A DNA stretch of 62,166 bases. Origin: Alphaproteobacteria bacterium. GTDB lineage: Bacteria > Pseudomonadota > Alphaproteobacteria > M2410. The stretch spans positions 1 to 62,166 of the forward strand of contig SBGZ01000052.1 of assembly GCA_006226415.1 (NCBI GenBank), given 5' to 3'. A program made the position numbers and the translations under genes. Shown here piece after piece: positions 1-62,166 of this stretch (its first letter is position 1; every line of letters starts with the position of its first letter). Under the pieces are notes generated by a model. That model searched no databases. It worked only from the letters and a program-made list of their open reading frames with translations, and was not told where the DNA came from.

Positions 1-88
1 GTTTCCGTGGAGCCCGGACTTTCCTCTCGTCCGCCCGCCCGAAGGCAAAGCGAACCAGCGGCCATCCGACCATCTGGCTTCCTGTTAT

Positions 89-826
89 TTAGTCCCTGAA
101 GGGCCCTTTGTCGAGGTAAGCCGCAAGCACCCCTTGGGTTTTTGCATCTGCGACACCCGACAGCTGCGCCGGACAGTAATGGCGCTGAAAGGCACGGGTC
201 ACCGCCTCTGTGAGCAAGTCATATTCCCCGGTGATTTCAAGACCATAGCCAAAGGCCCGGAATCTCTTTTGCAATTCCGAAACGGCCGCGCCTTGAGCCC
301 CCAACAAAAGCGCAGGCGCCTCCGCCTGGGCAATTTTCACAGGATCGAGAAACATCCCTACACCCGCTTGCGCCAGCTGTCCCCAGGGGAACAGCTCGCC
401 CGGATCCTCCTTGCGGATGGGTGCCACATCCGAGTGCCCCAGCACCCGATGGGCCGGGACCAGGTGGCGCGAAAGGATCCCGCGCGCCAGCTCCGCCACC
501 GCCGCAATCTGCACGTCGGGAAAAACCCGGTAGCCAAACTCATGGCCCGGATTGACAATCTCAATGCCGATTGAACGGGCATTGATGTCGCTTGCCCCCG
601 CCCAGGACGAAACCCCCGCATGCCAGGCCCGATCTTTCTCCTCGACGAGCTGAAAGACCCGCCCGTCTTCCTCGACCATGTAGTGCGCGCTCACCTTGGC
701 CTCGGGCAAGCACATGCGCTCCAGCGCCGCCGCCCCCGACCGCATGCCCGTGTAATGCATCAGGAGGATATCCACCTCCTGGCCTTCTGGCCGCGCGTCA
801 AAATTAGGTGAGGGGCTGCTGATCAT
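89..826 (-). CDS. N-acetylmuramoyl-L-alanine amidase (AmpD/AmiD-like) with peptidoglycan-binding domain
   Basis: Predicted zinc amidase that cuts the bond between N-acetylmuramic acid and L-alanine in peptidoglycan or muropeptides. The Amidase_2 fold covers about residues 15-155; visible landmarks are the early zinc-ligand motif HYTG and the later GHSDVAP...KEDPG stretch that carries a zinc His and an acidic residue. A PG_binding_1-type repeat (about residues 175-235) follows. I chose the ATG at 826 because AAGGA lies six bases upstream; an in-frame upstream start at 877 would add 17 residues without a good ribosome site. This start overlaps the end of the upstream EamA gene by 23 bases, so the gene is probably the last of a djlA-eamA-eamA-amidase run. 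No clear signal peptide is seen, so a cytosolic muropeptide-recycling role (AmpD-like) is as likely as a periplasmic one. Confidence 0.85.
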   Translation of the reverse strand: MISSPSPNFDARPEGQEVDILLMHYTGMRSGAAALERMCLPEAKVSAHYMVEEDGRVFQLVEEKDRAWHAGVSSWAGASDINARSIGIEIVNPGHEFGYRVFPDVQIAAVAELARGILSRHLVPAHRVLGHSDVAPIRKEDPGELFPWGQLAQAGVGMFLDPVKIAQAEAPALLLGAQGAAVSELQKRFRAFGYGLEITGEYDLLTEAVTRAFQRHYCPAQLSGVADAKTQGVLAAYLDKGPFRD

Positions 827-1730
827 AAAAGTCCTTTTCCTCCGACTGACCCTGGCGCACGGCGATGATAAAGACACCGGCGAGCGTGACGGCCATACCG
901 AGGATCATACCGAGCGTGGGCTGATCCCCAAGAAAAAAGACGCCGATCATGACGGTGAAGATCGTACCAAGAACACCGAAAGGCGAAAGCAGGCTCGCCT
1001 CATAGCGCTGCAACAGCCAGTACATCCCCGCATGAGCGACAAGGTTAGAGCCCAGCACCGTGAAGGCAATCGCGCCCCAGGCCTGCCATGTCGCCGCCTG
1101 GATCAGCGGCAGCGGCGCGCCGTCCACAAAATATGAAGCCACCAGCAAAACCGGCCAGGAAAACATGGCGATCCACGCCTGCATCTCAAAGACCCCGATG
1201 TCCTTGGATTTGCGCATGAGGATGAAGGCGCCCGCCCCCACCAGCGCCCCAAGCACGCCAAACAAGATGCCTTCGATATAGCCCAGCACCCGGGGATCAA
1301 AGCTGATCATCATGACACCGCCAAAGGCGAGCCCCATGCCGGTCCACCGCCGCCAGCCAATCCGTTCATGCAAAAATACCATCGCGAAGATCGTGGTGAA
1401 GGGAATGCCGAGCTGCGTCGCCACAACAACGGAAGAAAGGTCCCCGGCGATATTAATGCCCATATAAATGAGCCCAAAGCTGACCGCCCCTGTCGACATG
1501 GCGATGAGGAACAAGGTCCCCATGCGGCCCCGGTGCCACTTCAGGAAAGGGATCAGCATGAGCCCATAGGCGAAAAACCGCAGCCCCGTAAAGAGAAACG
1601 GCGGCATGGTCTGCATGCCCACCTTGGTCACCGCCAAAGCCACGGCAAAAACCAGATTGAAGCCCACCAACATCGAAAGATGCCGGGGCTGCATATCAAT
1701 CTTGATGGAGCGAATAATCTCGGGCGCCAT
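804..1730 (-). CDS. EamA/DMT-family permease (first of a tandem pair)
   Basis: Inner-membrane transporter of the drug/metabolite superfamily, with ten predicted hydrophobic helices arranged as two EamA repeats (about residues 20-150 and 160-295). Family members export amino acids or other small metabolites; the substrate cannot be read from sequence. The ATG at 1730 is preferred; a TTG five codons upstream (1745) and an ATG 12 codons downstream (1694) are alternatives. The neighbour immediately upstream (1790-2671) is a paralogue, with matching phrases such as the GWRRW-G-GLAFGGVMMISFDP region, so the pair probably arose by tandem duplication. It is co-directional with djlA-like and amidase genes. 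Confidence 0.85.
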   Translation of the reverse strand: MAPEIIRSIKIDMQPRHLSMLVGFNLVFAVALAVTKVGMQTMPPFLFTGLRFFAYGLMLIPFLKWHRGRMGTLFLIAMSTGAVSFGLIYMGINIAGDLSSVVVATQLGIPFTTIFAMVFLHERIGWRRWTGMGLAFGGVMMISFDPRVLGYIEGILFGVLGALVGAGAFILMRKSKDIGVFEMQAWIAMFSWPVLLVASYFVDGAPLPLIQAATWQAWGAIAFTVLGSNLVAHAGMYWLLQRYEASLLSPFGVLGTIFTVMIGVFFLGDQPTLGMILGMAVTLAGVFIIAVRQGQSEEKDFYDQQPLT

Positions 1731-1789
1731 GTTTCTCGATTCCAAGGGGTTCCCCCGAGAGATACAGGAATGACGCTTAAGGTCCAGAC

Positions 1790-2671
1790 CTAACTTTGTT
1801 CGTTAATCGCTTCGAGGGGTTTTTGCGCGCGCTGCCGAAAGGCAATAATGCCCACGCCAAAAAGAACCGACGCCCCGCCGATCAGAATGCGCACGGTCAG
1901 GGCTTCGCTCAAAAACAACACGCCGCTGGCAATGCCGATGAGCGGTGACAGCAGCATCATCGGCGCCACGGTCGAAACCTCATAGCGCTGGTAAAGATAA
2001 TACATGCCCCCATGACCAACGAGACTGGCAAAAATCGCCGTATAGACAATCGTGCTCCAGCCCGCCCAACTGGCATCCGCCATGGCCGCGAGCTGGTCGT
2101 GCTCAAAGATCAACGACATAGCGAGGAGGATCGGCAGGCTTAAGACCGCCGTCCAGCTTTGTAGCTCAAACACGCCCACCCCTTGCAAGCGCCGCATATA
2201 AACAGAGGCAATCCCATACATCAACGCGGAGAGCGCCATCAGCGCCATGCCGCCGAGATACCCAAAGACCTCCGGATCGAAACTGATGACCATGACACCG
2301 CCCACCGCCAGACCAATCCCGCTCCAGCGCCGCCATCCCACTTGTTCTTTCAAAAAAATGACGGACATCAGCGTGGCAAAGGGTGCATTGAGCTGCACCA
2401 CAATCGCGGCCACCGACGCGGTGGAGACCGCCAGCCCGCCAAAGAAGAACGCGAAGTGAAAACCGCCTGCCAGAATGCCAATCTTCACAATCGTATCCAT
2501 GCGCCCGGGATGCCATTTGAGGAACGGCGCCAGCACCACCGCCAGAAAAGCAAATCTGAGCATGGTGAAGAGATAAGGCGGAAACTCCGCCATACCAATT
2601 TTCGCAACGACGAAATTGGTACCCCAGATAAGCGCGATGGTGAGAATGAGAAGGAGATGTTTAGGCGACAT
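1790..2671 (-). CDS. EamA/DMT-family permease (second of a tandem pair)
   Basis: A 293-residue inner-membrane protein with ten hydrophobic segments in two EamA repeats, of the drug/metabolite transporter superfamily. It closely resembles the next gene downstream, sharing the GWRRWSGIGLAVGGVMVISF-type loop/helix and the GHGGMYYLYQRYE motif in the second repeat. It starts seven bases after the stop of the DjlA-like gene, so it is probably co-transcribed and translationally coupled with it. Substrate and direction of transport are unknown; metabolite export is usual for the family. Confidence 0.85.
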   Translation of the reverse strand: MSPKHLLLILTIALIWGTNFVVAKIGMAEFPPYLFTMLRFAFLAVVLAPFLKWHPGRMDTIVKIGILAGGFHFAFFFGGLAVSTASVAAIVVQLNAPFATLMSVIFLKEQVGWRRWSGIGLAVGGVMVISFDPEVFGYLGGMALMALSALMYGIASVYMRRLQGVGVFELQSWTAVLSLPILLAMSLIFEHDQLAAMADASWAGWSTIVYTAIFASLVGHGGMYYLYQRYEVSTVAPMMLLSPLIGIASGVLFLSEALTVRILIGGASVLFGVGIIAFRQRAQKPLEAINEQS

Positions 2672-2678
2672 GGGCGAT

Positions 2679-3419
2679 CTATTTCAGACCGCGCTCATGA
2701 CGGATCTTTTCGTATGCCACATTGATGGCCGCCAGGCGCTCATTGGCGAGCTGGACAAATTCTTCCGGCACGCCGCGCGCAATCACCTGATCGGGATGGT
2801 TTTCCCGCACCAACTGGCGATAGACGCTTTTGATATCCGCATCGCTCGCATCCCGGCTGACATTGAGCACCACATAAGGGTCCGCCTTGTCGGGGCCCAT
2901 ATGGCGTTCTTTGATGCGCGCAAAATCACCTGGCCCGAAGCCAAAAATCTCCGAAACCCGCTCAAGATATTCGATCTCGCTCGGATGCATGACCGCATCC
3001 GCCATGGCAATGTAAAAGAGCCCATCAAGCACATCTTCCAGCACCGGGTCGCCCGCGCCAAAGAGTTTCGAGAGCTGACTGGCATAGCCCTCATATCCCG
3101 CCACATCCTGCCGCGCCAGATCAAACACCCGCGCCACATTGCGCGCCTCGTGGGGCGGCACGCTAAAGAATCTATTGAAGGCCTCAACTTCGTCGAGGGT
3201 CACCTCGCCGTCCGCTTTGGCCATCTTGGCCGAAAGCGCAATCACCCCAATGGTGAAGGCAATCTGATTGCGCGGGTGATCCGGTCCCCGCTCCGCGCGC
3301 AGCTCAAAGACGTCATCGTCCACCACATAGTGCCCGGCCACGGCGCCCACAAGCGCGCCCAATGGCCCGCCCAAAGCAAGGCCAGCAGCAGCACCGGCGA
3401 TTTTTCCCCAGATGGACAT
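2679..3419 (-). CDS. djlA: DjlA-like TerB/DnaJ co-chaperone
   Basis: A 246-residue protein with a glycine/alanine-rich hydrophobic N-terminus (about residues 5-30) likely to be a membrane anchor, a TerB-like helical acidic domain (about 50-155) and a C-terminal J domain (about 175-240) containing the HPD tripeptide (ENHPDQ) needed to stimulate the ATPase of DnaK. This order (membrane segment, TerB, J domain) is that of DjlA, the membrane-bound Hsp40. It is the first gene of the run that continues into the two EamA genes and the amidase. It diverges from the cyclophilin gene at 3549, and the promoters of both lie in the 130 bases between. Confidence 0.88.
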   Translation of the reverse strand: MSIWGKIAGAAAGLALGGPLGALVGAVAGHYVVDDDVFELRAERGPDHPRNQIAFTIGVIALSAKMAKADGEVTLDEVEAFNRFFSVPPHEARNVARVFDLARQDVAGYEGYASQLSKLFGAGDPVLEDVLDGLFYIAMADAVMHPSEIEYLERVSEIFGFGPGDFARIKERHMGPDKADPYVVLNVSRDASDADIKSVYRQLVRENHPDQVIARGVPEEFVQLANERLAAINVAYEKIRHERGLK

Positions 3420-3548
3420 GGGATCTCAAACTCCGTGGATTGATTGACAAATGACGATTATGGTCGCGACAATGTGGGTGACCTTAAGAGATTCCGCGCC
3501 CGGAATCACCCAAAGATGTTCAAGTTTGTGCGAAAGGACCATCGCCCC

Positions 3549-4226
3549 ATGCGCTTCGCCCCCACGATCAAAGGATTACTCCTCAGCTTCGCCCTGATAA
3601 TCGGCGCGCCGCCGGTCAGTGCCTCAGACAGGGATGACACCGTGACTGTCAAAATGGAAACTTCCGAGGGCACCCTCACGCTCGCCCTTTATCCCGGCCG
3701 CGCGCCCACCACCGTTGCCAATTTCTTGAAATTGGTGGACGAAGGCGCTTATGACGGCGGCCAGTTCTACCGCGTGGTCACCAAGGAAAATGACAACGGA
3801 TCGCCCAAGATTGAAGTCATTCAGGGCGGCAATCCTCAGATCGCCGACACGCTTGAGCCGATCACGCTGGAAGTGACCGGTGAAACCGGCATCGAACACA
3901 AAGATGGCACTATCTCCATGGCCCGCGGCGGCGCCCATACCGCAACATCTGAGTTTTTCATCTGCATCGGCGATCAGACGAGCCTCGACTTCGGCGGCAC
4001 GCGCAATCCGGACGGCCAGGGCTTCGCTGCCTTCGGTTATGTCACGGACGGCATGGAGGTGGTGCGGAAAATCCAGGGCCTCCCCACCGCAGAGGGCGAT
4101 GAAGACGCCTATGTCAAAGGCCAGATCCTGAAAGAGCCAGTGAAGATTTTAAAAGTGACGCGCGTTGACGAACCCGCCGCCGAACCTTCGGAACCGCCAG
4201 CTCCTATTGAGGGTTCTGCAGAATAG
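3549..4226 (+). CDS. periplasmic cyclophilin-type peptidyl-prolyl isomerase
   Basis: Proline cis-trans isomerase predicted to act on periplasmic or outer-membrane proteins. Start at 3549 gives a clean signal peptide (MRFAP..., hydrophobic LLLSFALIIG, cleavage near VSA-S); an upstream in-frame start at 3444 would add 35 hydrophilic residues before the signal. The cyclophilin core is visible as FYRVV (catalytic Arg region), IQGGNP, SMARGG, SEFFICIGDQ and GFAAFGYVTDGMEVV. The tail is rich in Pro, Glu and Ala (about residues 205-225) and probably disordered. It is close to PpiA-type enzymes. A stable hairpin follows three bases after the stop. Confidence 0.9.
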   Translation: MRFAPTIKGLLLSFALIIGAPPVSASDRDDTVTVKMETSEGTLTLALYPGRAPTTVANFLKLVDEGAYDGGQFYRVVTKENDNGSPKIEVIQGGNPQIADTLEPITLEVTGETGIEHKDGTISMARGGAHTATSEFFICIGDQTSLDFGGTRNPDGQGFAAFGYVTDGMEVVRKIQGLPTAEGDEDAYVKGQILKEPVKILKVTRVDEPAAEPSEPPAPIEGSAE

Positions 4227-4228
4227 CC

Positions 4229-4248
4229 ACCTCTCCTTTGGGAGAGGT
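4229..4248. repeat. hairpin and palindromic repeat remnant after cyclophilin gene
   Basis: Perfect 8-bp inverted repeat ACCTCTCC-TTTG-GGAGAGGT just after the stop codon. A second palindrome-like GGGTGAGGGGCCCACCCC segment lies at 4273-4290. Together they resemble the more complete repeat at 18061-18172. It may act as a terminator-like hairpin for the cyclophilin gene, but no T-run follows. Confidence 0.5.
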
Positions 4249-4299
4249 CGAAAGCGCGCCAAATTCATTTGGTGTGGTTTCGGGTGAGGGGCCCACCCC

Positions 4300-4986
4300 T
4301 TACCCAAGCGCTTGCTCAAGCGCCGCCTCGGCATGCACTTCCGTTGTATCAAACACCGGCAGGTCTGTGTGACGTTGATCGATCAGCAAACCAATTTCCG
4401 TGCAGCCGAGAATGACGCTGTCCACGCCGGATTGCGCGGCGATGATCTCCAACATCCGCGCCCGCGAGTTGTCACTGATCTCACCCTGGCAAAGCTCGTC
4501 ATAAATAATGCGGTTGATCTCTTCCCGGCCCGCTTCTCCCGGCACCCGCACATTGAACCCGAAATGATCCGTCAGCCGCCCTTTATAAAAGTCCATCTCC
4601 ATGGTGTAACGGGTGCCGAGAAGAAGCGGCTTGTTTAAGCCCTTCCCGCGGAGCACCGCGCCTGTCGCATCGGCAATGTGAAGCAGCGGAATGGAAACCG
4701 CCGCCGAAATCGCATCAGCACAGAGATGCATGGTATTGGTCGCGATCAGCAGGAGATCCGCCCCGGCCCCTTCCAGCCGCTTTGCGACATCCACCATAAG
4801 GGCCGTCGCTGCCTCCCAGCTACCGGAGGCCTGCAGCGCTTCGATCTCGGCAAAATCCGCCGACCAGATGAGAAGCGGCGCCGAATGCTGGCCGCCAAGC
4901 CGCGCTCGCACCCCCTCATTGAGGAGGCGATAATAGACCGCCGTGCTCTCCCAGCTCATGCCGCCGATAATGCCGATGGTTTTCAT
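4300..4986 (-). CDS. aspartate/glutamate racemase family protein
   Basis: Cofactor-independent amino acid racemase fold, 228 residues from the ATG at 4986, which has GGGAGG six bases upstream (an upstream start at 5028 would reach into the adjacent inverted repeat). Landmarks: N-terminal GIIGGMSWEST, the first active-site loop IATNTMH and the second VILGCTEIG. In typical Asp/Glu racemases both loops carry Cys; here the first position is Thr and the second Cys. This Thr/Cys pairing is known from E. coli YgeA, described as an asymmetric L-Asp/L-Glu racemase. The product may feed D-amino acids to peptidoglycan or amino acid turnover. It stands alone between two repeat structures. Confidence 0.85.
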   Translation of the reverse strand: MKTIGIIGGMSWESTAVYYRLLNEGVRARLGGQHSAPLLIWSADFAEIEALQASGSWEAATALMVDVAKRLEGAGADLLLIATNTMHLCADAISAAVSIPLLHIADATGAVLRGKGLNKPLLLGTRYTMEMDFYKGRLTDHFGFNVRVPGEAGREEINRIIYDELCQGEISDNSRARMLEIIAAQSGVDSVILGCTEIGLLIDQRHTDLPVFDTTEVHAEAALEQALG

Positions 4987-5021
4987 GGGGAACCTCCCTA
5001 CTTCAAGATTTTTCAAGGGAT

Positions 5022-5106
5022 TTTTCAAGGTGCCAGGTACACTTGAAATCTAAATGGCAGAAATCTGCGAAAAACGGTATTTCAAGTGTACCTGGCACCT
5101 TGAAAA
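5022..5106. repeat. 28-bp perfect inverted repeat (REP/RAYT-like palindrome)
   Basis: The arms at 5022-5049 and 5079-5106 are perfect reverse complements of 28 bases, with a 29-base loop. The core reads GTGCCAGGTACACTT on the left and AAGTGTACCTGGCAC on the right. It sits between the racemase start and the end of the metH C-part gene. Palindromes with this core are, from memory, often found dispersed in genomes with Y1 REP-associated transposases; no transposase gene is in the window. It could also end metH transcription. Confidence 0.8.
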
Positions 5107-5114
5107 CGAATCCG

Positions 5115-7754
5115 TCAATAATTCAAATTCGGGCGCAGCCAGCGCTCCACCTCATCAACCGACATGCCTTTGCGCGCGGCATAGTCCAGAACCTGATCCT
5201 TTTCGATTTTGCCGACCCCGAAATAGCCGCTCTCCGGATGCGAGAAGTAGTAGCCAGAGACCGACGAGGCGGGCCACATGGCGCAGGACTCCGTCAGCTC
5301 AACACCCGTTCGGTCCGTTGCCTCCAACAAGCGGAACAGCTCAGGTTTTTCCGTGTGGTCAGGGCAAGCCGGATAGCCGGGCGCCGGACGAATGCCCTGG
5401 TAGTCTTCCGCGATCAGCGCCTCATTGGTGAGCGCCTCATCCGGCGCATAACCCCAGAACTCTTTTCGCACCCGGGCGTGCATCACCTCGGCAAAGGCCT
5501 CGGCCAGCCGGTCACCCAGCGCCTGCACCATGATCGCGGAATAATCGTCATGCGCCTCTTTGAAAGCCCTCGCCCGAGTTTCCACTTCCGCGCCCGCGGT
5601 CACCACAAAGCCGCCGAGATAATCGACAACGCCTGTTTCCGCGGGCGCGATAAAATCAGCCAGGCACTGGTTCGGCCGGTCCTTTGAACGCTTCATCTGC
5701 TGGCGTAGGAAATGAACGCGGGTAATCTCGCCCCCCGCTTCATCAAGCAGCGCCACATCATCGCCGTGGCGCGCCGCTTGCCAGAAACCGATGACCGCTT
5801 TCGGATGGAACCATTCCTCCTCAACGATTTGCTTCAGCATTTTTTGCGCATCGTCAAAGAGGTGCCGCGCCGCCTCACCCACCACCTTGTCCTCCAAAAT
5901 GCGCGGGAAGGTACCGGTGAGCTCCCAGGTATGGAAGAAAGGTGACCAGTCAATGACAGGCACAAGATCTTCAAGCGCAAAAGCCTCAAAACTTTTCAAC
6001 CCCAGGAAGGACGGTTTTGGCGGCGTATAGGCGGACCAGTCAAAGTCAAATCCGTTCGCCCGCGCGGCCTCCAGGGGAAGCCGTTCCGATTTTTCCCGCC
6101 CCCGCGCATGACGCTCCGCCATCTCTTTATATTCGCTTGCAATGCCCTCAAGATATCCCGCCGAATGCTCCTTCGACAGGATCTGCCCGACAACCCCCAC
6201 GGCGCGCGAGGCATCGAGCACATAAACCGACTGCCCTTTGTTATAGACGGGATCGATTTTCACCGCCGTGTGCACCTTCGATGTGGTCGCGCCGCCGATG
6301 AGGAGCGGCAGCTCAAAGCCCTGGCGCTCCATTTCGCTCGCCACGGTCACCATTTCGTCAAGACTTGGGGTAATCAACCCGGAGAGCCCAATGGCATCGA
6401 CCCCTTCGCGCTTCGCCGCTTCCAGAATGTCGCTGACCGGCACCATGACCCCGAGGTCGATCACCTCATAATTGTTACACTGCAGCACCACGCCAACGAT
6501 GTTCTTACCGATGTCGTGCACATCGCCTTTCACCGTGGCCATGAGGATCTTGCCATTGCTTTCCGGCGCGGCGCCGGAGGCTTCCTTCTCCGCTTCCATG
6601 AAGGGCAAAAGATAGGCAACCGATTGTTTCATCACCCGCGCACTTTTGACCACCTGCGGCAGGAACATTTTGCCGGACCCAAAGAGGTCGCCCACCACAT
6701 TCATGCCGTCCATCAGCGGCCCTTCGATCACGTCGAGCGTGCGGGTCGACTTCGCCCGCGCCTCTTCCGTGTCGGCTTCAATAAATTCCGTGATGCCTTT
6801 GACAAGCGCATGCTCAAGCCGTTTTTCAACAGGCCAGTCCCGCCAGGCGAGATCCTGCTTTTTGGCTGCCCCCGCCTCGCCGCGATATTTCTCGGCCACC
6901 TCGACAAGACGCTCGGTCGCATCCGGGCGGCGGTTGAGGATTACATCTTCTACCGGCTCCAAAAGGTCTTTCGGAATATCGTCATAGACCGCCAGCTGAC
7001 CCGCATTGACAATGGCCATGTCGAGGCCCGCCTGAATGGCGTGATAAAGAAAGACCGAATGCATGGCCTCGCGCACCGGGTCATTGCCCCGGAACGAGAA
7101 GGATACATTCGAAAGCCCACCGGAGATCGACACATGGCTGCAGCTTTGCTTGATCCGCCGCGTTGCATTGATGAAATCAACCGCATAATTATTATGCTCT
7201 TCAATCCCCGTCGCCACCGCGAAAATATTGGGGTCAAAGATAATATCTTCCGGTGGGAACCCAACCACCTCCGTCAGCACCTTGTAGCTGCGCTGGCAAA
7301 TTTCCACCTTGCGGTTTTCCGTGTCCGCCTGGCCTTGTTCATCAAAGGCCATGACCACCACCGCCGCGCCATAGCGCTTGACTTGCCTGGCCTGTTCAAT
7401 GAAAGGTCCCTCGCCCTCTTTAAGAGAAATCGAATTGACGATGGCCTTGCCCTGCACGGTTTTCAGGCCCGCCTCAATCACCTCCCACTTGGACGAATCG
7501 ATCATGATCGGCACCCGTGCGATATCCGGCTCAGACGCGATCAATTTCAAGAACCGCGACATGGCGGCTTTTGAATCCAGCATCCCCTCATCCATATTGA
7601 CGTCGATAATCTGAGCGCCATTTTCTACCTGGCTGCGGGCAACAGCCAGTGCGCCCTCATAATCATCATTGAGGATGAGTTTTTTAAACCGGGCCGAGCC
7701 GGTCACATTGGTTCGTTCGCCAATATTGACGAAAGTCGCGCGGGATTGGGTCAT
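5115..7754 (-). CDS. metH: methionine synthase, folate/cobalamin/activation part (split MetH, C-terminal gene)
   Basis: Contains everything of cobalamin-dependent methionine synthase except the homocysteine domain. In order: pterin (methyl-tetrahydrofolate)-binding barrel (about residues 5-270, starting [13 protein letters not shown]), cobalamin cap and Rossmann cobalamin domain (about 310-560) with the DVHDIGKN motif whose His is the lower cobalt ligand, and the AdoMet-binding reactivation domain (about 570-879, [12 protein letters not shown]). It starts 13 bases after the stop of the homocysteine-domain gene, so the two halves are made as separate, probably interacting chains. The split at the boundary between HMT and pterin domains is a natural domain border rather than a frameshift. 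Together with metF and the ArsR-type regulator it forms a methionine-cycle operon. Confidence 0.95.
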
Positions 7755-7767
7755 GGATGGTGTTGTT

Positions 7768-8829
7768 TCAAATCAGGTTGACAGGTTCAAGTCCGGAAAG
7801 TCGCATAGCGGTCGCGACTTCATGCTTTTCATGCGGGGGGAAGGCCGCAGCGGCCTCGGCAATGGCGCGGATATGCTCCGGCGTTGAGCCGCAACAACCG
7901 CCCAGCAGATTGACAAGCCCCGACTGCGCCCACTCGCCAAGCTGCGCTGACATCATTTCAGGGGTCTCATCATATTCGCCAAACTCATTGGGCAGGCCCG
8001 CATTGGGATAGGCAGATATCAGCGTATCTGAAACCCGCGCCAGCTCGGCAATATGGGGCCGCATGCCCTCTGCCCCCAGCGAACAATTGAGGCCGACGGC
8101 AAAGGGTTTCACATGCCGGATCGAATTCCAGAAGGCTTCAACCGTTTGGCCCGAGAGCGTGCGCCCCGAAAGATCCGTAATCGTGCCGGAAATCACCACG
8201 GGCAGCGCGTAGCCGCGGGCATCAAACACTTCTTCAAGTGCAAAAATGGCCGCCTTGGCATTGAGCGTATCAAAGATCGTCTCAACGGCGAGAAGGTCGG
8301 CGCCGCCATCTATCAGCCCTTCCACGGCGGTCTTGTAAGCCTCTTTCACCTCATCAAAAGTGACCGCTCGGAAACCGGGATCATTCACATCCGGCGACAG
8401 GCTGAGGGTCTTGCTCATGGGACCCAAAGACCCAAGCACAAGGCGGGGCCGGTCTGGTGTTTCCGCCGTTACCTGATCGCAGGCGCGCCGGGCAATCGCC
8501 GCGCCCTCCTTGTTAAGCTCATAGCAGAGCTCTTCCATGCCATAGTCCGCCTGGCTGATCGCCGTGGAGTTAAAGGTGTTGGTGCCGGCAAAATCAGCGC
8601 CCGCATGGAGATACTCCAGCGTGATCTCTTCAATCACTTTCGGCTGGGTCAAGCTCAAAAGGTCATTGTTGCCTTTAAGCGGCGACGGCCAATCCTTGAA
8701 CCGCTCACCGCGAAAGTCTTCTTCTGACAGTCCGCGCCGCTGGATCATGGTGCCCATGGCGCCGTCCAGAATGAGAATGCGTTTTTTCGCTTCCGCGTTC
8801 AGATAGTTCAACGTTTCTTCACGGGTCAT
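7768..8829 (-). CDS. metH: methionine synthase, homocysteine-binding part (split MetH, N-terminal gene)
   Basis: A 353-residue homocysteine S-methyltransferase barrel equal to the first domain of MetH. The zinc-binding cysteines are present in VGLNCSLG and in the [10 protein letters not shown] motif near the C-terminus; the N-terminus has the usual [11 protein letters not shown]. It activates homocysteine thiolate for methylation by the cobalamin held in the partner protein encoded just downstream. Its start lies one base after the metF stop, so translation is probably coupled. Known family behaviour: split MetH occurs in several alphaproteobacteria. Confidence 0.95.
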
Positions 8830-8830
8830 C

Positions 8831-9748
8831 TTAAGAGGCCTCCTGCACTTCGGCCGTTTCAGTTATTTCGGGACGCAGACCCAGAATGTGACAAATCGCA
8901 TAAGTCAAGTCTGAGCGATTAAGCGTATAAAAATGGAAATCTTCGACGCCTTGGTCGTAAAGCGCGGCGCAGAGCTCGGTGGCCACCGTCGCGCCGACAA
9001 GCTTGCGCGTCGCCAGATCATCGTCCAGCCCCTCAAACCGATAGGCCATCCAGTCCGGCACGCGGGTTCCCGTGGCTTTTGCCATATTGGTCAGGCTTTT
9101 GAAATTGGTGACCGGCATGATGCCCGGAACAATTGGAATGGTAATGCCCGCCGCACGAACACGTTCCAGAAACCGCAAATAAATTTCCGGTTCGAAAAAG
9201 AATTGGGTGATTGCCTGATCCGCACCGGCATCAATCTTGGCCTTCAGCCAATCAAGGTCCGTATCAGCGCCCTTGGCTTCCGGATGCGCTTCCGGATAGG
9301 CCGACACGCTGACGTGGAAGTCACCGATCTCTTTGATGCCTTTAATGAGATCCACAGACGTGTGATAGCCATCCGGATAGGCCTCAAAGGCCGCATCAAG
9401 ACCGCCTGCCGGATCGCCGCGCAGAGCCACGATGTGACGCACGCCCATCTCCCAATAGTCTTCCAGAATTTCATCGACGTCACGTTTGGACGCATCAACA
9501 CAGGTCAGATGCGCGGCGGGCTTCAGGTCCGTTTCTGTGAGGATCCGCTCGACCGTTGCATGCGTCCGCTCACGGGTGGATCCGCCCGCCCCGTAGGTTA
9601 CGGAGACGAAGCTCGGGTGAAGCGGCGCCAAACGCTCAATGGACGCCCAAAGCGTTTTCTCCATCTCTTCCGTTTTCGGCGGAAAGAACTCAAAACTTGC
9701 CTTAATCGGCGCGCTGCGCCGTTCGATCCAGTTCATTGTCGTTGTCAT
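8831..9748 (-). CDS. metF: 5,10-methylenetetrahydrofolate reductase
   Basis: FAD-dependent reductase making 5-methyl-tetrahydrofolate, the methyl donor for MetH. A 305-residue TIM barrel starting [13 protein letters not shown] (the catalytic Glu lies in this motif), with ALRGDPAGG and the [13 protein letters not shown] segment typical of MetF. The start codon overlaps the stop of the ArsR-methyltransferase gene (ATGA), and the stop is one base before the metH N-part start, so all four genes are tightly coupled. It supplies the substrate of the two downstream genes. Confidence 0.96.
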
Positions 9749-10746
9749 GAGCTTTGCGCCTCTTGTTTTTGAGCTTTGTTCATTGCCAATTGCGGCGCGG
9801 CGGCAAGCCAGAGCGACACCGTTAACTGGGAGCCATTTTGTTGCGGTGGCGGTAAATGCCTTGCCTCGACCAGATCGAGCCCCAGCGCGTCACACCACAG
9901 CCGCACCGTCTCATCGGAAAATCCGAGCCTGTGGTGGGCATGTTTCTCCCTGAGCTCTTCCAGATCATGCGGCGCAAAATCGACGATGAGCAACTTGCCG
10001 CCCGGCGCCAGCACCCGCGCCGCTTCGCCGATCGCCTGAGCCGGATCGTCCAGATAGTGCAACACCTGGTGCAGCGTGATGAGATCAAAAGCCGCCTGAT
10101 CAGATGTTTCAAACGGCAAAGCATAAAGATCGCCCTGACGCACTTGCGCATTGGAGATGCCCGTGTCCTCGAGCCGCGTGCGCGCCAGTGCCAGCATTTC
10201 CCGGCTTTGATCGACGCCGATGCTCCGGCCGACACGTTCTGCAAAGAGTTCCAAGATGCGCCCGGTGCCTGTGCCAAGGTCAAGCATCGCTTCAAACGGC
10301 CCCGGCCCCACAAGGCCCAGCATAGCGGCCTCCACTTGAGCCTCGTCCACATGCAGAGAGCGGATCTCAGCCCACTCACCCGCATGATCGCGAAAATAGA
10401 CCTCAGCGTCCTGCCGGCGCGCAGACTTCACCGCCGCAAGCCTTTCCAGGTCGCGCTGGATGACAGGGTCATCAAAGGGCACGAAAGAAATGAGCCGACT
10501 CGCATCAATTCCTTCCGGAATTTGGTCCGCCACCCGGTAAAACACCCAGGCGCCTTCCCGGAATCGCTGTAAAAGAGAGGCCTCACACATGAGTTTGAGA
10601 TGGCGGCTAATGCGCGGCTGGCTCTGCCCCATGATCTGCGTCAGTTCTGTCACGGTAAGCTCACCTTTGGACAAAACAGCCAAAAGCCTCAGCCGGGTCG
10701 GCTCCCCGGCGGCCCGCAGGACCGATATCGCGTGATTGAGGCTCAT
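9745..10746 (-). CDS. ArsR-family repressor fused to a SAM-dependent methyltransferase domain
   Basis: The first 90 or so residues are an ArsR winged helix-turn-helix (ILRAAGEPTRLRLLAVL...LTVTELTQIMGQSQPRISRHLKLM). Residues about 110-310 are a class I methyltransferase fold with the SAM/SAH pocket (LDLGTGTGRILELF, then VDQSREML). The gene opens the metF-metH operon and has a near-palindromic operator just upstream. It is likely an autoregulated sensor of SAM or S-adenosylhomocysteine that controls methionine synthesis; the SahR/SamR regulators of proteobacteria are the comparison. Whether the second domain still methylates a substrate or only senses cannot be told. RBS GGGAG sits just before the ATG. 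Confidence 0.88.
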   Translation of the reverse strand: MSLNHAISVLRAAGEPTRLRLLAVLSKGELTVTELTQIMGQSQPRISRHLKLMCEASLLQRFREGAWVFYRVADQIPEGIDASRLISFVPFDDPVIQRDLERLAAVKSARRQDAEVYFRDHAGEWAEIRSLHVDEAQVEAAMLGLVGPGPFEAMLDLGTGTGRILELFAERVGRSIGVDQSREMLALARTRLEDTGISNAQVRQGDLYALPFETSDQAAFDLITLHQVLHYLDDPAQAIGEAARVLAPGGKLLIVDFAPHDLEELREKHAHHRLGFSDETVRLWCDALGLDLVEARHLPPPQQNGSQLTVSLWLAAAPQLAMNKAQKQEAQSS

Positions 10747-10774
10747 GATTCTCCCGGATTTCCTCGAATTTCAG

Positions 10775-10800
10775 ATCATATAAACATATCTTTATGTGAT
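10775..10800 (-). promoter_or_regulatory. candidate operator of the methionine-cycle operon
   Basis: A 26-base element symmetric at 22 of 26 positions; left half on the plus strand ATCATATAAACAT, right half its near mirror ATCTTTATGTGAT. It lies 29-54 bases upstream of the ArsR-methyltransferase ATG and overlaps a plausible -35/-10 pair on the minus strand (TTGAAT near 10805, TTTATA about 17 bases further). AT-rich CATAAAGATAT-type palindromes are what I recall for SahR/SamR binding. Autorepression is inferred. Confidence 0.65.
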
Positions 10801-10979
10801 TATTCAAGATCAAATTGCTCATTGGTCACGTCAGAGCCGGAAAAAGCGGTGTTTCAGCAACAGAAACGCCGGAATTGGCGCCCGTGTCCCTGGCACGGCT
10901 TTGTCCGCAAAACCACCTGTGTTAATCATATGTCGCATGAGAATCAGGCCCTTTAATTAAAGAGCAGAACGGAACGCAC

Positions 10980-11804
10980 GTGCCAAATGGACCGATCCAG
11001 ACCCGGCGAAAAGCCAGTTTCTGGGCAAAGCTTGCTTTGCTCGGGGTGGCGCTTGCCCTAAGTCCGGCTCAAGCACAGGCCGCCGCTGATGCCGATGATG
11101 CAAACAAAGAAGCATCACGCCAGGCCCGCATCGCGGTCAATGATCCCTTTGAAAACATGAACCGCCGGTTTTTTGCCTTTAATACCGGCATGGATCACAA
11201 AGTTATCCGCCCGACCGCTGAGCTTTATCGCACCGGGGTCCCCAAACCGTTTCGTCGATCTATCCGCAATTTTCTCAATAATTTCCGAACGCCAATTATC
11301 CTGGCAAACGATCTGCTGCAGGGCGAATGGAAACAAGCTGAAAACACCACGACCCGTTTTCTGGTGAACTCAACGGTCGGCGTATTGGGCCTCTTCGATA
11401 TTGCTGCTTACAATGGCTACAAATTCCACGACGAGGATTTCGGTCAAACCCTCGCGGTTTGGGGCGTAGGGGAAGGTCCCTATTTTGTCCTGCCGCTTTA
11501 TGGCTCTGCCCCGCCGCGTGACATGACCGGTATCATTATGGACCGCGCCTTCAACCCCCTCACCTATCTGGAAGATACGGATCGGACCGTTGCCTCCGTT
11601 ACTTTGACCACTTTCGATTTGATCGATCTGCGGGCAGAAAACATTGAAAATGTGGACTCGATCGAGCGCACATCACTCGATTACTACGCCACCATTCGCT
11701 CGATCTACCGTCAGAACCGCAAGGCAGAGATTGCCAACGGCCGCGAAGACCCAGAAGAGCTGGAAGATTTTGATTTCGATCTCGACGATTTCGATCTCGA
11801 ATAG
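10980..11804 (+). CDS. mlaA: MlaA/VacJ family outer-membrane phospholipid-transport protein
   Basis: Outer-membrane component that removes misplaced phospholipids from the outer leaflet and passes them to periplasmic MlaC. Landmarks: NDPFENMNRRFFAFN, VPKPFRRSIRNFLNNFRTP, FLVNSTVGVLGLFDIA, EDFGQTLAVWGVGEGPY and LPLYGSAPPRDMTG. The start is a GTG with GGAAC upstream. The N-terminus is a signal peptide ending AQAQA; there is no Cys, so unlike E. coli MlaA it is not predicted to be a lipoprotein. The last 25 residues are strongly acidic (repeated Asp-Phe/Asp-Leu). mlaC follows after about 90 bases; the inner-membrane MlaFEDB genes are not in the window. Confidence 0.92.
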   Translation: MPNGPIQTRRKASFWAKLALLGVALALSPAQAQAAADADDANKEASRQARIAVNDPFENMNRRFFAFNTGMDHKVIRPTAELYRTGVPKPFRRSIRNFLNNFRTPIILANDLLQGEWKQAENTTTRFLVNSTVGVLGLFDIAAYNGYKFHDEDFGQTLAVWGVGEGPYFVLPLYGSAPPRDMTGIIMDRAFNPLTYLEDTDRTVASVTLTTFDLIDLRAENIENVDSIERTSLDYYATIRSIYRQNRKAEIANGREDPEELEDFDFDLDDFDLE

Positions 11805-11895
11805 TTGCCCTAATCACTAAAATTTTAGCAATGATCCTCACCAGCCCCTAAGGATGATCGCCTATGCTTGCCATAAATTAGAGATGGAGGCGGGC

Positions 11896-12537
11896 ATGGT
11901 GTTTTGGCTTTTCACTTTCCCCATTCGGCATTTCAAGATTTTTTCGGTGGCTTGCCTTTTGGCCTTGCTGCTGATTGGAAGCGCGCAAGCGGCTGAAAGA
12001 GACCTAGCAGCTGAAACTTTTATACAAAAGGTTTCCGATAACACTTACGCTGTTTTGAACAATCCCGAGCTTTCCCTCGGCGAACGTAAATCTGCGTTTC
12101 ACCAGATTGTTCTCGAGGCCCTCGATTTCAAGCGCATCGGTCTCTTCACCCTGGCCAGCTATCGCCGACGCGTCAGCCAGGACGAAGTTCGTCAGTTCCT
12201 CGATGCCTTTGATGACTATGCCATAGCCATCTACGAGAACCGCCTGGGTGATTATGGCGGCGAGCGCATAAAGGTCGTGGATTCCCTGGTCCGGAAAACA
12301 TCAAAAGGCCGCAGCGATGTCATCGTTGAAAGCGCCATCCATTTCCAGGATGGCAGTGAACCCCTGCCCGTCAATTGGCGTCTGATCGAAGAAGACGGCA
12401 CCTACCGTGTGGTCGACATTCAGGTCATCGGTGTGTGGATGGCTCTTGAACAGCGCGCGCAATTCAACGCACTCATGAGCCAATCCGGCGGCGACATCCA
12501 TCAGCTCATCAACCACCTCAAGGGCGTCAGCGCCTAA
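11896..12537 (+). CDS. mlaC: MlaC/Ttg2D family periplasmic phospholipid carrier
   Basis: Periplasmic protein of 213 residues that ferries phospholipid between MlaA and the MlaFEDB transporter. The ATG at 11896 has GGAGG five bases upstream and leads directly into a signal peptide (HFKIFSVACLLALLLIG, cleavage near AQA-A). The mature part shows the MlaC pattern: FIQKVSDNTYAVLNN, the basic FKRIGLFTLASYRRR region, and IHFQDGSEPLPVNWRLIEEDGTYRVVDIQVIGVWMAL (in two parts). Co-directional with mlaA, so the pair forms a partial mla operon. A palindrome follows directly after the stop. Confidence 0.9.
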   Translation: MVFWLFTFPIRHFKIFSVACLLALLLIGSAQAAERDLAAETFIQKVSDNTYAVLNNPELSLGERKSAFHQIVLEALDFKRIGLFTLASYRRRVSQDEVRQFLDAFDDYAIAIYENRLGDYGGERIKVVDSLVRKTSKGRSDVIVESAIHFQDGSEPLPVNWRLIEEDGTYRVVDIQVIGVWMALEQRAQFNALMSQSGGDIHQLINHLKGVSA

Positions 12538-12571
12538 TGTTAATCAAAGGGGTCAGACCCCTTTATTAACA
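12538..12571. repeat. palindrome with AAAGGGGTC/GACCCCTTT core between mlaC and ettA
   Basis: Arms 12538-12554 and 12556-12571 pair over 16 bases with one bulged C; the core is AAAGGGGTC-A-GACCCCTTT flanked by TGTTAAT/ATTAACA. It lies directly after the mlaC stop and is followed by two small perfect hairpins, GGGC-GAAA-GCCC near 12581-12592 and GTGCGT-AAA-ACGCAC at 12609-12623. As the flanking genes converge, it may serve as a terminator. From memory, GGGGTCAGACCCC palindromes are a common REP-like element; a partial copy lies at 30460-30479. Confidence 0.7.
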
Positions 12572-12638
12572 ACTGGCCGCCGGGCGAAAGCCCGCCCTCG
12601 CGGAGGCGGTGCGTAAAACGCACACGCCGTGAGCGGTA

Positions 12639-14318
12639 TCAACGCGCGAATTTCTTGAACTTGACGCGTGTGGGCACCATGGCATCTTCGCCAAGGCGGC
12701 GCTTGCGATCAGCTTCATAGTCTTCATAGTTGCCCTGGAACCATTCCACATGGCTGTCCCCTTCAAAGGCCAGCATATGGGTCGCAATCCGGTCGAGGAA
12801 CCAGCGGTCGTGACTGATCACCACGGCGCAGCCCGCGAAGTTGATGAGCGCGTCTTCCAAGGCGCGCAGGGTATCGACATCCAGATCATTGGTCGGTTCG
12901 TCAAGCAGCAGCAGATTGCCGCCTTCGCGCAGCATCTTCGCCAGGTGGACACGGTTACGCTCCCCGCCGGACAGCTGCCCCACTTTCTTTTGTTGATCGC
13001 CGCCACGGAAGTTGAAGTTGCCGACATAGGCACGGCTTTGCACTTCGCGTTTGCCCAGCATGATCAGATCATTCCCGCCCGAGATTTCTTCCCACACGGT
13101 CTTGTTGTCATCGAGCGCATCCCGGCTTTGGTCCACATAGCCCATTTGAACCGTATCACCGATGATCAGATCCCCGTTGTCCGGCGTTTCCTGACCGGTC
13201 AGCATGCGAAAGAGCGTCGTCTTACCCGCGCCATTCGGACCGATCACGCCGACAATGCCGCCCGGCGGCAGCGCGAAGGAAAGATCATCGATCAGCAATT
13301 TGTCGCCGTAGGCTTTGCAAAGATTTTGCGCCTCAATCACATTGCCGCCCAAGCGCTCGCCAACCGGAATAGAGATCTGCGCTCGCCCCACTTGTTCTTT
13401 GCCGGCCTGTGCGAGCAGATCATTATAGGCATCAATCCGCGCTTTGCTTTTGGCTTGCCGGGCCCGCGGAGAGGCCTTAATCCAATCCATTTCACGCGAC
13501 AGGGTGCGTTGACGCGCCTCTTCATGCTTACCTTCCTGCTCAAGGCGCTTTTGCTTCTGCTCAAGCCAGCTGGAATAATTGCCTTGATAAGGAATGCCTT
13601 CCCCGCGGTCGAGTTCCAGGATCCAGCCCGTCACATTATCGAGGAAATAGCGGTCGTGCGTAATCAGAACCACCGCCCCTTTGTAATCGACGAGATAATG
13701 CTCCAGCCAGGCCACGGATTCGGCGTCCAGATGGTTCGTCGGCTCATCAAGAAGAAGCAAATCCGGCCCTTCCAGCAAAAGCTTGCACAAAGCCACCCGG
13801 CGTTTTTCACCGCCTGAGAGGTTTGCGACCTCCGCATCGCCCGGCGGGCAACGCAGGGCATCCATCGCCATTTCGATCTTGGAATCAAGATCCCAGGCAT
13901 CCGCCGCATCGATCTTTTCCTGGATCTCAGCCTGCTCGGCAATGAGGTTGTTCATCTCCTCATCGTCCATCGGCTCGGCAAATTTGAGCGAAATCTCCTC
14001 AAACCGGTCGATCAGGCCCTTGGTTTCGGCCACGGCCTCCATCACATTGCCCAGCACGTCTTTTTCCGGGTTGAGCTGAGGCTCCTGCGGCAGATAGCCC
14101 ACACGCGCCCATTTGGCGGGCCAGGCCTCGCCGGAGAATTCTTTCTCAACGCCCGCCATCACCTTCAAAAGGGTCGACTTACCCGCGCCATTAACCCCGA
14201 CAACGCCGATCTTGGCATCCGGATAAAAGGACAAGTGAATGTCTTTGAGCACTTGCTTGCCGTGGCCATAGCTCTTCGACAGGCCTTGCATATGATAGAT
14301 GAATTGACGATCTGACAC
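12639..14318 (-). CDS. ettA: energy-dependent translational throttle protein EttA (ABC-F)
   Basis: Soluble ABC-F ATPase of 559 residues, the usual EttA length, that binds the ribosomal E site and gates entry into elongation according to ADP/ATP. Two ATP-binding cassettes: first Walker [10 protein letters not shown] with signature LSGGEKRR and Walker [13 protein letters not shown]; second Walker [10 protein letters not shown] with LSGGERNR and [11 protein letters not shown]. The linker between them is long and basic, as in EttA. There are no membrane segments. Start is GTG with GAGGC six bases upstream. It stands alone, converging on mlaC. Confidence 0.95.
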
Positions 14319-14394
14319 GCTGCGCCTCGTGGGGTTCCTTCGGGAAAATTTTCGCGCAGTCTAGTGAGAAACGCTCCCGGGTCAAGCGGCACCT

Positions 14395-14480
14395 TGATTT
14401 GATTTCCGCCCCTCCGTCGAGGAGCAGTGAGCCCCTCATCCGGCCCACCTAGGCTTACCACCTTCTCCCCAAGGAAAAGG
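14395..14480. repeat. degenerate copy of a palindromic intergenic repeat
   Basis: In the gap between mmsA and ettA, this stretch holds CCTCCGTCGAGG, AGCCCCTCATCCGGCCCACCT and CTTCTCCCCAAGG, short inverted repeats that match in order and wording the better preserved repeat at 18061-18172. No gene is seen here. Confidence 0.45.
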
Positions 14481-14483
14481 GTC

Positions 14484-15983
14484 TCAATCGATCGTCGGGA
14501 AGCTTAAATTAGCGCCCGAGCGAATGGACGTGGGCCATCGTGCCGTCACAGACTTCATCCGCGTGAAGAAGCGCACCCCTTCCGGCCCATACATATGATG
14601 GTCCCCGAAAAGCGAACGTTTCCAGCCGCCGAAGGAATGAAACGCCAGCGGCACTGGCAAGGGCACATTCACGCCCACCATGCCAACTTTGATATCCTGA
14701 ACAAAAGCCCGCGCCGCATCCCCGTCCCGGGTAAAAATGCAAGTGCCATTGCCATAAGGATGGTCCTGCACCAGCGCCACCGCCTCGTCGTAGGACTGTG
14801 TCCGCACGACCGCCAGCACCGGTCCAAAAATCTCATCCTTATAAATGGTCATGTTGGGCGTCACTTTGTCGAACAAGGTGGGTCCGACCCAATAGCCTTG
14901 CTCAAAGCCCTGTTCCACCTTGACCTCCCGGCCATCCAGAACCAATTCAGCGCCTTGCTGCACCCCGTCTTCAATATAACGGCGCACGCTGGCGGCATGC
15001 TGTTTGGTGATCAGCGGTCCCATCTCATTGGCCCGGTCCATGCCATGACCCACTTTGATTTCTTCCGCCCGGGGCACGATTTTTTCAATCAACGCATCGG
15101 CAACAGCGTCGCCCACAGTCACCGCAACCGAAAGCGCCATGCAGCGCTCGCCCGCTGAGCCATAGGCAGCGCCGATCATGGCATCAACCGCCTGATCAAG
15201 ATCGGCATCCGGCATAATCACAGCGTGGTTCTTCGCGCCACCCAGCGCCTGCACCCGCTTATTAAAATGCGTGCCCGTCTGATAAATATGTTCAGCAATA
15301 TTGGTCGAGCCAACAAAGCTCACCGCCTCAATGCCTGGATGTTCAAGGATCCGGTCAACCGCCTCCTTGTCGCCATGCACCACATTAAAAACCCCATCCG
15401 GCAATCCGGCCTCGGAAAAAAGCGCGCCAAGAAGAGACGCTGAACTTGGATCTTTCTCCGATGGTTTCAAAATATAGGTATTGCCGCAGGCGATCGCGAT
15501 GGGCGCTGTCCACAGCGGCACCATGGCCGGAAAATTAAACGGCGTGATGGCGGCCACCACACCAAGCGGCATGCGCATGGACCAGGAATCAATGCCGCCG
15601 CCGACACCGGATGAATATTCACCTTTAAGAAGCTGCGGAATGCCGCAGGCAAATTCGACCACTTCAAACCCGCGCTGCAACTCACCTGCCGCATCGTCCC
15701 AGACCTTGCCATGTTCTTTCACCAGCAGCTCGGTCAGCTTGTCTTTGTTGGCAAGCAGCAACTCACGAAACTTAAAGAGGATCGCTACCCGGTTCATGAT
15801 CGATGTGGTTGACCAGGCGGGGAAAGCGGCACTGGCCGCCGCAACGGCCCGGTCCACATCCGCGACAGAGGCAAAGGCGACCGCGCCCTGTTTCTCACCG
15901 GTTGCCGGATTGAAAATATCACCGGAGCGGCCCCCAAGGCCCGCATCTGATTTGCCGTCTATGAAATGCTGAACCTGATACAT
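14484..15983 (-). CDS. mmsA: CoA-acylating (methyl)malonate-semialdehyde dehydrogenase
   Basis: Aldehyde dehydrogenase that turns malonate semialdehyde or methylmalonate semialdehyde into acetyl-CoA or propionyl-CoA with NAD. 499 residues, the usual MmsA length. Visible: ITPFNFPAMVPLW, the NAD-site FVGST, GGAKNHAVIMPDAD, the catalytic Cys in AGERCMALS, and EIFGPVL. The stop of the upstream transaminase is 20 bases before its start, so the two form an operon in which the transaminase makes the semialdehyde that this enzyme consumes. Valine or myo-inositol breakdown are other uses of MmsA; the neighbour favours beta-alanine/3-aminoisobutyrate catabolism. Confidence 0.92.
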   Translation of the reverse strand: MYQVQHFIDGKSDAGLGGRSGDIFNPATGEKQGAVAFASVADVDRAVAAASAAFPAWSTTSIMNRVAILFKFRELLLANKDKLTELLVKEHGKVWDDAAGELQRGFEVVEFACGIPQLLKGEYSSGVGGGIDSWSMRMPLGVVAAITPFNFPAMVPLWTAPIAIACGNTYILKPSEKDPSSASLLGALFSEAGLPDGVFNVVHGDKEAVDRILEHPGIEAVSFVGSTNIAEHIYQTGTHFNKRVQALGGAKNHAVIMPDADLDQAVDAMIGAAYGSAGERCMALSVAVTVGDAVADALIEKIVPRAEEIKVGHGMDRANEMGPLITKQHAASVRRYIEDGVQQGAELVLDGREVKVEQGFEQGYWVGPTLFDKVTPNMTIYKDEIFGPVLAVVRTQSYDEAVALVQDHPYGNGTCIFTRDGDAARAFVQDIKVGMVGVNVPLPVPLAFHSFGGWKRSLFGDHHMYGPEGVRFFTRMKSVTARWPTSIRSGANLSFPTID

Positions 15984-16003
15984 GCAAAAAATCCGTTTCG
16001 TTG

Positions 16004-17332
16004 TTAGTCGATTGCTTTCAGGGACTGACGAAGCACATCAACAATTTGGTCAATGTGGCTCTTATCCGTAATGAGCGGCGGCGCGATAGCAAAGATTTCG
16101 CCATTCAGCCTCAGGAAAACGCCGCGCTCATAGGCATTGAGGAAAACTTCATACGCCCGCTTAAGCGGCGCGCCCTCGCGCGGCGCCAGCTCAACACCTG
16201 CCATCATGCCAAGATTGCGCACATCAATCACGTGTTTCTCGCCTTTCAGCGAATGCATGGCCTCTTCAAAATAGCTTTCCATCTCCCGCGCGCGCTCAAA
16301 GAGTCCGCCCTCCTGATAGACTTCAAGGGCGGCAAGGCCAGCCGCAGCAGCAAGCGGATGCCCGGAATAGGTATAGCCATGGAAGAGTTCTACGCCGCTC
16401 TCCGTGTTGTTGATGAAGCAGTCGTAAATATACTTCTGCACCCCAACGGCGCCCATAGGCACTGAACCGCTGGTCAGCCCCTTGGCCATACACATAAGGT
16501 CCGGCTCTACCCCGAGGCGTTCGGAGGCGGATCCCGCACCAAGACGCCCAAAGGCGGTCACCACTTCATCCAGGATCATCAAGATGCCATGGCGCGTGCA
16601 AATCTCGCGAATGCGTTCCAGATAGCCCTGCGGCGGGATGAGAACCCCTGTTGACCCCGCAATCGGTTCCACAATCACGGCCGCAATCGTCGACGCATCA
16701 TGCAGCGCCACAAGGTTTTCAAGCTCATCTGCCAGGTGGGCGCCCCAGGCAGGTTGGCCCCTTGAGTAGGCATTTTGCTCAATGTTGTGGGTATGCGGAA
16801 GGTGGTCCGTACCCGGAAGAAGAGACCCAAAGAATTTGCGGTTGTTCGGCATGCCACCGACAGAGATGCCGCCAAAGCCCGTGCCATGATAACCACGCTC
16901 GCGGCCGATGAGTCGCGTGCGCGTGCCCTCGCCGTTCATGCGGTGATAGGCGATGGCAATCTTCAGCGCCGTATCGCAGGCCTCTGACCCGGAGTTGGTG
17001 AAAAAGACGTGATCGAGCGAACCCGGCAGCATATTGGCGATGCGTGCGGCCAGCGCGAAGGACTCCGGATGCCCCATTTGAAAATGCGGCACATAATCCA
17101 CCTCACCCGCTTTAGCGCGGATTGCTTCGACAATTTTGGGATGCGCGTGCCCGGCATTGCAGCACCAAAGACCGGAGGCGCTGTCGAGCACTTCGCGTCC
17201 TTCGTTGGTATAGTAATACATGCCTTGCGCCCGGCTGATCAGCCGCGGATCGGCCTTGAAGGCCTTGTTTGCCGTAAAGGGCATCCAAAAGGCCTCAAGA
17301 TTGTTTGCCTTAGCTAACGATTGATTTGTCAT
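16004..17332 (-). CDS. omega-amino acid (beta-alanine):pyruvate transaminase, class III
   Basis: PLP-dependent class III aminotransferase, about 442 residues from the ATG at 17332, which has GGAGG nine bases upstream; earlier in-frame starts at 17341 and 17422 are less likely. Landmarks: AFWMPFTANKAFK, ASGLWCCNAGHAHP, LDEVVTAFGRLG (PLP-ring Asp) and AKGLTSGSVPMGAV (Schiff-base Lys). The FWMPFTANR-type start and WCCNAGH motif are typical of beta-alanine:pyruvate transaminases. Likely reaction: beta-alanine plus pyruvate to malonate semialdehyde plus alanine. It precedes mmsA in an operon and is divergent from an XRE-cupin regulator that probably controls it. Confidence 0.9.
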   Translation of the reverse strand: MTNQSLAKANNLEAFWMPFTANKAFKADPRLISRAQGMYYYTNEGREVLDSASGLWCCNAGHAHPKIVEAIRAKAGEVDYVPHFQMGHPESFALAARIANMLPGSLDHVFFTNSGSEACDTALKIAIAYHRMNGEGTRTRLIGRERGYHGTGFGGISVGGMPNNRKFFGSLLPGTDHLPHTHNIEQNAYSRGQPAWGAHLADELENLVALHDASTIAAVIVEPIAGSTGVLIPPQGYLERIREICTRHGILMILDEVVTAFGRLGAGSASERLGVEPDLMCMAKGLTSGSVPMGAVGVQKYIYDCFINNTESGVELFHGYTYSGHPLAAAAGLAALEVYQEGGLFERAREMESYFEEAMHSLKGEKHVIDVRNLGMMAGVELAPREGAPLKRAYEVFLNAYERGVFLRLNGEIFAIAPPLITDKSHIDQIVDVLRQSLKAID

Positions 17333-17454
17333 GGGGCTCATCCTCCACCCGTCACGAAACTGATTTTCAATAAAACTGGCTGTTTTCTGCGACTTATTCA
17401 ATTGTTTTGTGAGGGGGATCATTCTGGCGCTTTTCTGTCACTCTTGCCGAAAAA

Positions 17455-17480
17455 TGTTTGGTTTGCTAAACAGATCAAAC
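17455..17480. promoter_or_regulatory. candidate operator between transaminase and XRE-cupin regulator
   Basis: The divergent intergenic region holds TGTTTG (17455-17460), the 11-base palindrome GTTTGCTAAAC (17461-17471), and CAAAC (17476-17480), giving nested symmetry. Such GTTT-N3-AAAC sites suit the XRE-cupin regulator encoded next door. The position allows control of both divergent genes. Inferred, no binding data. Confidence 0.45.
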
Positions 17481-17508
17481 AACCCCTTTTGTAAAGGTAT
17501 GCCCCACA

Positions 17509-18054
17509 ATGGAAAATCTCGGACCGCGCCTTAAAGAATTGCGCCAACGCATCGGCCTCAGCCAACGCGCCCTTGCCAAAAAGGTTGGTGTTTCCAACGG
17601 CACGATTTCGGTGATTGAAAGCGGCGAGCAGGACCCAACGGTGGGCCTCCTTAAAAGGCTCGTTGAAGGCCTAGGCGTTTCCTTAAGCGATTTCTTTGGC
17701 AACACAGGCCCCATGGAAGAGCAGATTTTCTTCAAATCCGAAGAGCTCAAGGAAATTGGCACCGGCGATGTCTCCTACCGCCAGGTCGGCCCTGATATGC
17801 GAGGCCGGGCCCTCCAAATGATTTTTGAAACCTATGAAGCCGGCGCCAATACGGGCCCGAGCCTCATCACCCACGAAGGAGAGGAAGCAGGCATCATCAT
17901 TTCAGGTCATCTCGAAGTTCAGGTCGGCAGCCGCACCAAACGCCTCGGGCCGGGAGATGCTTATTATTTCCCCTCAACTCAGCCGCATCGTTTCCGCAAC
18001 ACAGGAACGAAGCCCTGTATCCTCGTGAGCGCCTGCACCCCGCCAACGTTTTAG
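17509..18054 (+). CDS. XRE-family regulator with C-terminal cupin domain (PuuR-like)
   Basis: 181 residues. Residues 8-62 are a Cro/C1 helix-turn-helix (LRQRIGLSQRALAKKVGVS then NGTISVIESG); residues about 105-178 are a small cupin barrel (THEGEEAGIIISGHLEV, LGPGDAYYFPSTQPHRFRN) that would bind a small ligand. This layout matches PuuR-type regulators of amine and amino acid catabolism. It is divergent from the transaminase-mmsA operon, so it is the likely local regulator, sensing beta-alanine or a related omega-amino acid. The ligand is an inference from context. Confidence 0.88.
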   Translation: MENLGPRLKELRQRIGLSQRALAKKVGVSNGTISVIESGEQDPTVGLLKRLVEGLGVSLSDFFGNTGPMEEQIFFKSEELKEIGTGDVSYRQVGPDMRGRALQMIFETYEAGANTGPSLITHEGEEAGIIISGHLEVQVGSRTKRLGPGDAYYFPSTQPHRFRNTGTKPCILVSACTPPTF

Positions 18055-18060
18055 ATCAAA

Positions 18061-18172
18061 CCTTCTCCCTCAGGGAGAAGGGGGACCGAAGGCCGCCAGG
18101 CCTTTGGTGGATGAGGGGTCGACCCCTCACCCAAAACACTGACGTGTTTTGACCTCTCCCTCAGGGAGAGGT
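18061..18172. repeat. cluster of four perfect palindromes (intergenic repeat unit)
   Basis: Four inverted repeats in 112 bases: CCTTCTCCCTCAGGGAGAAGG (written here in parts CCTTCTCCCT/CAGGGAGAAGG, 18061-18081), TGAGGGGTCGACCCCTCA (18112-18129, a perfect 18-base palindrome), AAAACAC-TGAC-GTGTTTT (18133-18150) and CCTCTCCCTCAGGGAGAGG (18153-18171). It lies between convergent genes and probably stops transcription from both. Related, weaker copies are at 4229-4295 and 14395-14480, pointing to a dispersed repeat family. Confidence 0.75.
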
Positions 18173-18178
18173 TGTCTA

Positions 18179-19264
18179 TTAAACCCAACCCTGCAGCCGC
18201 GCCGCGTCCTGGCGCGCCGTTTCCGGAGAGCCGAACATCTGACGATTAAGGCCGATGCGTTTAAACCAGAAGTGAAGGCCGAGAACATCCGTAAAGCCAA
18301 TCCCGCCATGAACCTCCGTCGCCGTGCGAGCAACAAATTTGCCGACTTCCGCCACGTGGGATTTGGCATGGGCCGCCATCAGCGCCACCTGGTCCGGCTC
18401 CGCGTCATAGGCGTGGGCGGCAAACCACATGAGCGATCGACAGGGCTCCAGCTCCGCCGCCATTTCAGCGCACATGTGCTTGACGGCCTGGAATGACCCA
18501 ATCACCCGGTTAAACTGCTTGCGCTCAAGAGAATAGGCCACCGCCTTTTCGATCATCCTCTGCGCCGCGCCGAGCGTATCAGCAGCCTGCAACACACGGC
18601 CTACAGCCAGCATCTTTTGGGCTGCCGCGCCAGCTACATTTTCCGTCAGTAAAGCTTCCGCCGCCACGCTGTCGAAGACAAGCTCGCCCACGCTGCGCGT
18701 AACGTCGATAGTGGAAAGTTTTTTGCGGGAAAGACCCCCCGCATCGCCGATTACTAGGTGCAATCTCCCGCTGCGGTCCGCGACGATGAATTGAGACGCC
18801 TTGTCGGCTTCCGTCACGAACAGCGCCCGGCCGGTCAGCTTCCCGTCTTTTTCATCAAGCCCAGCCCCTTCCCGGGCTCCGGTTTGCTCAGCGATGCCAA
18901 TACCGAATTGTACCGACCCTTCAGCAATCTTGGGCAGCCAGGTTTCTTTCTGTTCTTGCGTGCCGCTTGCCAGAAGCCCCGCTACCGCCATTTGATTGGA
19001 CAAAAACCCTTGCGGCGTTACATAGCGTCCCAGCATCTCCTCTACCAGCGCCGCGTCCAGCAAGGTCATGCCAAGCCCGCCGAAATCCTCCGGGATCATG
19101 ACCCCGGCAAGACCGAGGCTGTCGATCCCTTCTTGCAACACATCGCGCGCGCTTTGATCGCCCTCCGCGATCTTACGCACCACGTCGAGCTCGGAGGCCT
19201 TTTCAAGAAAGCCGCTGACGGAGGCCTGCAGCAAGCGTTGCTCTTCCGAGAGACCAAATTCCAT
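18179..19264 (-). CDS. acyl-CoA dehydrogenase, shorter subunit-like
   Basis: FAD-dependent acyl-CoA dehydrogenase of 361 residues. N-terminal helical domain starts MEFGLSEEQRLLQ; the middle beta domain is eroded (GIGIAEQTGAREG in place of the usual FAD-contact loop); the C-terminal helical domain has LERKQFNRVIGSFQAVKH and TEVHGGIGFTD. It begins 12 bases after the stop of a second acyl-CoA dehydrogenase, a pairing typical of heteromeric enzymes such as PimC/PimD or the steroid ChsE-type dehydrogenases. Substrate unknown; branched, dicarboxylic or ring-derived acyl-CoA are possible. RBS GGGGGAG precedes the start. Confidence 0.85.
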   Translation of the reverse strand: MEFGLSEEQRLLQASVSGFLEKASELDVVRKIAEGDQSARDVLQEGIDSLGLAGVMIPEDFGGLGMTLLDAALVEEMLGRYVTPQGFLSNQMAVAGLLASGTQEQKETWLPKIAEGSVQFGIGIAEQTGAREGAGLDEKDGKLTGRALFVTEADKASQFIVADRSGRLHLVIGDAGGLSRKKLSTIDVTRSVGELVFDSVAAEALLTENVAGAAAQKMLAVGRVLQAADTLGAAQRMIEKAVAYSLERKQFNRVIGSFQAVKHMCAEMAAELEPCRSLMWFAAHAYDAEPDQVALMAAHAKSHVAEVGKFVARTATEVHGGIGFTDVLGLHFWFKRIGLNRQMFGSPETARQDAARLQGWV

Positions 19265-19276
19265 TTTCGCTCCCCC

Positions 19277-20449
19277 TCAAACCGTTGCCGGTTTCGGCTC
19301 GCGCGGCATGCCAAGCCCGCGTTCGGAAATGATGTTCTTCTGGATCTGCGCCGTGCCGCCGCCAATGATGAGCCCCAGGTCAAACATATAGCGGTGCTGC
19401 CACATGCCATTGTCCCGTAGATAGGAACTGCCGTGATAGAGCACACCAAGCTCACCCAGAATATCGATGGCAAAGCCCGCCAGATCATGGTTGAGCTCAC
19501 AGCCCATCAACTTGACGATAAGTCGCGCAAGACCCGGGTCTTCCCCCTTGATCTGATGGGTGACCAGTCGAAGCCCATGATATTGCATGGCGAGCACCCG
19601 TGATTGCAGCTTCACCAGCCGGTCGCGGTAAAGCGGGTTGTCCATGAGCTTTTCACCGCCCATGGTTTCCTCCTTCATCATCTTGATGATGGCATTAAGC
19701 CTGGTGCCTGCCTGATTGGGATCGCCCAACATGCCGCGCTCATATTTCAGTGTGGCATTGGCAACAAACCATCCCTCACCGCGCTGACCGACAATCTGCG
19801 TTGTCGGCACCCGCACATCGGTGAAGAAAACCTCGTTAAAGCTCGCCGCGCCTGTCATGGTTTTCAGAGGCCGCACTTCAATGCCCGGCGTGTCCATGGA
19901 AAAGAGGAGATAGGAAATGCCCTTGTGCTTGGGCGCATCAGGCTCCGTGCGCACCAGGCAGAACATCATGTCCGCTTCATAAGCGGTCGAGGTCCAGATC
20001 TTCTGACCATTGATGACAAAGTCATCGCCGTCCACCACGGCCTTGGTTTGCAAGCTTGCCAGATCACTGCCAGAATTCGGCTCTGAATACCCCTGACACC
20101 AGACGATATCCCCTTTAAGCGTCGGCTCAATCCACTGCTTCTTCTGCTCTTCCGAGCCAAGTTCAAGAAGGGTTGGCACGAACATCGAGATACCCTGATT
20201 GGAAAGCCCGCCCGGCAGTCCTGCCTTGGTGAACTCCTCTGCGATGATCCGCGATTTAAGGACATCCGGCTCAGCGCCATAGCCACCATAGTCACGCGGG
20301 ATTGTGCGCGCCGCATAGCCATGCTCAATCAGAATTTTCTGCCAGGCTTTGGATGGATAACCCCTCGGGGCTTGGTCGCGGTAATCCTCTATGAAGCGCA
20401 CCACCTCCTGGCGAAAAGCCTCATATTCCGGCGTCAAGGAAAGATCCAT
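19277..20449 (-). CDS. acyl-CoA dehydrogenase, larger subunit-like
   Basis: FAD-dependent acyl-CoA dehydrogenase of 390 residues with the well-kept family signatures WCQGYSEPNSGSDLAS (FAD/substrate loop), INGQKIWTSTA and a C-terminal GGGTAQIQKNIISERGLG. RBS GGGAGG lies just before the ATG. The next gene downstream is a shorter paralogue, and the upstream thiolase gene ends with a hairpin terminator, so the two dehydrogenases probably have their own promoter or are read through from thiolase at a lower level. Likely works as a heteromer in beta-oxidation of an unusual acyl-CoA. Confidence 0.9.
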   Translation of the reverse strand: MDLSLTPEYEAFRQEVVRFIEDYRDQAPRGYPSKAWQKILIEHGYAARTIPRDYGGYGAEPDVLKSRIIAEEFTKAGLPGGLSNQGISMFVPTLLELGSEEQKKQWIEPTLKGDIVWCQGYSEPNSGSDLASLQTKAVVDGDDFVINGQKIWTSTAYEADMMFCLVRTEPDAPKHKGISYLLFSMDTPGIEVRPLKTMTGAASFNEVFFTDVRVPTTQIVGQRGEGWFVANATLKYERGMLGDPNQAGTRLNAIIKMMKEETMGGEKLMDNPLYRDRLVKLQSRVLAMQYHGLRLVTHQIKGEDPGLARLIVKLMGCELNHDLAGFAIDILGELGVLYHGSSYLRDNGMWQHRYMFDLGLIIGGGTAQIQKNIISERGLGMPREPKPATV

Positions 20450-20473
20450 GCCGCACCTCCCTTTGCGAAATGG

Positions 20474-20499
20474 AAAAAGGCGGACCCGAAAGATCCGCC
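20474..20499 (-). terminator. rho-independent terminator after thiolase gene
   Basis: On the minus strand GGCGGA (20494-20499) pairs with TCCGCC (20479-20484) across a nine-base loop and is followed by TTTTT (20474-20478). It lies about 14 bases after the thiolase stop and before the first acyl-CoA dehydrogenase gene. Confidence 0.7.
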
Positions 20500-20512
20500 T
20501 TCACAGATTTTT

Positions 20513-21748
20513 TTAAATGCGCTCGATAATGACCGCCGGTGCCATGCCGCCCGCCGCGCACATGGTGACAAGCCCGAACTGCTTGTCCTGACGTTCAAGC
20601 TCATCAAGCACCGTACCAACCAGGATCGATCCGGTCGCGCCGATCGGGTGACCCAGCGCCATGGCCCCACCATTGACGTTGATCTTTTCCCGGTCGATGT
20701 CGAGGTCGCGAATGAACTTTTCCGTGACAACAGAGAAGGCCTCATTGACTTCAAATAGATCAATATCATTGATGGTCAGGCCCGCTTTCTCGAGCACCTT
20801 CTTGGCCGCCGGAACCGGCGCGTTGAGCATCAAGGTTGGGCTGTCGCCCATATTGGCAATCGCCCGCACTTTGGCCCGAGGTTTGTAGCCATGCGCCTTG
20901 GCGTACTCCGGTGACATGAGGAGCAGCGCGGCGGCGCCATCCACGACCCCGGAAGAATTACCCGCATGGTGCACATGCGTGATCTTCAGGTCTGGATATT
21001 TCATCGCCACCAATTTGCGGAAGGTTGTGCCTTCTTCGTCGAGTTCAAAATCTGCAATCGCCTCAAACGAGGGATTGAGCGCCGCCAATCCTTCTTTCGT
21101 CGTCTGCGGACGCGGAAACTCCTCATGGTCAAGGGCGACAGAACCATCGTCCTTGTAAACCGTCACCAGTGACCTGTCGAAGTGCCCGCCCTTGATGGCG
21201 GCATCGGCGCGCTGCTGACTGACCAGCGCCAAATCATCCAGCGCCTCGCGCGGAATATTTTCAAGTGTCGCAATCGCATCGGCGCAAACCCCCTGGTGCG
21301 GTTGCGGGTGTTCATGTCGCAGATGCTTATTGCCACGATCCATCATCGGTGAGCCGCCGTCTTTCATCAGACCGTAGTGCGACATCATTTCTGTGCCACC
21401 GGCAATGCACATATCCTCAAAACCGGACATGATATTGGCCGCCGCGATATTGACGGTCGTAATCCCCGACCCGCAAAAGCGGTCAAGGGTCATGCCGCTT
21501 GAACGCACATCATAACCTGCATCCAGCGCCGCCATGCGGCCCAGATCGCCGCTCTGGTCACCGCGCTGCGCGCTGGTGCCCCAGATAATATCGTCAACTT
21601 CCGCGGTATTGATGTCGTTGCGCTCAGCCAGTGCCTTCAAAACCGTTGAGCCGAGCCGCTGGGCGTGCATTTCCGCCAGCGAGCCTTTGCCAATTTTGCC
21701 AATGCCGCGCGGGGTCCGGCAGGCATCGATAATCCAGGCTTCAGTCAT
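20513..21748 (-). CDS. acetyl-CoA acyltransferase (thiolase)
   Basis: 411 residues from the ATG at 21748 (MTEAWIIDACRTP), which has GAGGAGAGG nearby as ribosome site. The open frame continues upstream to 22696, but that extension is antisense to the enoyl-CoA hydratase and is not coding. Catalytic Cys in LDRFCGSGITTVN (about residue 90), the NEAF motif with FEVNEAFSVV, GGAMALGHPIGATGS (active-site His) and the C-terminal second Cys in VTMCAAGGMAPA. It cleaves 3-ketoacyl-CoA with CoA in beta-oxidation. Divergent from the enoyl-CoA hydratase gene and followed by two acyl-CoA dehydrogenases, so all beta-oxidation steps but the hydroxyacyl-CoA dehydrogenase are local. Confidence 0.93.
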   Translation of the reverse strand: MTEAWIIDACRTPRGIGKIGKGSLAEMHAQRLGSTVLKALAERNDINTAEVDDIIWGTSAQRGDQSGDLGRMAALDAGYDVRSSGMTLDRFCGSGITTVNIAAANIMSGFEDMCIAGGTEMMSHYGLMKDGGSPMMDRGNKHLRHEHPQPHQGVCADAIATLENIPREALDDLALVSQQRADAAIKGGHFDRSLVTVYKDDGSVALDHEEFPRPQTTKEGLAALNPSFEAIADFELDEEGTTFRKLVAMKYPDLKITHVHHAGNSSGVVDGAAALLLMSPEYAKAHGYKPRAKVRAIANMGDSPTLMLNAPVPAAKKVLEKAGLTINDIDLFEVNEAFSVVTEKFIRDLDIDREKINVNGGAMALGHPIGATGSILVGTVLDELERQDKQFGLVTMCAAGGMAPAVIIERI

Positions 21749-21928
21749 GGGATTTCCTCTCCTCATATTTTTTTGTTTATGGCGCCATCTTAGACTCAAG
21801 GATTTGATCTTGCCCACCCTTTTCGGCGGGAAATTGACGAATGACCACCTCACCGTTGACACAGCCGCCATTTGCCCCACTATGCGTGTCAATCTGTACA
21901 CCCAATTGACAAAATAACGAGGAACACC

Positions 21929-22693
21929 ATGAGTGACGAAGTTCTGGTCAGTGTCGACGACGGCATTATGACCATCACCCTCAACCGCCCGGAAGCCAGA
22001 AACGCCGCCAACAAGGCCCTGGCCGAAGGCGTGGCCAAGGCCCTGGATGAACTCGACAATAATGATGCCATTCGCGTCGCCATTTTGACCGGCGCCAACA
22101 AAACCTTCTGCTCCGGCATGGACCTGAAAGGGTTCGTGCGCGGCGAGTCTCCCTTCGTTGCGGAGCGCGGATTTGCCGGCATCACCGAGGCCCCGCCTCG
22201 CAAGCCGATCATCGCAGCCGTCGAAGGCTATGCGCTGGCCGGTGGTTTTGAAGTTGCCATTTCTTGCGATCTGATTGTGGCCGCCGAGGATGCCAAGTTC
22301 GGCATTCCGGAGGTCAAACGCGGCCTCGCCGCCGCTGCTGGCGGTCTCGTCAAACTGCCCCGCCAGATCAATCCGCGCCTTGCCATGGAGCTGGCGCTCA
22401 CCGGCGAATTCATTTCTTCTGAGCGCGCCTATGAAATGGGTCTCATCAACCGGGTTGTCCCCTCCGGTGCGGCCCTTGACGCCGCCCTGGAGCTCGCCAA
22501 AACCATCGCCGCCAATGGCCCTCTGGCCGTAGCTGCTTCCAAACAGGTAATGGTCGAGTCCCTTTCTTGGGACACTGCCGACCTTTGGCGTAAACAGGGA
22601 GAAATCACGCGCCCGGTTTTTGCCAGCGAGGACGCACAGGAAGGCGCCATCGCCTTTGCCGAAAAGCGCGCCCCGCAATGGAAGGGCAAGTAA
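21929..22693 (+). CDS. enoyl-CoA hydratase/isomerase (crotonase family)
   Basis: 254 residues from the ATG at 21929, with GAGGAAC seven bases upstream; the longer frame from 21872 has no ribosome site. Crotonase landmarks: LNRPEARNAANKALAEG, the oxyanion-hole segments FCSGMDLKGF and AVEGYALAGGFEVAISCD, and FGIPEVKRGL where an active-site Glu sits. It hydrates 2-enoyl-CoA or isomerises the double bond. Divergent from the thiolase; the 180 bases between them carry the promoters of both. Confidence 0.92.
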   Translation: MSDEVLVSVDDGIMTITLNRPEARNAANKALAEGVAKALDELDNNDAIRVAILTGANKTFCSGMDLKGFVRGESPFVAERGFAGITEAPPRKPIIAAVEGYALAGGFEVAISCDLIVAAEDAKFGIPEVKRGLAAAAGGLVKLPRQINPRLAMELALTGEFISSERAYEMGLINRVVPSGAALDAALELAKTIAANGPLAVAASKQVMVESLSWDTADLWRKQGEITRPVFASEDAQEGAIAFAEKRAPQWKGK

Positions 22694-22714
22694 CAAAACC
22701 GAGGGGCGCTTGCA

Positions 22715-24007
22715 TCAAGCCGATGTGAGCGCCCTTTCTTTGCGCAGTTCCATCACCGTGAACAGGCCAAGCAAGCCCCAAGCCACCACGGCATAAAGGG
22801 CCCCATAGACCGCTATTTGGCGGACCTCCCATCCCCGATCAATCAGATAGCCAAAGCTGGCAGGCGCCAAACCTGTTGAAAGCACAAAAAAGGCGACGAT
22901 CATGGACCGAATGGCGCCCAAATGCCGTACGCCATAAAGCTCGGGCCAAAGGGAGCCCGCAGCAGGCATGGCAAGCCCCAGGGAAAAGCCGACAAAACTA
23001 TAAAACAGCAAGCCGCCCCAAAAGCCTTCCGCACCGATGAGAAAGAAAATCGAGCCCACATAGCCCAAATAGCAAATGGGATAGGTTCGCAAATATCCAA
23101 ACCGGTCGACAATGGGTCCGATCAACACCGTGCCCACCATGTTCGCAGCAGCAAATCCTGTAAAGCAAAGCGCAATTGCTTGCATTGTAATGCCAAGCTC
23201 ATCCGCCAGACTGGCCTGATTGAGAAACACCCCGGTCAGAAAATAGGAAGAGGAAATATGGGCCGGAATAATGCACCAGAAACGCCAGTCTCTTAGAACC
23301 TCCCCGCGCGTATAGTCGCGCACGGCCACCGTTTGATCCGCACCGCTTGAAACCGCGTCTGGGGTCTCTTGCTCCCTTTCAAGACTTAGGTCTCGCCGGT
23401 TAGCCTTCAAGAGCCAGAGCGCAAGAGGCAGTCCCGCGCCGAGAAGGATCGCCCCAACAATGACCCACGACAACCGCCACCCGGCGAAGTTCAGCAAACT
23501 CACCGCAAGGATCGGGACAATGGCCTCACTTACCGCATAGCCAAGTGCCGCGAGCGAGATCGCCTTGGCTCTGTTGTGCACAAAATAACGCGCCATCGTC
23601 GTCGATGAAATGTGCCCCATGAGGCCCTGCCCGAGATGTCGAACACCAAAGAGCGCAAGCACCATAACGACAAGGTGAAAGGAGCCGGCCATCAAGAACG
23701 CACTCGCCGCAAAGACCAAGACAAAAACAGTGGTCACCTTTTGCAAGGACCATTGGTCAATCAGCTTCCCGCTCCAAAGGAACACCGCCGCGCTTACCAG
23801 GGAAACCGCCGAGTAAAATTGCCCGAACTCCCCGAGCGTCAGCCCATAGGCGCCCGAAAATGAGTCGCGAAAAATACCGATGAAGAACGTCTGCCCCGGG
23901 CCGGTCATGAAAGCTGCGACAAATCCGAAACAAATCAGCGGCCAGTCCTGCCGTATAAATTTCCAGTAGTTCATAGGGAAAAAGCGCTCAAATTCATCCG
24001 TTTCCAT
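22715..24007 (-). CDS. MFS transporter (monocarboxylate/oxalate-formate-like)
   Basis: 430-residue inner-membrane protein with twelve hydrophobic helices in two halves split by a charged loop (about residues 195-230). The start [18 protein letters not shown] at residue 12 (23974) is a possible alternative start. Conserved MFS features include GRKIDQW-like [12 protein letters not shown] after helix 2 and a second-half [15 protein letters not shown]. Placed convergent with the enoyl-CoA hydratase; it may import the acid degraded by the neighbouring acyl-CoA enzymes, but no substrate can be read from sequence. Confidence 0.85.
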
Positions 24008-24093
24008 CCTATTCCCGCCAGATCTATCCCATCCTTTCGAATTGCGCTAACGTTTTGCCACTCAAGGGAATCAAAATTGGGAGCCTCACTAAA

Positions 24094-24492
24094 ATGCTAA
24101 AGGAATTTCAGAAATTCGCCCTCAAGGGCAATGTGGTTGATATGGCTGTCGGGATTGTCATTGGCGGCGCCTTTGGCACAATCGTCAAATCCCTGGTCGC
24201 CGATATCATCATGCCGCCCATCGGTCTTATAATTGGCAATATCGACTTTTCAAAGCTCGTGATTACGCTGCGCGCGGCAACCGAGGATACTGCCGCGGTG
24301 ACGGTCAACTACGGCGTTTTCATCAACAATGTGATTGCATTTTTGATTGTTGCCTGGGCCTTGTTCATTGTCATCAAGGGCATGAACAATCTTAGAAAGA
24401 AAGAAGAAGCAGCGCCTGCCGAACCGCCGGCACCGCCCAAACAGGAAGTTTTGCTGGAAGAAATCCGCGATCTTCTAAAAGCCCGAAATTAG
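24094..24492 (+). CDS. mscL: large-conductance mechanosensitive channel
   Basis: 132 residues from the ATG at 24094 ([20 protein letters not shown]), the usual MscL start; GGGAG lies ten bases upstream. Two membrane helices: [24 protein letters not shown] (in parts, TM1, lining the pore) and [17 protein letters not shown] (TM2), with the periplasmic loop between. The acidic C-terminal helix [11 protein letters not shown] is present. It opens when membrane tension rises and vents solutes during osmotic downshock. It ends in front of a bidirectional terminator. Confidence 0.96.
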
Positions 24493-24518
24493 TCGGCCTG
24501 ACACTCAACAAAAAAATT

Positions 24519-24553
24519 GGCCTCGTTCAGATCGTCTGGACGGGGCCTTTTTT
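24519..24553. terminator. bidirectional terminator between mscL and the hybrid kinase
   Basis: GGCCTCGTTCAG pairs with CTGGACGGGGCC (two mismatches or wobbles) around ATCGT; TTTTTT follows on the plus strand (24548-24553) and AAAAAAA precedes on the other side (T-run for the minus strand). The flanking genes converge, so both may end here. Confidence 0.75.
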
Positions 24554-26388
24554 CATGAGCCCTTTAGGGCGTCACGCGGCAACTCACCCAGAAGCCCCCC
24601 TTCGATCGCTTCAAGGCACTGCTGCAGCTCCGCAGAGTCAATAGGTTTGGCAAGGTGGCGATCCATGCCCGCCGCCAAAGAGCTCGCCACATCCATATCC
24701 ATGGCATTCGCACTGAGCGCCACCAGAAACGGCTGCTGGTCATCGGGAATCTGCGCCCTGATGGCGCGCGCGCAGGCATGTCCATCCATGATGGGCATTT
24801 TAATGTCAAGAAACACGACATCATACCGCTCTTCAATGCAGGCTTTGAGCGCCAGAGCACCGTTTTCCACAATGCAGATTTCCCGGCCGAGTTTCTTAAA
24901 GAGCAGACCAATAAGCTCCTGGTTGAGCTTATTGTCTTCGGCCACCAGTATCTTCAGATCCCGAAAAACAGGTTTGTCCCCACACCTGAGACGATCCTGC
25001 CCACGTGTTTCTTGAACCGGCTCTGTCGAAGACTTCGGTAAGGTAAGCTGCAACGTAAAAGCAGCGCCTTCACCCGGCTTGCTCACCACCTTCAAGGTCC
25101 CTGACATCAAGGACGTGAGTTCATTGCAAATTGCCAACCCCAGACCTGTACCGCCAAATTCGCTCGCTATAGCCGCATGTTCCTGGCTGAAAGGCGTAAA
25201 GAGATCATCTAAATATGCAGCCCCAATTCCAATGCCCGTGTCCCGCACCATCAGATCAATCCGGTAATCCCCGGAACTGTTTTGCACCACATCGACCTCG
25301 ACTGCGACAGAGCCTGCATCCGTAAATTTAAGAGCATTGGACAAAAGATTGAAAAGGATTTGGCGGATACGCATCTCATCGCCCATAAGCCACAAAGGCG
25401 CCTCGATGTTTGAAGTCACCGTAAAGGTCAGCCCCTTTTCAACCATCGGCAACCGCCACATTTGATCAATGGACTGCAAAAACTTACCCAGATCAAAGGC
25501 CTTGAGATTGAGTTCCAGTTTCCCCGATTCAATCTTTGACATATCGAGAATGTCATTCAGGATCGTCGTTAAAACATCCGCCGATGATTGAACCACCTCA
25601 GCAAGGCGGCGCTTCTCTCCTTCAAGCGAGGGATCCTCCGAAAGGAGATTGGAGGCGACACGAATGCCGTTCATCGGCGTCCGGATTTCATGGCTGATCG
25701 CGGCCAGAAAATCACTCTTTGCCTTCATCGCCTTTTCCGCGCGGCGCAAAGCGATCATGGAGTCATTCATGCTCCGTGACAATTTGATATTGGCTTCCCG
25801 AAGATCTCGCTCAGACCGAGCGACGCGGAGCTTACTTTTCGCGCCAGCATAAACAACCCGGCGACGAACAAAAAAGGCCGTCAAAGACAGCACGGAAGCT
25901 TGCAAGAGATGGAAAATCATATGATCCCAGCCGCCTGGGAGGGCAGCCTGAGATCGCAGGACAACAACCAGCCCAATAAACACAACATTTGCGGCAACGA
26001 CAAAGACGGTAGAGTGAGCAAATATCCCAAACCCAATCACGCACAAGGCCAGGTTAGTGGCAAGTTCGGGTCTGCCGCCCAACAAAAGATGCAGACAGAC
26101 AATGGCGCCAACCAACGAGTAAACAGTGGTCTCAAGCGCCAGGAGGGCGGGCCCGGGCAAATCTCTGTATCGGACCAAATACCAGGCCAGGAAACAAACC
26201 AGCGCCGCCCCTTCTGTAACGCCGACCATCAAGAGCTTATAATCCATCGGTAGGCTGAAAAAGTGAGCCAACCCCAGAGCCACATTGAGGAACGCTAAGA
26301 CCAACACAATGACTTCGAAGATGCGCTTAAGAGATTTGATCCTCAGCTTTTCAAACAGGTTTTGAAGCTCGTCATTTGAATTGGACAT
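24553..26388 (-). CDS. membrane hybrid histidine kinase with receiver domain
   Basis: 611 residues from the ATG at 26388, ten bases after a GGGGGG ribosome site; an open frame extends 44 codons further up. Layout: five or six membrane helices (about residues 25-165), HisKA with phospho-acceptor His233 in ISHEIRTPMNG, HATPase (about 335-455, with FNLLSNALKFTD and GTGLGLAICNEL), and a C-terminal receiver (about 485-605) with phospho-acceptor Asp528 in FLDIKMPIMDG. No periplasmic sensor domain of note, so it may sense the membrane itself. No partner response regulator or HPt gene is nearby, so it is an orphan. Confidence 0.92.
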   Translation of the reverse strand: MSNSNDELQNLFEKLRIKSLKRIFEVIVLVLAFLNVALGLAHFFSLPMDYKLLMVGVTEGAALVCFLAWYLVRYRDLPGPALLALETTVYSLVGAIVCLHLLLGGRPELATNLALCVIGFGIFAHSTVFVVAANVVFIGLVVVLRSQAALPGGWDHMIFHLLQASVLSLTAFFVRRRVVYAGAKSKLRVARSERDLREANIKLSRSMNDSMIALRRAEKAMKAKSDFLAAISHEIRTPMNGIRVASNLLSEDPSLEGEKRRLAEVVQSSADVLTTILNDILDMSKIESGKLELNLKAFDLGKFLQSIDQMWRLPMVEKGLTFTVTSNIEAPLWLMGDEMRIRQILFNLLSNALKFTDAGSVAVEVDVVQNSSGDYRIDLMVRDTGIGIGAAYLDDLFTPFSQEHAAIASEFGGTGLGLAICNELTSLMSGTLKVVSKPGEGAAFTLQLTLPKSSTEPVQETRGQDRLRCGDKPVFRDLKILVAEDNKLNQELIGLLFKKLGREICIVENGALALKACIEERYDVVFLDIKMPIMDGHACARAIRAQIPDDQQPFLVALSANAMDMDVASSLAAGMDRHLAKPIDSAELQQCLEAIEGGLLGELPRDALKGS

Positions 26389-26544
26389 CAAAACACATCC
26401 CCCCTGCGCCCAATATAAGGCAGCTTCGCCGACTTGTGGACGATACTTTCGTCCCAAAAAGTGGTTAACGCTTGTTAAAGATTGCAGACCCAATACCTGC
26501 AATTGGCTGAAATCCGCCATTTTTGGGGAGTTATGAGGTGGCTT

Positions 26545-28374
26545 TTAAAGTCCGAGCCCAACAGAAATATGGTAGGTCAGCCCCGCCATGATGTAGGCCA
26601 ATCCAAAAAGATAGCCGAACATGAACGCTGTCCAGCGCCATGAATTCGTCTCGCGCCGCGCTGTTGCCAAGGTCGCAAAGCATTGCGGCGCAAAAACATA
26701 CCAGGCCAAAAAGGCAAGTGCCGTCGGCATCGACCAGGCCGACTGCAAGACCTCGGCAAGGCCAGCGGTATTTTCCTCACCGCCCTGCACCGCATAGACG
26801 GTGCCCAAAGCACCGACAGCGACTTCGCGTGCAGCCATGCCAGGCACCAGCGCAATCGCAATCTCCAAATTAAACCCGATAGGCGCTAGGAGCTTTTCCA
26901 GCCATCCCCCGATCATCCCCGCATAGCTCTCTTTCAGGCTTCCCGCCGAGGTTGGGTAGCGCGCCAGGAACCACAAGACAATGGAGGTGGACAGAATGAT
27001 CGTCCCGGCACGTTTTAAAAACGCCCAGATCCGCATCCACAGATTGAGGAAGAAATCTCTCGGGGTCGGCAGCTTATAGGTTGGCAGCTCTAGGATGAGA
27101 GTCTGTGACGACCCACGGGTTGCCGTACGCTTCAGGACAAAGGCTATGATGATCGCGCTGACAATCCCCGCAATATAAAGACCAAAAAGTACCAACCCCT
27201 GCTGATTGAAGAGACCAACCCTTTCCGGCGGGATAAAGGCGCCGATAATCAGCGTATAGACCGGCAGACGCGCCGAGCAGGTCATCAAAGGCGCCACGAG
27301 AATGGTCGTCAGGCGATCCCGCTCACTGTCAATCGAACGCGCGGCCATAATGCCCGGGATCGCACAGGCAAAACTTGAAAGCAGCGGAATAAAGGCCCGG
27401 CCATTCAGCCCCACCCGAAGCATAAGCTCGTCCATCATCACCGCGGCACGCGCCATATAGCCCGATGCTTCAAGAGAGAGAATGAAAACAAACAAGATTA
27501 TGATTTGCGGCAAAAAGACGAGAACGGAACCGACACCGGCAATGACCCCATCCACGAGCAGATCATGGAGCCAAGGCACGGTGACCGACGCGCCGACAAA
27601 ATCACCGATCCCAGACGCTCCCGCTTCAATGGCGTCCATAAAGGGTTCCGTCCAGGAATAGACAGCCTGAAACATCAAAAACAAAATCGTCAATAGCACC
27701 AAGGGCCCCGCCACCGGATGCATCACAACACCGTCAATCGCCCGCGTGACACGGTTCATCGGTGGCTCATACAAAATGGCTTCTGATGCCATTTTCCGGG
27801 CAGCCATTTGAATTTCCTTAAGGCTGCGCTCCGCCTCCACGACCGGCTCGACTTCTTCCCACCCTTCAATCTCCTGATCTAATCGTTGCAGGAAAGCTTC
27901 ACGGCCAGCCTTGCGCGTCGAAACCGTTGGGATAACCGTCACGCCCAATAATTCTTCCAGCTTGCCCACGTCAATTTGCATGCCGTCGCGCTCAGCCAAA
28001 TCAAACATATTGAGGACAACGACCATGGGATAGCCCAGCGAACGAAACTGCAGGACTGTGTGAAGGTGCGTGCGCAAGAGGGCCGCATCGATGAGAACGA
28101 TCAACCCATGTGGCTTTTCCTTTCCCGCCACCCGGCCCTGCAAAACTTCCAGCGCCACTCGTTCGTCCACGGATTGAGCATTCAGCCCATAAATTCCCGG
28201 CAGGTCCATAAGATCAATCGGCCGCCCCGCTGGCGATACAAAATGACCGGATCGGGTCTCAACCGTCACGCCTGGATAATTCGCGGCCTTGGCCCGCCCT
28301 CCTGTCAGACCGTTAAAGAGTGTCGACTTACCGCAATTGGGGGCTCCGACGAGAGCCAGTCTAAGAGCGCTCAA
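26545..28374 (-). CDS. feoB: ferrous iron transporter B
   Basis: Membrane Fe(II) uptake protein with an N-terminal G domain (residues 1-165: G1 GAPNCGKST, DLPGIYG, and NMFD) and a polytopic membrane region with the paired GATE cores. 609 residues, on the short side for FeoB. It starts with TTG inside the feoA stop (TTGA), so translation is coupled. Conserved Cys occurs in SFACAIPGIMA and APLMTCSARLPVY. It works with FeoA under iron-poor, low-oxygen conditions. Confidence 0.95.
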   Translation of the reverse strand: MSALRLALVGAPNCGKSTLFNGLTGGRAKAANYPGVTVETRSGHFVSPAGRPIDLMDLPGIYGLNAQSVDERVALEVLQGRVAGKEKPHGLIVLIDAALLRTHLHTVLQFRSLGYPMVVVLNMFDLAERDGMQIDVGKLEELLGVTVIPTVSTRKAGREAFLQRLDQEIEGWEEVEPVVEAERSLKEIQMAARKMASEAILYEPPMNRVTRAIDGVVMHPVAGPLVLLTILFLMFQAVYSWTEPFMDAIEAGASGIGDFVGASVTVPWLHDLLVDGVIAGVGSVLVFLPQIIILFVFILSLEASGYMARAAVMMDELMLRVGLNGRAFIPLLSSFACAIPGIMAARSIDSERDRLTTILVAPLMTCSARLPVYTLIIGAFIPPERVGLFNQQGLVLFGLYIAGIVSAIIIAFVLKRTATRGSSQTLILELPTYKLPTPRDFFLNLWMRIWAFLKRAGTIILSTSIVLWFLARYPTSAGSLKESYAGMIGGWLEKLLAPIGFNLEIAIALVPGMAAREVAVGALGTVYAVQGGEENTAGLAEVLQSAWSMPTALAFLAWYVFAPQCFATLATARRETNSWRWTAFMFGYLFGLAYIMAGLTYHISVGLGL

Positions 28375-28607
28375 GTCCAGGCCTCCACTTCGATGGCGAT
28401 GGCTTCATCCATCCGCAAGGCAATCATGGTTCGATTCAGCCTGAAACAAAGCGGTCGGCGACCCAATGGCCCCGTATAGAGCAGCTCAACCTCGTCTTCC
28501 TCCGCAAAGCCGATTTCGCGCAAACGCGCCACAAGAGAGGGGTCGGATTCTGTAAATCCGACCACACGAAAGCGCTCGCCAATTTTGACCTGGTCCAAGG
28601 TTGTCAT
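28371..28607 (-). CDS. feoA: ferrous iron transport protein A
   Basis: 78-residue SH3-like cytosolic protein that assists FeoB. Pattern: GERFRVVGF at the start, LREIGF, EVELLYTGPLGRRPLCFRL and IALRMDEA at the end, all typical of FeoA. First gene of the feoAB operon; its TGA overlaps the TTG start of feoB. A Fur-box-like palindrome lies 13 bases upstream of the ATG, where it would cover the leader or transcription start. Confidence 0.92.
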   Translation of the reverse strand: MTTLDQVKIGERFRVVGFTESDPSLVARLREIGFAEEDEVELLYTGPLGRRPLCFRLNRTMIALRMDEAIAIEVEAWT

Positions 28608-28619
28608 AGTCGGAACTTG

Positions 28620-28636
28620 TTGCGAGCGATTCTCAA
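28620..28636 (-). promoter_or_regulatory. Fur-like box upstream of feoAB
   Basis: TTGCGAG-CGA-TTCTCAA: two seven-base arms that mirror each other at five positions and closely resemble the classical GAGAATGATTCTC Fur core on one side. It lies just before feoA. Fur repression in iron-replete cells is inferred from family knowledge. Confidence 0.5.
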
Positions 28637-28710
28637 AGTCAACCTAAAAAACTGCGACATTTCGGCCCGTTGCGCCCAAAGGAGGCGAATTACCTCCCCT
28701 GTCACAGATC

Positions 28711-29271
28711 CTAAGGCGAAATGGCGTCCAGCACCGTCACCCGCACATCGTCGGCCCAACAGTAATCATTGTTGGAATCCCCTTCGGACCGCAGCCGAAT
28801 GGCCAACGTGCTCATGGGGCCCGGCAGCATCAGCTCCGCGTCTCCATAATGCCAGGTCTCCCCGTCATCCTCGCTATCGTAGAGCCGCAAAACATCCATC
28901 CACTCCGCGCCGCCATCCGCAGACGCCTCTGCGACACAGTGATCCGCCTTTTCAAGGCTGTTGGCCGCCATTCCAACCTCAATTTTAACGGCAAACTGGC
29001 CATCTATCCGCACGGCCGCCAGGGCATAGCCCCGCTTTGTAAGCTGGAGCGACTCGCCTTCACCGAAAGCGACCACTTCAACGGTCCCATCGCCGCCCAC
29101 ATGCCAGCGATTTGCGGTCATATCCTCAAAGTCGTCGAAAAAAAGGTCTCCCCCAGCCGCCGGCGCCGCCCAAACCGTCACGGTGACAAAAGACACCAAG
29201 GCGACAAAGGAGCCTGCAAGTTTGCCAGCGATGACCCTGCAGATCCGAAAAAACAGGCTTTTCTGACCCAT
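28711..29271 (-). CDS. secreted protein of unknown function (beta-rich)
   Basis: 186 residues with a long signal peptide (basic start, LAGSFVALVSFVTVTVWA, cleavage near APA-A). The mature part reads like a single beta-sandwich of the LamG or carbohydrate-binding type: FFDDFED at the start, LQLTKRGYALAAVRIDG, and YCWADDVRVTVLD at the end, the last being common in lectin-like domains. Strongly acidic. It is alone, upstream of and co-directional with feoAB but separated by about 100 bases. I do not recognise the family. RBS GAGGATC precedes the ATG. Confidence 0.7.
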   Translation of the reverse strand: MGQKSLFFRICRVIAGKLAGSFVALVSFVTVTVWAAPAAGGDLFFDDFEDMTANRWHVGGDGTVEVVAFGEGESLQLTKRGYALAAVRIDGQFAVKIEVGMAANSLEKADHCVAEASADGGAEWMDVLRLYDSEDDGETWHYGDAELMLPGPMSTLAIRLRSEGDSNNDYCWADDVRVTVLDAISP

Positions 29272-29392
29272 AATCTGATCCTCAAATTGAGCCCCCTCAA
29301 AATCTGACCAGCATCATGTTACCAAGGAAATTCTCATCCGAACAGGCCAAGCCAGCAAGGGCTCACGCGAAAGTGACGCCACCGATCAAGCC

Positions 29393-30406
29393 GTGACAAG
29401 TTCCAATAAGATGACTATGACTGACCTCCGAACAAGGGAGAGTGAGCGGTTGACATCGTCCCACCAAATTGAAATTCGCCTCAACGCGGTCATCGTGGCG
29501 GTGACCAAGGAGGAGCCCCGCCTGTTGGTGGTCGATGACGCACCGACGAGCAAGCATGCTCTGCCCTTTGGCCCCTTCAATCCGGCGGCGGATCGCACCT
29601 TGGAACAAGGCTTGCGCGGCTGGGTGAAAAATCAAACCAACCTTCAATTGGGCCACGTCGAACAGCTCTACACCTTCGGCGACCGCGGTCGCGACACCTA
29701 CGGGCAGTCAGGCAGCGAACGTGTGGTCTCGGTCGGCTATCTGGCGCTCACCAATGAAGCCAAACCCGGTGCCACGACCAACGCCCATTGGACAAATTGG
29801 TATGACTATTTGCCCTGGGAGGACTGGCGAGAAGGTGAGCCTGAAATTTTGCAGCGTGAGATCCGGCCCCGACTCAGCGATTGGTTCCACGGCCTGCCAA
29901 AAACCACCGCAACCGCCGCCCTGCGCCAACGCATTCACCTGACCTTTGGTCTAAAGTCACGCACCTGGAACGAAGAACTTGTTCTCGAGCGCTACGAACT
30001 TTTGTATGAGGCAGGCCTGATTGCCGAAGCCGTTCGCGCGGGCCGAAAGAAATTTGAAGACCCGGGTCTGGGCAAAGAGATGCATTCTGATCATAGACGC
30101 ATCATCGCCACGGCACTTGGCCGCCTGCGCGGCAAGATCAAATATCGCCCCCTGGTTTTTGAGCTTATGCCAGAGCGCTTTACACTCTTCCAGCTCCAGC
30201 GCGCGGTAGAGGCCTTGTCCGGCACCCGCCTGCATAAGCAGAACTTCCGCCGGCTCATTGCCGACGGTGGACTGGTCGAGGAGACCGGCTCCGTTGACCT
30301 GCATACCGGTGGCCGCCCGGCCAAACAATTCTGCTTCCGTGAAGAGGTTCTTTTAGAAAGGCTGTCTCCGGGGGTAAAACTGCCAGGCAAAAGGCGTGCC
30401 GGCTAA
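29393..30406 (+). CDS. nrtR: NrtR-type Nudix-related regulator of NAD synthesis
   Basis: 337 residues: an N-terminal Nudix fold (about residues 25-165) whose Nudix box is degenerate (TLEQGLRGWVKNQT in place of G-x5-E-x7-REUxEExGU), so it should bind ADP-ribose or an NAD derivative rather than hydrolyse it, and a C-terminal winged helix (about 235-320; FTLFQLQRAVEAL, HKQNFRRLI, GRPAKQF). This is the NrtR layout, though longer than the common form by an inserted helical stretch around residues 165-230. It directly precedes nadABC, and two tandem palindromes lie between. Start is a GTG; ATGs at 29411 and 29417 are alternatives. Confidence 0.88.
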   Translation: MTSSNKMTMTDLRTRESERLTSSHQIEIRLNAVIVAVTKEEPRLLVVDDAPTSKHALPFGPFNPAADRTLEQGLRGWVKNQTNLQLGHVEQLYTFGDRGRDTYGQSGSERVVSVGYLALTNEAKPGATTNAHWTNWYDYLPWEDWREGEPEILQREIRPRLSDWFHGLPKTTATAALRQRIHLTFGLKSRTWNEELVLERYELLYEAGLIAEAVRAGRKKFEDPGLGKEMHSDHRRIIATALGRLRGKIKYRPLVFELMPERFTLFQLQRAVEALSGTRLHKQNFRRLIADGGLVEETGSVDLHTGGRPAKQFCFREEVLLERLSPGVKLPGKRRAG

Positions 30407-30461
30407 GATCTGTCATCGCCCGCTCACATCCTCCCCCCGTTCCACCTACCAAAAAACATCT

Positions 30462-30479
30462 GACCCCTGAAAAAGGGTC
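30462..30479 (+). terminator. possible weak terminator after nrtR
   Basis: GACCC (30462-30466) and GGGTC (30475-30479) can pair over an A-rich loop, about 55 bases after the nrtR stop and before the nad operators. The wording TCTGACCCCT matches half of the palindrome at 12538-12571, so it may be a repeat relic. No strong T-run. Confidence 0.3.
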
Positions 30480-30489
30480 TTGACTCTTC

Positions 30490-30563
30490 TTATGCTCATC
30501 TTAAGTATATCTAGGTCAAGAGGTCTATTTTTTTACACTCCTTATACTCAGTTTGAGCATTAA
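30490..30563 (+). promoter_or_regulatory. two tandem NrtR operators upstream of nadA
   Basis: Site 1 ATGCTCATCTTAAGTAT (30492-30508) and site 2 ATACTCAGTTTGAGCAT (30544-30560) fit one palindromic pattern, ATRCTYA-N3-TRAGYAT; arms match at 5 of 7 and 6 of 7 positions. Their centres are 52 bases apart, near five DNA turns, and site 2 ends about 30 bases before nadA. The pattern is the kind described for NrtR. Cooperative repression of nadABC is inferred. Confidence 0.72.
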
Positions 30564-30593
30564 TGATCTAAAACAACAAAAAGGAAGGGGATC

Positions 30594-31610
30594 ATGCAAA
30601 CCGAACTTTTAACCAGGAAAGACGCCAAGGTGCATGACCACGCGCCCGCCATCGACAAGCTCTACGACCGGATCCGCCATGTAGTGCCGGAGATCGAATG
30701 GCACTTGTTCAAAGATGATATCAGAGAAATCCTGCGCCTGAAGAAGGAGCGCAACGCGATCATTCTCGCCCACAACTACATGACACCGGAAATCTTTCAT
30801 TGTGTGTCTGATTTTGTTGGCGACTCCCTCGCCCTCGCCCGTCAGGCAGAGGCCACAGAAGCAGACATCATCGTGATGTGCGGCGTTCATTTCATGGCCG
30901 AAACCGCAAAACTACTGAACCCGCAAAAAACGGTTCTCATTCCCGACCTGAACGCGGGCTGTTCACTCGCTGAATCAATTACCGGAGAAGATGTCCGCAA
31001 GCTCAAAGCCGCCAACCCCGGTGTACCGGTTGTCACCTACATCAACACCACGGCGGGTGTGAAAGCCGAAACCGATATTTGCTGCACGTCGGGCAATGCT
31101 GTCGAAGTTGTCGAGAGCCTCGGCGTCGACAAGGTCATCATGATCCCCGATGAATATCTGGCGCGCAACATTGCCAAAAAGACAAATGTCGAAATGATCA
31201 CCTGGCCGGGACGCTGCGAGGTTCACGAGCAGTTCACACGTCAGGACCTGCAGGATATCCGAACCAATAACGAAGACGTCGTCATTCTTGCTCATCCCGA
31301 ATGCCCACCGGATGTTTTGGACGAGGCGGATTTCGCCGGTTCCACATCGGCCATGCTGAACTATGTGGAAGACAAGCGACCGAACACTGTGGCCCTTATT
31401 ACAGAATGTTCCATGAGCGACAACATTGCCGCCCGTCACCCGGAAATTGCTTTCGTCCGGCCCTGCAATTTGTGTCCGCATATGAAGCGTATTTCCTTGA
31501 AAAACATTCGCACGGCCCTCGAGGACAATCTTTTCGAAGTGGTCATTGATCCCACGCTTGCTGAGAAGGCACGTCGGCCAGTCGACCGAATGCTCGCTCT
31601 AAAAAAATAG
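30594..31610 (+). CDS. nadA: quinolinate synthase A
   Basis: 4Fe-4S enzyme that condenses iminoaspartate with dihydroxyacetone phosphate to quinolinate, second step of NAD synthesis. 338 residues; ILAHNYMTPEIFHCVSDFVG, the cluster Cys in MCGVHFMAETAK (central domain CG) and DLNAGCSLAESI, VTYINTTAGVKAETDICCTSGN and HPECPPDV, and the C-terminal CNLCPHMKRISL. RBS GGAAGGGG just before the ATG. First gene of nadABC under the tandem NrtR sites. Confidence 0.97.
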   Translation: MQTELLTRKDAKVHDHAPAIDKLYDRIRHVVPEIEWHLFKDDIREILRLKKERNAIILAHNYMTPEIFHCVSDFVGDSLALARQAEATEADIIVMCGVHFMAETAKLLNPQKTVLIPDLNAGCSLAESITGEDVRKLKAANPGVPVVTYINTTAGVKAETDICCTSGNAVEVVESLGVDKVIMIPDEYLARNIAKKTNVEMITWPGRCEVHEQFTRQDLQDIRTNNEDVVILAHPECPPDVLDEADFAGSTSAMLNYVEDKRPNTVALITECSMSDNIAARHPEIAFVRPCNLCPHMKRISLKNIRTALEDNLFEVVIDPTLAEKARRPVDRMLALKK

Positions 31611-31620
31611 GAAGACGCCG

Positions 31621-33177
31621 ATGAAATCTGATCGGACAGATGTCGTTATCCTGGGTGCGGGGATCGCCGGCCTGATGACAGCCCTGGCCTTGCGGCCGTT
31701 GCGCGTCTGCCTTCTAACGCCTTTTCCGCTGGGGCAAGGCTGCGCCACCGGCTGGGCACAGGGCGGCATTGCCGCAGCTCTAGCCGAGGAGGACAGTCCG
31801 CAGGCGCACAGCGAGGACACCCTTGCAGTGGCCGCCGGCATTGCTGAACCGATGGCCATCGAACTTGTGACCAACGATGCCCCCCTCGCGATTGAAGAGT
31901 TGACAAGGCTCGGAGTTGCCTTTGACCGCAATGAGCAAGGGGACCTTGCTTTTGCGCGCGAAGCTGCGCACAGCACAAACCGCATCCTTCACTGCGGCGG
32001 CGATCAAACCGGCGCACAGGTCATGGATGCCCTTGTCGCGGCAGTCGCGGCAGCACCCCATATCGACGTCCTGGAGGGACATGCCGCCACCCGCCTCGCC
32101 GCCGCAAAGGGCAAGGTTTGCGGCGTCTTCGCCGTCGCCAAAGAAGGCGAGGTCATGATCACAGCCAAGGCGACTGTTTTGGCCACCGGCGGCCTCGGTC
32201 ACCTTTACACCAAAACCACCAACCCGGAAGCCGCCAACGGGGACGGCTTGGCCATGGCCGCACGCGCGGGCGCGATCATTGCCGATCCGGAGTTTGTCCA
32301 GTTTCACCCGACAGCTCTGGATGTTGACAAAGATCCCCTGCCCCTCATCTCCGAAGCCGTGCGCGGCGAAGGGGCCTGGCTGATCAATGACCGCCATGAG
32401 CGCTTCATGACAGACGTCCACCCCTTGGCCGATCTCGCCCCGCGCGATGTGGTCGCCCGCGCTATCTGGCGCCAGCAACACCTTGGCCAAAAAGTTTTTT
32501 TGGATGCGCGTGCCCGCCCAGGTCCGGGCTTTCATGAAAGGTTCCCGCAAATTCATGCAAAATGCCGGGACAACGGGATCGACCCGGCCAGCGACTTGAT
32601 CCCGGTCACCCCTGCCGCCCATTACCACATGGGGGGCGTCCTGACCGATCTGCAGGGCCGCACGTCCTTGAAGGGCCTTTGGGCCTGCGGTGAGGTCGCC
32701 TCAAGCGGAATGCACGGCGCCAACCGTCTGGCCAGTAACTCGCTTTTAGAGGGCGCGGTCTTTTCCAGGCAGGTCGCCAAAAGCATCAAAACCGAAACGC
32801 TTGCAATCGATGAGGGGTCGCGAGCTCTGGATCGACCGCTTGTTAGCGATGCCCCCACCCCTCAGCCACAAATCTCTCGCGCCATCCGCAAGATTATGTA
32901 CGACCATGTGGCTTTGGAGCGCTGCGCAGCAGGCCTAAGGGAGGCACTCTTGTCTCTCGACGAATTGGCATGCGGCCTATCCCCGTCAGACCAAGCTTCC
33001 ACGAACATGATCACGACCGCTCAAATCCTGACCGCCGCAGCGCTCCTGCGCGAAGAAAGCCGCGGCGCCCACTACCGCTCGGACTTTCAACAGACCGCCA
33101 AAAACGGCAGGCGCACCCTGATCACTCTCCGCGACGTTGAAGCACTCATTCGAACCCTTGCAACCAAGGCAGCTTAA
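31621..33177 (+). CDS. nadB: L-aspartate oxidase
   Basis: Flavoprotein that oxidises L-aspartate to iminoaspartate for NadA. 518 residues; FAD-binding start VVILGAGIAGLMTALAL, GWAQGGIAAAL, HSTNRILHCGGDQTG, the second flavin/active-site part MGGVLTDLQGRTSLKGLWACGE and GANRLASNSLLEG. The C-terminal helical domain (about 410-518) is that of the succinate dehydrogenase/fumarate reductase superfamily. Ten bases after nadA; middle gene of the operon. Confidence 0.96.
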   Translation: MKSDRTDVVILGAGIAGLMTALALRPLRVCLLTPFPLGQGCATGWAQGGIAAALAEEDSPQAHSEDTLAVAAGIAEPMAIELVTNDAPLAIEELTRLGVAFDRNEQGDLAFAREAAHSTNRILHCGGDQTGAQVMDALVAAVAAAPHIDVLEGHAATRLAAAKGKVCGVFAVAKEGEVMITAKATVLATGGLGHLYTKTTNPEAANGDGLAMAARAGAIIADPEFVQFHPTALDVDKDPLPLISEAVRGEGAWLINDRHERFMTDVHPLADLAPRDVVARAIWRQQHLGQKVFLDARARPGPGFHERFPQIHAKCRDNGIDPASDLIPVTPAAHYHMGGVLTDLQGRTSLKGLWACGEVASSGMHGANRLASNSLLEGAVFSRQVAKSIKTETLAIDEGSRALDRPLVSDAPTPQPQISRAIRKIMYDHVALERCAAGLREALLSLDELACGLSPSDQASTNMITTAQILTAAALLREESRGAHYRSDFQQTAKNGRRTLITLRDVEALIRTLATKAA

Positions 33178-33182
33178 ATCTC

Positions 33183-34040
33183 ATGACCCAGAACATCCCT
33201 GGCCTGCCCCTTTTGCTCATGGCCCCAATCGTTGAACAGGCACTGCGTGAAGACCTGGGCATCGGCGGTGACCTCACGACCATCGCCACAATTCCCGAAG
33301 ATCTTGTCTCCAGCGCAGATCTGGTGGCCCGTCAGGAAGGCATCATCGCTGGCCTGGACCTGGCTGAACTAACCTTTCGTGCTGTTGATCCCCTCATCAC
33401 TTTCGAACGATGGGTGACGGATGGTGATGCCGTTTCAAAAGGCACCAAGGTCGCCCATATCAAAGGTCCAGCGCGCGGTCTTCTCACCGGTGAAAGGGTC
33501 GCCCTCAATTTTCTGGGGCGTCTGTCGGGCATTGCCACTTTGACCCATAAATTTGCAAAAGCTGTCGCCGACCTGCCGACCCAGATTGCCTGCACTCGCA
33601 AAACCACGCCCACGCTGCGCAGCCTTGAAAAACAGGCCGTCCGTGTGGGCGGCGGCGTAAACCATCGATATGCCCTTGATGACGCCATTCTGATCAAGGA
33701 CAATCACATCGCCATGAACGGCAGTCTTTCTGGCGCGGTGAAAAGCGCCAAAGCCTTTGCCGGGCATATGACCAAGATTGAAGTCGAGGTGGACACACTC
33801 GATCAACTGCGCGAAGTGATGGAGATCGGTGTCGACGCTGTGCTGCTCGATAACATGGCGCCGGAAACGCTGAAAGAAGCGGTGAAGATCGTGGCCGGAC
33901 GCGCGATCACGGAAGCTTCGGGCGGCGTCAATCTCTCAACCATACGCGCGATCGCAGAAGCCGGTGTTGATATGATCTCTATTGGCGCGCTGACACATTC
34001 CGCACCCAACTTTGACATCGCGATGGATTTCGCCGGCTGA
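33183..34040 (+). CDS. nadC: nicotinate-nucleotide pyrophosphorylase (carboxylating)
   Basis: Quinolinate phosphoribosyltransferase, third step of NAD synthesis. 285 residues; ALREDLGIGGDLTT at the start, GERVALNFLGRLSGIAT, TRKTTPTLRSLEKQAVRVGG (active-site Arg/Lys), HRYALDDAILIKDNH, and the phosphate loop SGGVNLSTIRAIAEAGVD. Five bases after nadB. The stop is 17 bases from the end of the convergent ligase fusion gene. Confidence 0.97.
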   Translation: MTQNIPGLPLLLMAPIVEQALREDLGIGGDLTTIATIPEDLVSSADLVARQEGIIAGLDLAELTFRAVDPLITFERWVTDGDAVSKGTKVAHIKGPARGLLTGERVALNFLGRLSGIATLTHKFAKAVADLPTQIACTRKTTPTLRSLEKQAVRVGGGVNHRYALDDAILIKDNHIAMNGSLSGAVKSAKAFAGHMTKIEVEVDTLDQLREVMEIGVDAVLLDNMAPETLKEAVKIVAGRAITEASGGVNLSTIRAIAEAGVDMISIGALTHSAPNFDIAMDFAG

Positions 34041-34057
34041 CGTCCACGCCTGGCAGA

Positions 34058-35470
34058 TTACTCATCATCGGCTATTGAGATTGGCAGCTTCTGACGTCGG
34101 CGCCGACGTGGAAAATGAATTCTCACGTTCTTTTCAATATGCTCAATGATCAATCCGGCAATATCCTTGCCCGTCGTTTTCTCAATGCCCTCAATACCCG
34201 GAGAAGAATTGACTTCGAGCACTTTCGGTCCAGACTCAGAGCGCAGCATATCGACCCCGGCAACATTGAGCCCGATCACGCGTGCCGCCTTAATCGCTGT
34301 TTCACGTTCCGCCTTGGTTATGCGCACCTTTGTGGCCTTGCCGCCCTGATGCAGGTTGGACCTAAACTCACCGCTTTCGGCTTCGCGCTTCATGGCCGCA
34401 ACGACTTTGTTGCCAATGACAAAACAGCGGATATCGACCCCGGCGGCTTCCTTGACAAATTCCTGGACCAAAAAGTTGGCGTCCAGGCCTCGGAAGGCAT
34501 CAATCACAGAAGAAGCGGCCTTCCGGGTCTCCGCCAGCACCACACCGCGCCCTTGGGTGCTTTCCAGGAGCTTTACGACCAAAGGCGCGCCGCCAACAAT
34601 ATCGATCAGCTCGCTTGTTTCCCGTGGCGAGTTGGCAAAGGCCGTCACCGGCATACCGATCCCGCGCAGAGCCAGGAGCTGATGAGCATAAAGCTTGTCT
34701 CTCGACGCCCCGATCGCGGACGCGCTGTTCAAACAATAAGAACCCATGAGATTAAACTGCCGCACCACGGACATCCCATAGGATGTTACCGATGCACCAA
34801 TGCGCGGGATCACGGCGTCAAATCGCGGCAGAACCTTGCCGTCATAATGAATTTCCGGCGCCAGCTCGTTGATGTTCATGTAACACCGTGAGGTGTTGAC
34901 CACCTCACAGACATGGCCGCGTGCTTCTGCCGCAGCGATCAGCCGTCTAGTTGAAAAATTATTCGGCTCGCGGGTCAAAAGCGCAATACGAAGCGCGCGG
35001 TCGGCGGGTTTAGATTTGGGAATATCATCATAAAGGTCATAGGACAGGATGGGCTGCTGAAAAGACTGCCCCGGATCCACGACCATATTTTCACTCAAGG
35101 CCCGGCGCCCCAAAAGCATGCGGTATTGCATGGTTTCCCGATTGGTCAGCGACACCTCGATCGGCCAGGCATGATCACCCATTTGGGCCATTGTTCGAAT
35201 GATATAGCGCAACTCCGTCTCACCGTTAGAGCTGGTCACCTCGCGCCGGTCAACAATGGGCGCAGAACAAAAGATCGCGACTTCCGGACGCTCCGGTATG
35301 GGATGCACGCCAAATCGCACAAACGGGCGATCAGACCGGCCAAAGGGTTCAATGGCAAAGGCATGCAGCGCAGAGGTTCGCGCGCCGGTGTCAATTTTTG
35401 CTTTGATGGCGGGCAGGCCAAGATCTGGAAGACAGATCCATTCTTCCCACCCGAGAGTATTTCGCGCCAT
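34058..35470 (-). CDS. RimB-like retropepsin domain fused to RimK-like ATP-grasp ligase
   Basis: 470 residues, two domains. Residues about 5-145 are the RimB/PF05618-type domain (annotated as 'ATP-dependent zinc protease' but retropepsin-like), with the aspartate motif [13 protein letters not shown]. Residues about 165-450 are an ATP-grasp amino-acid ligase of the RimK kind: [35 protein letters not shown] (ATP loop), [16 protein letters not shown], and the metal-binding end [20 protein letters not shown]. RimK adds glutamates to ribosomal protein S6; related ligases act on other peptides. The extreme C-terminus is basic then acidic. It follows an S9-fold gene by 67 bases on the same strand and may be co-transcribed with it. 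Confidence 0.9.
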
Positions 35471-35537
35471 GACAATTCAATCCCAAGGGCATCCAAAACG
35501 AAATGCCCTCATTAAGTCCTATGGTCAAAAAGTCAAT

Positions 35538-37664
35538 CTATTCTGTCAACTCTGGCGCGCTCTGCAGGGCGCTTTTTTCTTCCACGGCTTGTTGCAGGCC
35601 AGGAACATTGTCTGCCCCCTCACGCACCGTGAGGGAGGCGTCCATCAACGCATCACCAATGGGTTCATGCATTCCGCCCAGGCATCCGGCCAGAAAAGCC
35701 TCGGTAACAGCGCCATAAGCGGTCACATTTTGCTCCGAGTAAAAACCATATCCTTCATCAGTAAGCTGCAGATAGGTGACCGGAACACCGTTGTTTCGCA
35801 AGGTCTGGGAAATGGTTTCAGATTCCTGAACGGCAATGTCGCCAAAACGGTCCGATTGAACCATCAAGAGAGGTTTGGAAATCCGGTCCAGATAGAAAAA
35901 GGGAGAACGTTCTTTAAGCAAGGCCCGCCCTTCTTCCGTGCGCGGATCCCCGGCTCGTCGATACCAGGTCGCATCCATGACAGGCTCATAACGCTCCGGC
36001 AAATTTTCGATCAGACTGATCAGATTGGCCATCCCCATCAAATTCACGCCACAGGCAAAAGCCTCAGGATCCCGCGACAGGCCGACCATTACCGCATAAC
36101 CACCAAAGCCCTCTCCCATGATCGCGACCCGTTCCGGATCCGAAATACGGGTCACATTGGCCCATTCCACAGCATCCATGAGATCGTCCTGCATCTTGCC
36201 GCCCATCTCATGCGTGCCCGCTTCAACAAAGTTTTTGCCGAACCCGAGCGTGCCGCGATAATTGACGGACAAAACCGCATAGCCGCGATTGGCCAGCCAC
36301 TGATGATCGGCGTTATATCCGAAGTGATCACGCGGTCCCCACGGGCCGCCATGCACCAGAACCACCATCGGCAGCGCCATCTCCGGGCGACCATCGCCAT
36401 CAGGGTCTGTACCCTCTGGCAAGGTCAGATAGGAAACCAGATCCAGACCATCCCGAGATTTGATAATGCGCGGATACATTCTGGCAAGCGGCGCGCCGAT
36501 AAGGTCCTGGCGCGAGGTAAAGAGCTTGCGCGCCGTATGAGCGACCGCGTCCACCAGATAATAGTCGCCGGGTTCTGTTACCTGATCGTAAAAGACAATC
36601 CAGCGGTTACCGTCTGCACTGCGGCTGACGATATGAAAATCGCCGCTTGCCGCGCGCGCCAGAAAAGCCAGTGTCTTGGCCACATCCGCAGAGGCGGTGA
36701 CCCATTCTTCACGATCATATTCGATTGCAAAGGCTTCAAGTTCCCTGGTTTCAGGGTGGACAATCACATCCTCGATATCCGCCCGGTCATTCGCGCCTAT
36801 CAGCCTTTGCGTGCCATCTTGCAAATTCAGTGCATAAACGCCTGACGTGTTGCGATCGCGTGAAGAGTAAATATAGGCCGTTGTGTTGTCAGCATTGAAG
36901 CCACGGATCTCAAAAGGGAAAATATCAATCGCATTGATATGGCGGATAATCTGCCAGTCTTTGCCATCCGATGACACCAGCAGATTGCCGCCCCCATCAG
37001 AGGTCGTCTCAATGGCCAAGCGCGGCACGCTGTTCCCGTCAAAGTGAACCTCAATGAACCCGCTGTCATCTCCCCAGCTGTTTTCCATCAACAGCTCGCG
37101 CTCACCGGTGCTCAGGAAGACGCGGTAGAAGTCAGGATAGCGCCCATCCCGATCATTGATGGCAATAATCGCCTCATCCGGAAATGCCGGGTTGATATAA
37201 GCCACATGCGCCTTGATGTTTGGCTCATCGATAGGCGTAAGATCGCGGGTTTGGCCATTGGCAACCTGGGTCGCAAAAACATGCCACCCCTTATTGGCGC
37301 CTGCCAGCTTGTTGTAAATAAGATAGGCCCCATCGGCTGACCAGTTTACTTTGCCGATCTCGCTTCGGGTTTCCCCCGTGATGGGGACCGCCATGCTGAT
37401 CTGCTCGGCGGGCCCGACCCAGATGTTCATCACACCGTCGAGCGGCGCCAGATAGGCGATCTGGGTACCATCGGGGCTGATCTTAGGGCCGTGTCGCGTC
37501 GGATTGCCGAAAAAAGCCTGCCGGGGAATGAGCCCCTCGCCAATCGCGTCTGTCACGCTCTCCTCGGCAGGAGGTGCCTGGTCATCGTTATCCGGGCCAC
37601 AGGACACAAGAAGTGCTGTGCACAGCAAAAGGGCAAGGCCGGATCTGATAGACTGAGAACGCAT
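35538..37664 (-). CDS. S9 (prolyl oligopeptidase-like) lipoprotein, catalytic triad lost
   Basis: 708 residues: lipoprotein signal (LALLLCTALLVSCG, lipid-modified Cys about residue 22), a beta-propeller of WD40/TolB-like repeats (about 45-400) and an alpha/beta hydrolase domain (about 420-700). The S9 layout is full length, but the active site is gone. The nucleophile motif reads GEGFGGY, Gly519 in place of Ser; the final motif reads DEGYGF, Tyr639 in place of His; and PLLMVQSDRFGDIAVQESE aligns without gaps to the usual PLLxVHGxxDxxV region with Phe607 in place of Asp. Ser-to-Gly and His-to-Tyr each need one base. Probably a binding or scaffold pseudo-peptidase in the periplasm. Confidence 0.88.
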   Translation of the reverse strand: MRSQSIRSGLALLLCTALLVSCGPDNDDQAPPAEESVTDAIGEGLIPRQAFFGNPTRHGPKISPDGTQIAYLAPLDGVMNIWVGPAEQISMAVPITGETRSEIGKVNWSADGAYLIYNKLAGANKGWHVFATQVANGQTRDLTPIDEPNIKAHVAYINPAFPDEAIIAINDRDGRYPDFYRVFLSTGERELLMENSWGDDSGFIEVHFDGNSVPRLAIETTSDGGGNLLVSSDGKDWQIIRHINAIDIFPFEIRGFNADNTTAYIYSSRDRNTSGVYALNLQDGTQRLIGANDRADIEDVIVHPETRELEAFAIEYDREEWVTASADVAKTLAFLARAASGDFHIVSRSADGNRWIVFYDQVTEPGDYYLVDAVAHTARKLFTSRQDLIGAPLARMYPRIIKSRDGLDLVSYLTLPEGTDPDGDGRPEMALPMVVLVHGGPWGPRDHFGYNADHQWLANRGYAVLSVNYRGTLGFGKNFVEAGTHEMGGKMQDDLMDAVEWANVTRISDPERVAIMGEGFGGYAVMVGLSRDPEAFACGVNLMGMANLISLIENLPERYEPVMDATWYRRAGDPRTEEGRALLKERSPFFYLDRISKPLLMVQSDRFGDIAVQESETISQTLRNNGVPVTYLQLTDEGYGFYSEQNVTAYGAVTEAFLAGCLGGMHEPIGDALMDASLTVREGADNVPGLQQAVEEKSALQSAPELTE

Positions 37665-37892
37665 CGCGAATATAAGACTCCAGAGTGAATAAATGACGCG
37701 CGGTCAAAATAGCGATATTTTGGCCCGCCCACAACGCTCCGACCTTATTGATAGAGGTCTTGCCTGACAACCTATGCAAATAAGTTTACATAACTCTCGA
37801 ATTAGGCGGGATTCTGCTGTTAAAGGGCTTCTTCAAGCCCGGCAAAACTGCTATAGGACCCGGGCTCAACAGAGCACAATCTGTCGTGGCAA

Positions 37893-37969
37893 GGGCCTGT
37901 AGCTCAGTTGGTTAGAGCCGACCGCTCATAACGGTCTGGTCGTAGGTTCGAGTCCTACCGGGCCCACCA
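37893..37969 (+). tRNA. tRNA with CAU anticodon (tRNA-Ile2 or tRNA-Met)
   Basis: 77-base cloverleaf with encoded CCA: acceptor GGGCCTG/CGGGCCC, D arm GCTC...GAGC, anticodon stem GACCG/CGGTC with loop CTCATAA (anticodon CAT), and T arm GTAGG-TTCGAGT-CCTAC. The GGGCCTG acceptor resembles the usual alphaproteobacterial tRNA-Ile(GAU), which favours tRNA-Ile2 (C34 lysidinylated by TilS), but elongator Met cannot be excluded by eye. Its 3' end was the insertion site of the islet that follows. Confidence 0.95.
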
Positions 37970-37973
37970 TGCG

Positions 37974-38011
37974 ATCTATAGTCGTATCACAATTTTTATA
38001 CTACTATAGAT
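37974..38011. repeat. inverted repeat just inside the left islet end
   Basis: ATCTATAGT (37974-37982) and ACTATAGAT (38003-38011) are perfect nine-base mirrors around an AT-rich centre, starting five bases after the tRNA. It may end tRNA transcription or be an integrase arm-type site left by the element. Confidence 0.45.
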
Positions 38012-38200
38012 TATCCTCAAGAAATCAATGCCTTAGCACGACTTTCCAGCCCCAAGCATGGCCGAGAGAATGCCTATTCTGAAAACCAACCAATTTCACA
38101 TCAAAATTCTCTGTCGGTAAAAATTGACGGCCAAGACGCTTTCAGCAGCAATCCCTAACTCTGTTTTGCGAGTTCGAAATCAAGTCGAAACAGATACAAA
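38012..38200. other. non-coding stretch at islet left end
   Basis: About 190 AT-rich bases between the inverted repeat and the end of the MarR gene. I see no gene or clear signal here; it may hold decayed element DNA. Confidence 0.4.
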
Positions 38201-38683
38201 TCAAATTGTCGGTGAGGAAATACGGCCAATGTCGAGCACTGGTGCAGCATCGATTTCTTCAGCATCGAGCAACATTGCGGTACGCTGCAATGCCGCGATC
38301 AAAAATGATTGCTCCCATTCTGGCAATGCTTGGAAGCGCATCACAAAATTCGATTGTAATTGATCTGGCGCGGACGCCATGGCGGATTTACCCTTGGTGG
38401 TAATCCTGATGAGCACTCGGCGCTTGTCAATTTCATCACGATCGCGTTCTACCAATCCGCGCGCCGATAGTTTGTCTATCAGAGCGGTTACTGTGGCCTG
38501 GCTTATTGAAAGCTGTTTGGAAACAGCGCCCGGAGACAAACCCTCGCCTCTGGACAGGGTTTGAAGCATGATCAACTGGGTTGGTGAGAGATTAACCGCT
38601 TTAGCCAACGCGCGCGAATTCATCTCGGTAGCCCGAAGTATTTGTCGAAGTGCGACCAGAGCAGTTTCAGATCGTGGGTCCAA
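38201..38683 (-). CDS. MarR-family transcriptional regulator
   Basis: 160 residues with the MarR winged helix (LSPTQLIMLQTLSRGEGLSP, then QLSISQATVTALIDKLSARGLVERD and the wing RRVLIRITTKGK). Start is TTG with GGGGGC upstream, 18 bases after the stop of the BCCT gene. Last gene of a four-gene minus-strand run within the islet. It probably represses the run (receptor, sulfotransferase, transporter) and answers to a small ligand such as a betaine or aromatic acid; this is from gene order only. Confidence 0.88.
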   Translation of the reverse strand: MDPRSETALVALRQILRATEMNSRALAKAVNLSPTQLIMLQTLSRGEGLSPGAVSKQLSISQATVTALIDKLSARGLVERDRDEIDKRRVLIRITTKGKSAMASAPDQLQSNFVMRFQALPEWEQSFLIAALQRTAMLLDAEEIDAAPVLDIGRISSPTI

Positions 38684-38701
38684 GGCAGCCCCCGTTTCGT
38701 A

Positions 38702-40327
38702 TTACCCCTCTTCGGAGCTCTCTAATTCAGGCTCTGTCATTAGCCCACGTAGCAAACTAACACAACAGACGATCAATACGAGTGAAAACGGCAGACCCAC
38801 AGCGATGGCGCCAGCCTGAAGAGAGGAGAGCGCCGTTGCACCACCGCCAACCAGCAGAACTATTGCCACCAGACCCTCCATGGTAGCCCAGAATATCCGC
38901 TGGGGCACCGGTGCGTGGAGCTTACCCCCAGCCGTGATGCTGTCAATAACCAGAGATCCCGAATCGGATGAGGTCACAAAAAAGATTATCAGGAGCACAA
39001 TTGCCACGACCGTCGATATCTGCGCGATTGGCATTTGTTCCAACATCTGAAAGAGCACCAGGGAGACATCATTGATGCCGTTCGGCAGTGTACCGACGCC
39101 GTTTTGAACTTGGTCAATCGCGGTGACACCGAAAGACGAGAACCATATGACGGAGACCACAGTCGGAAGCGCAATAACTGCGAGCAAAAACTGCCTTATG
39201 GTCCGGCCCTTTGATACGCGTGCGATAAACATGCCGACAAAAGGAGACCAGGAAATCCACCATGCCCAGTAGAAAATGGTCCAGCCGTGGAACCAGTCTT
39301 TGTCATCCCGTCCAATCCAGTTACTGAGGCGAGTGACGTCTTCTAGATACCCGAGAAAATTCGTTCCAAAGCTTTTGAGAATCAGCATCGTCGGGCCTGC
39401 CAGTATCACAAAGAGCAGCACTACAATGGCGAGCGCGATATTGATGTTGCTCAGGAGTTTAACGCCGCCATCGAGACCCCTGACCACGGAGAATATCGCA
39501 AGACTTGTAATGCCGACGATCAGAATGACTTGGGTATTGAGACCAGGATCTGTTCCGAAGAGGAAATGGAGACCACTCGCGGCTTGCTTTGCACCGAGTC
39601 CGAGCGATGTGGCTAGACCAAAGAGCGTCGCAACAACGGCCAGCAGATCCACCACATGCCCTGGCCAACCCCAGACGCGTTCACCAAACAAAGGATAAAA
39701 AGTCGACCTGATTGTAAGTGGCAGCCCGCGATTGAAGGTGAAATAGGCTAGTGCCAGCCCAATCACTGCATAAATGGCCCATGGCGTAATGCCCCAGTGA
39801 AAAATTGTGGCGCTGAAGGCGAGCCTTTCCGCCTCAGGCGTAAGAGGTGGCGCATTCAATGGCGTGCCGGACCAGCCCGTGTAGTAAGCCATTGGCTCGG
39901 CCGCGCCGTAAAAGACCATGCCAATCCCCACACCAGCGGAGAACAGCATGGCGATCCACGAGATGGTGCTGAATTCCGGTTTGGCGTCCGGACCACCGAT
40001 CCGGATCTTGCCAAATTTGGAAACTCCAATTCCAACACAAAAGAGAAAGACAATATTTGTGGTGATAACAAAGAGCCAATCAAAGTTTTGAATGGTTCCG
40101 TTTTTCGCAGCCAGAAAAACTTCTCGCGCAACATCGGGAAAAGAAAGTGAGCTGACCACAAAGGCCGCAATTAGAAAAGCCCCTACAAAGAAAACCGGAT
40201 TGTGGAGATCAAGACCCCAGAACTGGATATTGTCCTGCCCGGTTGTGAAATCCGTGTCGTAAGCAAGGTCTTCAGGGGCATGATGCTCAGGCAAGTCAAA
40301 TTCGTCATCTTTACGTTCTTCGCTCAT
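38702..40327 (-). CDS. BCCT-family betaine/choline/carnitine-type transporter
   Basis: 541 residues from the ATG at 40327, which overlaps the stop of the upstream gene as ATGA. Twelve hydrophobic helices, with the family tryptophan-rich signature FYWAWWISWSPFVGMFIARV in TM8 and MAYYTGWSG in the substrate region. Sodium- or proton-coupled uptake of a trimethylated or dimethylsulfonio compound (glycine betaine, choline, carnitine, DMSP). The N-terminal tail is acidic. Coupled to the TPR-sulfotransferase and downstream of the TonB receptor, suggesting one uptake-and-modify unit. Confidence 0.92.
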   Translation of the reverse strand: MSEERKDDEFDLPEHHAPEDLAYDTDFTTGQDNIQFWGLDLHNPVFFVGAFLIAAFVVSSLSFPDVAREVFLAAKNGTIQNFDWLFVITTNIVFLFCVGIGVSKFGKIRIGGPDAKPEFSTISWIAMLFSAGVGIGMVFYGAAEPMAYYTGWSGTPLNAPPLTPEAERLAFSATIFHWGITPWAIYAVIGLALAYFTFNRGLPLTIRSTFYPLFGERVWGWPGHVVDLLAVVATLFGLATSLGLGAKQAASGLHFLFGTDPGLNTQVILIVGITSLAIFSVVRGLDGGVKLLSNINIALAIVVLLFVILAGPTMLILKSFGTNFLGYLEDVTRLSNWIGRDDKDWFHGWTIFYWAWWISWSPFVGMFIARVSKGRTIRQFLLAVIALPTVVSVIWFSSFGVTAIDQVQNGVGTLPNGINDVSLVLFQMLEQMPIAQISTVVAIVLLIIFFVTSSDSGSLVIDSITAGGKLHAPVPQRIFWATMEGLVAIVLLVGGGATALSSLQAGAIAVGLPFSLVLIVCCVSLLRGLMTEPELESSEEG

Positions 40328-42315
40328 TTTCGATACTCCGTAAGGGCTGGCCCCAATGCCTGACGGAGGGGATCCAGATGCTTTTCGAAATTCTTCCACT
40401 GCGCAAGGCCTGCGTCGCTGACAGGCCTGCGGACTTGCTCCGAACTGGCCGTTCGAACACTTCGATTGGTGTTGTAAAACTCTAGGCAGGCACCTTCAAA
40501 AGGAAGCTCGCAGAATTCCAGCATGCGCCTGACCTGTCCTTCAAGATCCGTCACCACATCCTCGTGGAGCACGCGCAGAACCTTGCCCGGCAGCACTTCA
40601 TCAAAGTGCGCCATCAGATCGACGTAGTCCCGGTAGTAGCGGCCGATCTCTTCCAGCCCGTATGTGAACTCCTGGCCTTCCGCAAAGAGCTGCTTAAATC
40701 CAGAAAAACAACAAGCCATGGGTTCGCGGCGGGCATCGATGATTTTAGCATTCGGCAAAATGAGGTGGATAAGCCCGATGTGGCGGAAATTGTTCGGCAT
40801 CTTGTCGGTGAAGAAAGGTGCACCTTCGCGGTGGATGGCTGTATCACGAATGTAGGTATCGCCGAACTCTTTGAGTTGGTCTTCTGTCAGTTCATGCAGA
40901 TTATCCGGGTAAAGGTGTTTACCGGAGGCCCGACCACGGCCTCGCAAGCGGTGTGCCAAAGAAAGAATGTTGGGCAACTCCAACGTCCCGTCGACCTGGC
41001 TGTGAGACGCGAGAATTTGTTCAATAAGCGTGGAACCCGCCCTCGGTAACCCAACGATGAAAACCGGATCCGGCGCCGGGCAGCCTCTTCCAGACTGCAG
41101 TTCAAACAGTTCTGCTGTACAGGCATCTTTCTGACGCTCGAATTCCTCGGTCATTTTGTCAGCGTGATAATTCGATTGCTGACGCTTGAGACTGTTACCT
41201 GCCACATAACAATCGAAGGCCTTGTCGAAGTCCTCTTTGTCTTCGTAAGCCTTGCCAAGGGCAAAATCGATCGCGATTTCATCCTTTTGAGTCACGATCT
41301 GCGCTGATCTGACCCTCTCCATCCGTTCGATCTCGAAGGGCTGAAACTCAAAAGTTTTCAGATTTGCCAGGGCGTGCCAAGCCTCACCGAGTTCCGGCGC
41401 AACCTCACAGGCCGTACGATAGCACCTGATGGCTTCGTCCTGCTCACCGATCGTTTTGAGGGCGTGGCCTTTTGAGACGAGGGTCTGCGGATCATTGGGG
41501 TGCTTATCCAGAATGGCATCGAAGAGCGGAAAAGCGGCTTCGTAGTTGCCCGACTGCATCAGCTCGATTGCATAGATCGACTGAAAAGCCGGTTCATCGG
41601 TATTGCGCTCATAAAGACTCTTTGCCTCCTCAAGCGCTTTCACAAAATTCTGTCTGCGGCGCAGGACCTGAATGTAATCAATACGAAGCTGAATTTTCTC
41701 TGGCGCCAATTCGACAGCGCTTTCAAGCAGAAACTCGGCATCGTCCAACACACCAAGCCGCTTGCCAATTTCAGCCAGAAGTCGCATGCCTTCGGTATCA
41801 TTTGGATGCACTTTCAAAAAAGTGCGACAGATCTCTTCTGCCTTGAGAACCTGGCTTTCATAGATGAGATTTTCAACAGCAAGAAGCTCGTTTGGCAGCG
41901 CTTCGAGCCTTGCGACCTGCGCCTCAGCAAAATGTGCCATGTTGTTGTCATAGGCTTCCCTGCTGAGCATTGCGAGTGCAACCCAGGTCCCCTTAAGAGC
42001 CGGGTTGATCTGACTGGCCGCCCGGTAAGCATGAATTGCCTCACCGGTCTTCCCCTGGTCGCGCGCAAGGTGCCCCTGTTCCTGATGTAGCCGGCCACTA
42101 AAGGGCGCAGCGGCAATCAACTCCGCCAGAACTTGCCCAGCTTCATCATAACGTTTTAGATATCGCAGCGTCACAGCCTGCATGTAACGCAGATCCGGAT
42201 TGGTCGGATCAGCAGCCAAGAGTGTCTGGATGGTTTTCTCAGCACGGCCGAACTCCCGATTCAACAAACACAGACGGACTTTTGCGAGATCCTCATTTGT
42301 GACGGCCGAACTCAT
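40324..42315 (-). CDS. TPR-repeat sulfotransferase
   Basis: 663 residues from the ATG at 42315, six bases after TAGGG; a longer frame reaches 42381. The first 380 or so residues are tetratricopeptide repeats (for example LRYMQAVTLRYLKRYDEAGQ, and KGHALKTIGEQDEAIRCYRT). The rest is a sulfotransferase with the PAPS 5'-phosphosulfate loop GLPRAGSTLIEQIL and the DKMPNNF/ DARREPMACCFSG region near the 3'-phosphate site. It should move a sulfate group from PAPS to an unknown acceptor, perhaps a tyrosine or a sugar. TPR-sulfotransferases often sit next to TonB receptors, as here. Confidence 0.88.
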   Translation of the reverse strand: MSSAVTNEDLAKVRLCLLNREFGRAEKTIQTLLAADPTNPDLRYMQAVTLRYLKRYDEAGQVLAELIAAAPFSGRLHQEQGHLARDQGKTGEAIHAYRAASQINPALKGTWVALAMLSREAYDNNMAHFAEAQVARLEALPNELLAVENLIYESQVLKAEEICRTFLKVHPNDTEGMRLLAEIGKRLGVLDDAEFLLESAVELAPEKIQLRIDYIQVLRRRQNFVKALEEAKSLYERNTDEPAFQSIYAIELMQSGNYEAAFPLFDAILDKHPNDPQTLVSKGHALKTIGEQDEAIRCYRTACEVAPELGEAWHALANLKTFEFQPFEIERMERVRSAQIVTQKDEIAIDFALGKAYEDKEDFDKAFDCYVAGNSLKRQQSNYHADKMTEEFERQKDACTAELFELQSGRGCPAPDPVFIVGLPRAGSTLIEQILASHSQVDGTLELPNILSLAHRLRGRGRASGKHLYPDNLHELTEDQLKEFGDTYIRDTAIHREGAPFFTDKMPNNFRHIGLIHLILPNAKIIDARREPMACCFSGFKQLFAEGQEFTYGLEEIGRYYRDYVDLMAHFDEVLPGKVLRVLHEDVVTDLEGQVRRMLEFCELPFEGACLEFYNTNRSVRTASSEQVRRPVSDAGLAQWKNFEKHLDPLRQALGPALTEYRK

Positions 42316-42338
42316 CATAACCCTACACATCACAAGCA

Positions 42339-42362
42339 GAAGCGCCCCGCAAGGAGCGCTTC
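42339..42362 (-). promoter_or_regulatory. hairpin between TonB receptor and sulfotransferase genes
   Basis: GAAGCGC (42339-42345) and GCGCTTC (42356-42362) pair perfectly; no T-run follows on the minus strand. It lies 40 bases after the receptor stop and may lower transcription of the downstream genes or stabilise the receptor mRNA. Confidence 0.4.
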
Positions 42363-42401
42363 CAACTTTGGTCGATATCAATTTGCGTCCACAGCAAGGT
42401 C

Positions 42402-45011
42402 TTAGTATTCGACTGAGAACCGGGCACCCACTGTCAGCGGCCGGATCACCGTGACCCGTTCGCGGTCAAAGACGAAATTATTGTTAATCTCCGCTCGTTC
42501 GTCCGTCACGTTGTCAATATAGAGTTCCGCATTCCATTTGTCGGTCGTGAGACCAGCGCGGAGCCCGAGTGTCGTCCAACTGTCAATCGGCGCCTTGTTA
42601 ATCTCGATGATATCACTGTATGAGGAACTAGAGTGCACGACCTGGCCTGAGACGTACGCCCCATAGCCGTTCTCGAGCATCCATTCATACCGCAAACGGA
42701 CGTTACCCTGGAATTCCGGTGCGAAGGCGAGCGGTTCACCCTTGATGACGTCGCCAGTTGGCGTGAGCACCTTGGTGATTTCCGTATCCAGAAGCGAAAA
42801 GGCACTGGCGACTGTCAAGCCGGGAACTGTGTCCGGTGCCCAGGTAATTTCTCCTTCCGCGCCACGAATTTCCGCATTCGCGGCATTGTCGGAGAAGAAC
42901 AGATTGACTATCGAAGGATCAAAAATCGTTGTTTGCAGTTTCTCTATTTCGACATAGAAGATATTTCCGTTGAAGCGCAACGTCTTGTCAAAGAGATCAG
43001 TCTTCCAACCGAGCTCATAGTTTTTGATATCATCCGTGTCGAGCACGAAAGGCACAGTATAACCACCTGGTCCCTGTGCGCCGCCTGGGCGGTTCAACAG
43101 ACCTGGACGGAAACCTTCCGAATAAGTCGCATAGAAAAGCAGATCATCGGTCGGCGTCCATACGGCCGTCGCCTTGTAGATGGTGCCTTTAGCTTCTGCT
43201 TTGTCCGGTGCGCTCAAGGCATTGAAAATCTGAGTGACCTGGCCAGGCGACAACAGAGGATCAGCAAGTAGAATGTCGGCCTCCGACATACCTTCGGTAT
43301 AGGTGATATGGCGGGCCGTATTGCATGTGCCATGGAAAGTGTATTCTCCATCGCCGTTATAGAGATCACTGATATCAGTCCCATAGGCATTGGCATCAGA
43401 CGGACCGCTATTACAGAATGATGAGTTGGCGCTGCCATCGAAGTCGACTTCGATGTCGTAGTTGCGCGCGCCCAACGTAATTGAGAATAGCGATGGTACG
43501 ACATCAAATGTCACCTCGCCAAAGTAACCGAGCTGCTTGTCGGTGCGCTTCACATCATTGCGGAAGATAACCCCCGGTGGGAATGGTCCGGAATCAGACA
43601 TATATCCTGTTGTGAAGGGATAGTTGTCTGCAAAGCCCGTCTGTCCCCAAAGGTCCACATATTTGGAACCGGGATAGTCGAAATCATTACGCTCACGCAC
43701 CTCCGAGTCGGCATAAAAGACACCGAGGGTTGCCTTAATGCGGTACTCTTCTGGCGTATTGACCCGGAACTCATGTGTGAGGAATTCACTCTCCGTTTGC
43801 GATTTCACTGAAAGATTAGGTGCCTGGCATGTGCCGGTTGGATCGCCTGCGGGATAGGTCACGTCCCCATCGCAAATATAATAAGGCAGATACTGGCCTA
43901 CATAGAGGTAGTCCGTGTAATCAACCGTCTGATCGGTTTCACGGTCCGTGTAAGCGCCAGTATAAATCATCTCCAATTGACCCATGCGGCCATTGACGGT
44001 CCAGGCGGTGTTCTTGTAGCTGTCCTCCATAGAATCATCGGAGTAGCGTTGAACCTGGAGATCGTCCAGGGTCGGGTCTTCAAAAAAGACACCATCGGAT
44101 TCGATGTCCTGTTCGCTGTGCGCTACAAGTATCGACCAATCTTCATTGACATCCATCAGGCCCGAAAGGCGGAAGCCGGAGTATGTCGTGTCGTTGAAGT
44201 CTTCCTCCACCAAGGCGGAGTTATCTGCCTGCAAGAAGGTGACGCCCGCAAGATTGTCGGTCGATTGGAAGCCCGCGCGATTCGCGGAAACCGGCACGCC
44301 ATTGGCTCGAACAGTTCCTGCAGGTCTGAAACGCGCCGACTGAGAGGCATCCACAGTGCCGTGGACATTGTCAATGTAGCCGCCCTGGTTATCATTGTAG
44401 ACCACGGCGCGGACTGCAAAGTTGTCGCTGACCGGAAGATTGATAACACCTTCAACTTTGTTGCTCATTTCACCGTCTTTGGTAAACGAGGCGCCAAAAT
44501 TGGCCTTTGCCTGAAATTCGCCGATGACCGGCTTATTTGTAATCAGGCGAATGGTACCGGCCTGAGAGCTGGCGCCATAAAGGGTGCCTTGTGGACCCGC
44601 GAGAACCTCAATCCGTTCAAGGTCGGCGGCATAGACATCGAGGTTTCGACCCGGTTGCGAGATCGGTTGTTCATCCAAATAGAGAGCGACGTTTGGCGCA
44701 AGTCCTGCGACGCCAGCAGTTGTGAGGTTCGGCGTTGTGGACGCGAGACCGCGGACATAGATCGTGTTCTGGCCGGGGCCGGAACCACCTGCTGTTACCC
44801 CAGGCATTTGCATTAGGTAGTCCGTGAATACATCGACATTAAGTTCTTCAAGAGCCTGCTCGTCGAACGCGGAAACGGCAATTGGAATGCTTTGTGCGCT
44901 TGCTGAGCGCTTGGTAGATGTAACAACAATCTCATCGATTGCAGCCGTGGCGGGAACCGCCATCGCGGTCAGAATCGCGATTGACGAGACGCCCGTCATA
45001 AATTTGGACAT
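42402..45011 (-). CDS. TonB-dependent outer-membrane receptor
   Basis: 869 residues: signal peptide (SIAILTAMAVPATA-A), a TonB-box-like IDEIVVTSTKR at the mature N-terminus, plug domain (about residues 35-165, with LMQMPGVTAGG, QNTIYVRG and GTLYGASSQAGTIRL), and a 22-strand barrel. It takes up a scarce compound with energy from TonB-ExbBD. First gene of the islet operon; the ligand may be the quaternary or sulfonio compound carried by the BCCT protein, but this is only context. Last residues are RFSVEY. Confidence 0.93.
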   Translation of the reverse strand: MSKFMTGVSSIAILTAMAVPATAAIDEIVVTSTKRSASAQSIPIAVSAFDEQALEELNVDVFTDYLMQMPGVTAGGSGPGQNTIYVRGLASTTPNLTTAGVAGLAPNVALYLDEQPISQPGRNLDVYAADLERIEVLAGPQGTLYGASSQAGTIRLITNKPVIGEFQAKANFGASFTKDGEMSNKVEGVINLPVSDNFAVRAVVYNDNQGGYIDNVHGTVDASQSARFRPAGTVRANGVPVSANRAGFQSTDNLAGVTFLQADNSALVEEDFNDTTYSGFRLSGLMDVNEDWSILVAHSEQDIESDGVFFEDPTLDDLQVQRYSDDSMEDSYKNTAWTVNGRMGQLEMIYTGAYTDRETDQTVDYTDYLYVGQYLPYYICDGDVTYPAGDPTGTCQAPNLSVKSQTESEFLTHEFRVNTPEEYRIKATLGVFYADSEVRERNDFDYPGSKYVDLWGQTGFADNYPFTTGYMSDSGPFPPGVIFRNDVKRTDKQLGYFGEVTFDVVPSLFSITLGARNYDIEVDFDGSANSSFCNSGPSDANAYGTDISDLYNGDGEYTFHGTCNTARHITYTEGMSEADILLADPLLSPGQVTQIFNALSAPDKAEAKGTIYKATAVWTPTDDLLFYATYSEGFRPGLLNRPGGAQGPGGYTVPFVLDTDDIKNYELGWKTDLFDKTLRFNGNIFYVEIEKLQTTIFDPSIVNLFFSDNAANAEIRGAEGEITWAPDTVPGLTVASAFSLLDTEITKVLTPTGDVIKGEPLAFAPEFQGNVRLRYEWMLENGYGAYVSGQVVHSSSSYSDIIEINKAPIDSWTTLGLRAGLTTDKWNAELYIDNVTDERAEINNNFVFDRERVTVIRPLTVGARFSVEY

Positions 45012-45017
45012 TAGAAA

Positions 45018-45047
45018 TCCTCCGTTTGGCTTATTTTTGTCAAACGG
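45018..45047 (-). promoter_or_regulatory. leader hairpin overlapping the receptor ribosome site
   Basis: CCGTTTG and CAAACGG (45022-45028 and 45041-45047) form a perfect seven-base stem; the GGAGGA ribosome site of the TonB receptor (minus strand, 45018-45023) shares its first two G bases with the stem. Partial masking of the site could tune translation. Confidence 0.4.
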
Positions 45048-45311
45048 GGGTCTTGCCAGGCCCCGCCCAGCGTCGCCGCGAACATGTCTAAAACCGCAGG
45101 CGCCCCCGGAAGGCCGCGCTCACCGGGCCCTCTTGCCAAGGGCAGTTGATAGAATATTACTTAGGTAATTGAAAGGGTAATAACGAGAAACGAAGGACTT
45201 CTTGGATATTTTGGTCAATAAATCTCATATTTCGGTAAATTTGCCACTCATTTCATTCGATATTCGAATCACTGATCAAAACTTCTCCCAGTGACCAGAT
45301 ACAGCAGCGCA
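45048..45311. other. non-coding region upstream of the TonB receptor to the islet right end
   Basis: About 260 AT-rich bases with no open frame I would support. It must hold the minus-strand promoter of the receptor operon. Repeated TATTTTGGTCAATAAA / ATATTTCGGTAAAT wording near 45208-45240 could be regulator sites, unproven. Confidence 0.4.
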
Positions 45312-45346
45312 GTCTGGTCCTAGGTTCGAGTCCTACCGGGCCCACC
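45312..45346 (+). repeat. tRNA 3'-end copy (attachment-site remnant)
   Basis: 35 bases copying the anticodon-stem to acceptor end of the tRNA at 37893-37969 with one mismatch. No upstream tRNA half is present, so this is not a tRNA gene but the right end of the integrated islet. It is followed by 235 bases without a gene that I can support. Confidence 0.85.
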
Positions 45347-45563
45347 CTGGCAAGTTGGGGTGTCACGCAAGTTTTCTGGCACAACCCGCAGCGGCAGAAT
45401 TCACCGATGACAAACCCAACCCAAGCGATCTAAATGGCGCCAGATGAGCGGACTTGGCTGGCCCGCCTTCCAAAGGCGCACAATTCGGCGCTAAAGGCTC
45501 AATTTTCAGCGAATATTTAACGACCTATTTCCACCGCGCCTCTATATTAAGTTCGCAAATGAG

Positions 45564-45583
45564 ACCCTTTCCTTTGAAAGGGT
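45564..45583 (+). promoter_or_regulatory. hairpin enclosing the ribosome site of the ligase fusion gene
   Basis: ACCCTTTC-CTTT-GAAAGGGT is a perfect eight-base stem; the right arm holds the AAAGGG ribosome site and runs into the GTG at 45582-45584. Folding would close the start. If the true start is the GTG at 45585 or ATG at 45606, the hairpin still covers the only good ribosome site. Confidence 0.55.
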
Positions 45584-48059
45584 GGTGTTGAGTCTGGTGC
45601 CAAATATGAAATTGCCAAATGGAGATCGTTCCGGCGGACGCATTTCGCTGCTGGATCCAGCCATTGTGTGCTGCGTCATCGGGCTCTGTCTGGGAGGCCT
45701 GCGGCTCTTCGCGCAACCGGACCTCTTGTCCGGCTTCAGATCTGAAACGCTGCACAGCTACACCCTCAACATGTCCTTCGACGAAGATACCGATGATGTA
45801 TCCGTCCGCACCTATTTGCCCTTAAGCAATGAACATCAGGAAGTGATCCGCGAGCATGTCATCTCCGGAAAATTCTCCTTCGATGACACTGAAAACGGCG
45901 ACGGTCGCCTGGGGGTATGGAGCGGCCGAGGTGAATCGAATCTGAGCTACCACGCGCTGATCGCCTCCAAACGCATCACCTATGAACTCGACCCCAACCT
46001 TTGGATATCAAGACAACTCCCCGAGGAGGTCACCGCCTATTTGGACGGAACCGATGCAATCCCGGTCTTCCACAAGGAAATTGACCGTCTCTGGACAGAG
46101 ATCGGCGCGGGACAAGACCGCCTGCTCGTCCCGACCCTGCAAGCGATCTATCAATACGTCTACCAAGAGATTGAGGGCGCGCCCTTTAAAGGGTTTACAG
46201 ATGCCCTCACCGCGCTGCGCCTCAAACAGGCAAGCTGCAACGGCAAAAGCCGCCTCTTTGTGGCATTGGCCCGGCATAACGGCATTCCGGCGCGTCTGGT
46301 CGGCGGCGTCATATTAAACAACGGCCGCAAGAAAACCTCACACCAGTGGGTTGAGGTTTGGGTGCTTGATCACTGGGTCCCGATCGATGCCACAAACGGA
46401 CATTTTGCGACCCTTCCGGCAAACTATCTCCAGCTTTACATTGGTGACCTTCCTCTCTTCACCCACACAAAAAATATCAACTTCGAATATCAATTTGATA
46501 TCGAAAAGGAGCACCTTTCCTCGGCGCTCTTCAGATTTGGGGATGAAGAACAAGAAGCCTCCCCTTCCAAGATGAATGCTGCGGAGTTGCTGGCATTCAC
46601 AGGACTTGATGAAAGAACCATCGGGGTTTTCCTGCTCTTCCCCTTGGGCGCGCTCATTGTCGCCTTTCTGCGAAATGTGATCGGCCTGCACACGTTTGGC
46701 ACCTTCATGCCCATGCTGGTCGCCGCGGCCTGCGTCCACACGGGGCTCATTGAAGGCCTGACGGCCTTTACCGTCGTCGTTCTCTTTGCTTTTGCCGGCC
46801 ACGCTGTCCTTGATCGCTATCGGCTGCTCAAGGTCCCGAGGCTGGCTGCGATTATCACACTCTGTACAGGCCTGTTTATTGTGACCCTCTGGGCACTCGG
46901 CGGGAGAGTTTCCTGGAACTTTGGCATGCTGGCGCTCTTTCCGGTCATCATCATTTCCTTCCTCGCCGATCGCATTCACCAGATGGCAGAAGATCGCAAC
47001 TGGTCCGAACTGGTGATCTCTTCATTTGGCGTGCTCATCTCCACCACAATCTGTTTTTTGGCGTTCTCTTCCGTGGTCCTGCAAAGCATCTTCTCTTTGA
47101 TGCCGGAAACTCTGTTTCTGGTCTTGGCGGTTCTGATTTACTTCGGGCGCTGGCCAGGTATGCGCTTGCTGGAATATATCCGTTTCAGAAACCTACTCGC
47201 CGAAGGTGAGGCTCTTGGCATCAACAGTCGCAATCGGGACTATGTCAATCTCGTCAATCCCCGCATCTTTCTGGAGCTGGCCGCAGACAAAATTCGCACC
47301 AAAGAGGCCCTGGCCAAAGACCACATTCCGATCTGCGACAACCTCGCCATCTGCACAAGCCATCACGATTTGGATGATTTTCTGGCGCTGGTTCAGGAAC
47401 TCGACCAATTTGTGCTCAAACCCAATCGCGGGTCACAAGGCAACGGTATCCTGGTCATTCGCGGCAAAGAGAATGGTAACTTTATCGCGGCAAGTGGAGA
47501 GCTTCTGTCACCAAAAGACATAGAGCGACACACTCTCCATATTCTCAGTGGCACATACTCACAAGACAGCCATCCAGATGCCGCCTATGTGGAACCCCTG
47601 CTCGAACAACACGAGGCCCTGAACAGACTGGCTGACTTCGGCCTTTCAGACATTCGCGTCATCCTGTTCAGAGGAAAACCGATCAGCGCCATGCTGCGTC
47701 TGCCGACCAGTCAGTCCAGTGGCAAGGCTAACCTGCACCAGGGCGCCATTGGGATTGCCATCGACTTAAAGAACGGCTTCACCCGGCGCGCCTCTCTCAA
47801 AGGCAAAGAAATCAAGAAACATCCAGACACTGAGGTTTCGCTGGAAGATTTCGAGATACCTTATTGGGACCAAATCATTCAAATTGCCATCGACTGCGGC
47901 AAGGCCATTCCCCTTGGTTATCTGGGAGTGGACATCTGCATTGATGACCGCGAGGGACCCATTGTCCTGGAGGTCAACGGTCGACCAGGCATCGAAATTC
48001 AAAACGTACAAAAAAAGGGCTTACGCCGTGACCTGGAATTCATTCTTCAAGCCCCTTGA
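45582..48059 (+). CDS. transglutaminase-like/7TM/ATP-grasp ligase fusion protein
   Basis: 825 residues. One N-terminal helix (about 23-44); periplasmic domain (45-340) with a transglutaminase-like core: Cys219 in ASCNGKSRLF, His254 in SHQWVEVW, Asp269 in PIDATNG, spaced as in active enzymes; seven membrane helices (about 345-545); cytosolic ATP-grasp ligase (about 555-825) with FVLKPNRGSQGNGILVI (ATP loop), DIRVILFRGKP and GPIVLEVNGRPGIEI (metal ligands). The pieces match the families named 'inactive transglutaminase fused to 7TM' and 'alpha-L-glutamate ligase homologue', normally two adjacent genes; here they are one chain. The TPR gene overlaps its end by 32 bases. Start codon uncertain (GTG 45582, GTG 45585 or ATG 45606). 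Confidence 0.85.
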   Translation: MVLSLVPNMKLPNGDRSGGRISLLDPAIVCCVIGLCLGGLRLFAQPDLLSGFRSETLHSYTLNMSFDEDTDDVSVRTYLPLSNEHQEVIREHVISGKFSFDDTENGDGRLGVWSGRGESNLSYHALIASKRITYELDPNLWISRQLPEEVTAYLDGTDAIPVFHKEIDRLWTEIGAGQDRLLVPTLQAIYQYVYQEIEGAPFKGFTDALTALRLKQASCNGKSRLFVALARHNGIPARLVGGVILNNGRKKTSHQWVEVWVLDHWVPIDATNGHFATLPANYLQLYIGDLPLFTHTKNINFEYQFDIEKEHLSSALFRFGDEEQEASPSKMNAAELLAFTGLDERTIGVFLLFPLGALIVAFLRNVIGLHTFGTFMPMLVAAACVHTGLIEGLTAFTVVVLFAFAGHAVLDRYRLLKVPRLAAIITLCTGLFIVTLWALGGRVSWNFGMLALFPVIIISFLADRIHQMAEDRNWSELVISSFGVLISTTICFLAFSSVVLQSIFSLMPETLFLVLAVLIYFGRWPGMRLLEYIRFRNLLAEGEALGINSRNRDYVNLVNPRIFLELAADKIRTKEALAKDHIPICDNLAICTSHHDLDDFLALVQELDQFVLKPNRGSQGNGILVIRGKENGNFIAASGELLSPKDIERHTLHILSGTYSQDSHPDAAYVEPLLEQHEALNRLADFGLSDIRVILFRGKPISAMLRLPTSQSSGKANLHQGAIGIAIDLKNGFTRRASLKGKEIKKHPDTEVSLEDFEIPYWDQIIQIAIDCGKAIPLGYLGVDICIDDREGPIVLEVNGRPGIEIQNVQKKGLRRDLEFILQAP

Positions 48060-49938
48060 TTCCAGGGTTGCCCTGTCGGCACCGGGATTGGCCGCCTTGG
48101 CAATTTGCCTGACGGTTATTGTTGTGCTGGTGGATCAGCGCCTGGCTAAATCGATTTCCGAAACGCAGGTCGTAGCGGTCAGCGCCGAAGAAGACGATAC
48201 AGCAGAAGACATTTCCGCTGTTACGCTTTCCGAGGACTTGGCGGTCCAGATCAAGGATCTCATCAAAGCAACAAGAAACACCCCCTTCACTGTCGACACC
48301 CTCACCGCCGCCGCTTTTTATGAGGCTGTCGACCCCGCCCTGCAATCAGCCGTCATCGCTTATGCCGGCGAGGAACTCTCAAGGCACCAACGCTACAGCG
48401 AGGCCGTCGACATCTTCGCAGCCATAACGGCCCAGGAAAGGGCCGCGCTCGGCAGTGCATTTGCATATGGCTATGCCCTGCGCGCCTTGGACAGGGACGA
48501 AGAAGCTCTCGAGAGCTACCGCCAACATGTGGCAGCTTTCCCCAATCATCAAGCTGGCAACATTAACCTGGGTCTTCTTCTGGCCAAAACCGGCAATCAT
48601 CTGGAAGCTTTAACGGTGCTTCACCACGCCGCCGAAATTTCAAGCGGCGAGCGACGCGGCAAGGCGCTCGCCTCCCAGGGGTCTTCTTTGGTCGCGCTTG
48701 GCCGCTTCGAAGAAGCTGTGTCCGTTTTCAGGAAATCCATCGAATATCGACCCAACAACAGCGCCACATGGCGCAAGCTCGCCATGGCGATGAACCAGAC
48801 CGGCATCCATTCCCAGGCTGAAATCGAATCAGCCTTCCTCAAGGCCATGGCTCTGGCCCCACACAATGCGATCCCAAGTGCCGAGCTTGCTCATTTCTAT
48901 TTCGGCAAGGGCCGCTTCAGAGACGCGATTCCAATTTACCGACAGGCCCACAATCAGGCGAAAGATCGGTTGTCCCTGGGACTTCAGCGGGCACTCAATC
49001 TCTATATTTCAGATCGCCCGACGAGTGCGAAACGTGTGCTGCGGAAAATCCAAAGCACTAAGCGTTCAGCAAGCCAAAGCCGGCAATTTGATCTGATGAC
49101 CGCGCTCCTCGATGGGTCATCCCGAAAGATCACCAAGGCCGCCGAAAGACTTACCGATAGCCGTACGCGCGGAGAACCTTTGACCGAGGCATTGCTTTTA
49201 TTAACCCAGATAGAAACCAGCCCCGACAGCATCACCGAAGATCTCTTCTCTCCCTTTGCGGACGACACGACATTTTATCAGCCGCTTCGATATGCCTTTG
49301 CGATGAAGCTCCTGTCGGAGGATCGATTTGATGAAGCCGCGGATCAGTTTGCGGTCTTGGCCGCCCTGAGCAGCGAGAGCCCCACTTTCGCCTATGCCAA
49401 CAGCCTGGCGCTTCGCGGTTCTGGAAAGGCTAAACCAGCTCTGAAGGAAATTCAGCGCGCCTATCAGCTGCAACCGATAAGTGACCGCATTTCTTACGAA
49501 CTGGTAGACCAGCAATTGGCCTTGAACGACTTCAATGGAGCTCTCAGCGTTCTGGACGATGTCATCGCCCGGAAAAAACGCCCCCTTCAGGCATATATTC
49601 AAAGCGGCGATCTCTACCTGAAACAGGGCAAGCCGAAAAAGGCAATTGCGATGTATTCGCAAGTTATCGCTCTCGGCAACACCGACATGGCCATTGCCTT
49701 GAAGCTTGCTGAGCTCCAGGCCTCTGTCGGTAACCCCGAAGACGCGCTGGCCACCCTCAATGAAGCCATTGATCGGGAAAGCGGATCCATCGAAGCACGC
49801 ATGTTGCGTGCTCAGATCCTAGTTGAGGCAAATGGCTCCGATTTAGCCATACAAGAGTTGCGAAAAATCCTCCTTCTCGATGAAAATTACGAACCCGCTC
49901 AGAATCTGTTAACCAAATTGCAATCAAATGCTATGTAA
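48028..49938 (+). CDS. membrane-anchored TPR-repeat protein
   Basis: 636 residues from the GTG at 48028, with AAAGGG about nine bases before it; starting further up would only re-read the previous gene. A single N-terminal helix (PGLAALAICLTVIVVLV) anchors it, with the rest predicted periplasmic. At least ten tetratricopeptide or TPR-like repeats run from about residue 95 to the end (for example ALRALDRDEEALESYRQHVA, and ALVALGRFEEAVSVFRKSIE-type units). TPR arrays hold complexes together, as AlgK, PgaA and BcsC do in polymer export. Placed between the ligase fusion and an outer-membrane barrel and translationally coupled to the first. Confidence 0.85.
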   Translation: MTWNSFFKPLDSRVALSAPGLAALAICLTVIVVLVDQRLAKSISETQVVAVSAEEDDTAEDISAVTLSEDLAVQIKDLIKATRNTPFTVDTLTAAAFYEAVDPALQSAVIAYAGEELSRHQRYSEAVDIFAAITAQERAALGSAFAYGYALRALDRDEEALESYRQHVAAFPNHQAGNINLGLLLAKTGNHLEALTVLHHAAEISSGERRGKALASQGSSLVALGRFEEAVSVFRKSIEYRPNNSATWRKLAMAMNQTGIHSQAEIESAFLKAMALAPHNAIPSAELAHFYFGKGRFRDAIPIYRQAHNQAKDRLSLGLQRALNLYISDRPTSAKRVLRKIQSTKRSASQSRQFDLMTALLDGSSRKITKAAERLTDSRTRGEPLTEALLLLTQIETSPDSITEDLFSPFADDTTFYQPLRYAFAMKLLSEDRFDEAADQFAVLAALSSESPTFAYANSLALRGSGKAKPALKEIQRAYQLQPISDRISYELVDQQLALNDFNGALSVLDDVIARKKRPLQAYIQSGDLYLKQGKPKKAIAMYSQVIALGNTDMAIALKLAELQASVGNPEDALATLNEAIDRESGSIEARMLRAQILVEANGSDLAIQELRKILLLDENYEPAQNLLTKLQSNAM

Positions 49939-49976
49939 CGCTGGGGCGCATGGCACAATTGAAACGGAAAAAAACA

Positions 49977-51095
49977 ATGAAAAAGTCAGCCCTCCTCGCA
50001 GCCGCGACCACTATTCTCGTCCCATTCCAGCTTGCTCATGCAGATGTCTCCGGCTCTGTCTCGCTGGGTTACGATGACAATCCTTTCAAATTGAACGGGG
50101 CCATGAACCCCGATAGCGCCATGTTCGCGGAGCTCGATCTTGGCCTTGAGCACGAGACCGAAAGCGGTCTGAAATTTGAGTTTGACGCAAATCTCGCCAA
50201 GTTTGACAGCGATGCAGACGATGCCGACAACCACACCCTCAACGCGGGCATCTCATATGAATTCGAGAGCAGCTTCTTCGGCAAAGACACGGAATATTCC
50301 TTTGGCGCCGATTATCGCCGCCGTGACAAGACCTATGTCAGCCGCTCCACCGGCCTCGTTGGCGAGTCAGGTGGCACGCCCACCCCGGACCGGTTTGATT
50401 CAGATACCTTCAGCCTGTTTGCCCGCGCCAACATTGAGCTGAATGACAAAACAGAGTTCCGCTTGACCGTTGACGGTCGGGATCGGACCTATGAGGATTA
50501 CGACAGCCTGGGCCTGACCAATCTGGATCACAAACAATGGTCTGTTGAAGGGCGCCTGACATTCGAACCTGCTGACAATCAGGAAATTAGTGGCGAGGTC
50601 GGCTACACCAAACGTGATTATGACGACCGCGAAGGCCGCGATCTCCTGGGCGTCTTGGTCGCAGGCACCGATCTGGAATATGAGACCCTTGCGTTTGATG
50701 TACGCTGGACCATAGACCTGTCAGACAAACATGACATCCGCTTCTCCTACGGTCACAAAAATCGCGAAGACAATGTGTCCGGTTACTACGACACCACGAC
50801 CAACGACGCAGGCGTTCGCTTTCGCTATCGCGCCTCTGACCGGCGCCGGTTTGATGCCGATCTGTCCTACAGCGACTACAGCTACGACAATTCCTCACCG
50901 GACCCGTTGCTTGAAAACGAAGAGCCCATCAATTCCAAGGAAGGTTTCCGCCTGAAACTGGGTTATGAGCAAGCCATCGGCGACCGCAATGTCTGGGTCT
51001 TTGCCAACGGCAGCTACGAAGACTATGACAGCGTGAACGCTGTTTACGTCTACGACAAAATGGTCTTCCAGATTGGCGTCAAATCTGAGTTTTAA
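49977..51095 (+). CDS. outer-membrane beta-barrel protein of unknown family
   Basis: 372 residues from the ATG at 49977 (MKKSALLAAATTILVPFQ, cleavage at AHA-D); an ATG at 49950 would add nine basic residues. The mature chain is a run of amphipathic strands, about 16-18 (VSGSVSLGYDDNPF, KFEFDANLAKF, YSFGADYRRRD, and so on), ending in Phe as outer-membrane barrels do. Loops are rich in Asp, Glu and Tyr, so the channel or surface is acidic. Third gene of the operon, 38 bases after the TPR gene. It may be the outer pore of the system; the TPR-plus-barrel pair recalls Slam or exopolysaccharide exporters. Not assigned to a named family. Confidence 0.8.
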   Translation: MKKSALLAAATTILVPFQLAHADVSGSVSLGYDDNPFKLNGAMNPDSAMFAELDLGLEHETESGLKFEFDANLAKFDSDADDADNHTLNAGISYEFESSFFGKDTEYSFGADYRRRDKTYVSRSTGLVGESGGTPTPDRFDSDTFSLFARANIELNDKTEFRLTVDGRDRTYEDYDSLGLTNLDHKQWSVEGRLTFEPADNQEISGEVGYTKRDYDDREGRDLLGVLVAGTDLEYETLAFDVRWTIDLSDKHDIRFSYGHKNREDNVSGYYDTTTNDAGVRFRYRASDRRRFDADLSYSDYSYDNSSPDPLLENEEPINSKEGFRLKLGYEQAIGDRNVWVFANGSYEDYDSVNAVYVYDKMVFQIGVKSEF

Positions 51096-51422
51096 AGCTT
51101 CAATAGGGGCCCGGATCGCTTCCGGGCCCGCTTCTGACCAAGATGTGTCAGATTTTCGAATTCAGACTGGACCGGTTCAGCGCGCCTGATCCGGTCCATT
51201 TCTTTTGGGGGCGAGGCCAAACCAGCCCAATCCGCCTGATAGGAGGCACACCCTTTCAAGGGCTTATTCCCCCCTGCCACCAAGTTACACCCAGCGCTTT
51301 CTGAATAAATTGTTGACCAAGTGGTCAGGATTAGTAATGATTTCACCAGTGAAGTCTAAAACCTGGCCTTTTCAATACCTTAATTGGTAGTTTGGCGCCG
51401 GATTTCCTTGGAAGGAGGACGG
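51096..51422. promoter_or_regulatory. intergenic region: GC-rich hairpin after the barrel gene, then promoter region of pre operon
   Basis: GGGCCCGGA-TCGCT-TCCGGGCCC (51107-51129) is a perfect nine-base stem just after the barrel stop, a probable transcription end though without a T-run. About 185 bases later lies the RutR-type palindrome (separate entry) with a promoter TTGACC-16-TAATGA around 51313-51340. No gene is seen in between. Confidence 0.6.
51313..51328 (+). promoter_or_regulatory. RutR-type operator upstream of preTA
   Basis: TTGACCAAGTGGTCAG: TGACCA and TGGTCA are perfect six-base mirrors separated by two bases, matching the TTGACCA-N2-TGGTCAA consensus I know for RutR, the TetR-family regulator of pyrimidine degradation. 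It overlaps the -35 hexamer of the likely promoter, 95 bases before preT. No rutR gene is in the window. Confidence 0.7.
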
Positions 51423-52751
51423 ATGGACAAAGCTACGCGCCCCGGGCCGGATGCCCGCCAACTGGCTGAAAATCTTTCAGATATCCATCCGCCGTTGGAT
51501 AAGTTCCAGGCAAAAACCGCCGCCGCTGAGTGCCTTTATTGCTACGAGGCCCCTTGTACGCGGGCCTGCCCGACCTCCATCGACATTCCAACCTTTATTC
51601 ACAAGATCTCGACAGACAACCCCTTGGGCGCCGCGAAGACAATTCTCGCGGAGAATATTCTGGGCGGCACTTGTGCCCGCGCCTGCCCGACAGAAGTGCT
51701 GTGCGAAGAGGCCTGCGTTCGCAACACGTCCGATGGCGCCCCGGTAGAAATCGGGCGCCTGCAACGCTTTGCCGTCGATCACCTTATTGATCGGCCGACG
51801 GAAGAACACCCTTTTGATCGCGCGCCAGACACGGGACGAAGGGTTGCTGTCGTCGGTGCCGGACCCGCAGGACTGGCCTGCGCCCACCGCCTCGCCATGC
51901 TGGGTCACCAGGTCGATATCTTCGAAGCGATGCCCAAGCCGGGTGGGCTAAACGAATACGGCCTCGCCGCTTACAAGATGACCCAGGATTTTGCCCAACG
52001 AGAAGTCAAATTCGTCCAAGGCATCGGAAATATTGAGATCCACCATGGGGTGCGTCTGGGAGAAGATTTACCTCTCTCCGCCCTGCAGACCAGCCACGAT
52101 GCGGTCTTCATTGGCGTGGGTTTGGGGAGCTCCAATGATCTCGGTTTTACGGATCTGCCGCCCGAGGGAATTGAAGATGCTCTGACCTTCATTGAACGGC
52201 TGCGCCAGTCGCCGGAAGAAGCCGCCGCCCGTCTACCCGAGCGGGTAACGGTCATCGGCGGCGGCAATACCGCCATTGATGCCGCGGTACAAGCGCGCAA
52301 GCTCGGCGCCCGCGAAGTAACGCTGTGTTATCGCCGGGGCCGTGATGAAATGAGCGCCACCGGCTGGGAACAGGACCTCGCCCTCAAAAACGATGTCAAA
52401 ATGATCCTCTGGGCGATGCCGGTTAAGGTCTTGGGCAAACACCAGGTCAAAGGCTTGGCCTTAGAGCACAGCGTCATGTCAGAGGATGGCCGCCTGATTT
52501 CCACCGGCGAAAAATTTGAAATCGAAACCGATCTGATCCTGACCGCCATTGGGCAAAAGCTACATCGCGCTTCCCTCGGCGATTTGGAACTGGCAGGCGG
52601 CAAGATCACAATTGACGCCCACTATCAGACCTCTCTCCCGGGCGTCTTTGCGGGAGGCGATTGCACCGCCACAGGCGAAGATCTCACCGTGCAGGCCGTA
52701 GAAGACGGCAAACGCGCCGCCCACGCCATCCACGACTACTTAAGCCAATAA
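51423..52751 (+). CDS. preT: dihydropyrimidine dehydrogenase subunit PreT
   Basis: NADH-oxidising, flavin and Fe-S subunit of bacterial dihydropyrimidine dehydrogenase (first step of reductive uracil/thymine breakdown). 442 residues from the ATG at 51423, with GGAGG five bases before. Two Cys clusters for 4Fe-4S: CLYCYEAPCTRACPTSI and CARACPTEVLCEEACVRN; FAD site GAGPAGLACAHRLAMLG; NADH site GGGNTAIDAAVQARKLGA followed by CYRRGRDEM. Same fold as the GltD small subunit. First gene of a five-gene operon. Confidence 0.95.
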   Translation: MDKATRPGPDARQLAENLSDIHPPLDKFQAKTAAAECLYCYEAPCTRACPTSIDIPTFIHKISTDNPLGAAKTILAENILGGTCARACPTEVLCEEACVRNTSDGAPVEIGRLQRFAVDHLIDRPTEEHPFDRAPDTGRRVAVVGAGPAGLACAHRLAMLGHQVDIFEAMPKPGGLNEYGLAAYKMTQDFAQREVKFVQGIGNIEIHHGVRLGEDLPLSALQTSHDAVFIGVGLGSSNDLGFTDLPPEGIEDALTFIERLRQSPEEAAARLPERVTVIGGGNTAIDAAVQARKLGAREVTLCYRRGRDEMSATGWEQDLALKNDVKMILWAMPVKVLGKHQVKGLALEHSVMSEDGRLISTGEKFEIETDLILTAIGQKLHRASLGDLELAGGKITIDAHYQTSLPGVFAGGDCTATGEDLTVQAVEDGKRAAHAIHDYLSQ

Positions 52752-52769
52752 CCAAGGAAAGGGACCGCC

Positions 52770-54044
52770 ATGGCTGATCTTGGCTGCACCATCGCCGGTA
52801 TTGAGAGCATCAATCCATTCTGGCTCGCCTCGGCCCCGCCCACCGACAAGAAATACAACGTTGAACGGGCCTTTCACGCGGGTTGGGGCGGCGTTGTCTG
52901 GAAGACCCTCGGTATCGACCCGCCCGTCATTAACGTGACAAGCCGATACGGCGCTCATCATGACTCGACACGCGGTCTGATCGGCATCAACAACATCGAA
53001 CTTATTTCAGACCGCCCCCTCAAAACCAACCTCGACGAAATCCGTGCCACCCGAAAGGAATGGCCGGACCGCATTATTATCGGCTCCATGATGGCGCCAG
53101 TGGAAAAAGAGGCCTGGCAAACCCTCGCGGTGCAGATCGCCGAGGCCGGTGTCCATGGCATCGAGCTTAATCTTGGATGCCCTCACGGCATGTGCGAGCG
53201 CGGCATGGGGTCCGCCATCGGTCAGGTGCCGGAAATGGTTCAGCAGACAACCGCCTGGGTGAAAGAGGTCGTCGACATCCCTGTCTTCACCAAGCTGACC
53301 CCCAACATCACCAATATTCTTTGGTCCGCGGAAGCCGCGGCCCAGGGCAATGCCGATGCGGTGGCGCTCATCAACACCGTCAACTCAATCATCTCCGTCA
53401 ATCTTGACACCATGGCACCGGAACCCACTGTCGACGGGCGCGGCACCCATGGCGGCTATTGCGGCGCGGCGGTCAAGCCGATCGCGCTCAATATGATCGC
53501 AGAAATCGCCCGCACACCGGAAACCCAGCGCCTGGATATTTCCGGAATTGGCGGCATCACAAATTGGCGCGATGCGGCCGAGTTCATATCTCTTGGCGCC
53601 AATGCGGTCCAGGTCTGCACGGCGGCCATGCTCTACGGCTTCCGGATTGTCGACGACATGATCGACGGTCTTTCGGGCTGGATGGATACCCAGGGCTATA
53701 TAAACGTGGCGGACTTTACCGGCGCCGCCATCCGCAATGTCGTCGACTGGAACGACCTCAACATGAATTACGATCTGAAGGCGCGCATCAACGAGGACAA
53801 GTGCATTGAATGCGGGCGCTGCTACATCGCCTGCGAAGACACCTCACACCAGGCAATTACCATAACCCAAATGGCAGAGGGTCATCGCCGCTTTGATGTT
53901 GTGGATGAAGAGTGCGTTGGCTGCAATCTCTGCTATCATGTGTGTCCGGTACCGGGCTGTATCGAAATGGAAGCTGTTGATACAGACCGCCCCTACATGA
54001 CCTGGCCAGAGCACCCCTTGAATCCCATGAAGGGTGCTGAATAA
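52770..54044 (+). CDS. preA: dihydropyrimidine dehydrogenase subunit PreA
   Basis: FMN barrel plus ferredoxin-like domain that reduces uracil or thymine to the 5,6-dihydro form. 424 residues; barrel with LNLGCPHGMCERGMGSAIG (active-site Cys region) and GIGGITNWRDAAEFI (phosphate-binding), then two 4Fe-4S motifs CIECGRCYIACEDTSHQ and CVGCNLCYHVCPVPGCIEM. Pairs with PreT encoded 18 bases upstream. The order PreT-PreA is as in E. coli. Confidence 0.95.
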   Translation: MADLGCTIAGIESINPFWLASAPPTDKKYNVERAFHAGWGGVVWKTLGIDPPVINVTSRYGAHHDSTRGLIGINNIELISDRPLKTNLDEIRATRKEWPDRIIIGSMMAPVEKEAWQTLAVQIAEAGVHGIELNLGCPHGMCERGMGSAIGQVPEMVQQTTAWVKEVVDIPVFTKLTPNITNILWSAEAAAQGNADAVALINTVNSIISVNLDTMAPEPTVDGRGTHGGYCGAAVKPIALNMIAEIARTPETQRLDISGIGGITNWRDAAEFISLGANAVQVCTAAMLYGFRIVDDMIDGLSGWMDTQGYINVADFTGAAIRNVVDWNDLNMNYDLKARINEDKCIECGRCYIACEDTSHQAITITQMAEGHRRFDVVDEECVGCNLCYHVCPVPGCIEMEAVDTDRPYMTWPEHPLNPMKGAE

Positions 54045-54072
54045 AGGTATTGATAAGCGAGAGGACGGCCTT

Positions 54073-55335
54073 ATGACCGAAACATCAGGAACCAATCTTG
54101 CAATTGACGGCAACCGTCTCTGGCAAAGCCTCATGGAGATGGCAAAGATCGGTGCAACGGAAAAAGGCGGCTGTTGCCGACTGGCCCTGACCGATCTGGA
54201 CCGCGAGGGCCGCGATCTCTTTCGCCAATGGTGCGAGGACGCAGGCTGCACCATTCGCATCGACAAGATGGGCAACATCTTTGCCCGCCGCGCAGGTCGC
54301 AACAACGACCTGGCCCCCGTTTTGACGGGGTCACACCTCGACACCCAACCCACAGGCGGGCGGTTCGATGGGGTCTTTGGTGTATTGGCAGGACTGGAGG
54401 TCGTTCGTACACTGAACGACCTTAACGTTGAAACAGAACATCCTGTTGAAGTTGCTGTTTGGACCAACGAGGAAGGCTCCCGGTTTGCACCGGCGATGGT
54501 CTCCTCTGGTGTCTTTGCAGGTGTCTTCGACCTCGCCTACGGTCTTAGCCGCAGTGATGAGGACGGCAAAACCATGGGTGAAGAACTTGAACGCATTGGA
54601 TATGCAGGCCCCGAGGAAGTCGGCAAGACCCCGGTTCATGCCTATTTTGAAGCCCATATCGAACAGGGACCCATTCTCGAAGCGGAAGAAAAGACCATCG
54701 GTGTTGTCACCGATGCGCAAGGACAGCGCTGGTATGAGCTGGTCTTCACCGGCGTAGAAAGCCATGCCGGTCCAACCCCGATGAACAGGCGCAAGGACGC
54801 CCTGCTCGGCACCGCGCGTGTCATTCAACTGGTCAATGCCATTGGCCTGAAGCATGCCCCGCTCGCCTGCGCAACGGTTGGCATGGTCAATGTCCATCCC
54901 AATTCCAGAAACGTCATACCAGGCAAGGTCTTTTCCACCATTGACTTCCGTCACCCCGACGACAAGGTGCTTGAGACCATGGACAAAGAGATGCGCGAGG
55001 GGGTCAAAGCCATTGCCGAGGAAATCGGCCTTGAAATGGCGCTGGAGCAAATCTTCTACTATGCGCCGGTGAAGTTTGAAGAGAGCTGCGTCTCTGCAGT
55101 TCGCCAAGGCGTCGAAGCTTGTGGGTATTCTGCCCGGGATATGGTTTCCGGGGCCGGACACGATGCCTGTTATTTGGCCGAAGTTGCGCCAACTTCAATG
55201 ATCTTCATTCCCTGCATCGACGGAATTTCTCACAATGAAGTCGAGGATGTCGAACCGGAATGGGTACATGCGGGCGCCAATGTGCTTTTGCACGCCATCC
55301 TCGATAAAGCGGGTAAGGTAACCGAAGGGATCTAA
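54073..55335 (+). CDS. beta-ureidopropionase-type Zn amidohydrolase (M20 family)
   Basis: Metal-dependent N-carbamoyl amide hydrolase that frees beta-alanine (or 3-aminoisobutyrate), CO2 and ammonia. 420 residues from the ATG at 54073; an upstream in-frame ATG at 54034 overlaps preA. Metal ligands in GSHLDTQPTGGRFDGVFG, NEEGSRFAPAM and HIEQGP; dimerisation domain about 205-325 with GVESHAGPTPMNRRKDAL. Allantoate amidohydrolase and L-carbamoylase are in the same family, but the dihydropyrimidinase and pre genes around it favour ureidopropionase. Next gene starts one base after its stop. Confidence 0.9.
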   Translation: MTETSGTNLAIDGNRLWQSLMEMAKIGATEKGGCCRLALTDLDREGRDLFRQWCEDAGCTIRIDKMGNIFARRAGRNNDLAPVLTGSHLDTQPTGGRFDGVFGVLAGLEVVRTLNDLNVETEHPVEVAVWTNEEGSRFAPAMVSSGVFAGVFDLAYGLSRSDEDGKTMGEELERIGYAGPEEVGKTPVHAYFEAHIEQGPILEAEEKTIGVVTDAQGQRWYELVFTGVESHAGPTPMNRRKDALLGTARVIQLVNAIGLKHAPLACATVGMVNVHPNSRNVIPGKVFSTIDFRHPDDKVLETMDKEMREGVKAIAEEIGLEMALEQIFYYAPVKFEESCVSAVRQGVEACGYSARDMVSGAGHDACYLAEVAPTSMIFIPCIDGISHNEVEDVEPEWVHAGANVLLHAILDKAGKVTEGI

Positions 55336-55336
55336 C

Positions 55337-58212
<2,876 letters not shown>

Positions 58213-58237
58213 GAGCGAACCCGCAGCTGACCAGCCC

Positions 58238-58263
58238 CACCACTGCGCTTATCCGCAGTGGTG
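58238..58263. terminator. hairpin between dihydropyrimidinase and RidA-like genes
   Basis: CACCACTGCG (58238-58247) and CGCAGTGGTG (58254-58263) form a perfect ten-base stem with a six-base loop. It covers the last codons of the convergent RidA-like gene. Likely halts transcription from both sides. Confidence 0.65.
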
Positions 58264-58737
58264 CGCCTCCAGCTCGATTTCAATCATAAACTCCGGCAAG
58301 GCCAATCCCTTAACCTCAAGCCAGGAGCCTGCTGGAAACTGCTTTTGATAGAGGCTGTTGCGATACCCCGACACAGCCAAAAACTGTGCCATATCCGTTG
58401 TGAAAACATTTTCAACCGCCACATCGTCGAAGGTACAGCCGTAATGGGCCAGCACTTTTTCAAGATCCGCATAGGCGTTCTTCATCTGCTGCTCCATGTC
58501 CCCAATCGCCGTCGGATTGCCTTGGTCGTCCATGCTGACCGCGCCGGATATGGAAATGTGATCCCCAATGCGTACCCCATGGGTATAACCGTAGGCCTTT
58601 TCGACCTCGGGGCGCAGCTCAAACCAATCGGCTGTGCCATGATGGACCTTCGCGGGGCCGCCAATGCTAATGCTGGTGCACGCCGGCAGTAAGACCGCCA
58701 CGAGACCAGAAAGCACCGTTGCTGAAAGTTTGTTCAT
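58249..58737 (-). CDS. RidA/YjgF-family protein with lipoprotein signal
   Basis: 162 residues. The N-terminus is a lipoprotein signal (LSGLVAVLLPAC, Cys about residue 20), then a full RidA fold (about 35-160): VRIGDHISISG, MEQQMKNAYADLEKVLAHYG and IEIELEAHHCG. RidA proteins are normally cytosolic imine deaminases using an Arg in a PARxxVEV motif; here it reads PAGSWLEV, so that Arg is Gly. Both points suggest an envelope-bound, non-deaminase member. RutC of the Rut pathway is in the same superfamily, but this gene is convergent with, not part of, the pyrimidine operon. Confidence 0.85.
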   Translation of the reverse strand: MNKLSATVLSGLVAVLLPACTSISIGGPAKVHHGTADWFELRPEVEKAYGYTHGVRIGDHISISGAVSMDDQGNPTAIGDMEQQMKNAYADLEKVLAHYGCTFDDVAVENVFTTDMAQFLAVSGYRNSLYQKQFPAGSWLEVKGLALPEFMIEIELEAHHCG

Positions 58738-58854
58738 TTCCCCTCCTTGAAATTTGGGTGCGTAATTGGTTCCAGACTTTTTAGTTCGATGTCAGGAATC
58801 TCAAAATAGACTATGGCCCCAAATGCTCAGTAAACAAATAGAAACCACGCGCGC

Positions 58855-59298
58855 CTATCCCAACGACTTTTCCATCAGCACATGTCCATCCGCATCCTGA
58901 CCCGACACAACAAACCCCTGGGCCAGATAAAATGACAGGGCGCGCTGGTTGCCCGCCAAAACATCGAGGCTCACCTTATCGTGTCCCCGCGTTCGAATTT
59001 CCGCCTCTGCCGCCTCCAGGAGAATTGTTCCGCAGCCTTTGCGAAATTGATCCGGATGTACATAAAGGTGCCAAAGGTAATCGCCCTCTCCAAGCGAATA
59101 GAACCCGATAAAGCCGCCGCTCTGATCCCTGAGAACCTGAAACGCTTCACAGCGCTTGTCCTCAGCCTCTGCCAACATTTGCGGTGCCTGAACAACCTCT
59201 TCCTCGCTTAGAAGACCAACATAAGCGGCGCGCCACGATGCAAGCGCCATTTCGACGAAGGTCTCCTTTTCGTACCTTTGCAAAGGTCCAATATGCAT
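58855..59298 (-). CDS. GNAT-family N-acetyltransferase
   Basis: 147 residues from the ATG at 59298 (GGAG six bases before). GNAT fold with the acetyl-CoA pyrophosphate loop HPDQFRKGCGTILLEAAEAE and the C-terminal strands NQRALSFYLAQGFVVSG. Substrate unknown; small-molecule or protein amines are typical. Same direction as the CbiX-like gene just upstream. Confidence 0.88.
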   Translation of the reverse strand: MHIGPLQRYEKETFVEMALASWRAAYVGLLSEEEVVQAPQMLAEAEDKRCEAFQVLRDQSGGFIGFYSLGEGDYLWHLYVHPDQFRKGCGTILLEAAEAEIRTRGHDKVSLDVLAGNQRALSFYLAQGFVVSGQDADGHVLMEKSLG

Positions 59299-59326
59299 AT
59301 CGCACTCCAACACCTATGCGCCCACA

Positions 59327-59689
59327 TCAATGAGCCGCCAGTGCAGCCAGCGCTTCCAACATTTCTTCCGAAGCGCCCAGATGCGAGGTCACCACAAACC
59401 GAACCTGCGGATGGACCTCCTCAGCGGCTGTCACCAGTGCCGGGATGTCCCGCGAGACATGCGACCCCGGCCCCAGGAAATAGGGGACGATTTTAACCGA
59501 CAGCGCCCCTTGTTCCACCACCTCCCGGATAACCGCGCTCAATTCCGGCTCCGCCATTTCCAAAAACCCGTGGCGCACGAGATCAAACCCGTGACCGACG
59601 CGCGCGGCTACGGCGGCAACCAAAGTTTGAAAATCATCATTGGCTTCTTTTTGGCGGCTGCCATGGGCGACCAAAATCAATGCCTTCAT
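59327..59689 (-). CDS. short CbiX/SirB-like cobalt/iron chelatase
   Basis: About 120 residues from the ATG at 59689 (MKALILVAHGSR). This is half the length of full CbiX; short forms work as homodimers in archaea and some bacteria. The two metal-binding His are in VAHGSR and GPGSHVSRDIP. It would insert Co2+ or Fe2+ into sirohydrochlorin, for cobalamin or siroheme. No other corrin genes are nearby, although the MetH pair needs cobalamin. Confidence 0.85.
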   Translation of the reverse strand: MKALILVAHGSRQKEANDDFQTLVAAVAARVGHGFDLVRHGFLEMAEPELSAVIREVVEQGALSVKIVPYFLGPGSHVSRDIPALVTAAEEVHPQVRFVVTSHLGASEEMLEALAALAAH

Positions 59690-59852
59690 GAGCATGCGTC
59701 CATTTTTTCGTGAGCTGACCTGCCAAGCTAAAAACAATTGTCGTCCCGAGGCAAGCCATCCTGTCACTCTGGACGCTGAAAGACCGCCTACCCGAGCCGC
59801 CCCCTTGCAATTTGAGCTTCCGGGCGCCCCCCTCCTCCCTTAGAATGGCGCC

Positions 59853-60965
59853 ATGATAAATCTGTCCCGCCGACAAGTTCTGATGGGAGGCGCCGCACTC
59901 ACGGCGGCGGCGCTATTGCCAATGGGCTGTGGCCAGCCTCCCGGTCACTTAAAAGACTTGGCCAAGCGCAAGGGCATTCTCTTTGGCGGCGCGATTGGTC
60001 CCGAGGAGCTTTCCGATTCGACCGCGCGCGACCTTGTGCTGCGGGAAAGCGCCGCCATAACGCCGCGCAATGCTCTGAAATGGCGGACCTTGCGCCGCAG
60101 CCGACATGACTGGAGTTTTGCCGAGGGCGATGCTATTGCCCAATTCGCCCAAACCAATGACCTGAAGATGCGCGGCCACGTGCTGGTCTGGAACCCGATC
60201 GAAAATATGCCGGATTGGGCGGTGGACGTGCCCCATGGCGCGGCTGGTCGCGTCGAAGCGCAAAGCCTCATGGAAACTCACATTGAACGGGTCTGCGCCC
60301 ATTACGGGGATCGCATCGCCTCCTGGGACGTGGTCAACGAGGCCTTCGAGCCCTACTCCGGCGATCTGGCGCCCGGCTTTTTTAAAGACCGCATTGGCCC
60401 TGAGTATATTGAGCTCGCCTTTCACAAAGCTCGCGAGGCCGCCCCTCATGCCCAGCTTGTCTACAATGATTACATGCGCTGGTCCGACAAATATCCCAAT
60501 CACCACAAAGGCGTATTGAAACTCCTTGAAACGCTGCGCAAGAAAAATATCCCCATCGATGCCCTTGGCATTCAAGGACACATCGGAAAATATTCAGGGA
60601 CCGAGAACGATGCCCATTGGTACGGGTTTCTCAAAGAAGTGACCGCCATGGGCTACGATCTTTTGATTACCGAATTTGATGTGCGCGACTTTGCGCGGGC
60701 CCCAGACATCGGGTCGCGAGACGCCAATGTCGCCGCCCTCGCAAAAGGCTTTCTCGATATCACGCTCTCCTTTCCGGAACTGAAACAGTTCATCTGTTGG
60801 GGGCTATCCGACCGTTGGTCCTGGTTCCGCCAAAGCGAACCGCGCGAAGACGGTGAACTTCAACGCACGGCGCCTTACGATATCGACTTGAAACCGAAAC
60901 CTATGTATGCCGCCATTGCCGCTGCCCTGATGGCCGCGCCTAGTCGAGACCCCGCAACGATATGA
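59853..60965 (+). CDS. GH10 endo-1,4-beta-xylanase, secreted
   Basis: 370 residues. The N-terminus looks like a Tat signal (SRRQVLMGGAALTAAALLP) ending at MGCG, possibly also lipid-modified though the lipobox is imperfect. Then a GH10 barrel with the acid/base Glu163 in WDVVNEAF and nucleophile Glu274 in LLITEFDVRD; HVLVWN and CWGLSDRWSWF also match. It hydrolyses xylan or related beta-1,4 chains. No other plant-polymer gene is in the window. The downstream transporter gene overlaps its stop (ATGA). Confidence 0.92.
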   Translation: MINLSRRQVLMGGAALTAAALLPMGCGQPPGHLKDLAKRKGILFGGAIGPEELSDSTARDLVLRESAAITPRNALKWRTLRRSRHDWSFAEGDAIAQFAQTNDLKMRGHVLVWNPIENMPDWAVDVPHGAAGRVEAQSLMETHIERVCAHYGDRIASWDVVNEAFEPYSGDLAPGFFKDRIGPEYIELAFHKAREAAPHAQLVYNDYMRWSDKYPNHHKGVLKLLETLRKKNIPIDALGIQGHIGKYSGTENDAHWYGFLKEVTAMGYDLLITEFDVRDFARAPDIGSRDANVAALAKGFLDITLSFPELKQFICWGLSDRWSWFRQSEPREDGELQRTAPYDIDLKPKPMYAAIAAALMAAPSRDPATI

Positions 60966-62166
60966 CATTTGCTTTTTTGACCACCATCGGCGGCGTCGGC
61001 CTCTTTATCCTCGGCATGAGCCTTTTGACCGACGGGCTGCGAACCCTCACCGGCGGTACTTTGCGGCGCGGCCTCAAACGTGCGACCCGCAACCGCTTCA
61101 ACAGTATTATGACCGGCCTTGTCAGTACGGCCATCCTGCAATCATCAAGCGCCACCACGGTAACCACCATTGGCTTTGTGGGCGCCGGTCTCATTACTTT
61201 TCAACAGTCCCTCGGCATCATATTTGGCGCCAATATTGGAACAACCTTTACCGGTTGGCTGGTGACCCTTCTCGGCTTCAAGCTCGATCTGGGCATCCTC
61301 GCCATGCCGCTGGTGCTCATCGGCGGCTTTATGCGTCTGGCAGGGCGTGGCAAAGCGCAGCCGATTGGCCTGGCGCTTGCCGGGTTCAGCCTGCTCTTCT
61401 TCGGGATTGAAGGCATGCAATCGGGCATGAGCGGCCTCGAGGCGGTGCTCAATCCCTCCACGCTGCCGGGCGATGGTCTTGTCGGCCGCCTCGGCCTGGT
61501 GGCTCTCGGCGCTCTGATCACCGTCATCACGCAAAGTTCCAGTGCCGGTGTGGTTACCGCTCTGGCCGCCCTTGGTGTCGGCGCCATTTCTTTCCCCCAG
61601 GCCGCAGCCATGGTCATTGGCATGAATGTGGGCACCACCATCACGGCGGTTCTGGCGACCATTGGCGGTTCCACCGCATCAAGACGAACCGGCTATGCCC
61701 ATGTACTTTTCAATATTCTGACAGGTCTGATCGCTTTTGCGCTTTTAACGCCCTTGGGGCGACTGGTGAGTTCCGGCACCATCACGCTTCTAAACGATCC
61801 GCTCTTGGCCCTTGTCTCTTTTCACACTGTTTTCAACATCATGGGCGTTCTTCTCATCGCCCCCATTACAGGACACTTTGCGCGTATCGTTATTCGTCTT
61901 GTCCCCGACCGCGAAGAAAGTCTCACACCCGAGCTTAACCAGGCAGATCTTACTGACAGTCAAAGCGCCATCGACAACACGACAGGCGCCCTTATTCGCA
62001 TCGCTTATGCCTTAGCGGACGACTTGATGATCGCTCTCGGACAAACATCGAGGCGCCCCCAATACAGCTTGGAAACCATTGACCTGGCACTGCAGGAGGT
62101 GCGGGACTTTACGGGCCAAATCCCCGCCACCACCGGCGCGCCCATGGGCAGCTCGCGCAGGTCCTC
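60962..62166 (+). CDS. Na+/Pi cotransporter family protein (partial, runs off the window)
   Basis: Open frame from the ATG at 60962, which overlaps the xylanase stop, to the window edge (401 codons seen). Begins MTFAFLTTIGGVGLFILGMS. It carries the two inverted QSSS repeats of the PhoU-type Na/Pi family: AILQSSSATTVTT (about residues 57-69) and VITQSSSAGVVTA (about 190-202), each in a set of membrane helices. The last 80 visible residues leave the membrane and look helical, the start of a PhoU-like tail. It should import phosphate with sodium. Confidence 0.93.
   Translation, partial: MTFAFLTTIGGVGLFILGMSLLTDGLRTLTGGTLRRGLKRATRNRFNSIMTGLVSTAILQSSSATTVTTIGFVGAGLITFQQSLGIIFGANIGTTFTGWLVTLLGFKLDLGILAMPLVLIGGFMRLAGRGKAQPIGLALAGFSLLFFGIEGMQSGMSGLEAVLNPSTLPGDGLVGRLGLVALGALITVITQSSSAGVVTALAALGVGAISFPQAAAMVIGMNVGTTITAVLATIGGSTASRRTGYAHVLFNILTGLIAFALLTPLGRLVSSGTITLLNDPLLALVSFHTVFNIMGVLLIAPITGHFARIVIRLVPDREESLTPELNQADLTDSQSAIDNTTGALIRIAYALADDLMIALGQTSRRPQYSLETIDLALQEVRDFTGQIPATTGAPMGSSRRS

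Follow-up and report, generated by a model that had tools for sequence, protein, structure and literature searches.

A sister layout of the RloABC system, with an intact transglutaminase domain, a TPR protein and an outer-membrane barrel, that may make and export a peptide polymer

What might an ATP-grasp amidoligase be doing in an operon with a TPR protein and an outer-membrane barrel? The question is raised by three plus-strand genes (Table 1) in the window, by which we mean the whole 62,166-nucleotide stretch of alphaproteobacterial DNA that was analysed. The operon encodes the TPR protein and the barrel beside the amidoligase, and it has no glycan synthase. The initial annotation had already described the three genes, and on re-checking, its coordinates, the 32-base overlap of genes 1 and 2 (48028-48059) and the 38-base gap between genes 2 and 3 (49939-49976) were all exact. 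By comparison with a congener, these are real genes rather than chance frames, because the two trios are 86, 73 and 77% identical (genes 1, 2 and 3) with dN/dS far under 1, and the flanking genes are unlike. (The dN/dS values, about 0.04, 0.13 and 0.06-0.08, are rough because dS is near saturation.) From the congener alignment, gene 1 probably starts at the ATG at 45606 (817 aa) rather than the GTG at 45582. Scanning the operon for promoters and terminators gave no usable signal, and neither ARAGORN nor Rfam matched an RNA gene or family at 45305-45345.

Table 1. Features of the operon, and the RimB-RimK fusion of the same genome (TG, transglutaminase; TM, transmembrane).
Feature	Position	Strand	Evidence
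Gene 1: fusion of TM helix, periplasmic TG domain, 7TM region and ATP-grasp, 825 aa	45582..48059	+	Pfam, AlphaFold2 model
Gene 1, first TM helix, residues 26-46, N terminus inside	45657..45719	+	
Gene 1, periplasmic TG/papain-like domain, residues 54-310	45741..46511	+	fold match 3ISR
Gene 1, Cys219 codon, catalytic nucleophile position, helix start	46236..46238	+	
Gene 1, His254 codon, catalytic position	46341..46343	+	
Gene 1, Asp269 codon, third position of the triad (the Anaeromyxobacter group has Cys)	46386..46388	+	
Gene 1, seven-TM region, 7TM_transglut (PF14402)	46611..47201	+	
Gene 1, cytosolic ligase domain (ATP-grasp) that keeps the RimK-type catalytic residues	47214..48044	+	
Gene 2: periplasmic TPR protein of 636 aa, anchored in the inner membrane	48028..49938	+	
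Gene 3: outer-membrane barrel of 16 strands, 372 aa, with signal peptide and C-terminal Phe	49977..51095	+	
True RimB-RimK fusion, window genome	34058-35470		

Gene 1 matches three Pfam families, in this order: Transglut_core (2.4e-19), 7TM_transglut (1.2e-40), and ATPgrasp_ST (9e-68). Its AlphaFold2 model (mean pLDDT 84) has a TM helix, a TG fold, seven TM helices, and an ATP-grasp fold. The domains that the initial annotation saw in this one chain are therefore present; its count of seven helices was not kept, as there are eight in total, one ahead of the TG domain and seven behind it. The N terminus is predicted to be inside, so the TG domain should be periplasmic and the ligase cytosolic. 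When the lone domains were compared directly to the sequences of PDB chains, there was no match; their relatives appear only via profiles and folds.

The TG domain scores 70 bits against PF01841 (cut-off 23), and Foldseek matches it to a putative cysteine protease in the PDB (3ISR, E 1e-13, TM-score 0.73). Cys219 opens a helix and His254 and Asp269 lie on subsequent strands, and judging from these residues, the domain looks catalytically competent. The match of gene 1 to PF14400, the inactive type of TG, is below the cut-off. The ATP-grasp domain also looks competent as a ligase: nine conserved residues (K613, D690, R692, R706, N717, H719, D784, E797 and N799) are invariant across all of the layouts described below and are shared with RimK. 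RimK, annotated as 'poly-alpha-L-glutamate peptides synthetase', is also the closest fold (5ZCT, 4IWX and 7QYS, E about 2e-8 by Foldseek), and its product is poly-alpha-L-glutamate (PMC11957791). The likeness is limited to the ATP-grasp fold and the catalytic residues. RimK is soluble, has its own pre-ATP-grasp domain and has other flanking partners, whereas gene 1 has no match to that domain (Rimk_N) and scores 63.5 bits against the RimK family model TIGR00768 (cut-off 143.4).

Gene 2 encodes TPR repeats and a single N-terminal TM helix (Pfam, prediction). Its orthologues are all about 635 aa long, and those of different phyla align over their full length, TM helix included (E 4e-65). Gene 3 has a signal peptide, a match to OMP_b-brl (Pfam, 1.1e-9), and an AlphaFold2 model with 16 strands, and barrels from distant lineages match by profile (E 2e-11). 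Both genes are thus what they were first taken to be, a membrane-anchored TPR protein and an outer-membrane barrel. A defence system was also considered, and was set aside as PADLOC returned merely a generic TPR match.

What kind of barrel is it? A sequence search of the PDB found no relative. Some of the barrels match models of exopolysaccharide outer-membrane proteins (EpsL 4e-6, PgaA 2e-4), and these weak matches, which fall below the cut-offs (19.5 bits against 366.65 for the PgaA family model and 18.1 against 275 for EpsL), point to putative exporter-type barrels. By Foldseek, the only matches are generic porins and channels for uptake (OprD/Occ and CymA among them), and such matches are generic for barrels of 14-18 strands. 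In the exporters PgaA, BcsC, AlgK/AlgE, PelB and EpsL, periplasmic TPRs and a barrel of 16-18 strands are found beside a synthase. That synthase is a glycosyltransferase, whereas our operon has an amidoligase; and unlike in these exporters, the TPR protein is separate and anchored in the inner membrane.

We searched whole genomes with gene 1 (399 from Pseudomonadota, 195 from Myxococcota, 385 from the window's class, and 78 from the order of family f87) and then scanned the neighbours of the hits. The set of TG-7TM, ATP-grasp, TPR and barrel is present in 23 genomes: 2 from the window's genus, 5 from f87, which belongs to another class of Pseudomonadota, and 16 from Myxococcota. So the trio that the initial annotation had treated as a unit is kept together in 22 other genomes from two phyla, and thereby withstands the check on related genomes by which that annotation could have been refuted. 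The TPR gene is at 22 of the 23 loci (the other, L111, ends at a contig edge). The barrel was found at 17 loci, including L121; five of the others are cut off (L058, L111, L112, L117 and L123), and the complete locus L109 yielded no barrel. In several Myxococcota, one or two extra genes, some of them TPR/YfiO-like, lie between the TPR and barrel genes. Two loci from one alphaproteobacterial family (L059 and L060) have a 7TM protein without TG, between a putative outer-membrane protein and an ATP-grasp; their barrel has no significant similarity to gene 3 (E about 0.1).

Among the 23 genomes, TG-7TM and ATP-grasp are fused in the window's genus only and are otherwise separate, touching genes. 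A second fusion of 7TM and ATP-grasp, without TG and independent of gene 1, is in Halobacterium sp. DL1. That the fusion arose independently supports direct coupling of synthesis to passage through the membrane. (A third apparent fusion, of TG-7TM and ATP-grasp in G903 of family f48, was ruled out by a TAA stop between the genes.)

In Pseudomonas aeruginosa, RloABC comprises a secreted retropepsin, an inactive TG-7TM protein, and an ATP-grasp (PMC12239564). This is the arrangement that the initial annotation had given as usual for these families, with the TG-7TM and ligase genes separate and near a retropepsin gene. RloB and RloC work with RloA in hypo-osmotic tolerance, and secreted RloA cuts runs of eight or more Glu (PMC12239564). 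Our operon resembles RloABC in that a homologous 7TM unit follows a periplasmic domain with a TG fold, and a homologous ATP-grasp is adjacent and co-oriented. Of the models for RloABC (NCBIfam NF052267 and TIGR02291; Pfam PF14400, PF14402 and PF14397), gene 1 matches TIGR02291 with E 1.3e-77 and the RloB model with E 6e-32, both below the cut-off. In contrast to RloABC, the TG domain retains its Cys and His; the ligase (PF14397, 9e-68) is fused to the 7TM unit in the window's genus; there is no retropepsin RloA; and conserved genes for a TPR protein and an outer-membrane barrel are added. By gene content, then, the operon is a sister layout of RloABC, which we will call type II. It is not RloABC in the strict sense because we looked for an inactive TG and a secreted retropepsin and found neither.

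To compare the layouts, we aligned 62 TG-7TM proteins, of which 23 have the catalytic Cys and His and 39 do not. Both residues are kept in all 23 proteins of the TPR/barrel layout, and none of these has a retropepsin neighbour. Among the 39 others, 31 have an RloA-like retropepsin as a neighbour (30 within 300 bases and one at 309), and none has a TPR/barrel pair. The third residue of the triad varies among the 23 (Asp in 11, Cys in 11, Gly in 1). Across this alignment, the active-TG and retropepsin layouts are mutually exclusive. The Fisher tests (1e-14 and 3e-10) overstate the independent evidence: when the TG columns are left out, the tree still separates the layouts at a single deep split, with layout I as one clade (SH-aLRT 96). 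We therefore describe the exclusion, as it appears in these proteins, as a conserved rule and not as repeated re-invention. L131 was considered as an exception with both TPR and retropepsin, but its TPR protein is soluble, lacks a TM helix, has only a generic match, and is not an orthologue.

Loci L125-L127 from Myxococcota show a third layout, in which both the TG-7TM protein and a second TG gene are dead and there is no retropepsin, so a periplasmic protease can be dispensed with. The second TG was rejected as a substitute protease, as these extra genes lack the catalytic Cys.

The exclusion also holds beyond the gene neighbourhoods: a secreted RloA-type retropepsin was seen in none of the 23 genomes. 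Five of them have retropepsin-family genes, each beside RimK or in one chain with it, as in the cytosolic Rim system; these proteins have no signal peptide where the N terminus could be judged (it could not in G614). In the window's genome, the only retropepsin is a RimB-RimK fusion, and no secreted RloA was found. This absence is weak evidence by itself because the assembly is 84% complete; the argument is carried by the pattern across 23 genomes.

The intact triad, in a family known for inactive TG domains, and the exclusivity of retropepsin and TPR/barrel were both absent from the initial annotation. The domains, the core pair of TG-7TM and ATP-grasp, and the Rlo system are already known; the two mutually exclusive layouts are new. 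In the literature that we covered, we did not find the TPR/barrel layout, an active TG in the TG-7TM family, or the exclusion rule described (the survey of amidoligase contexts by Iyer et al. 2009 was outside this scope).

What does the type II operon do? We tentatively propose that it is a second layout of the Rlo-type amidoligase-membrane system, extended across the outer membrane, and that it synthesizes and exports a peptide polymer. The cytosolic ATP-grasp would use ATP to build an oligo- or polypeptide, and by analogy with RimK the amino acid that it joins would most likely be glutamate or an acidic residue related to it. The growing chain would be moved outward by the 7TM unit, here fused to the ligase, and the periplasmic TG domain would cut the chain or hand it to an acceptor. 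Across the periplasm, the anchored TPR protein would connect to the 16-strand barrel, and the barrel would pass the product to the cell surface or hold it there, similarly to the TPR/barrel pairs of exopolysaccharide export. The initial annotation had likewise suggested that an amide-linked product is passed outward; this chemistry fits, and we too put it forward as a proposal. The PgsBCA/CapBCADE systems for poly-gamma-glutamate capsules also combine polymer synthesis, export through the membrane and a processing enzyme at the surface. They use a Mur-ligase-type enzyme instead of an ATP-grasp, and the likeness is in idea only; we claim no homology.

The genetics of RloABC are consistent with our proposal. 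A triple rloA protease mutant is rescued by the loss of rloB or rloC (PMC12239564), as expected if RloB and RloC make or export the substrate of RloA. Read most simply, a poly-acidic chain would be the product of RloC; RloB would export or present it, and it would need trimming outside. In type II, the retropepsin is missing and an intact TG is joined to a transporter-like unit, which suggests that the TG trims or transfers the chain, the processing job apparently done by secreted RloA in type I. The addition of an anchored TPR protein and a barrel suggests a further route for the chain, to or through the outer membrane. Several observations speak against our proposal: the exclusion reflects a single deep split, L125-L127 manage with neither an active TG nor a retropepsin, no barrel was found at the complete locus L109, 12 of the 23 have Cys or Gly in third place in the triad, and by fold the barrel matches generic porins and channels for uptake.

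A bolder version of our proposal, about which we are more doubtful, is that type II represents a kind of trans-envelope secretion not described before in Gram-negative bacteria. Its product, a poly(amino acid) that is probably acidic, would be made by the ATP-grasp and would pass from there to 7TM, TG, TPR/barrel and the surface. The system would be the amino-acid counterpart of synthase-dependent exopolysaccharide export, with Rlo as a shortened, retropepsin-equipped sister.

Instead, the polymer might stay in the envelope. The ligase and the 7TM unit would deliver an acidic peptide to the periplasm, where the TG would couple it to an envelope acceptor (a lipoprotein, peptidoglycan or the barrel), with the TPR protein and barrel as a scaffold for attachment; the result would be the Gram-negative equivalent of an osmoregulated periplasmic polymer. 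The rlo mutants have hypo-osmotic, cell-shape and beta-lactam phenotypes, which relate to the envelope and not to secretion (PMC12239564); disrupting the gene for an inactive TG-7TM protein in Shewanella causes hypervesiculation (PMC12096838); and an intact TG could perhaps transamidate. However, these phenotypes stem from layout I, which lacks the TPR protein and barrel, and the presence of a dedicated 16-strand barrel, conserved along with the set, suggests that the product crosses the outer membrane. We consider this explanation unlikely.

We also considered that the operon modifies a protein or lipid: the ATP-grasp would extend an acceptor presented at the membrane, the 7TM unit would flip it, and the TG would remove or exchange the tag, with the TPR protein and barrel as targets or chaperones. 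The ATP-grasp family is broad, and RimK tags RpsF, with RimB removing the tag (PMC11957791). But apart from the TPR protein and the barrel, these operons encode no conserved acceptor with a fitting C terminus, and in the window's lineage the barrels' C termini are ordinary barrel ends, so modification seems quite unlikely.

Uptake and breakdown of acidic peptides, with the barrel as the porin, the TG as a hydrolase, and the 7TM unit and ATP-grasp handling the products, would account for OprD/Occ, CymA and other uptake porins among the barrel's Foldseek matches. This seems improbable: those matches are generic, a ligase with intact catalytic residues is not catabolic, and the genetics of the Rlo system puts RloB and RloC upstream of the protease (PMC12239564). 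Finally, patchy distribution (5 of 78 genomes from the order of f87 and 2 of 385 Alphaproteobacteria sampled) might hint at neighbours with no functional link, but we give this almost no credence, as three lineages that are far apart and differ in their flanks share the same gene order and overlaps, and the conserved set across 23 genomes rules out a chance neighbourhood.

Rlo genes influence antibiotic tolerance, biofilm and cell shape in P. aeruginosa. A sister layout with no retropepsin, an intact TG, ligase and 7TM in one chain, and a route to the outer membrane narrows the options for the roles of RloB and RloC. It ties the ligase to the 7TM unit, it suggests that the ligase's product is processed in the periplasm, by a TG or a protease, and its outer-membrane route suggests that the product is able to exit the cell. 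With the fused gene 1 protein, synthesis and transport could potentially be assayed together. And the exclusion rule makes a prediction: an active TG or a retropepsin, but not both.

About ten kb from the operon, the window encodes a RimB-type retropepsin and RimK joined in a single chain. This product is a cytosolic Rim fusion; hybrid RimB-RimK enzymes are known from published work (PMC11957791). The plus-strand genes on the operon's other side encode PreT/PreA-like subunits, an M20 amidohydrolase, a purine/pyrimidine permease and an amidohydrolase, and look like an operon for reductive pyrimidine catabolism. Just 5' of the operon, a short stretch looks like the T-arm and acceptor portion (3' half) of a tRNA. 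A tRNA search and an Rfam search of this stretch called no match; it is possibly a tRNA remnant or an old integration site.

Features in the window and in a Halobacterium plasmid
Feature	Location	Strand	Remark
RimB-type retropepsin + RimK, 470 aa	window 34058-35470	-	single chain
Sulfotransferase fused to TPR array	window 40324-42381	-	
TonB-dependent receptor	window 42402-45011		adjoins TPR-sulfotransferase fusion
tRNA-like stretch ggttcgagtcctaccgggcccacc	window 45305-45345		just upstream of operon
Reductive pyrimidine catabolism-like operon	window 51384-58212	+	
7TM + ATP-grasp fusion, 584 aa	L156:4824-6578		archaeal; Halobacterium sp. DL1 plasmid CP007061.1

The 7TM unit also occurs without the transglutaminase-fold (TG) domain. 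One such protein is the archaeal 7TM-ATP-grasp fusion, which is missing from the gene table of its record and has transposase genes on both sides. In two loci of an alphaproteobacterial family (L059 and L060 of f13), the order is a putative outer-membrane protein (~314 aa, C-terminus SVGY[AV]F), a 7TM unit lacking TG, and an ATP-grasp gene; this is perhaps a further reduced layout that has its own barrel.

Three Myxococcota loci (L125, L126 and L127) encode an ATP-grasp protein and a TG-7TM protein that has lost Cys/His, along with a second, exported TG-fold protein that is likewise catalytically dead. A genome-wide search found no retropepsin in these genomes.

In family f87, from another class of Pseudomonadota, the TG-7TM gene of four loci (L054, L055, L057 and L058) is immediately preceded by one for a conserved small membrane protein (~185 aa, with a weak match to PepSY_TM). 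As a separate finding, in Shewanella, disrupting a PepSY-domain gene leads to hypervesiculation, as does disrupting an inactive-TG gene (PMC12096838).
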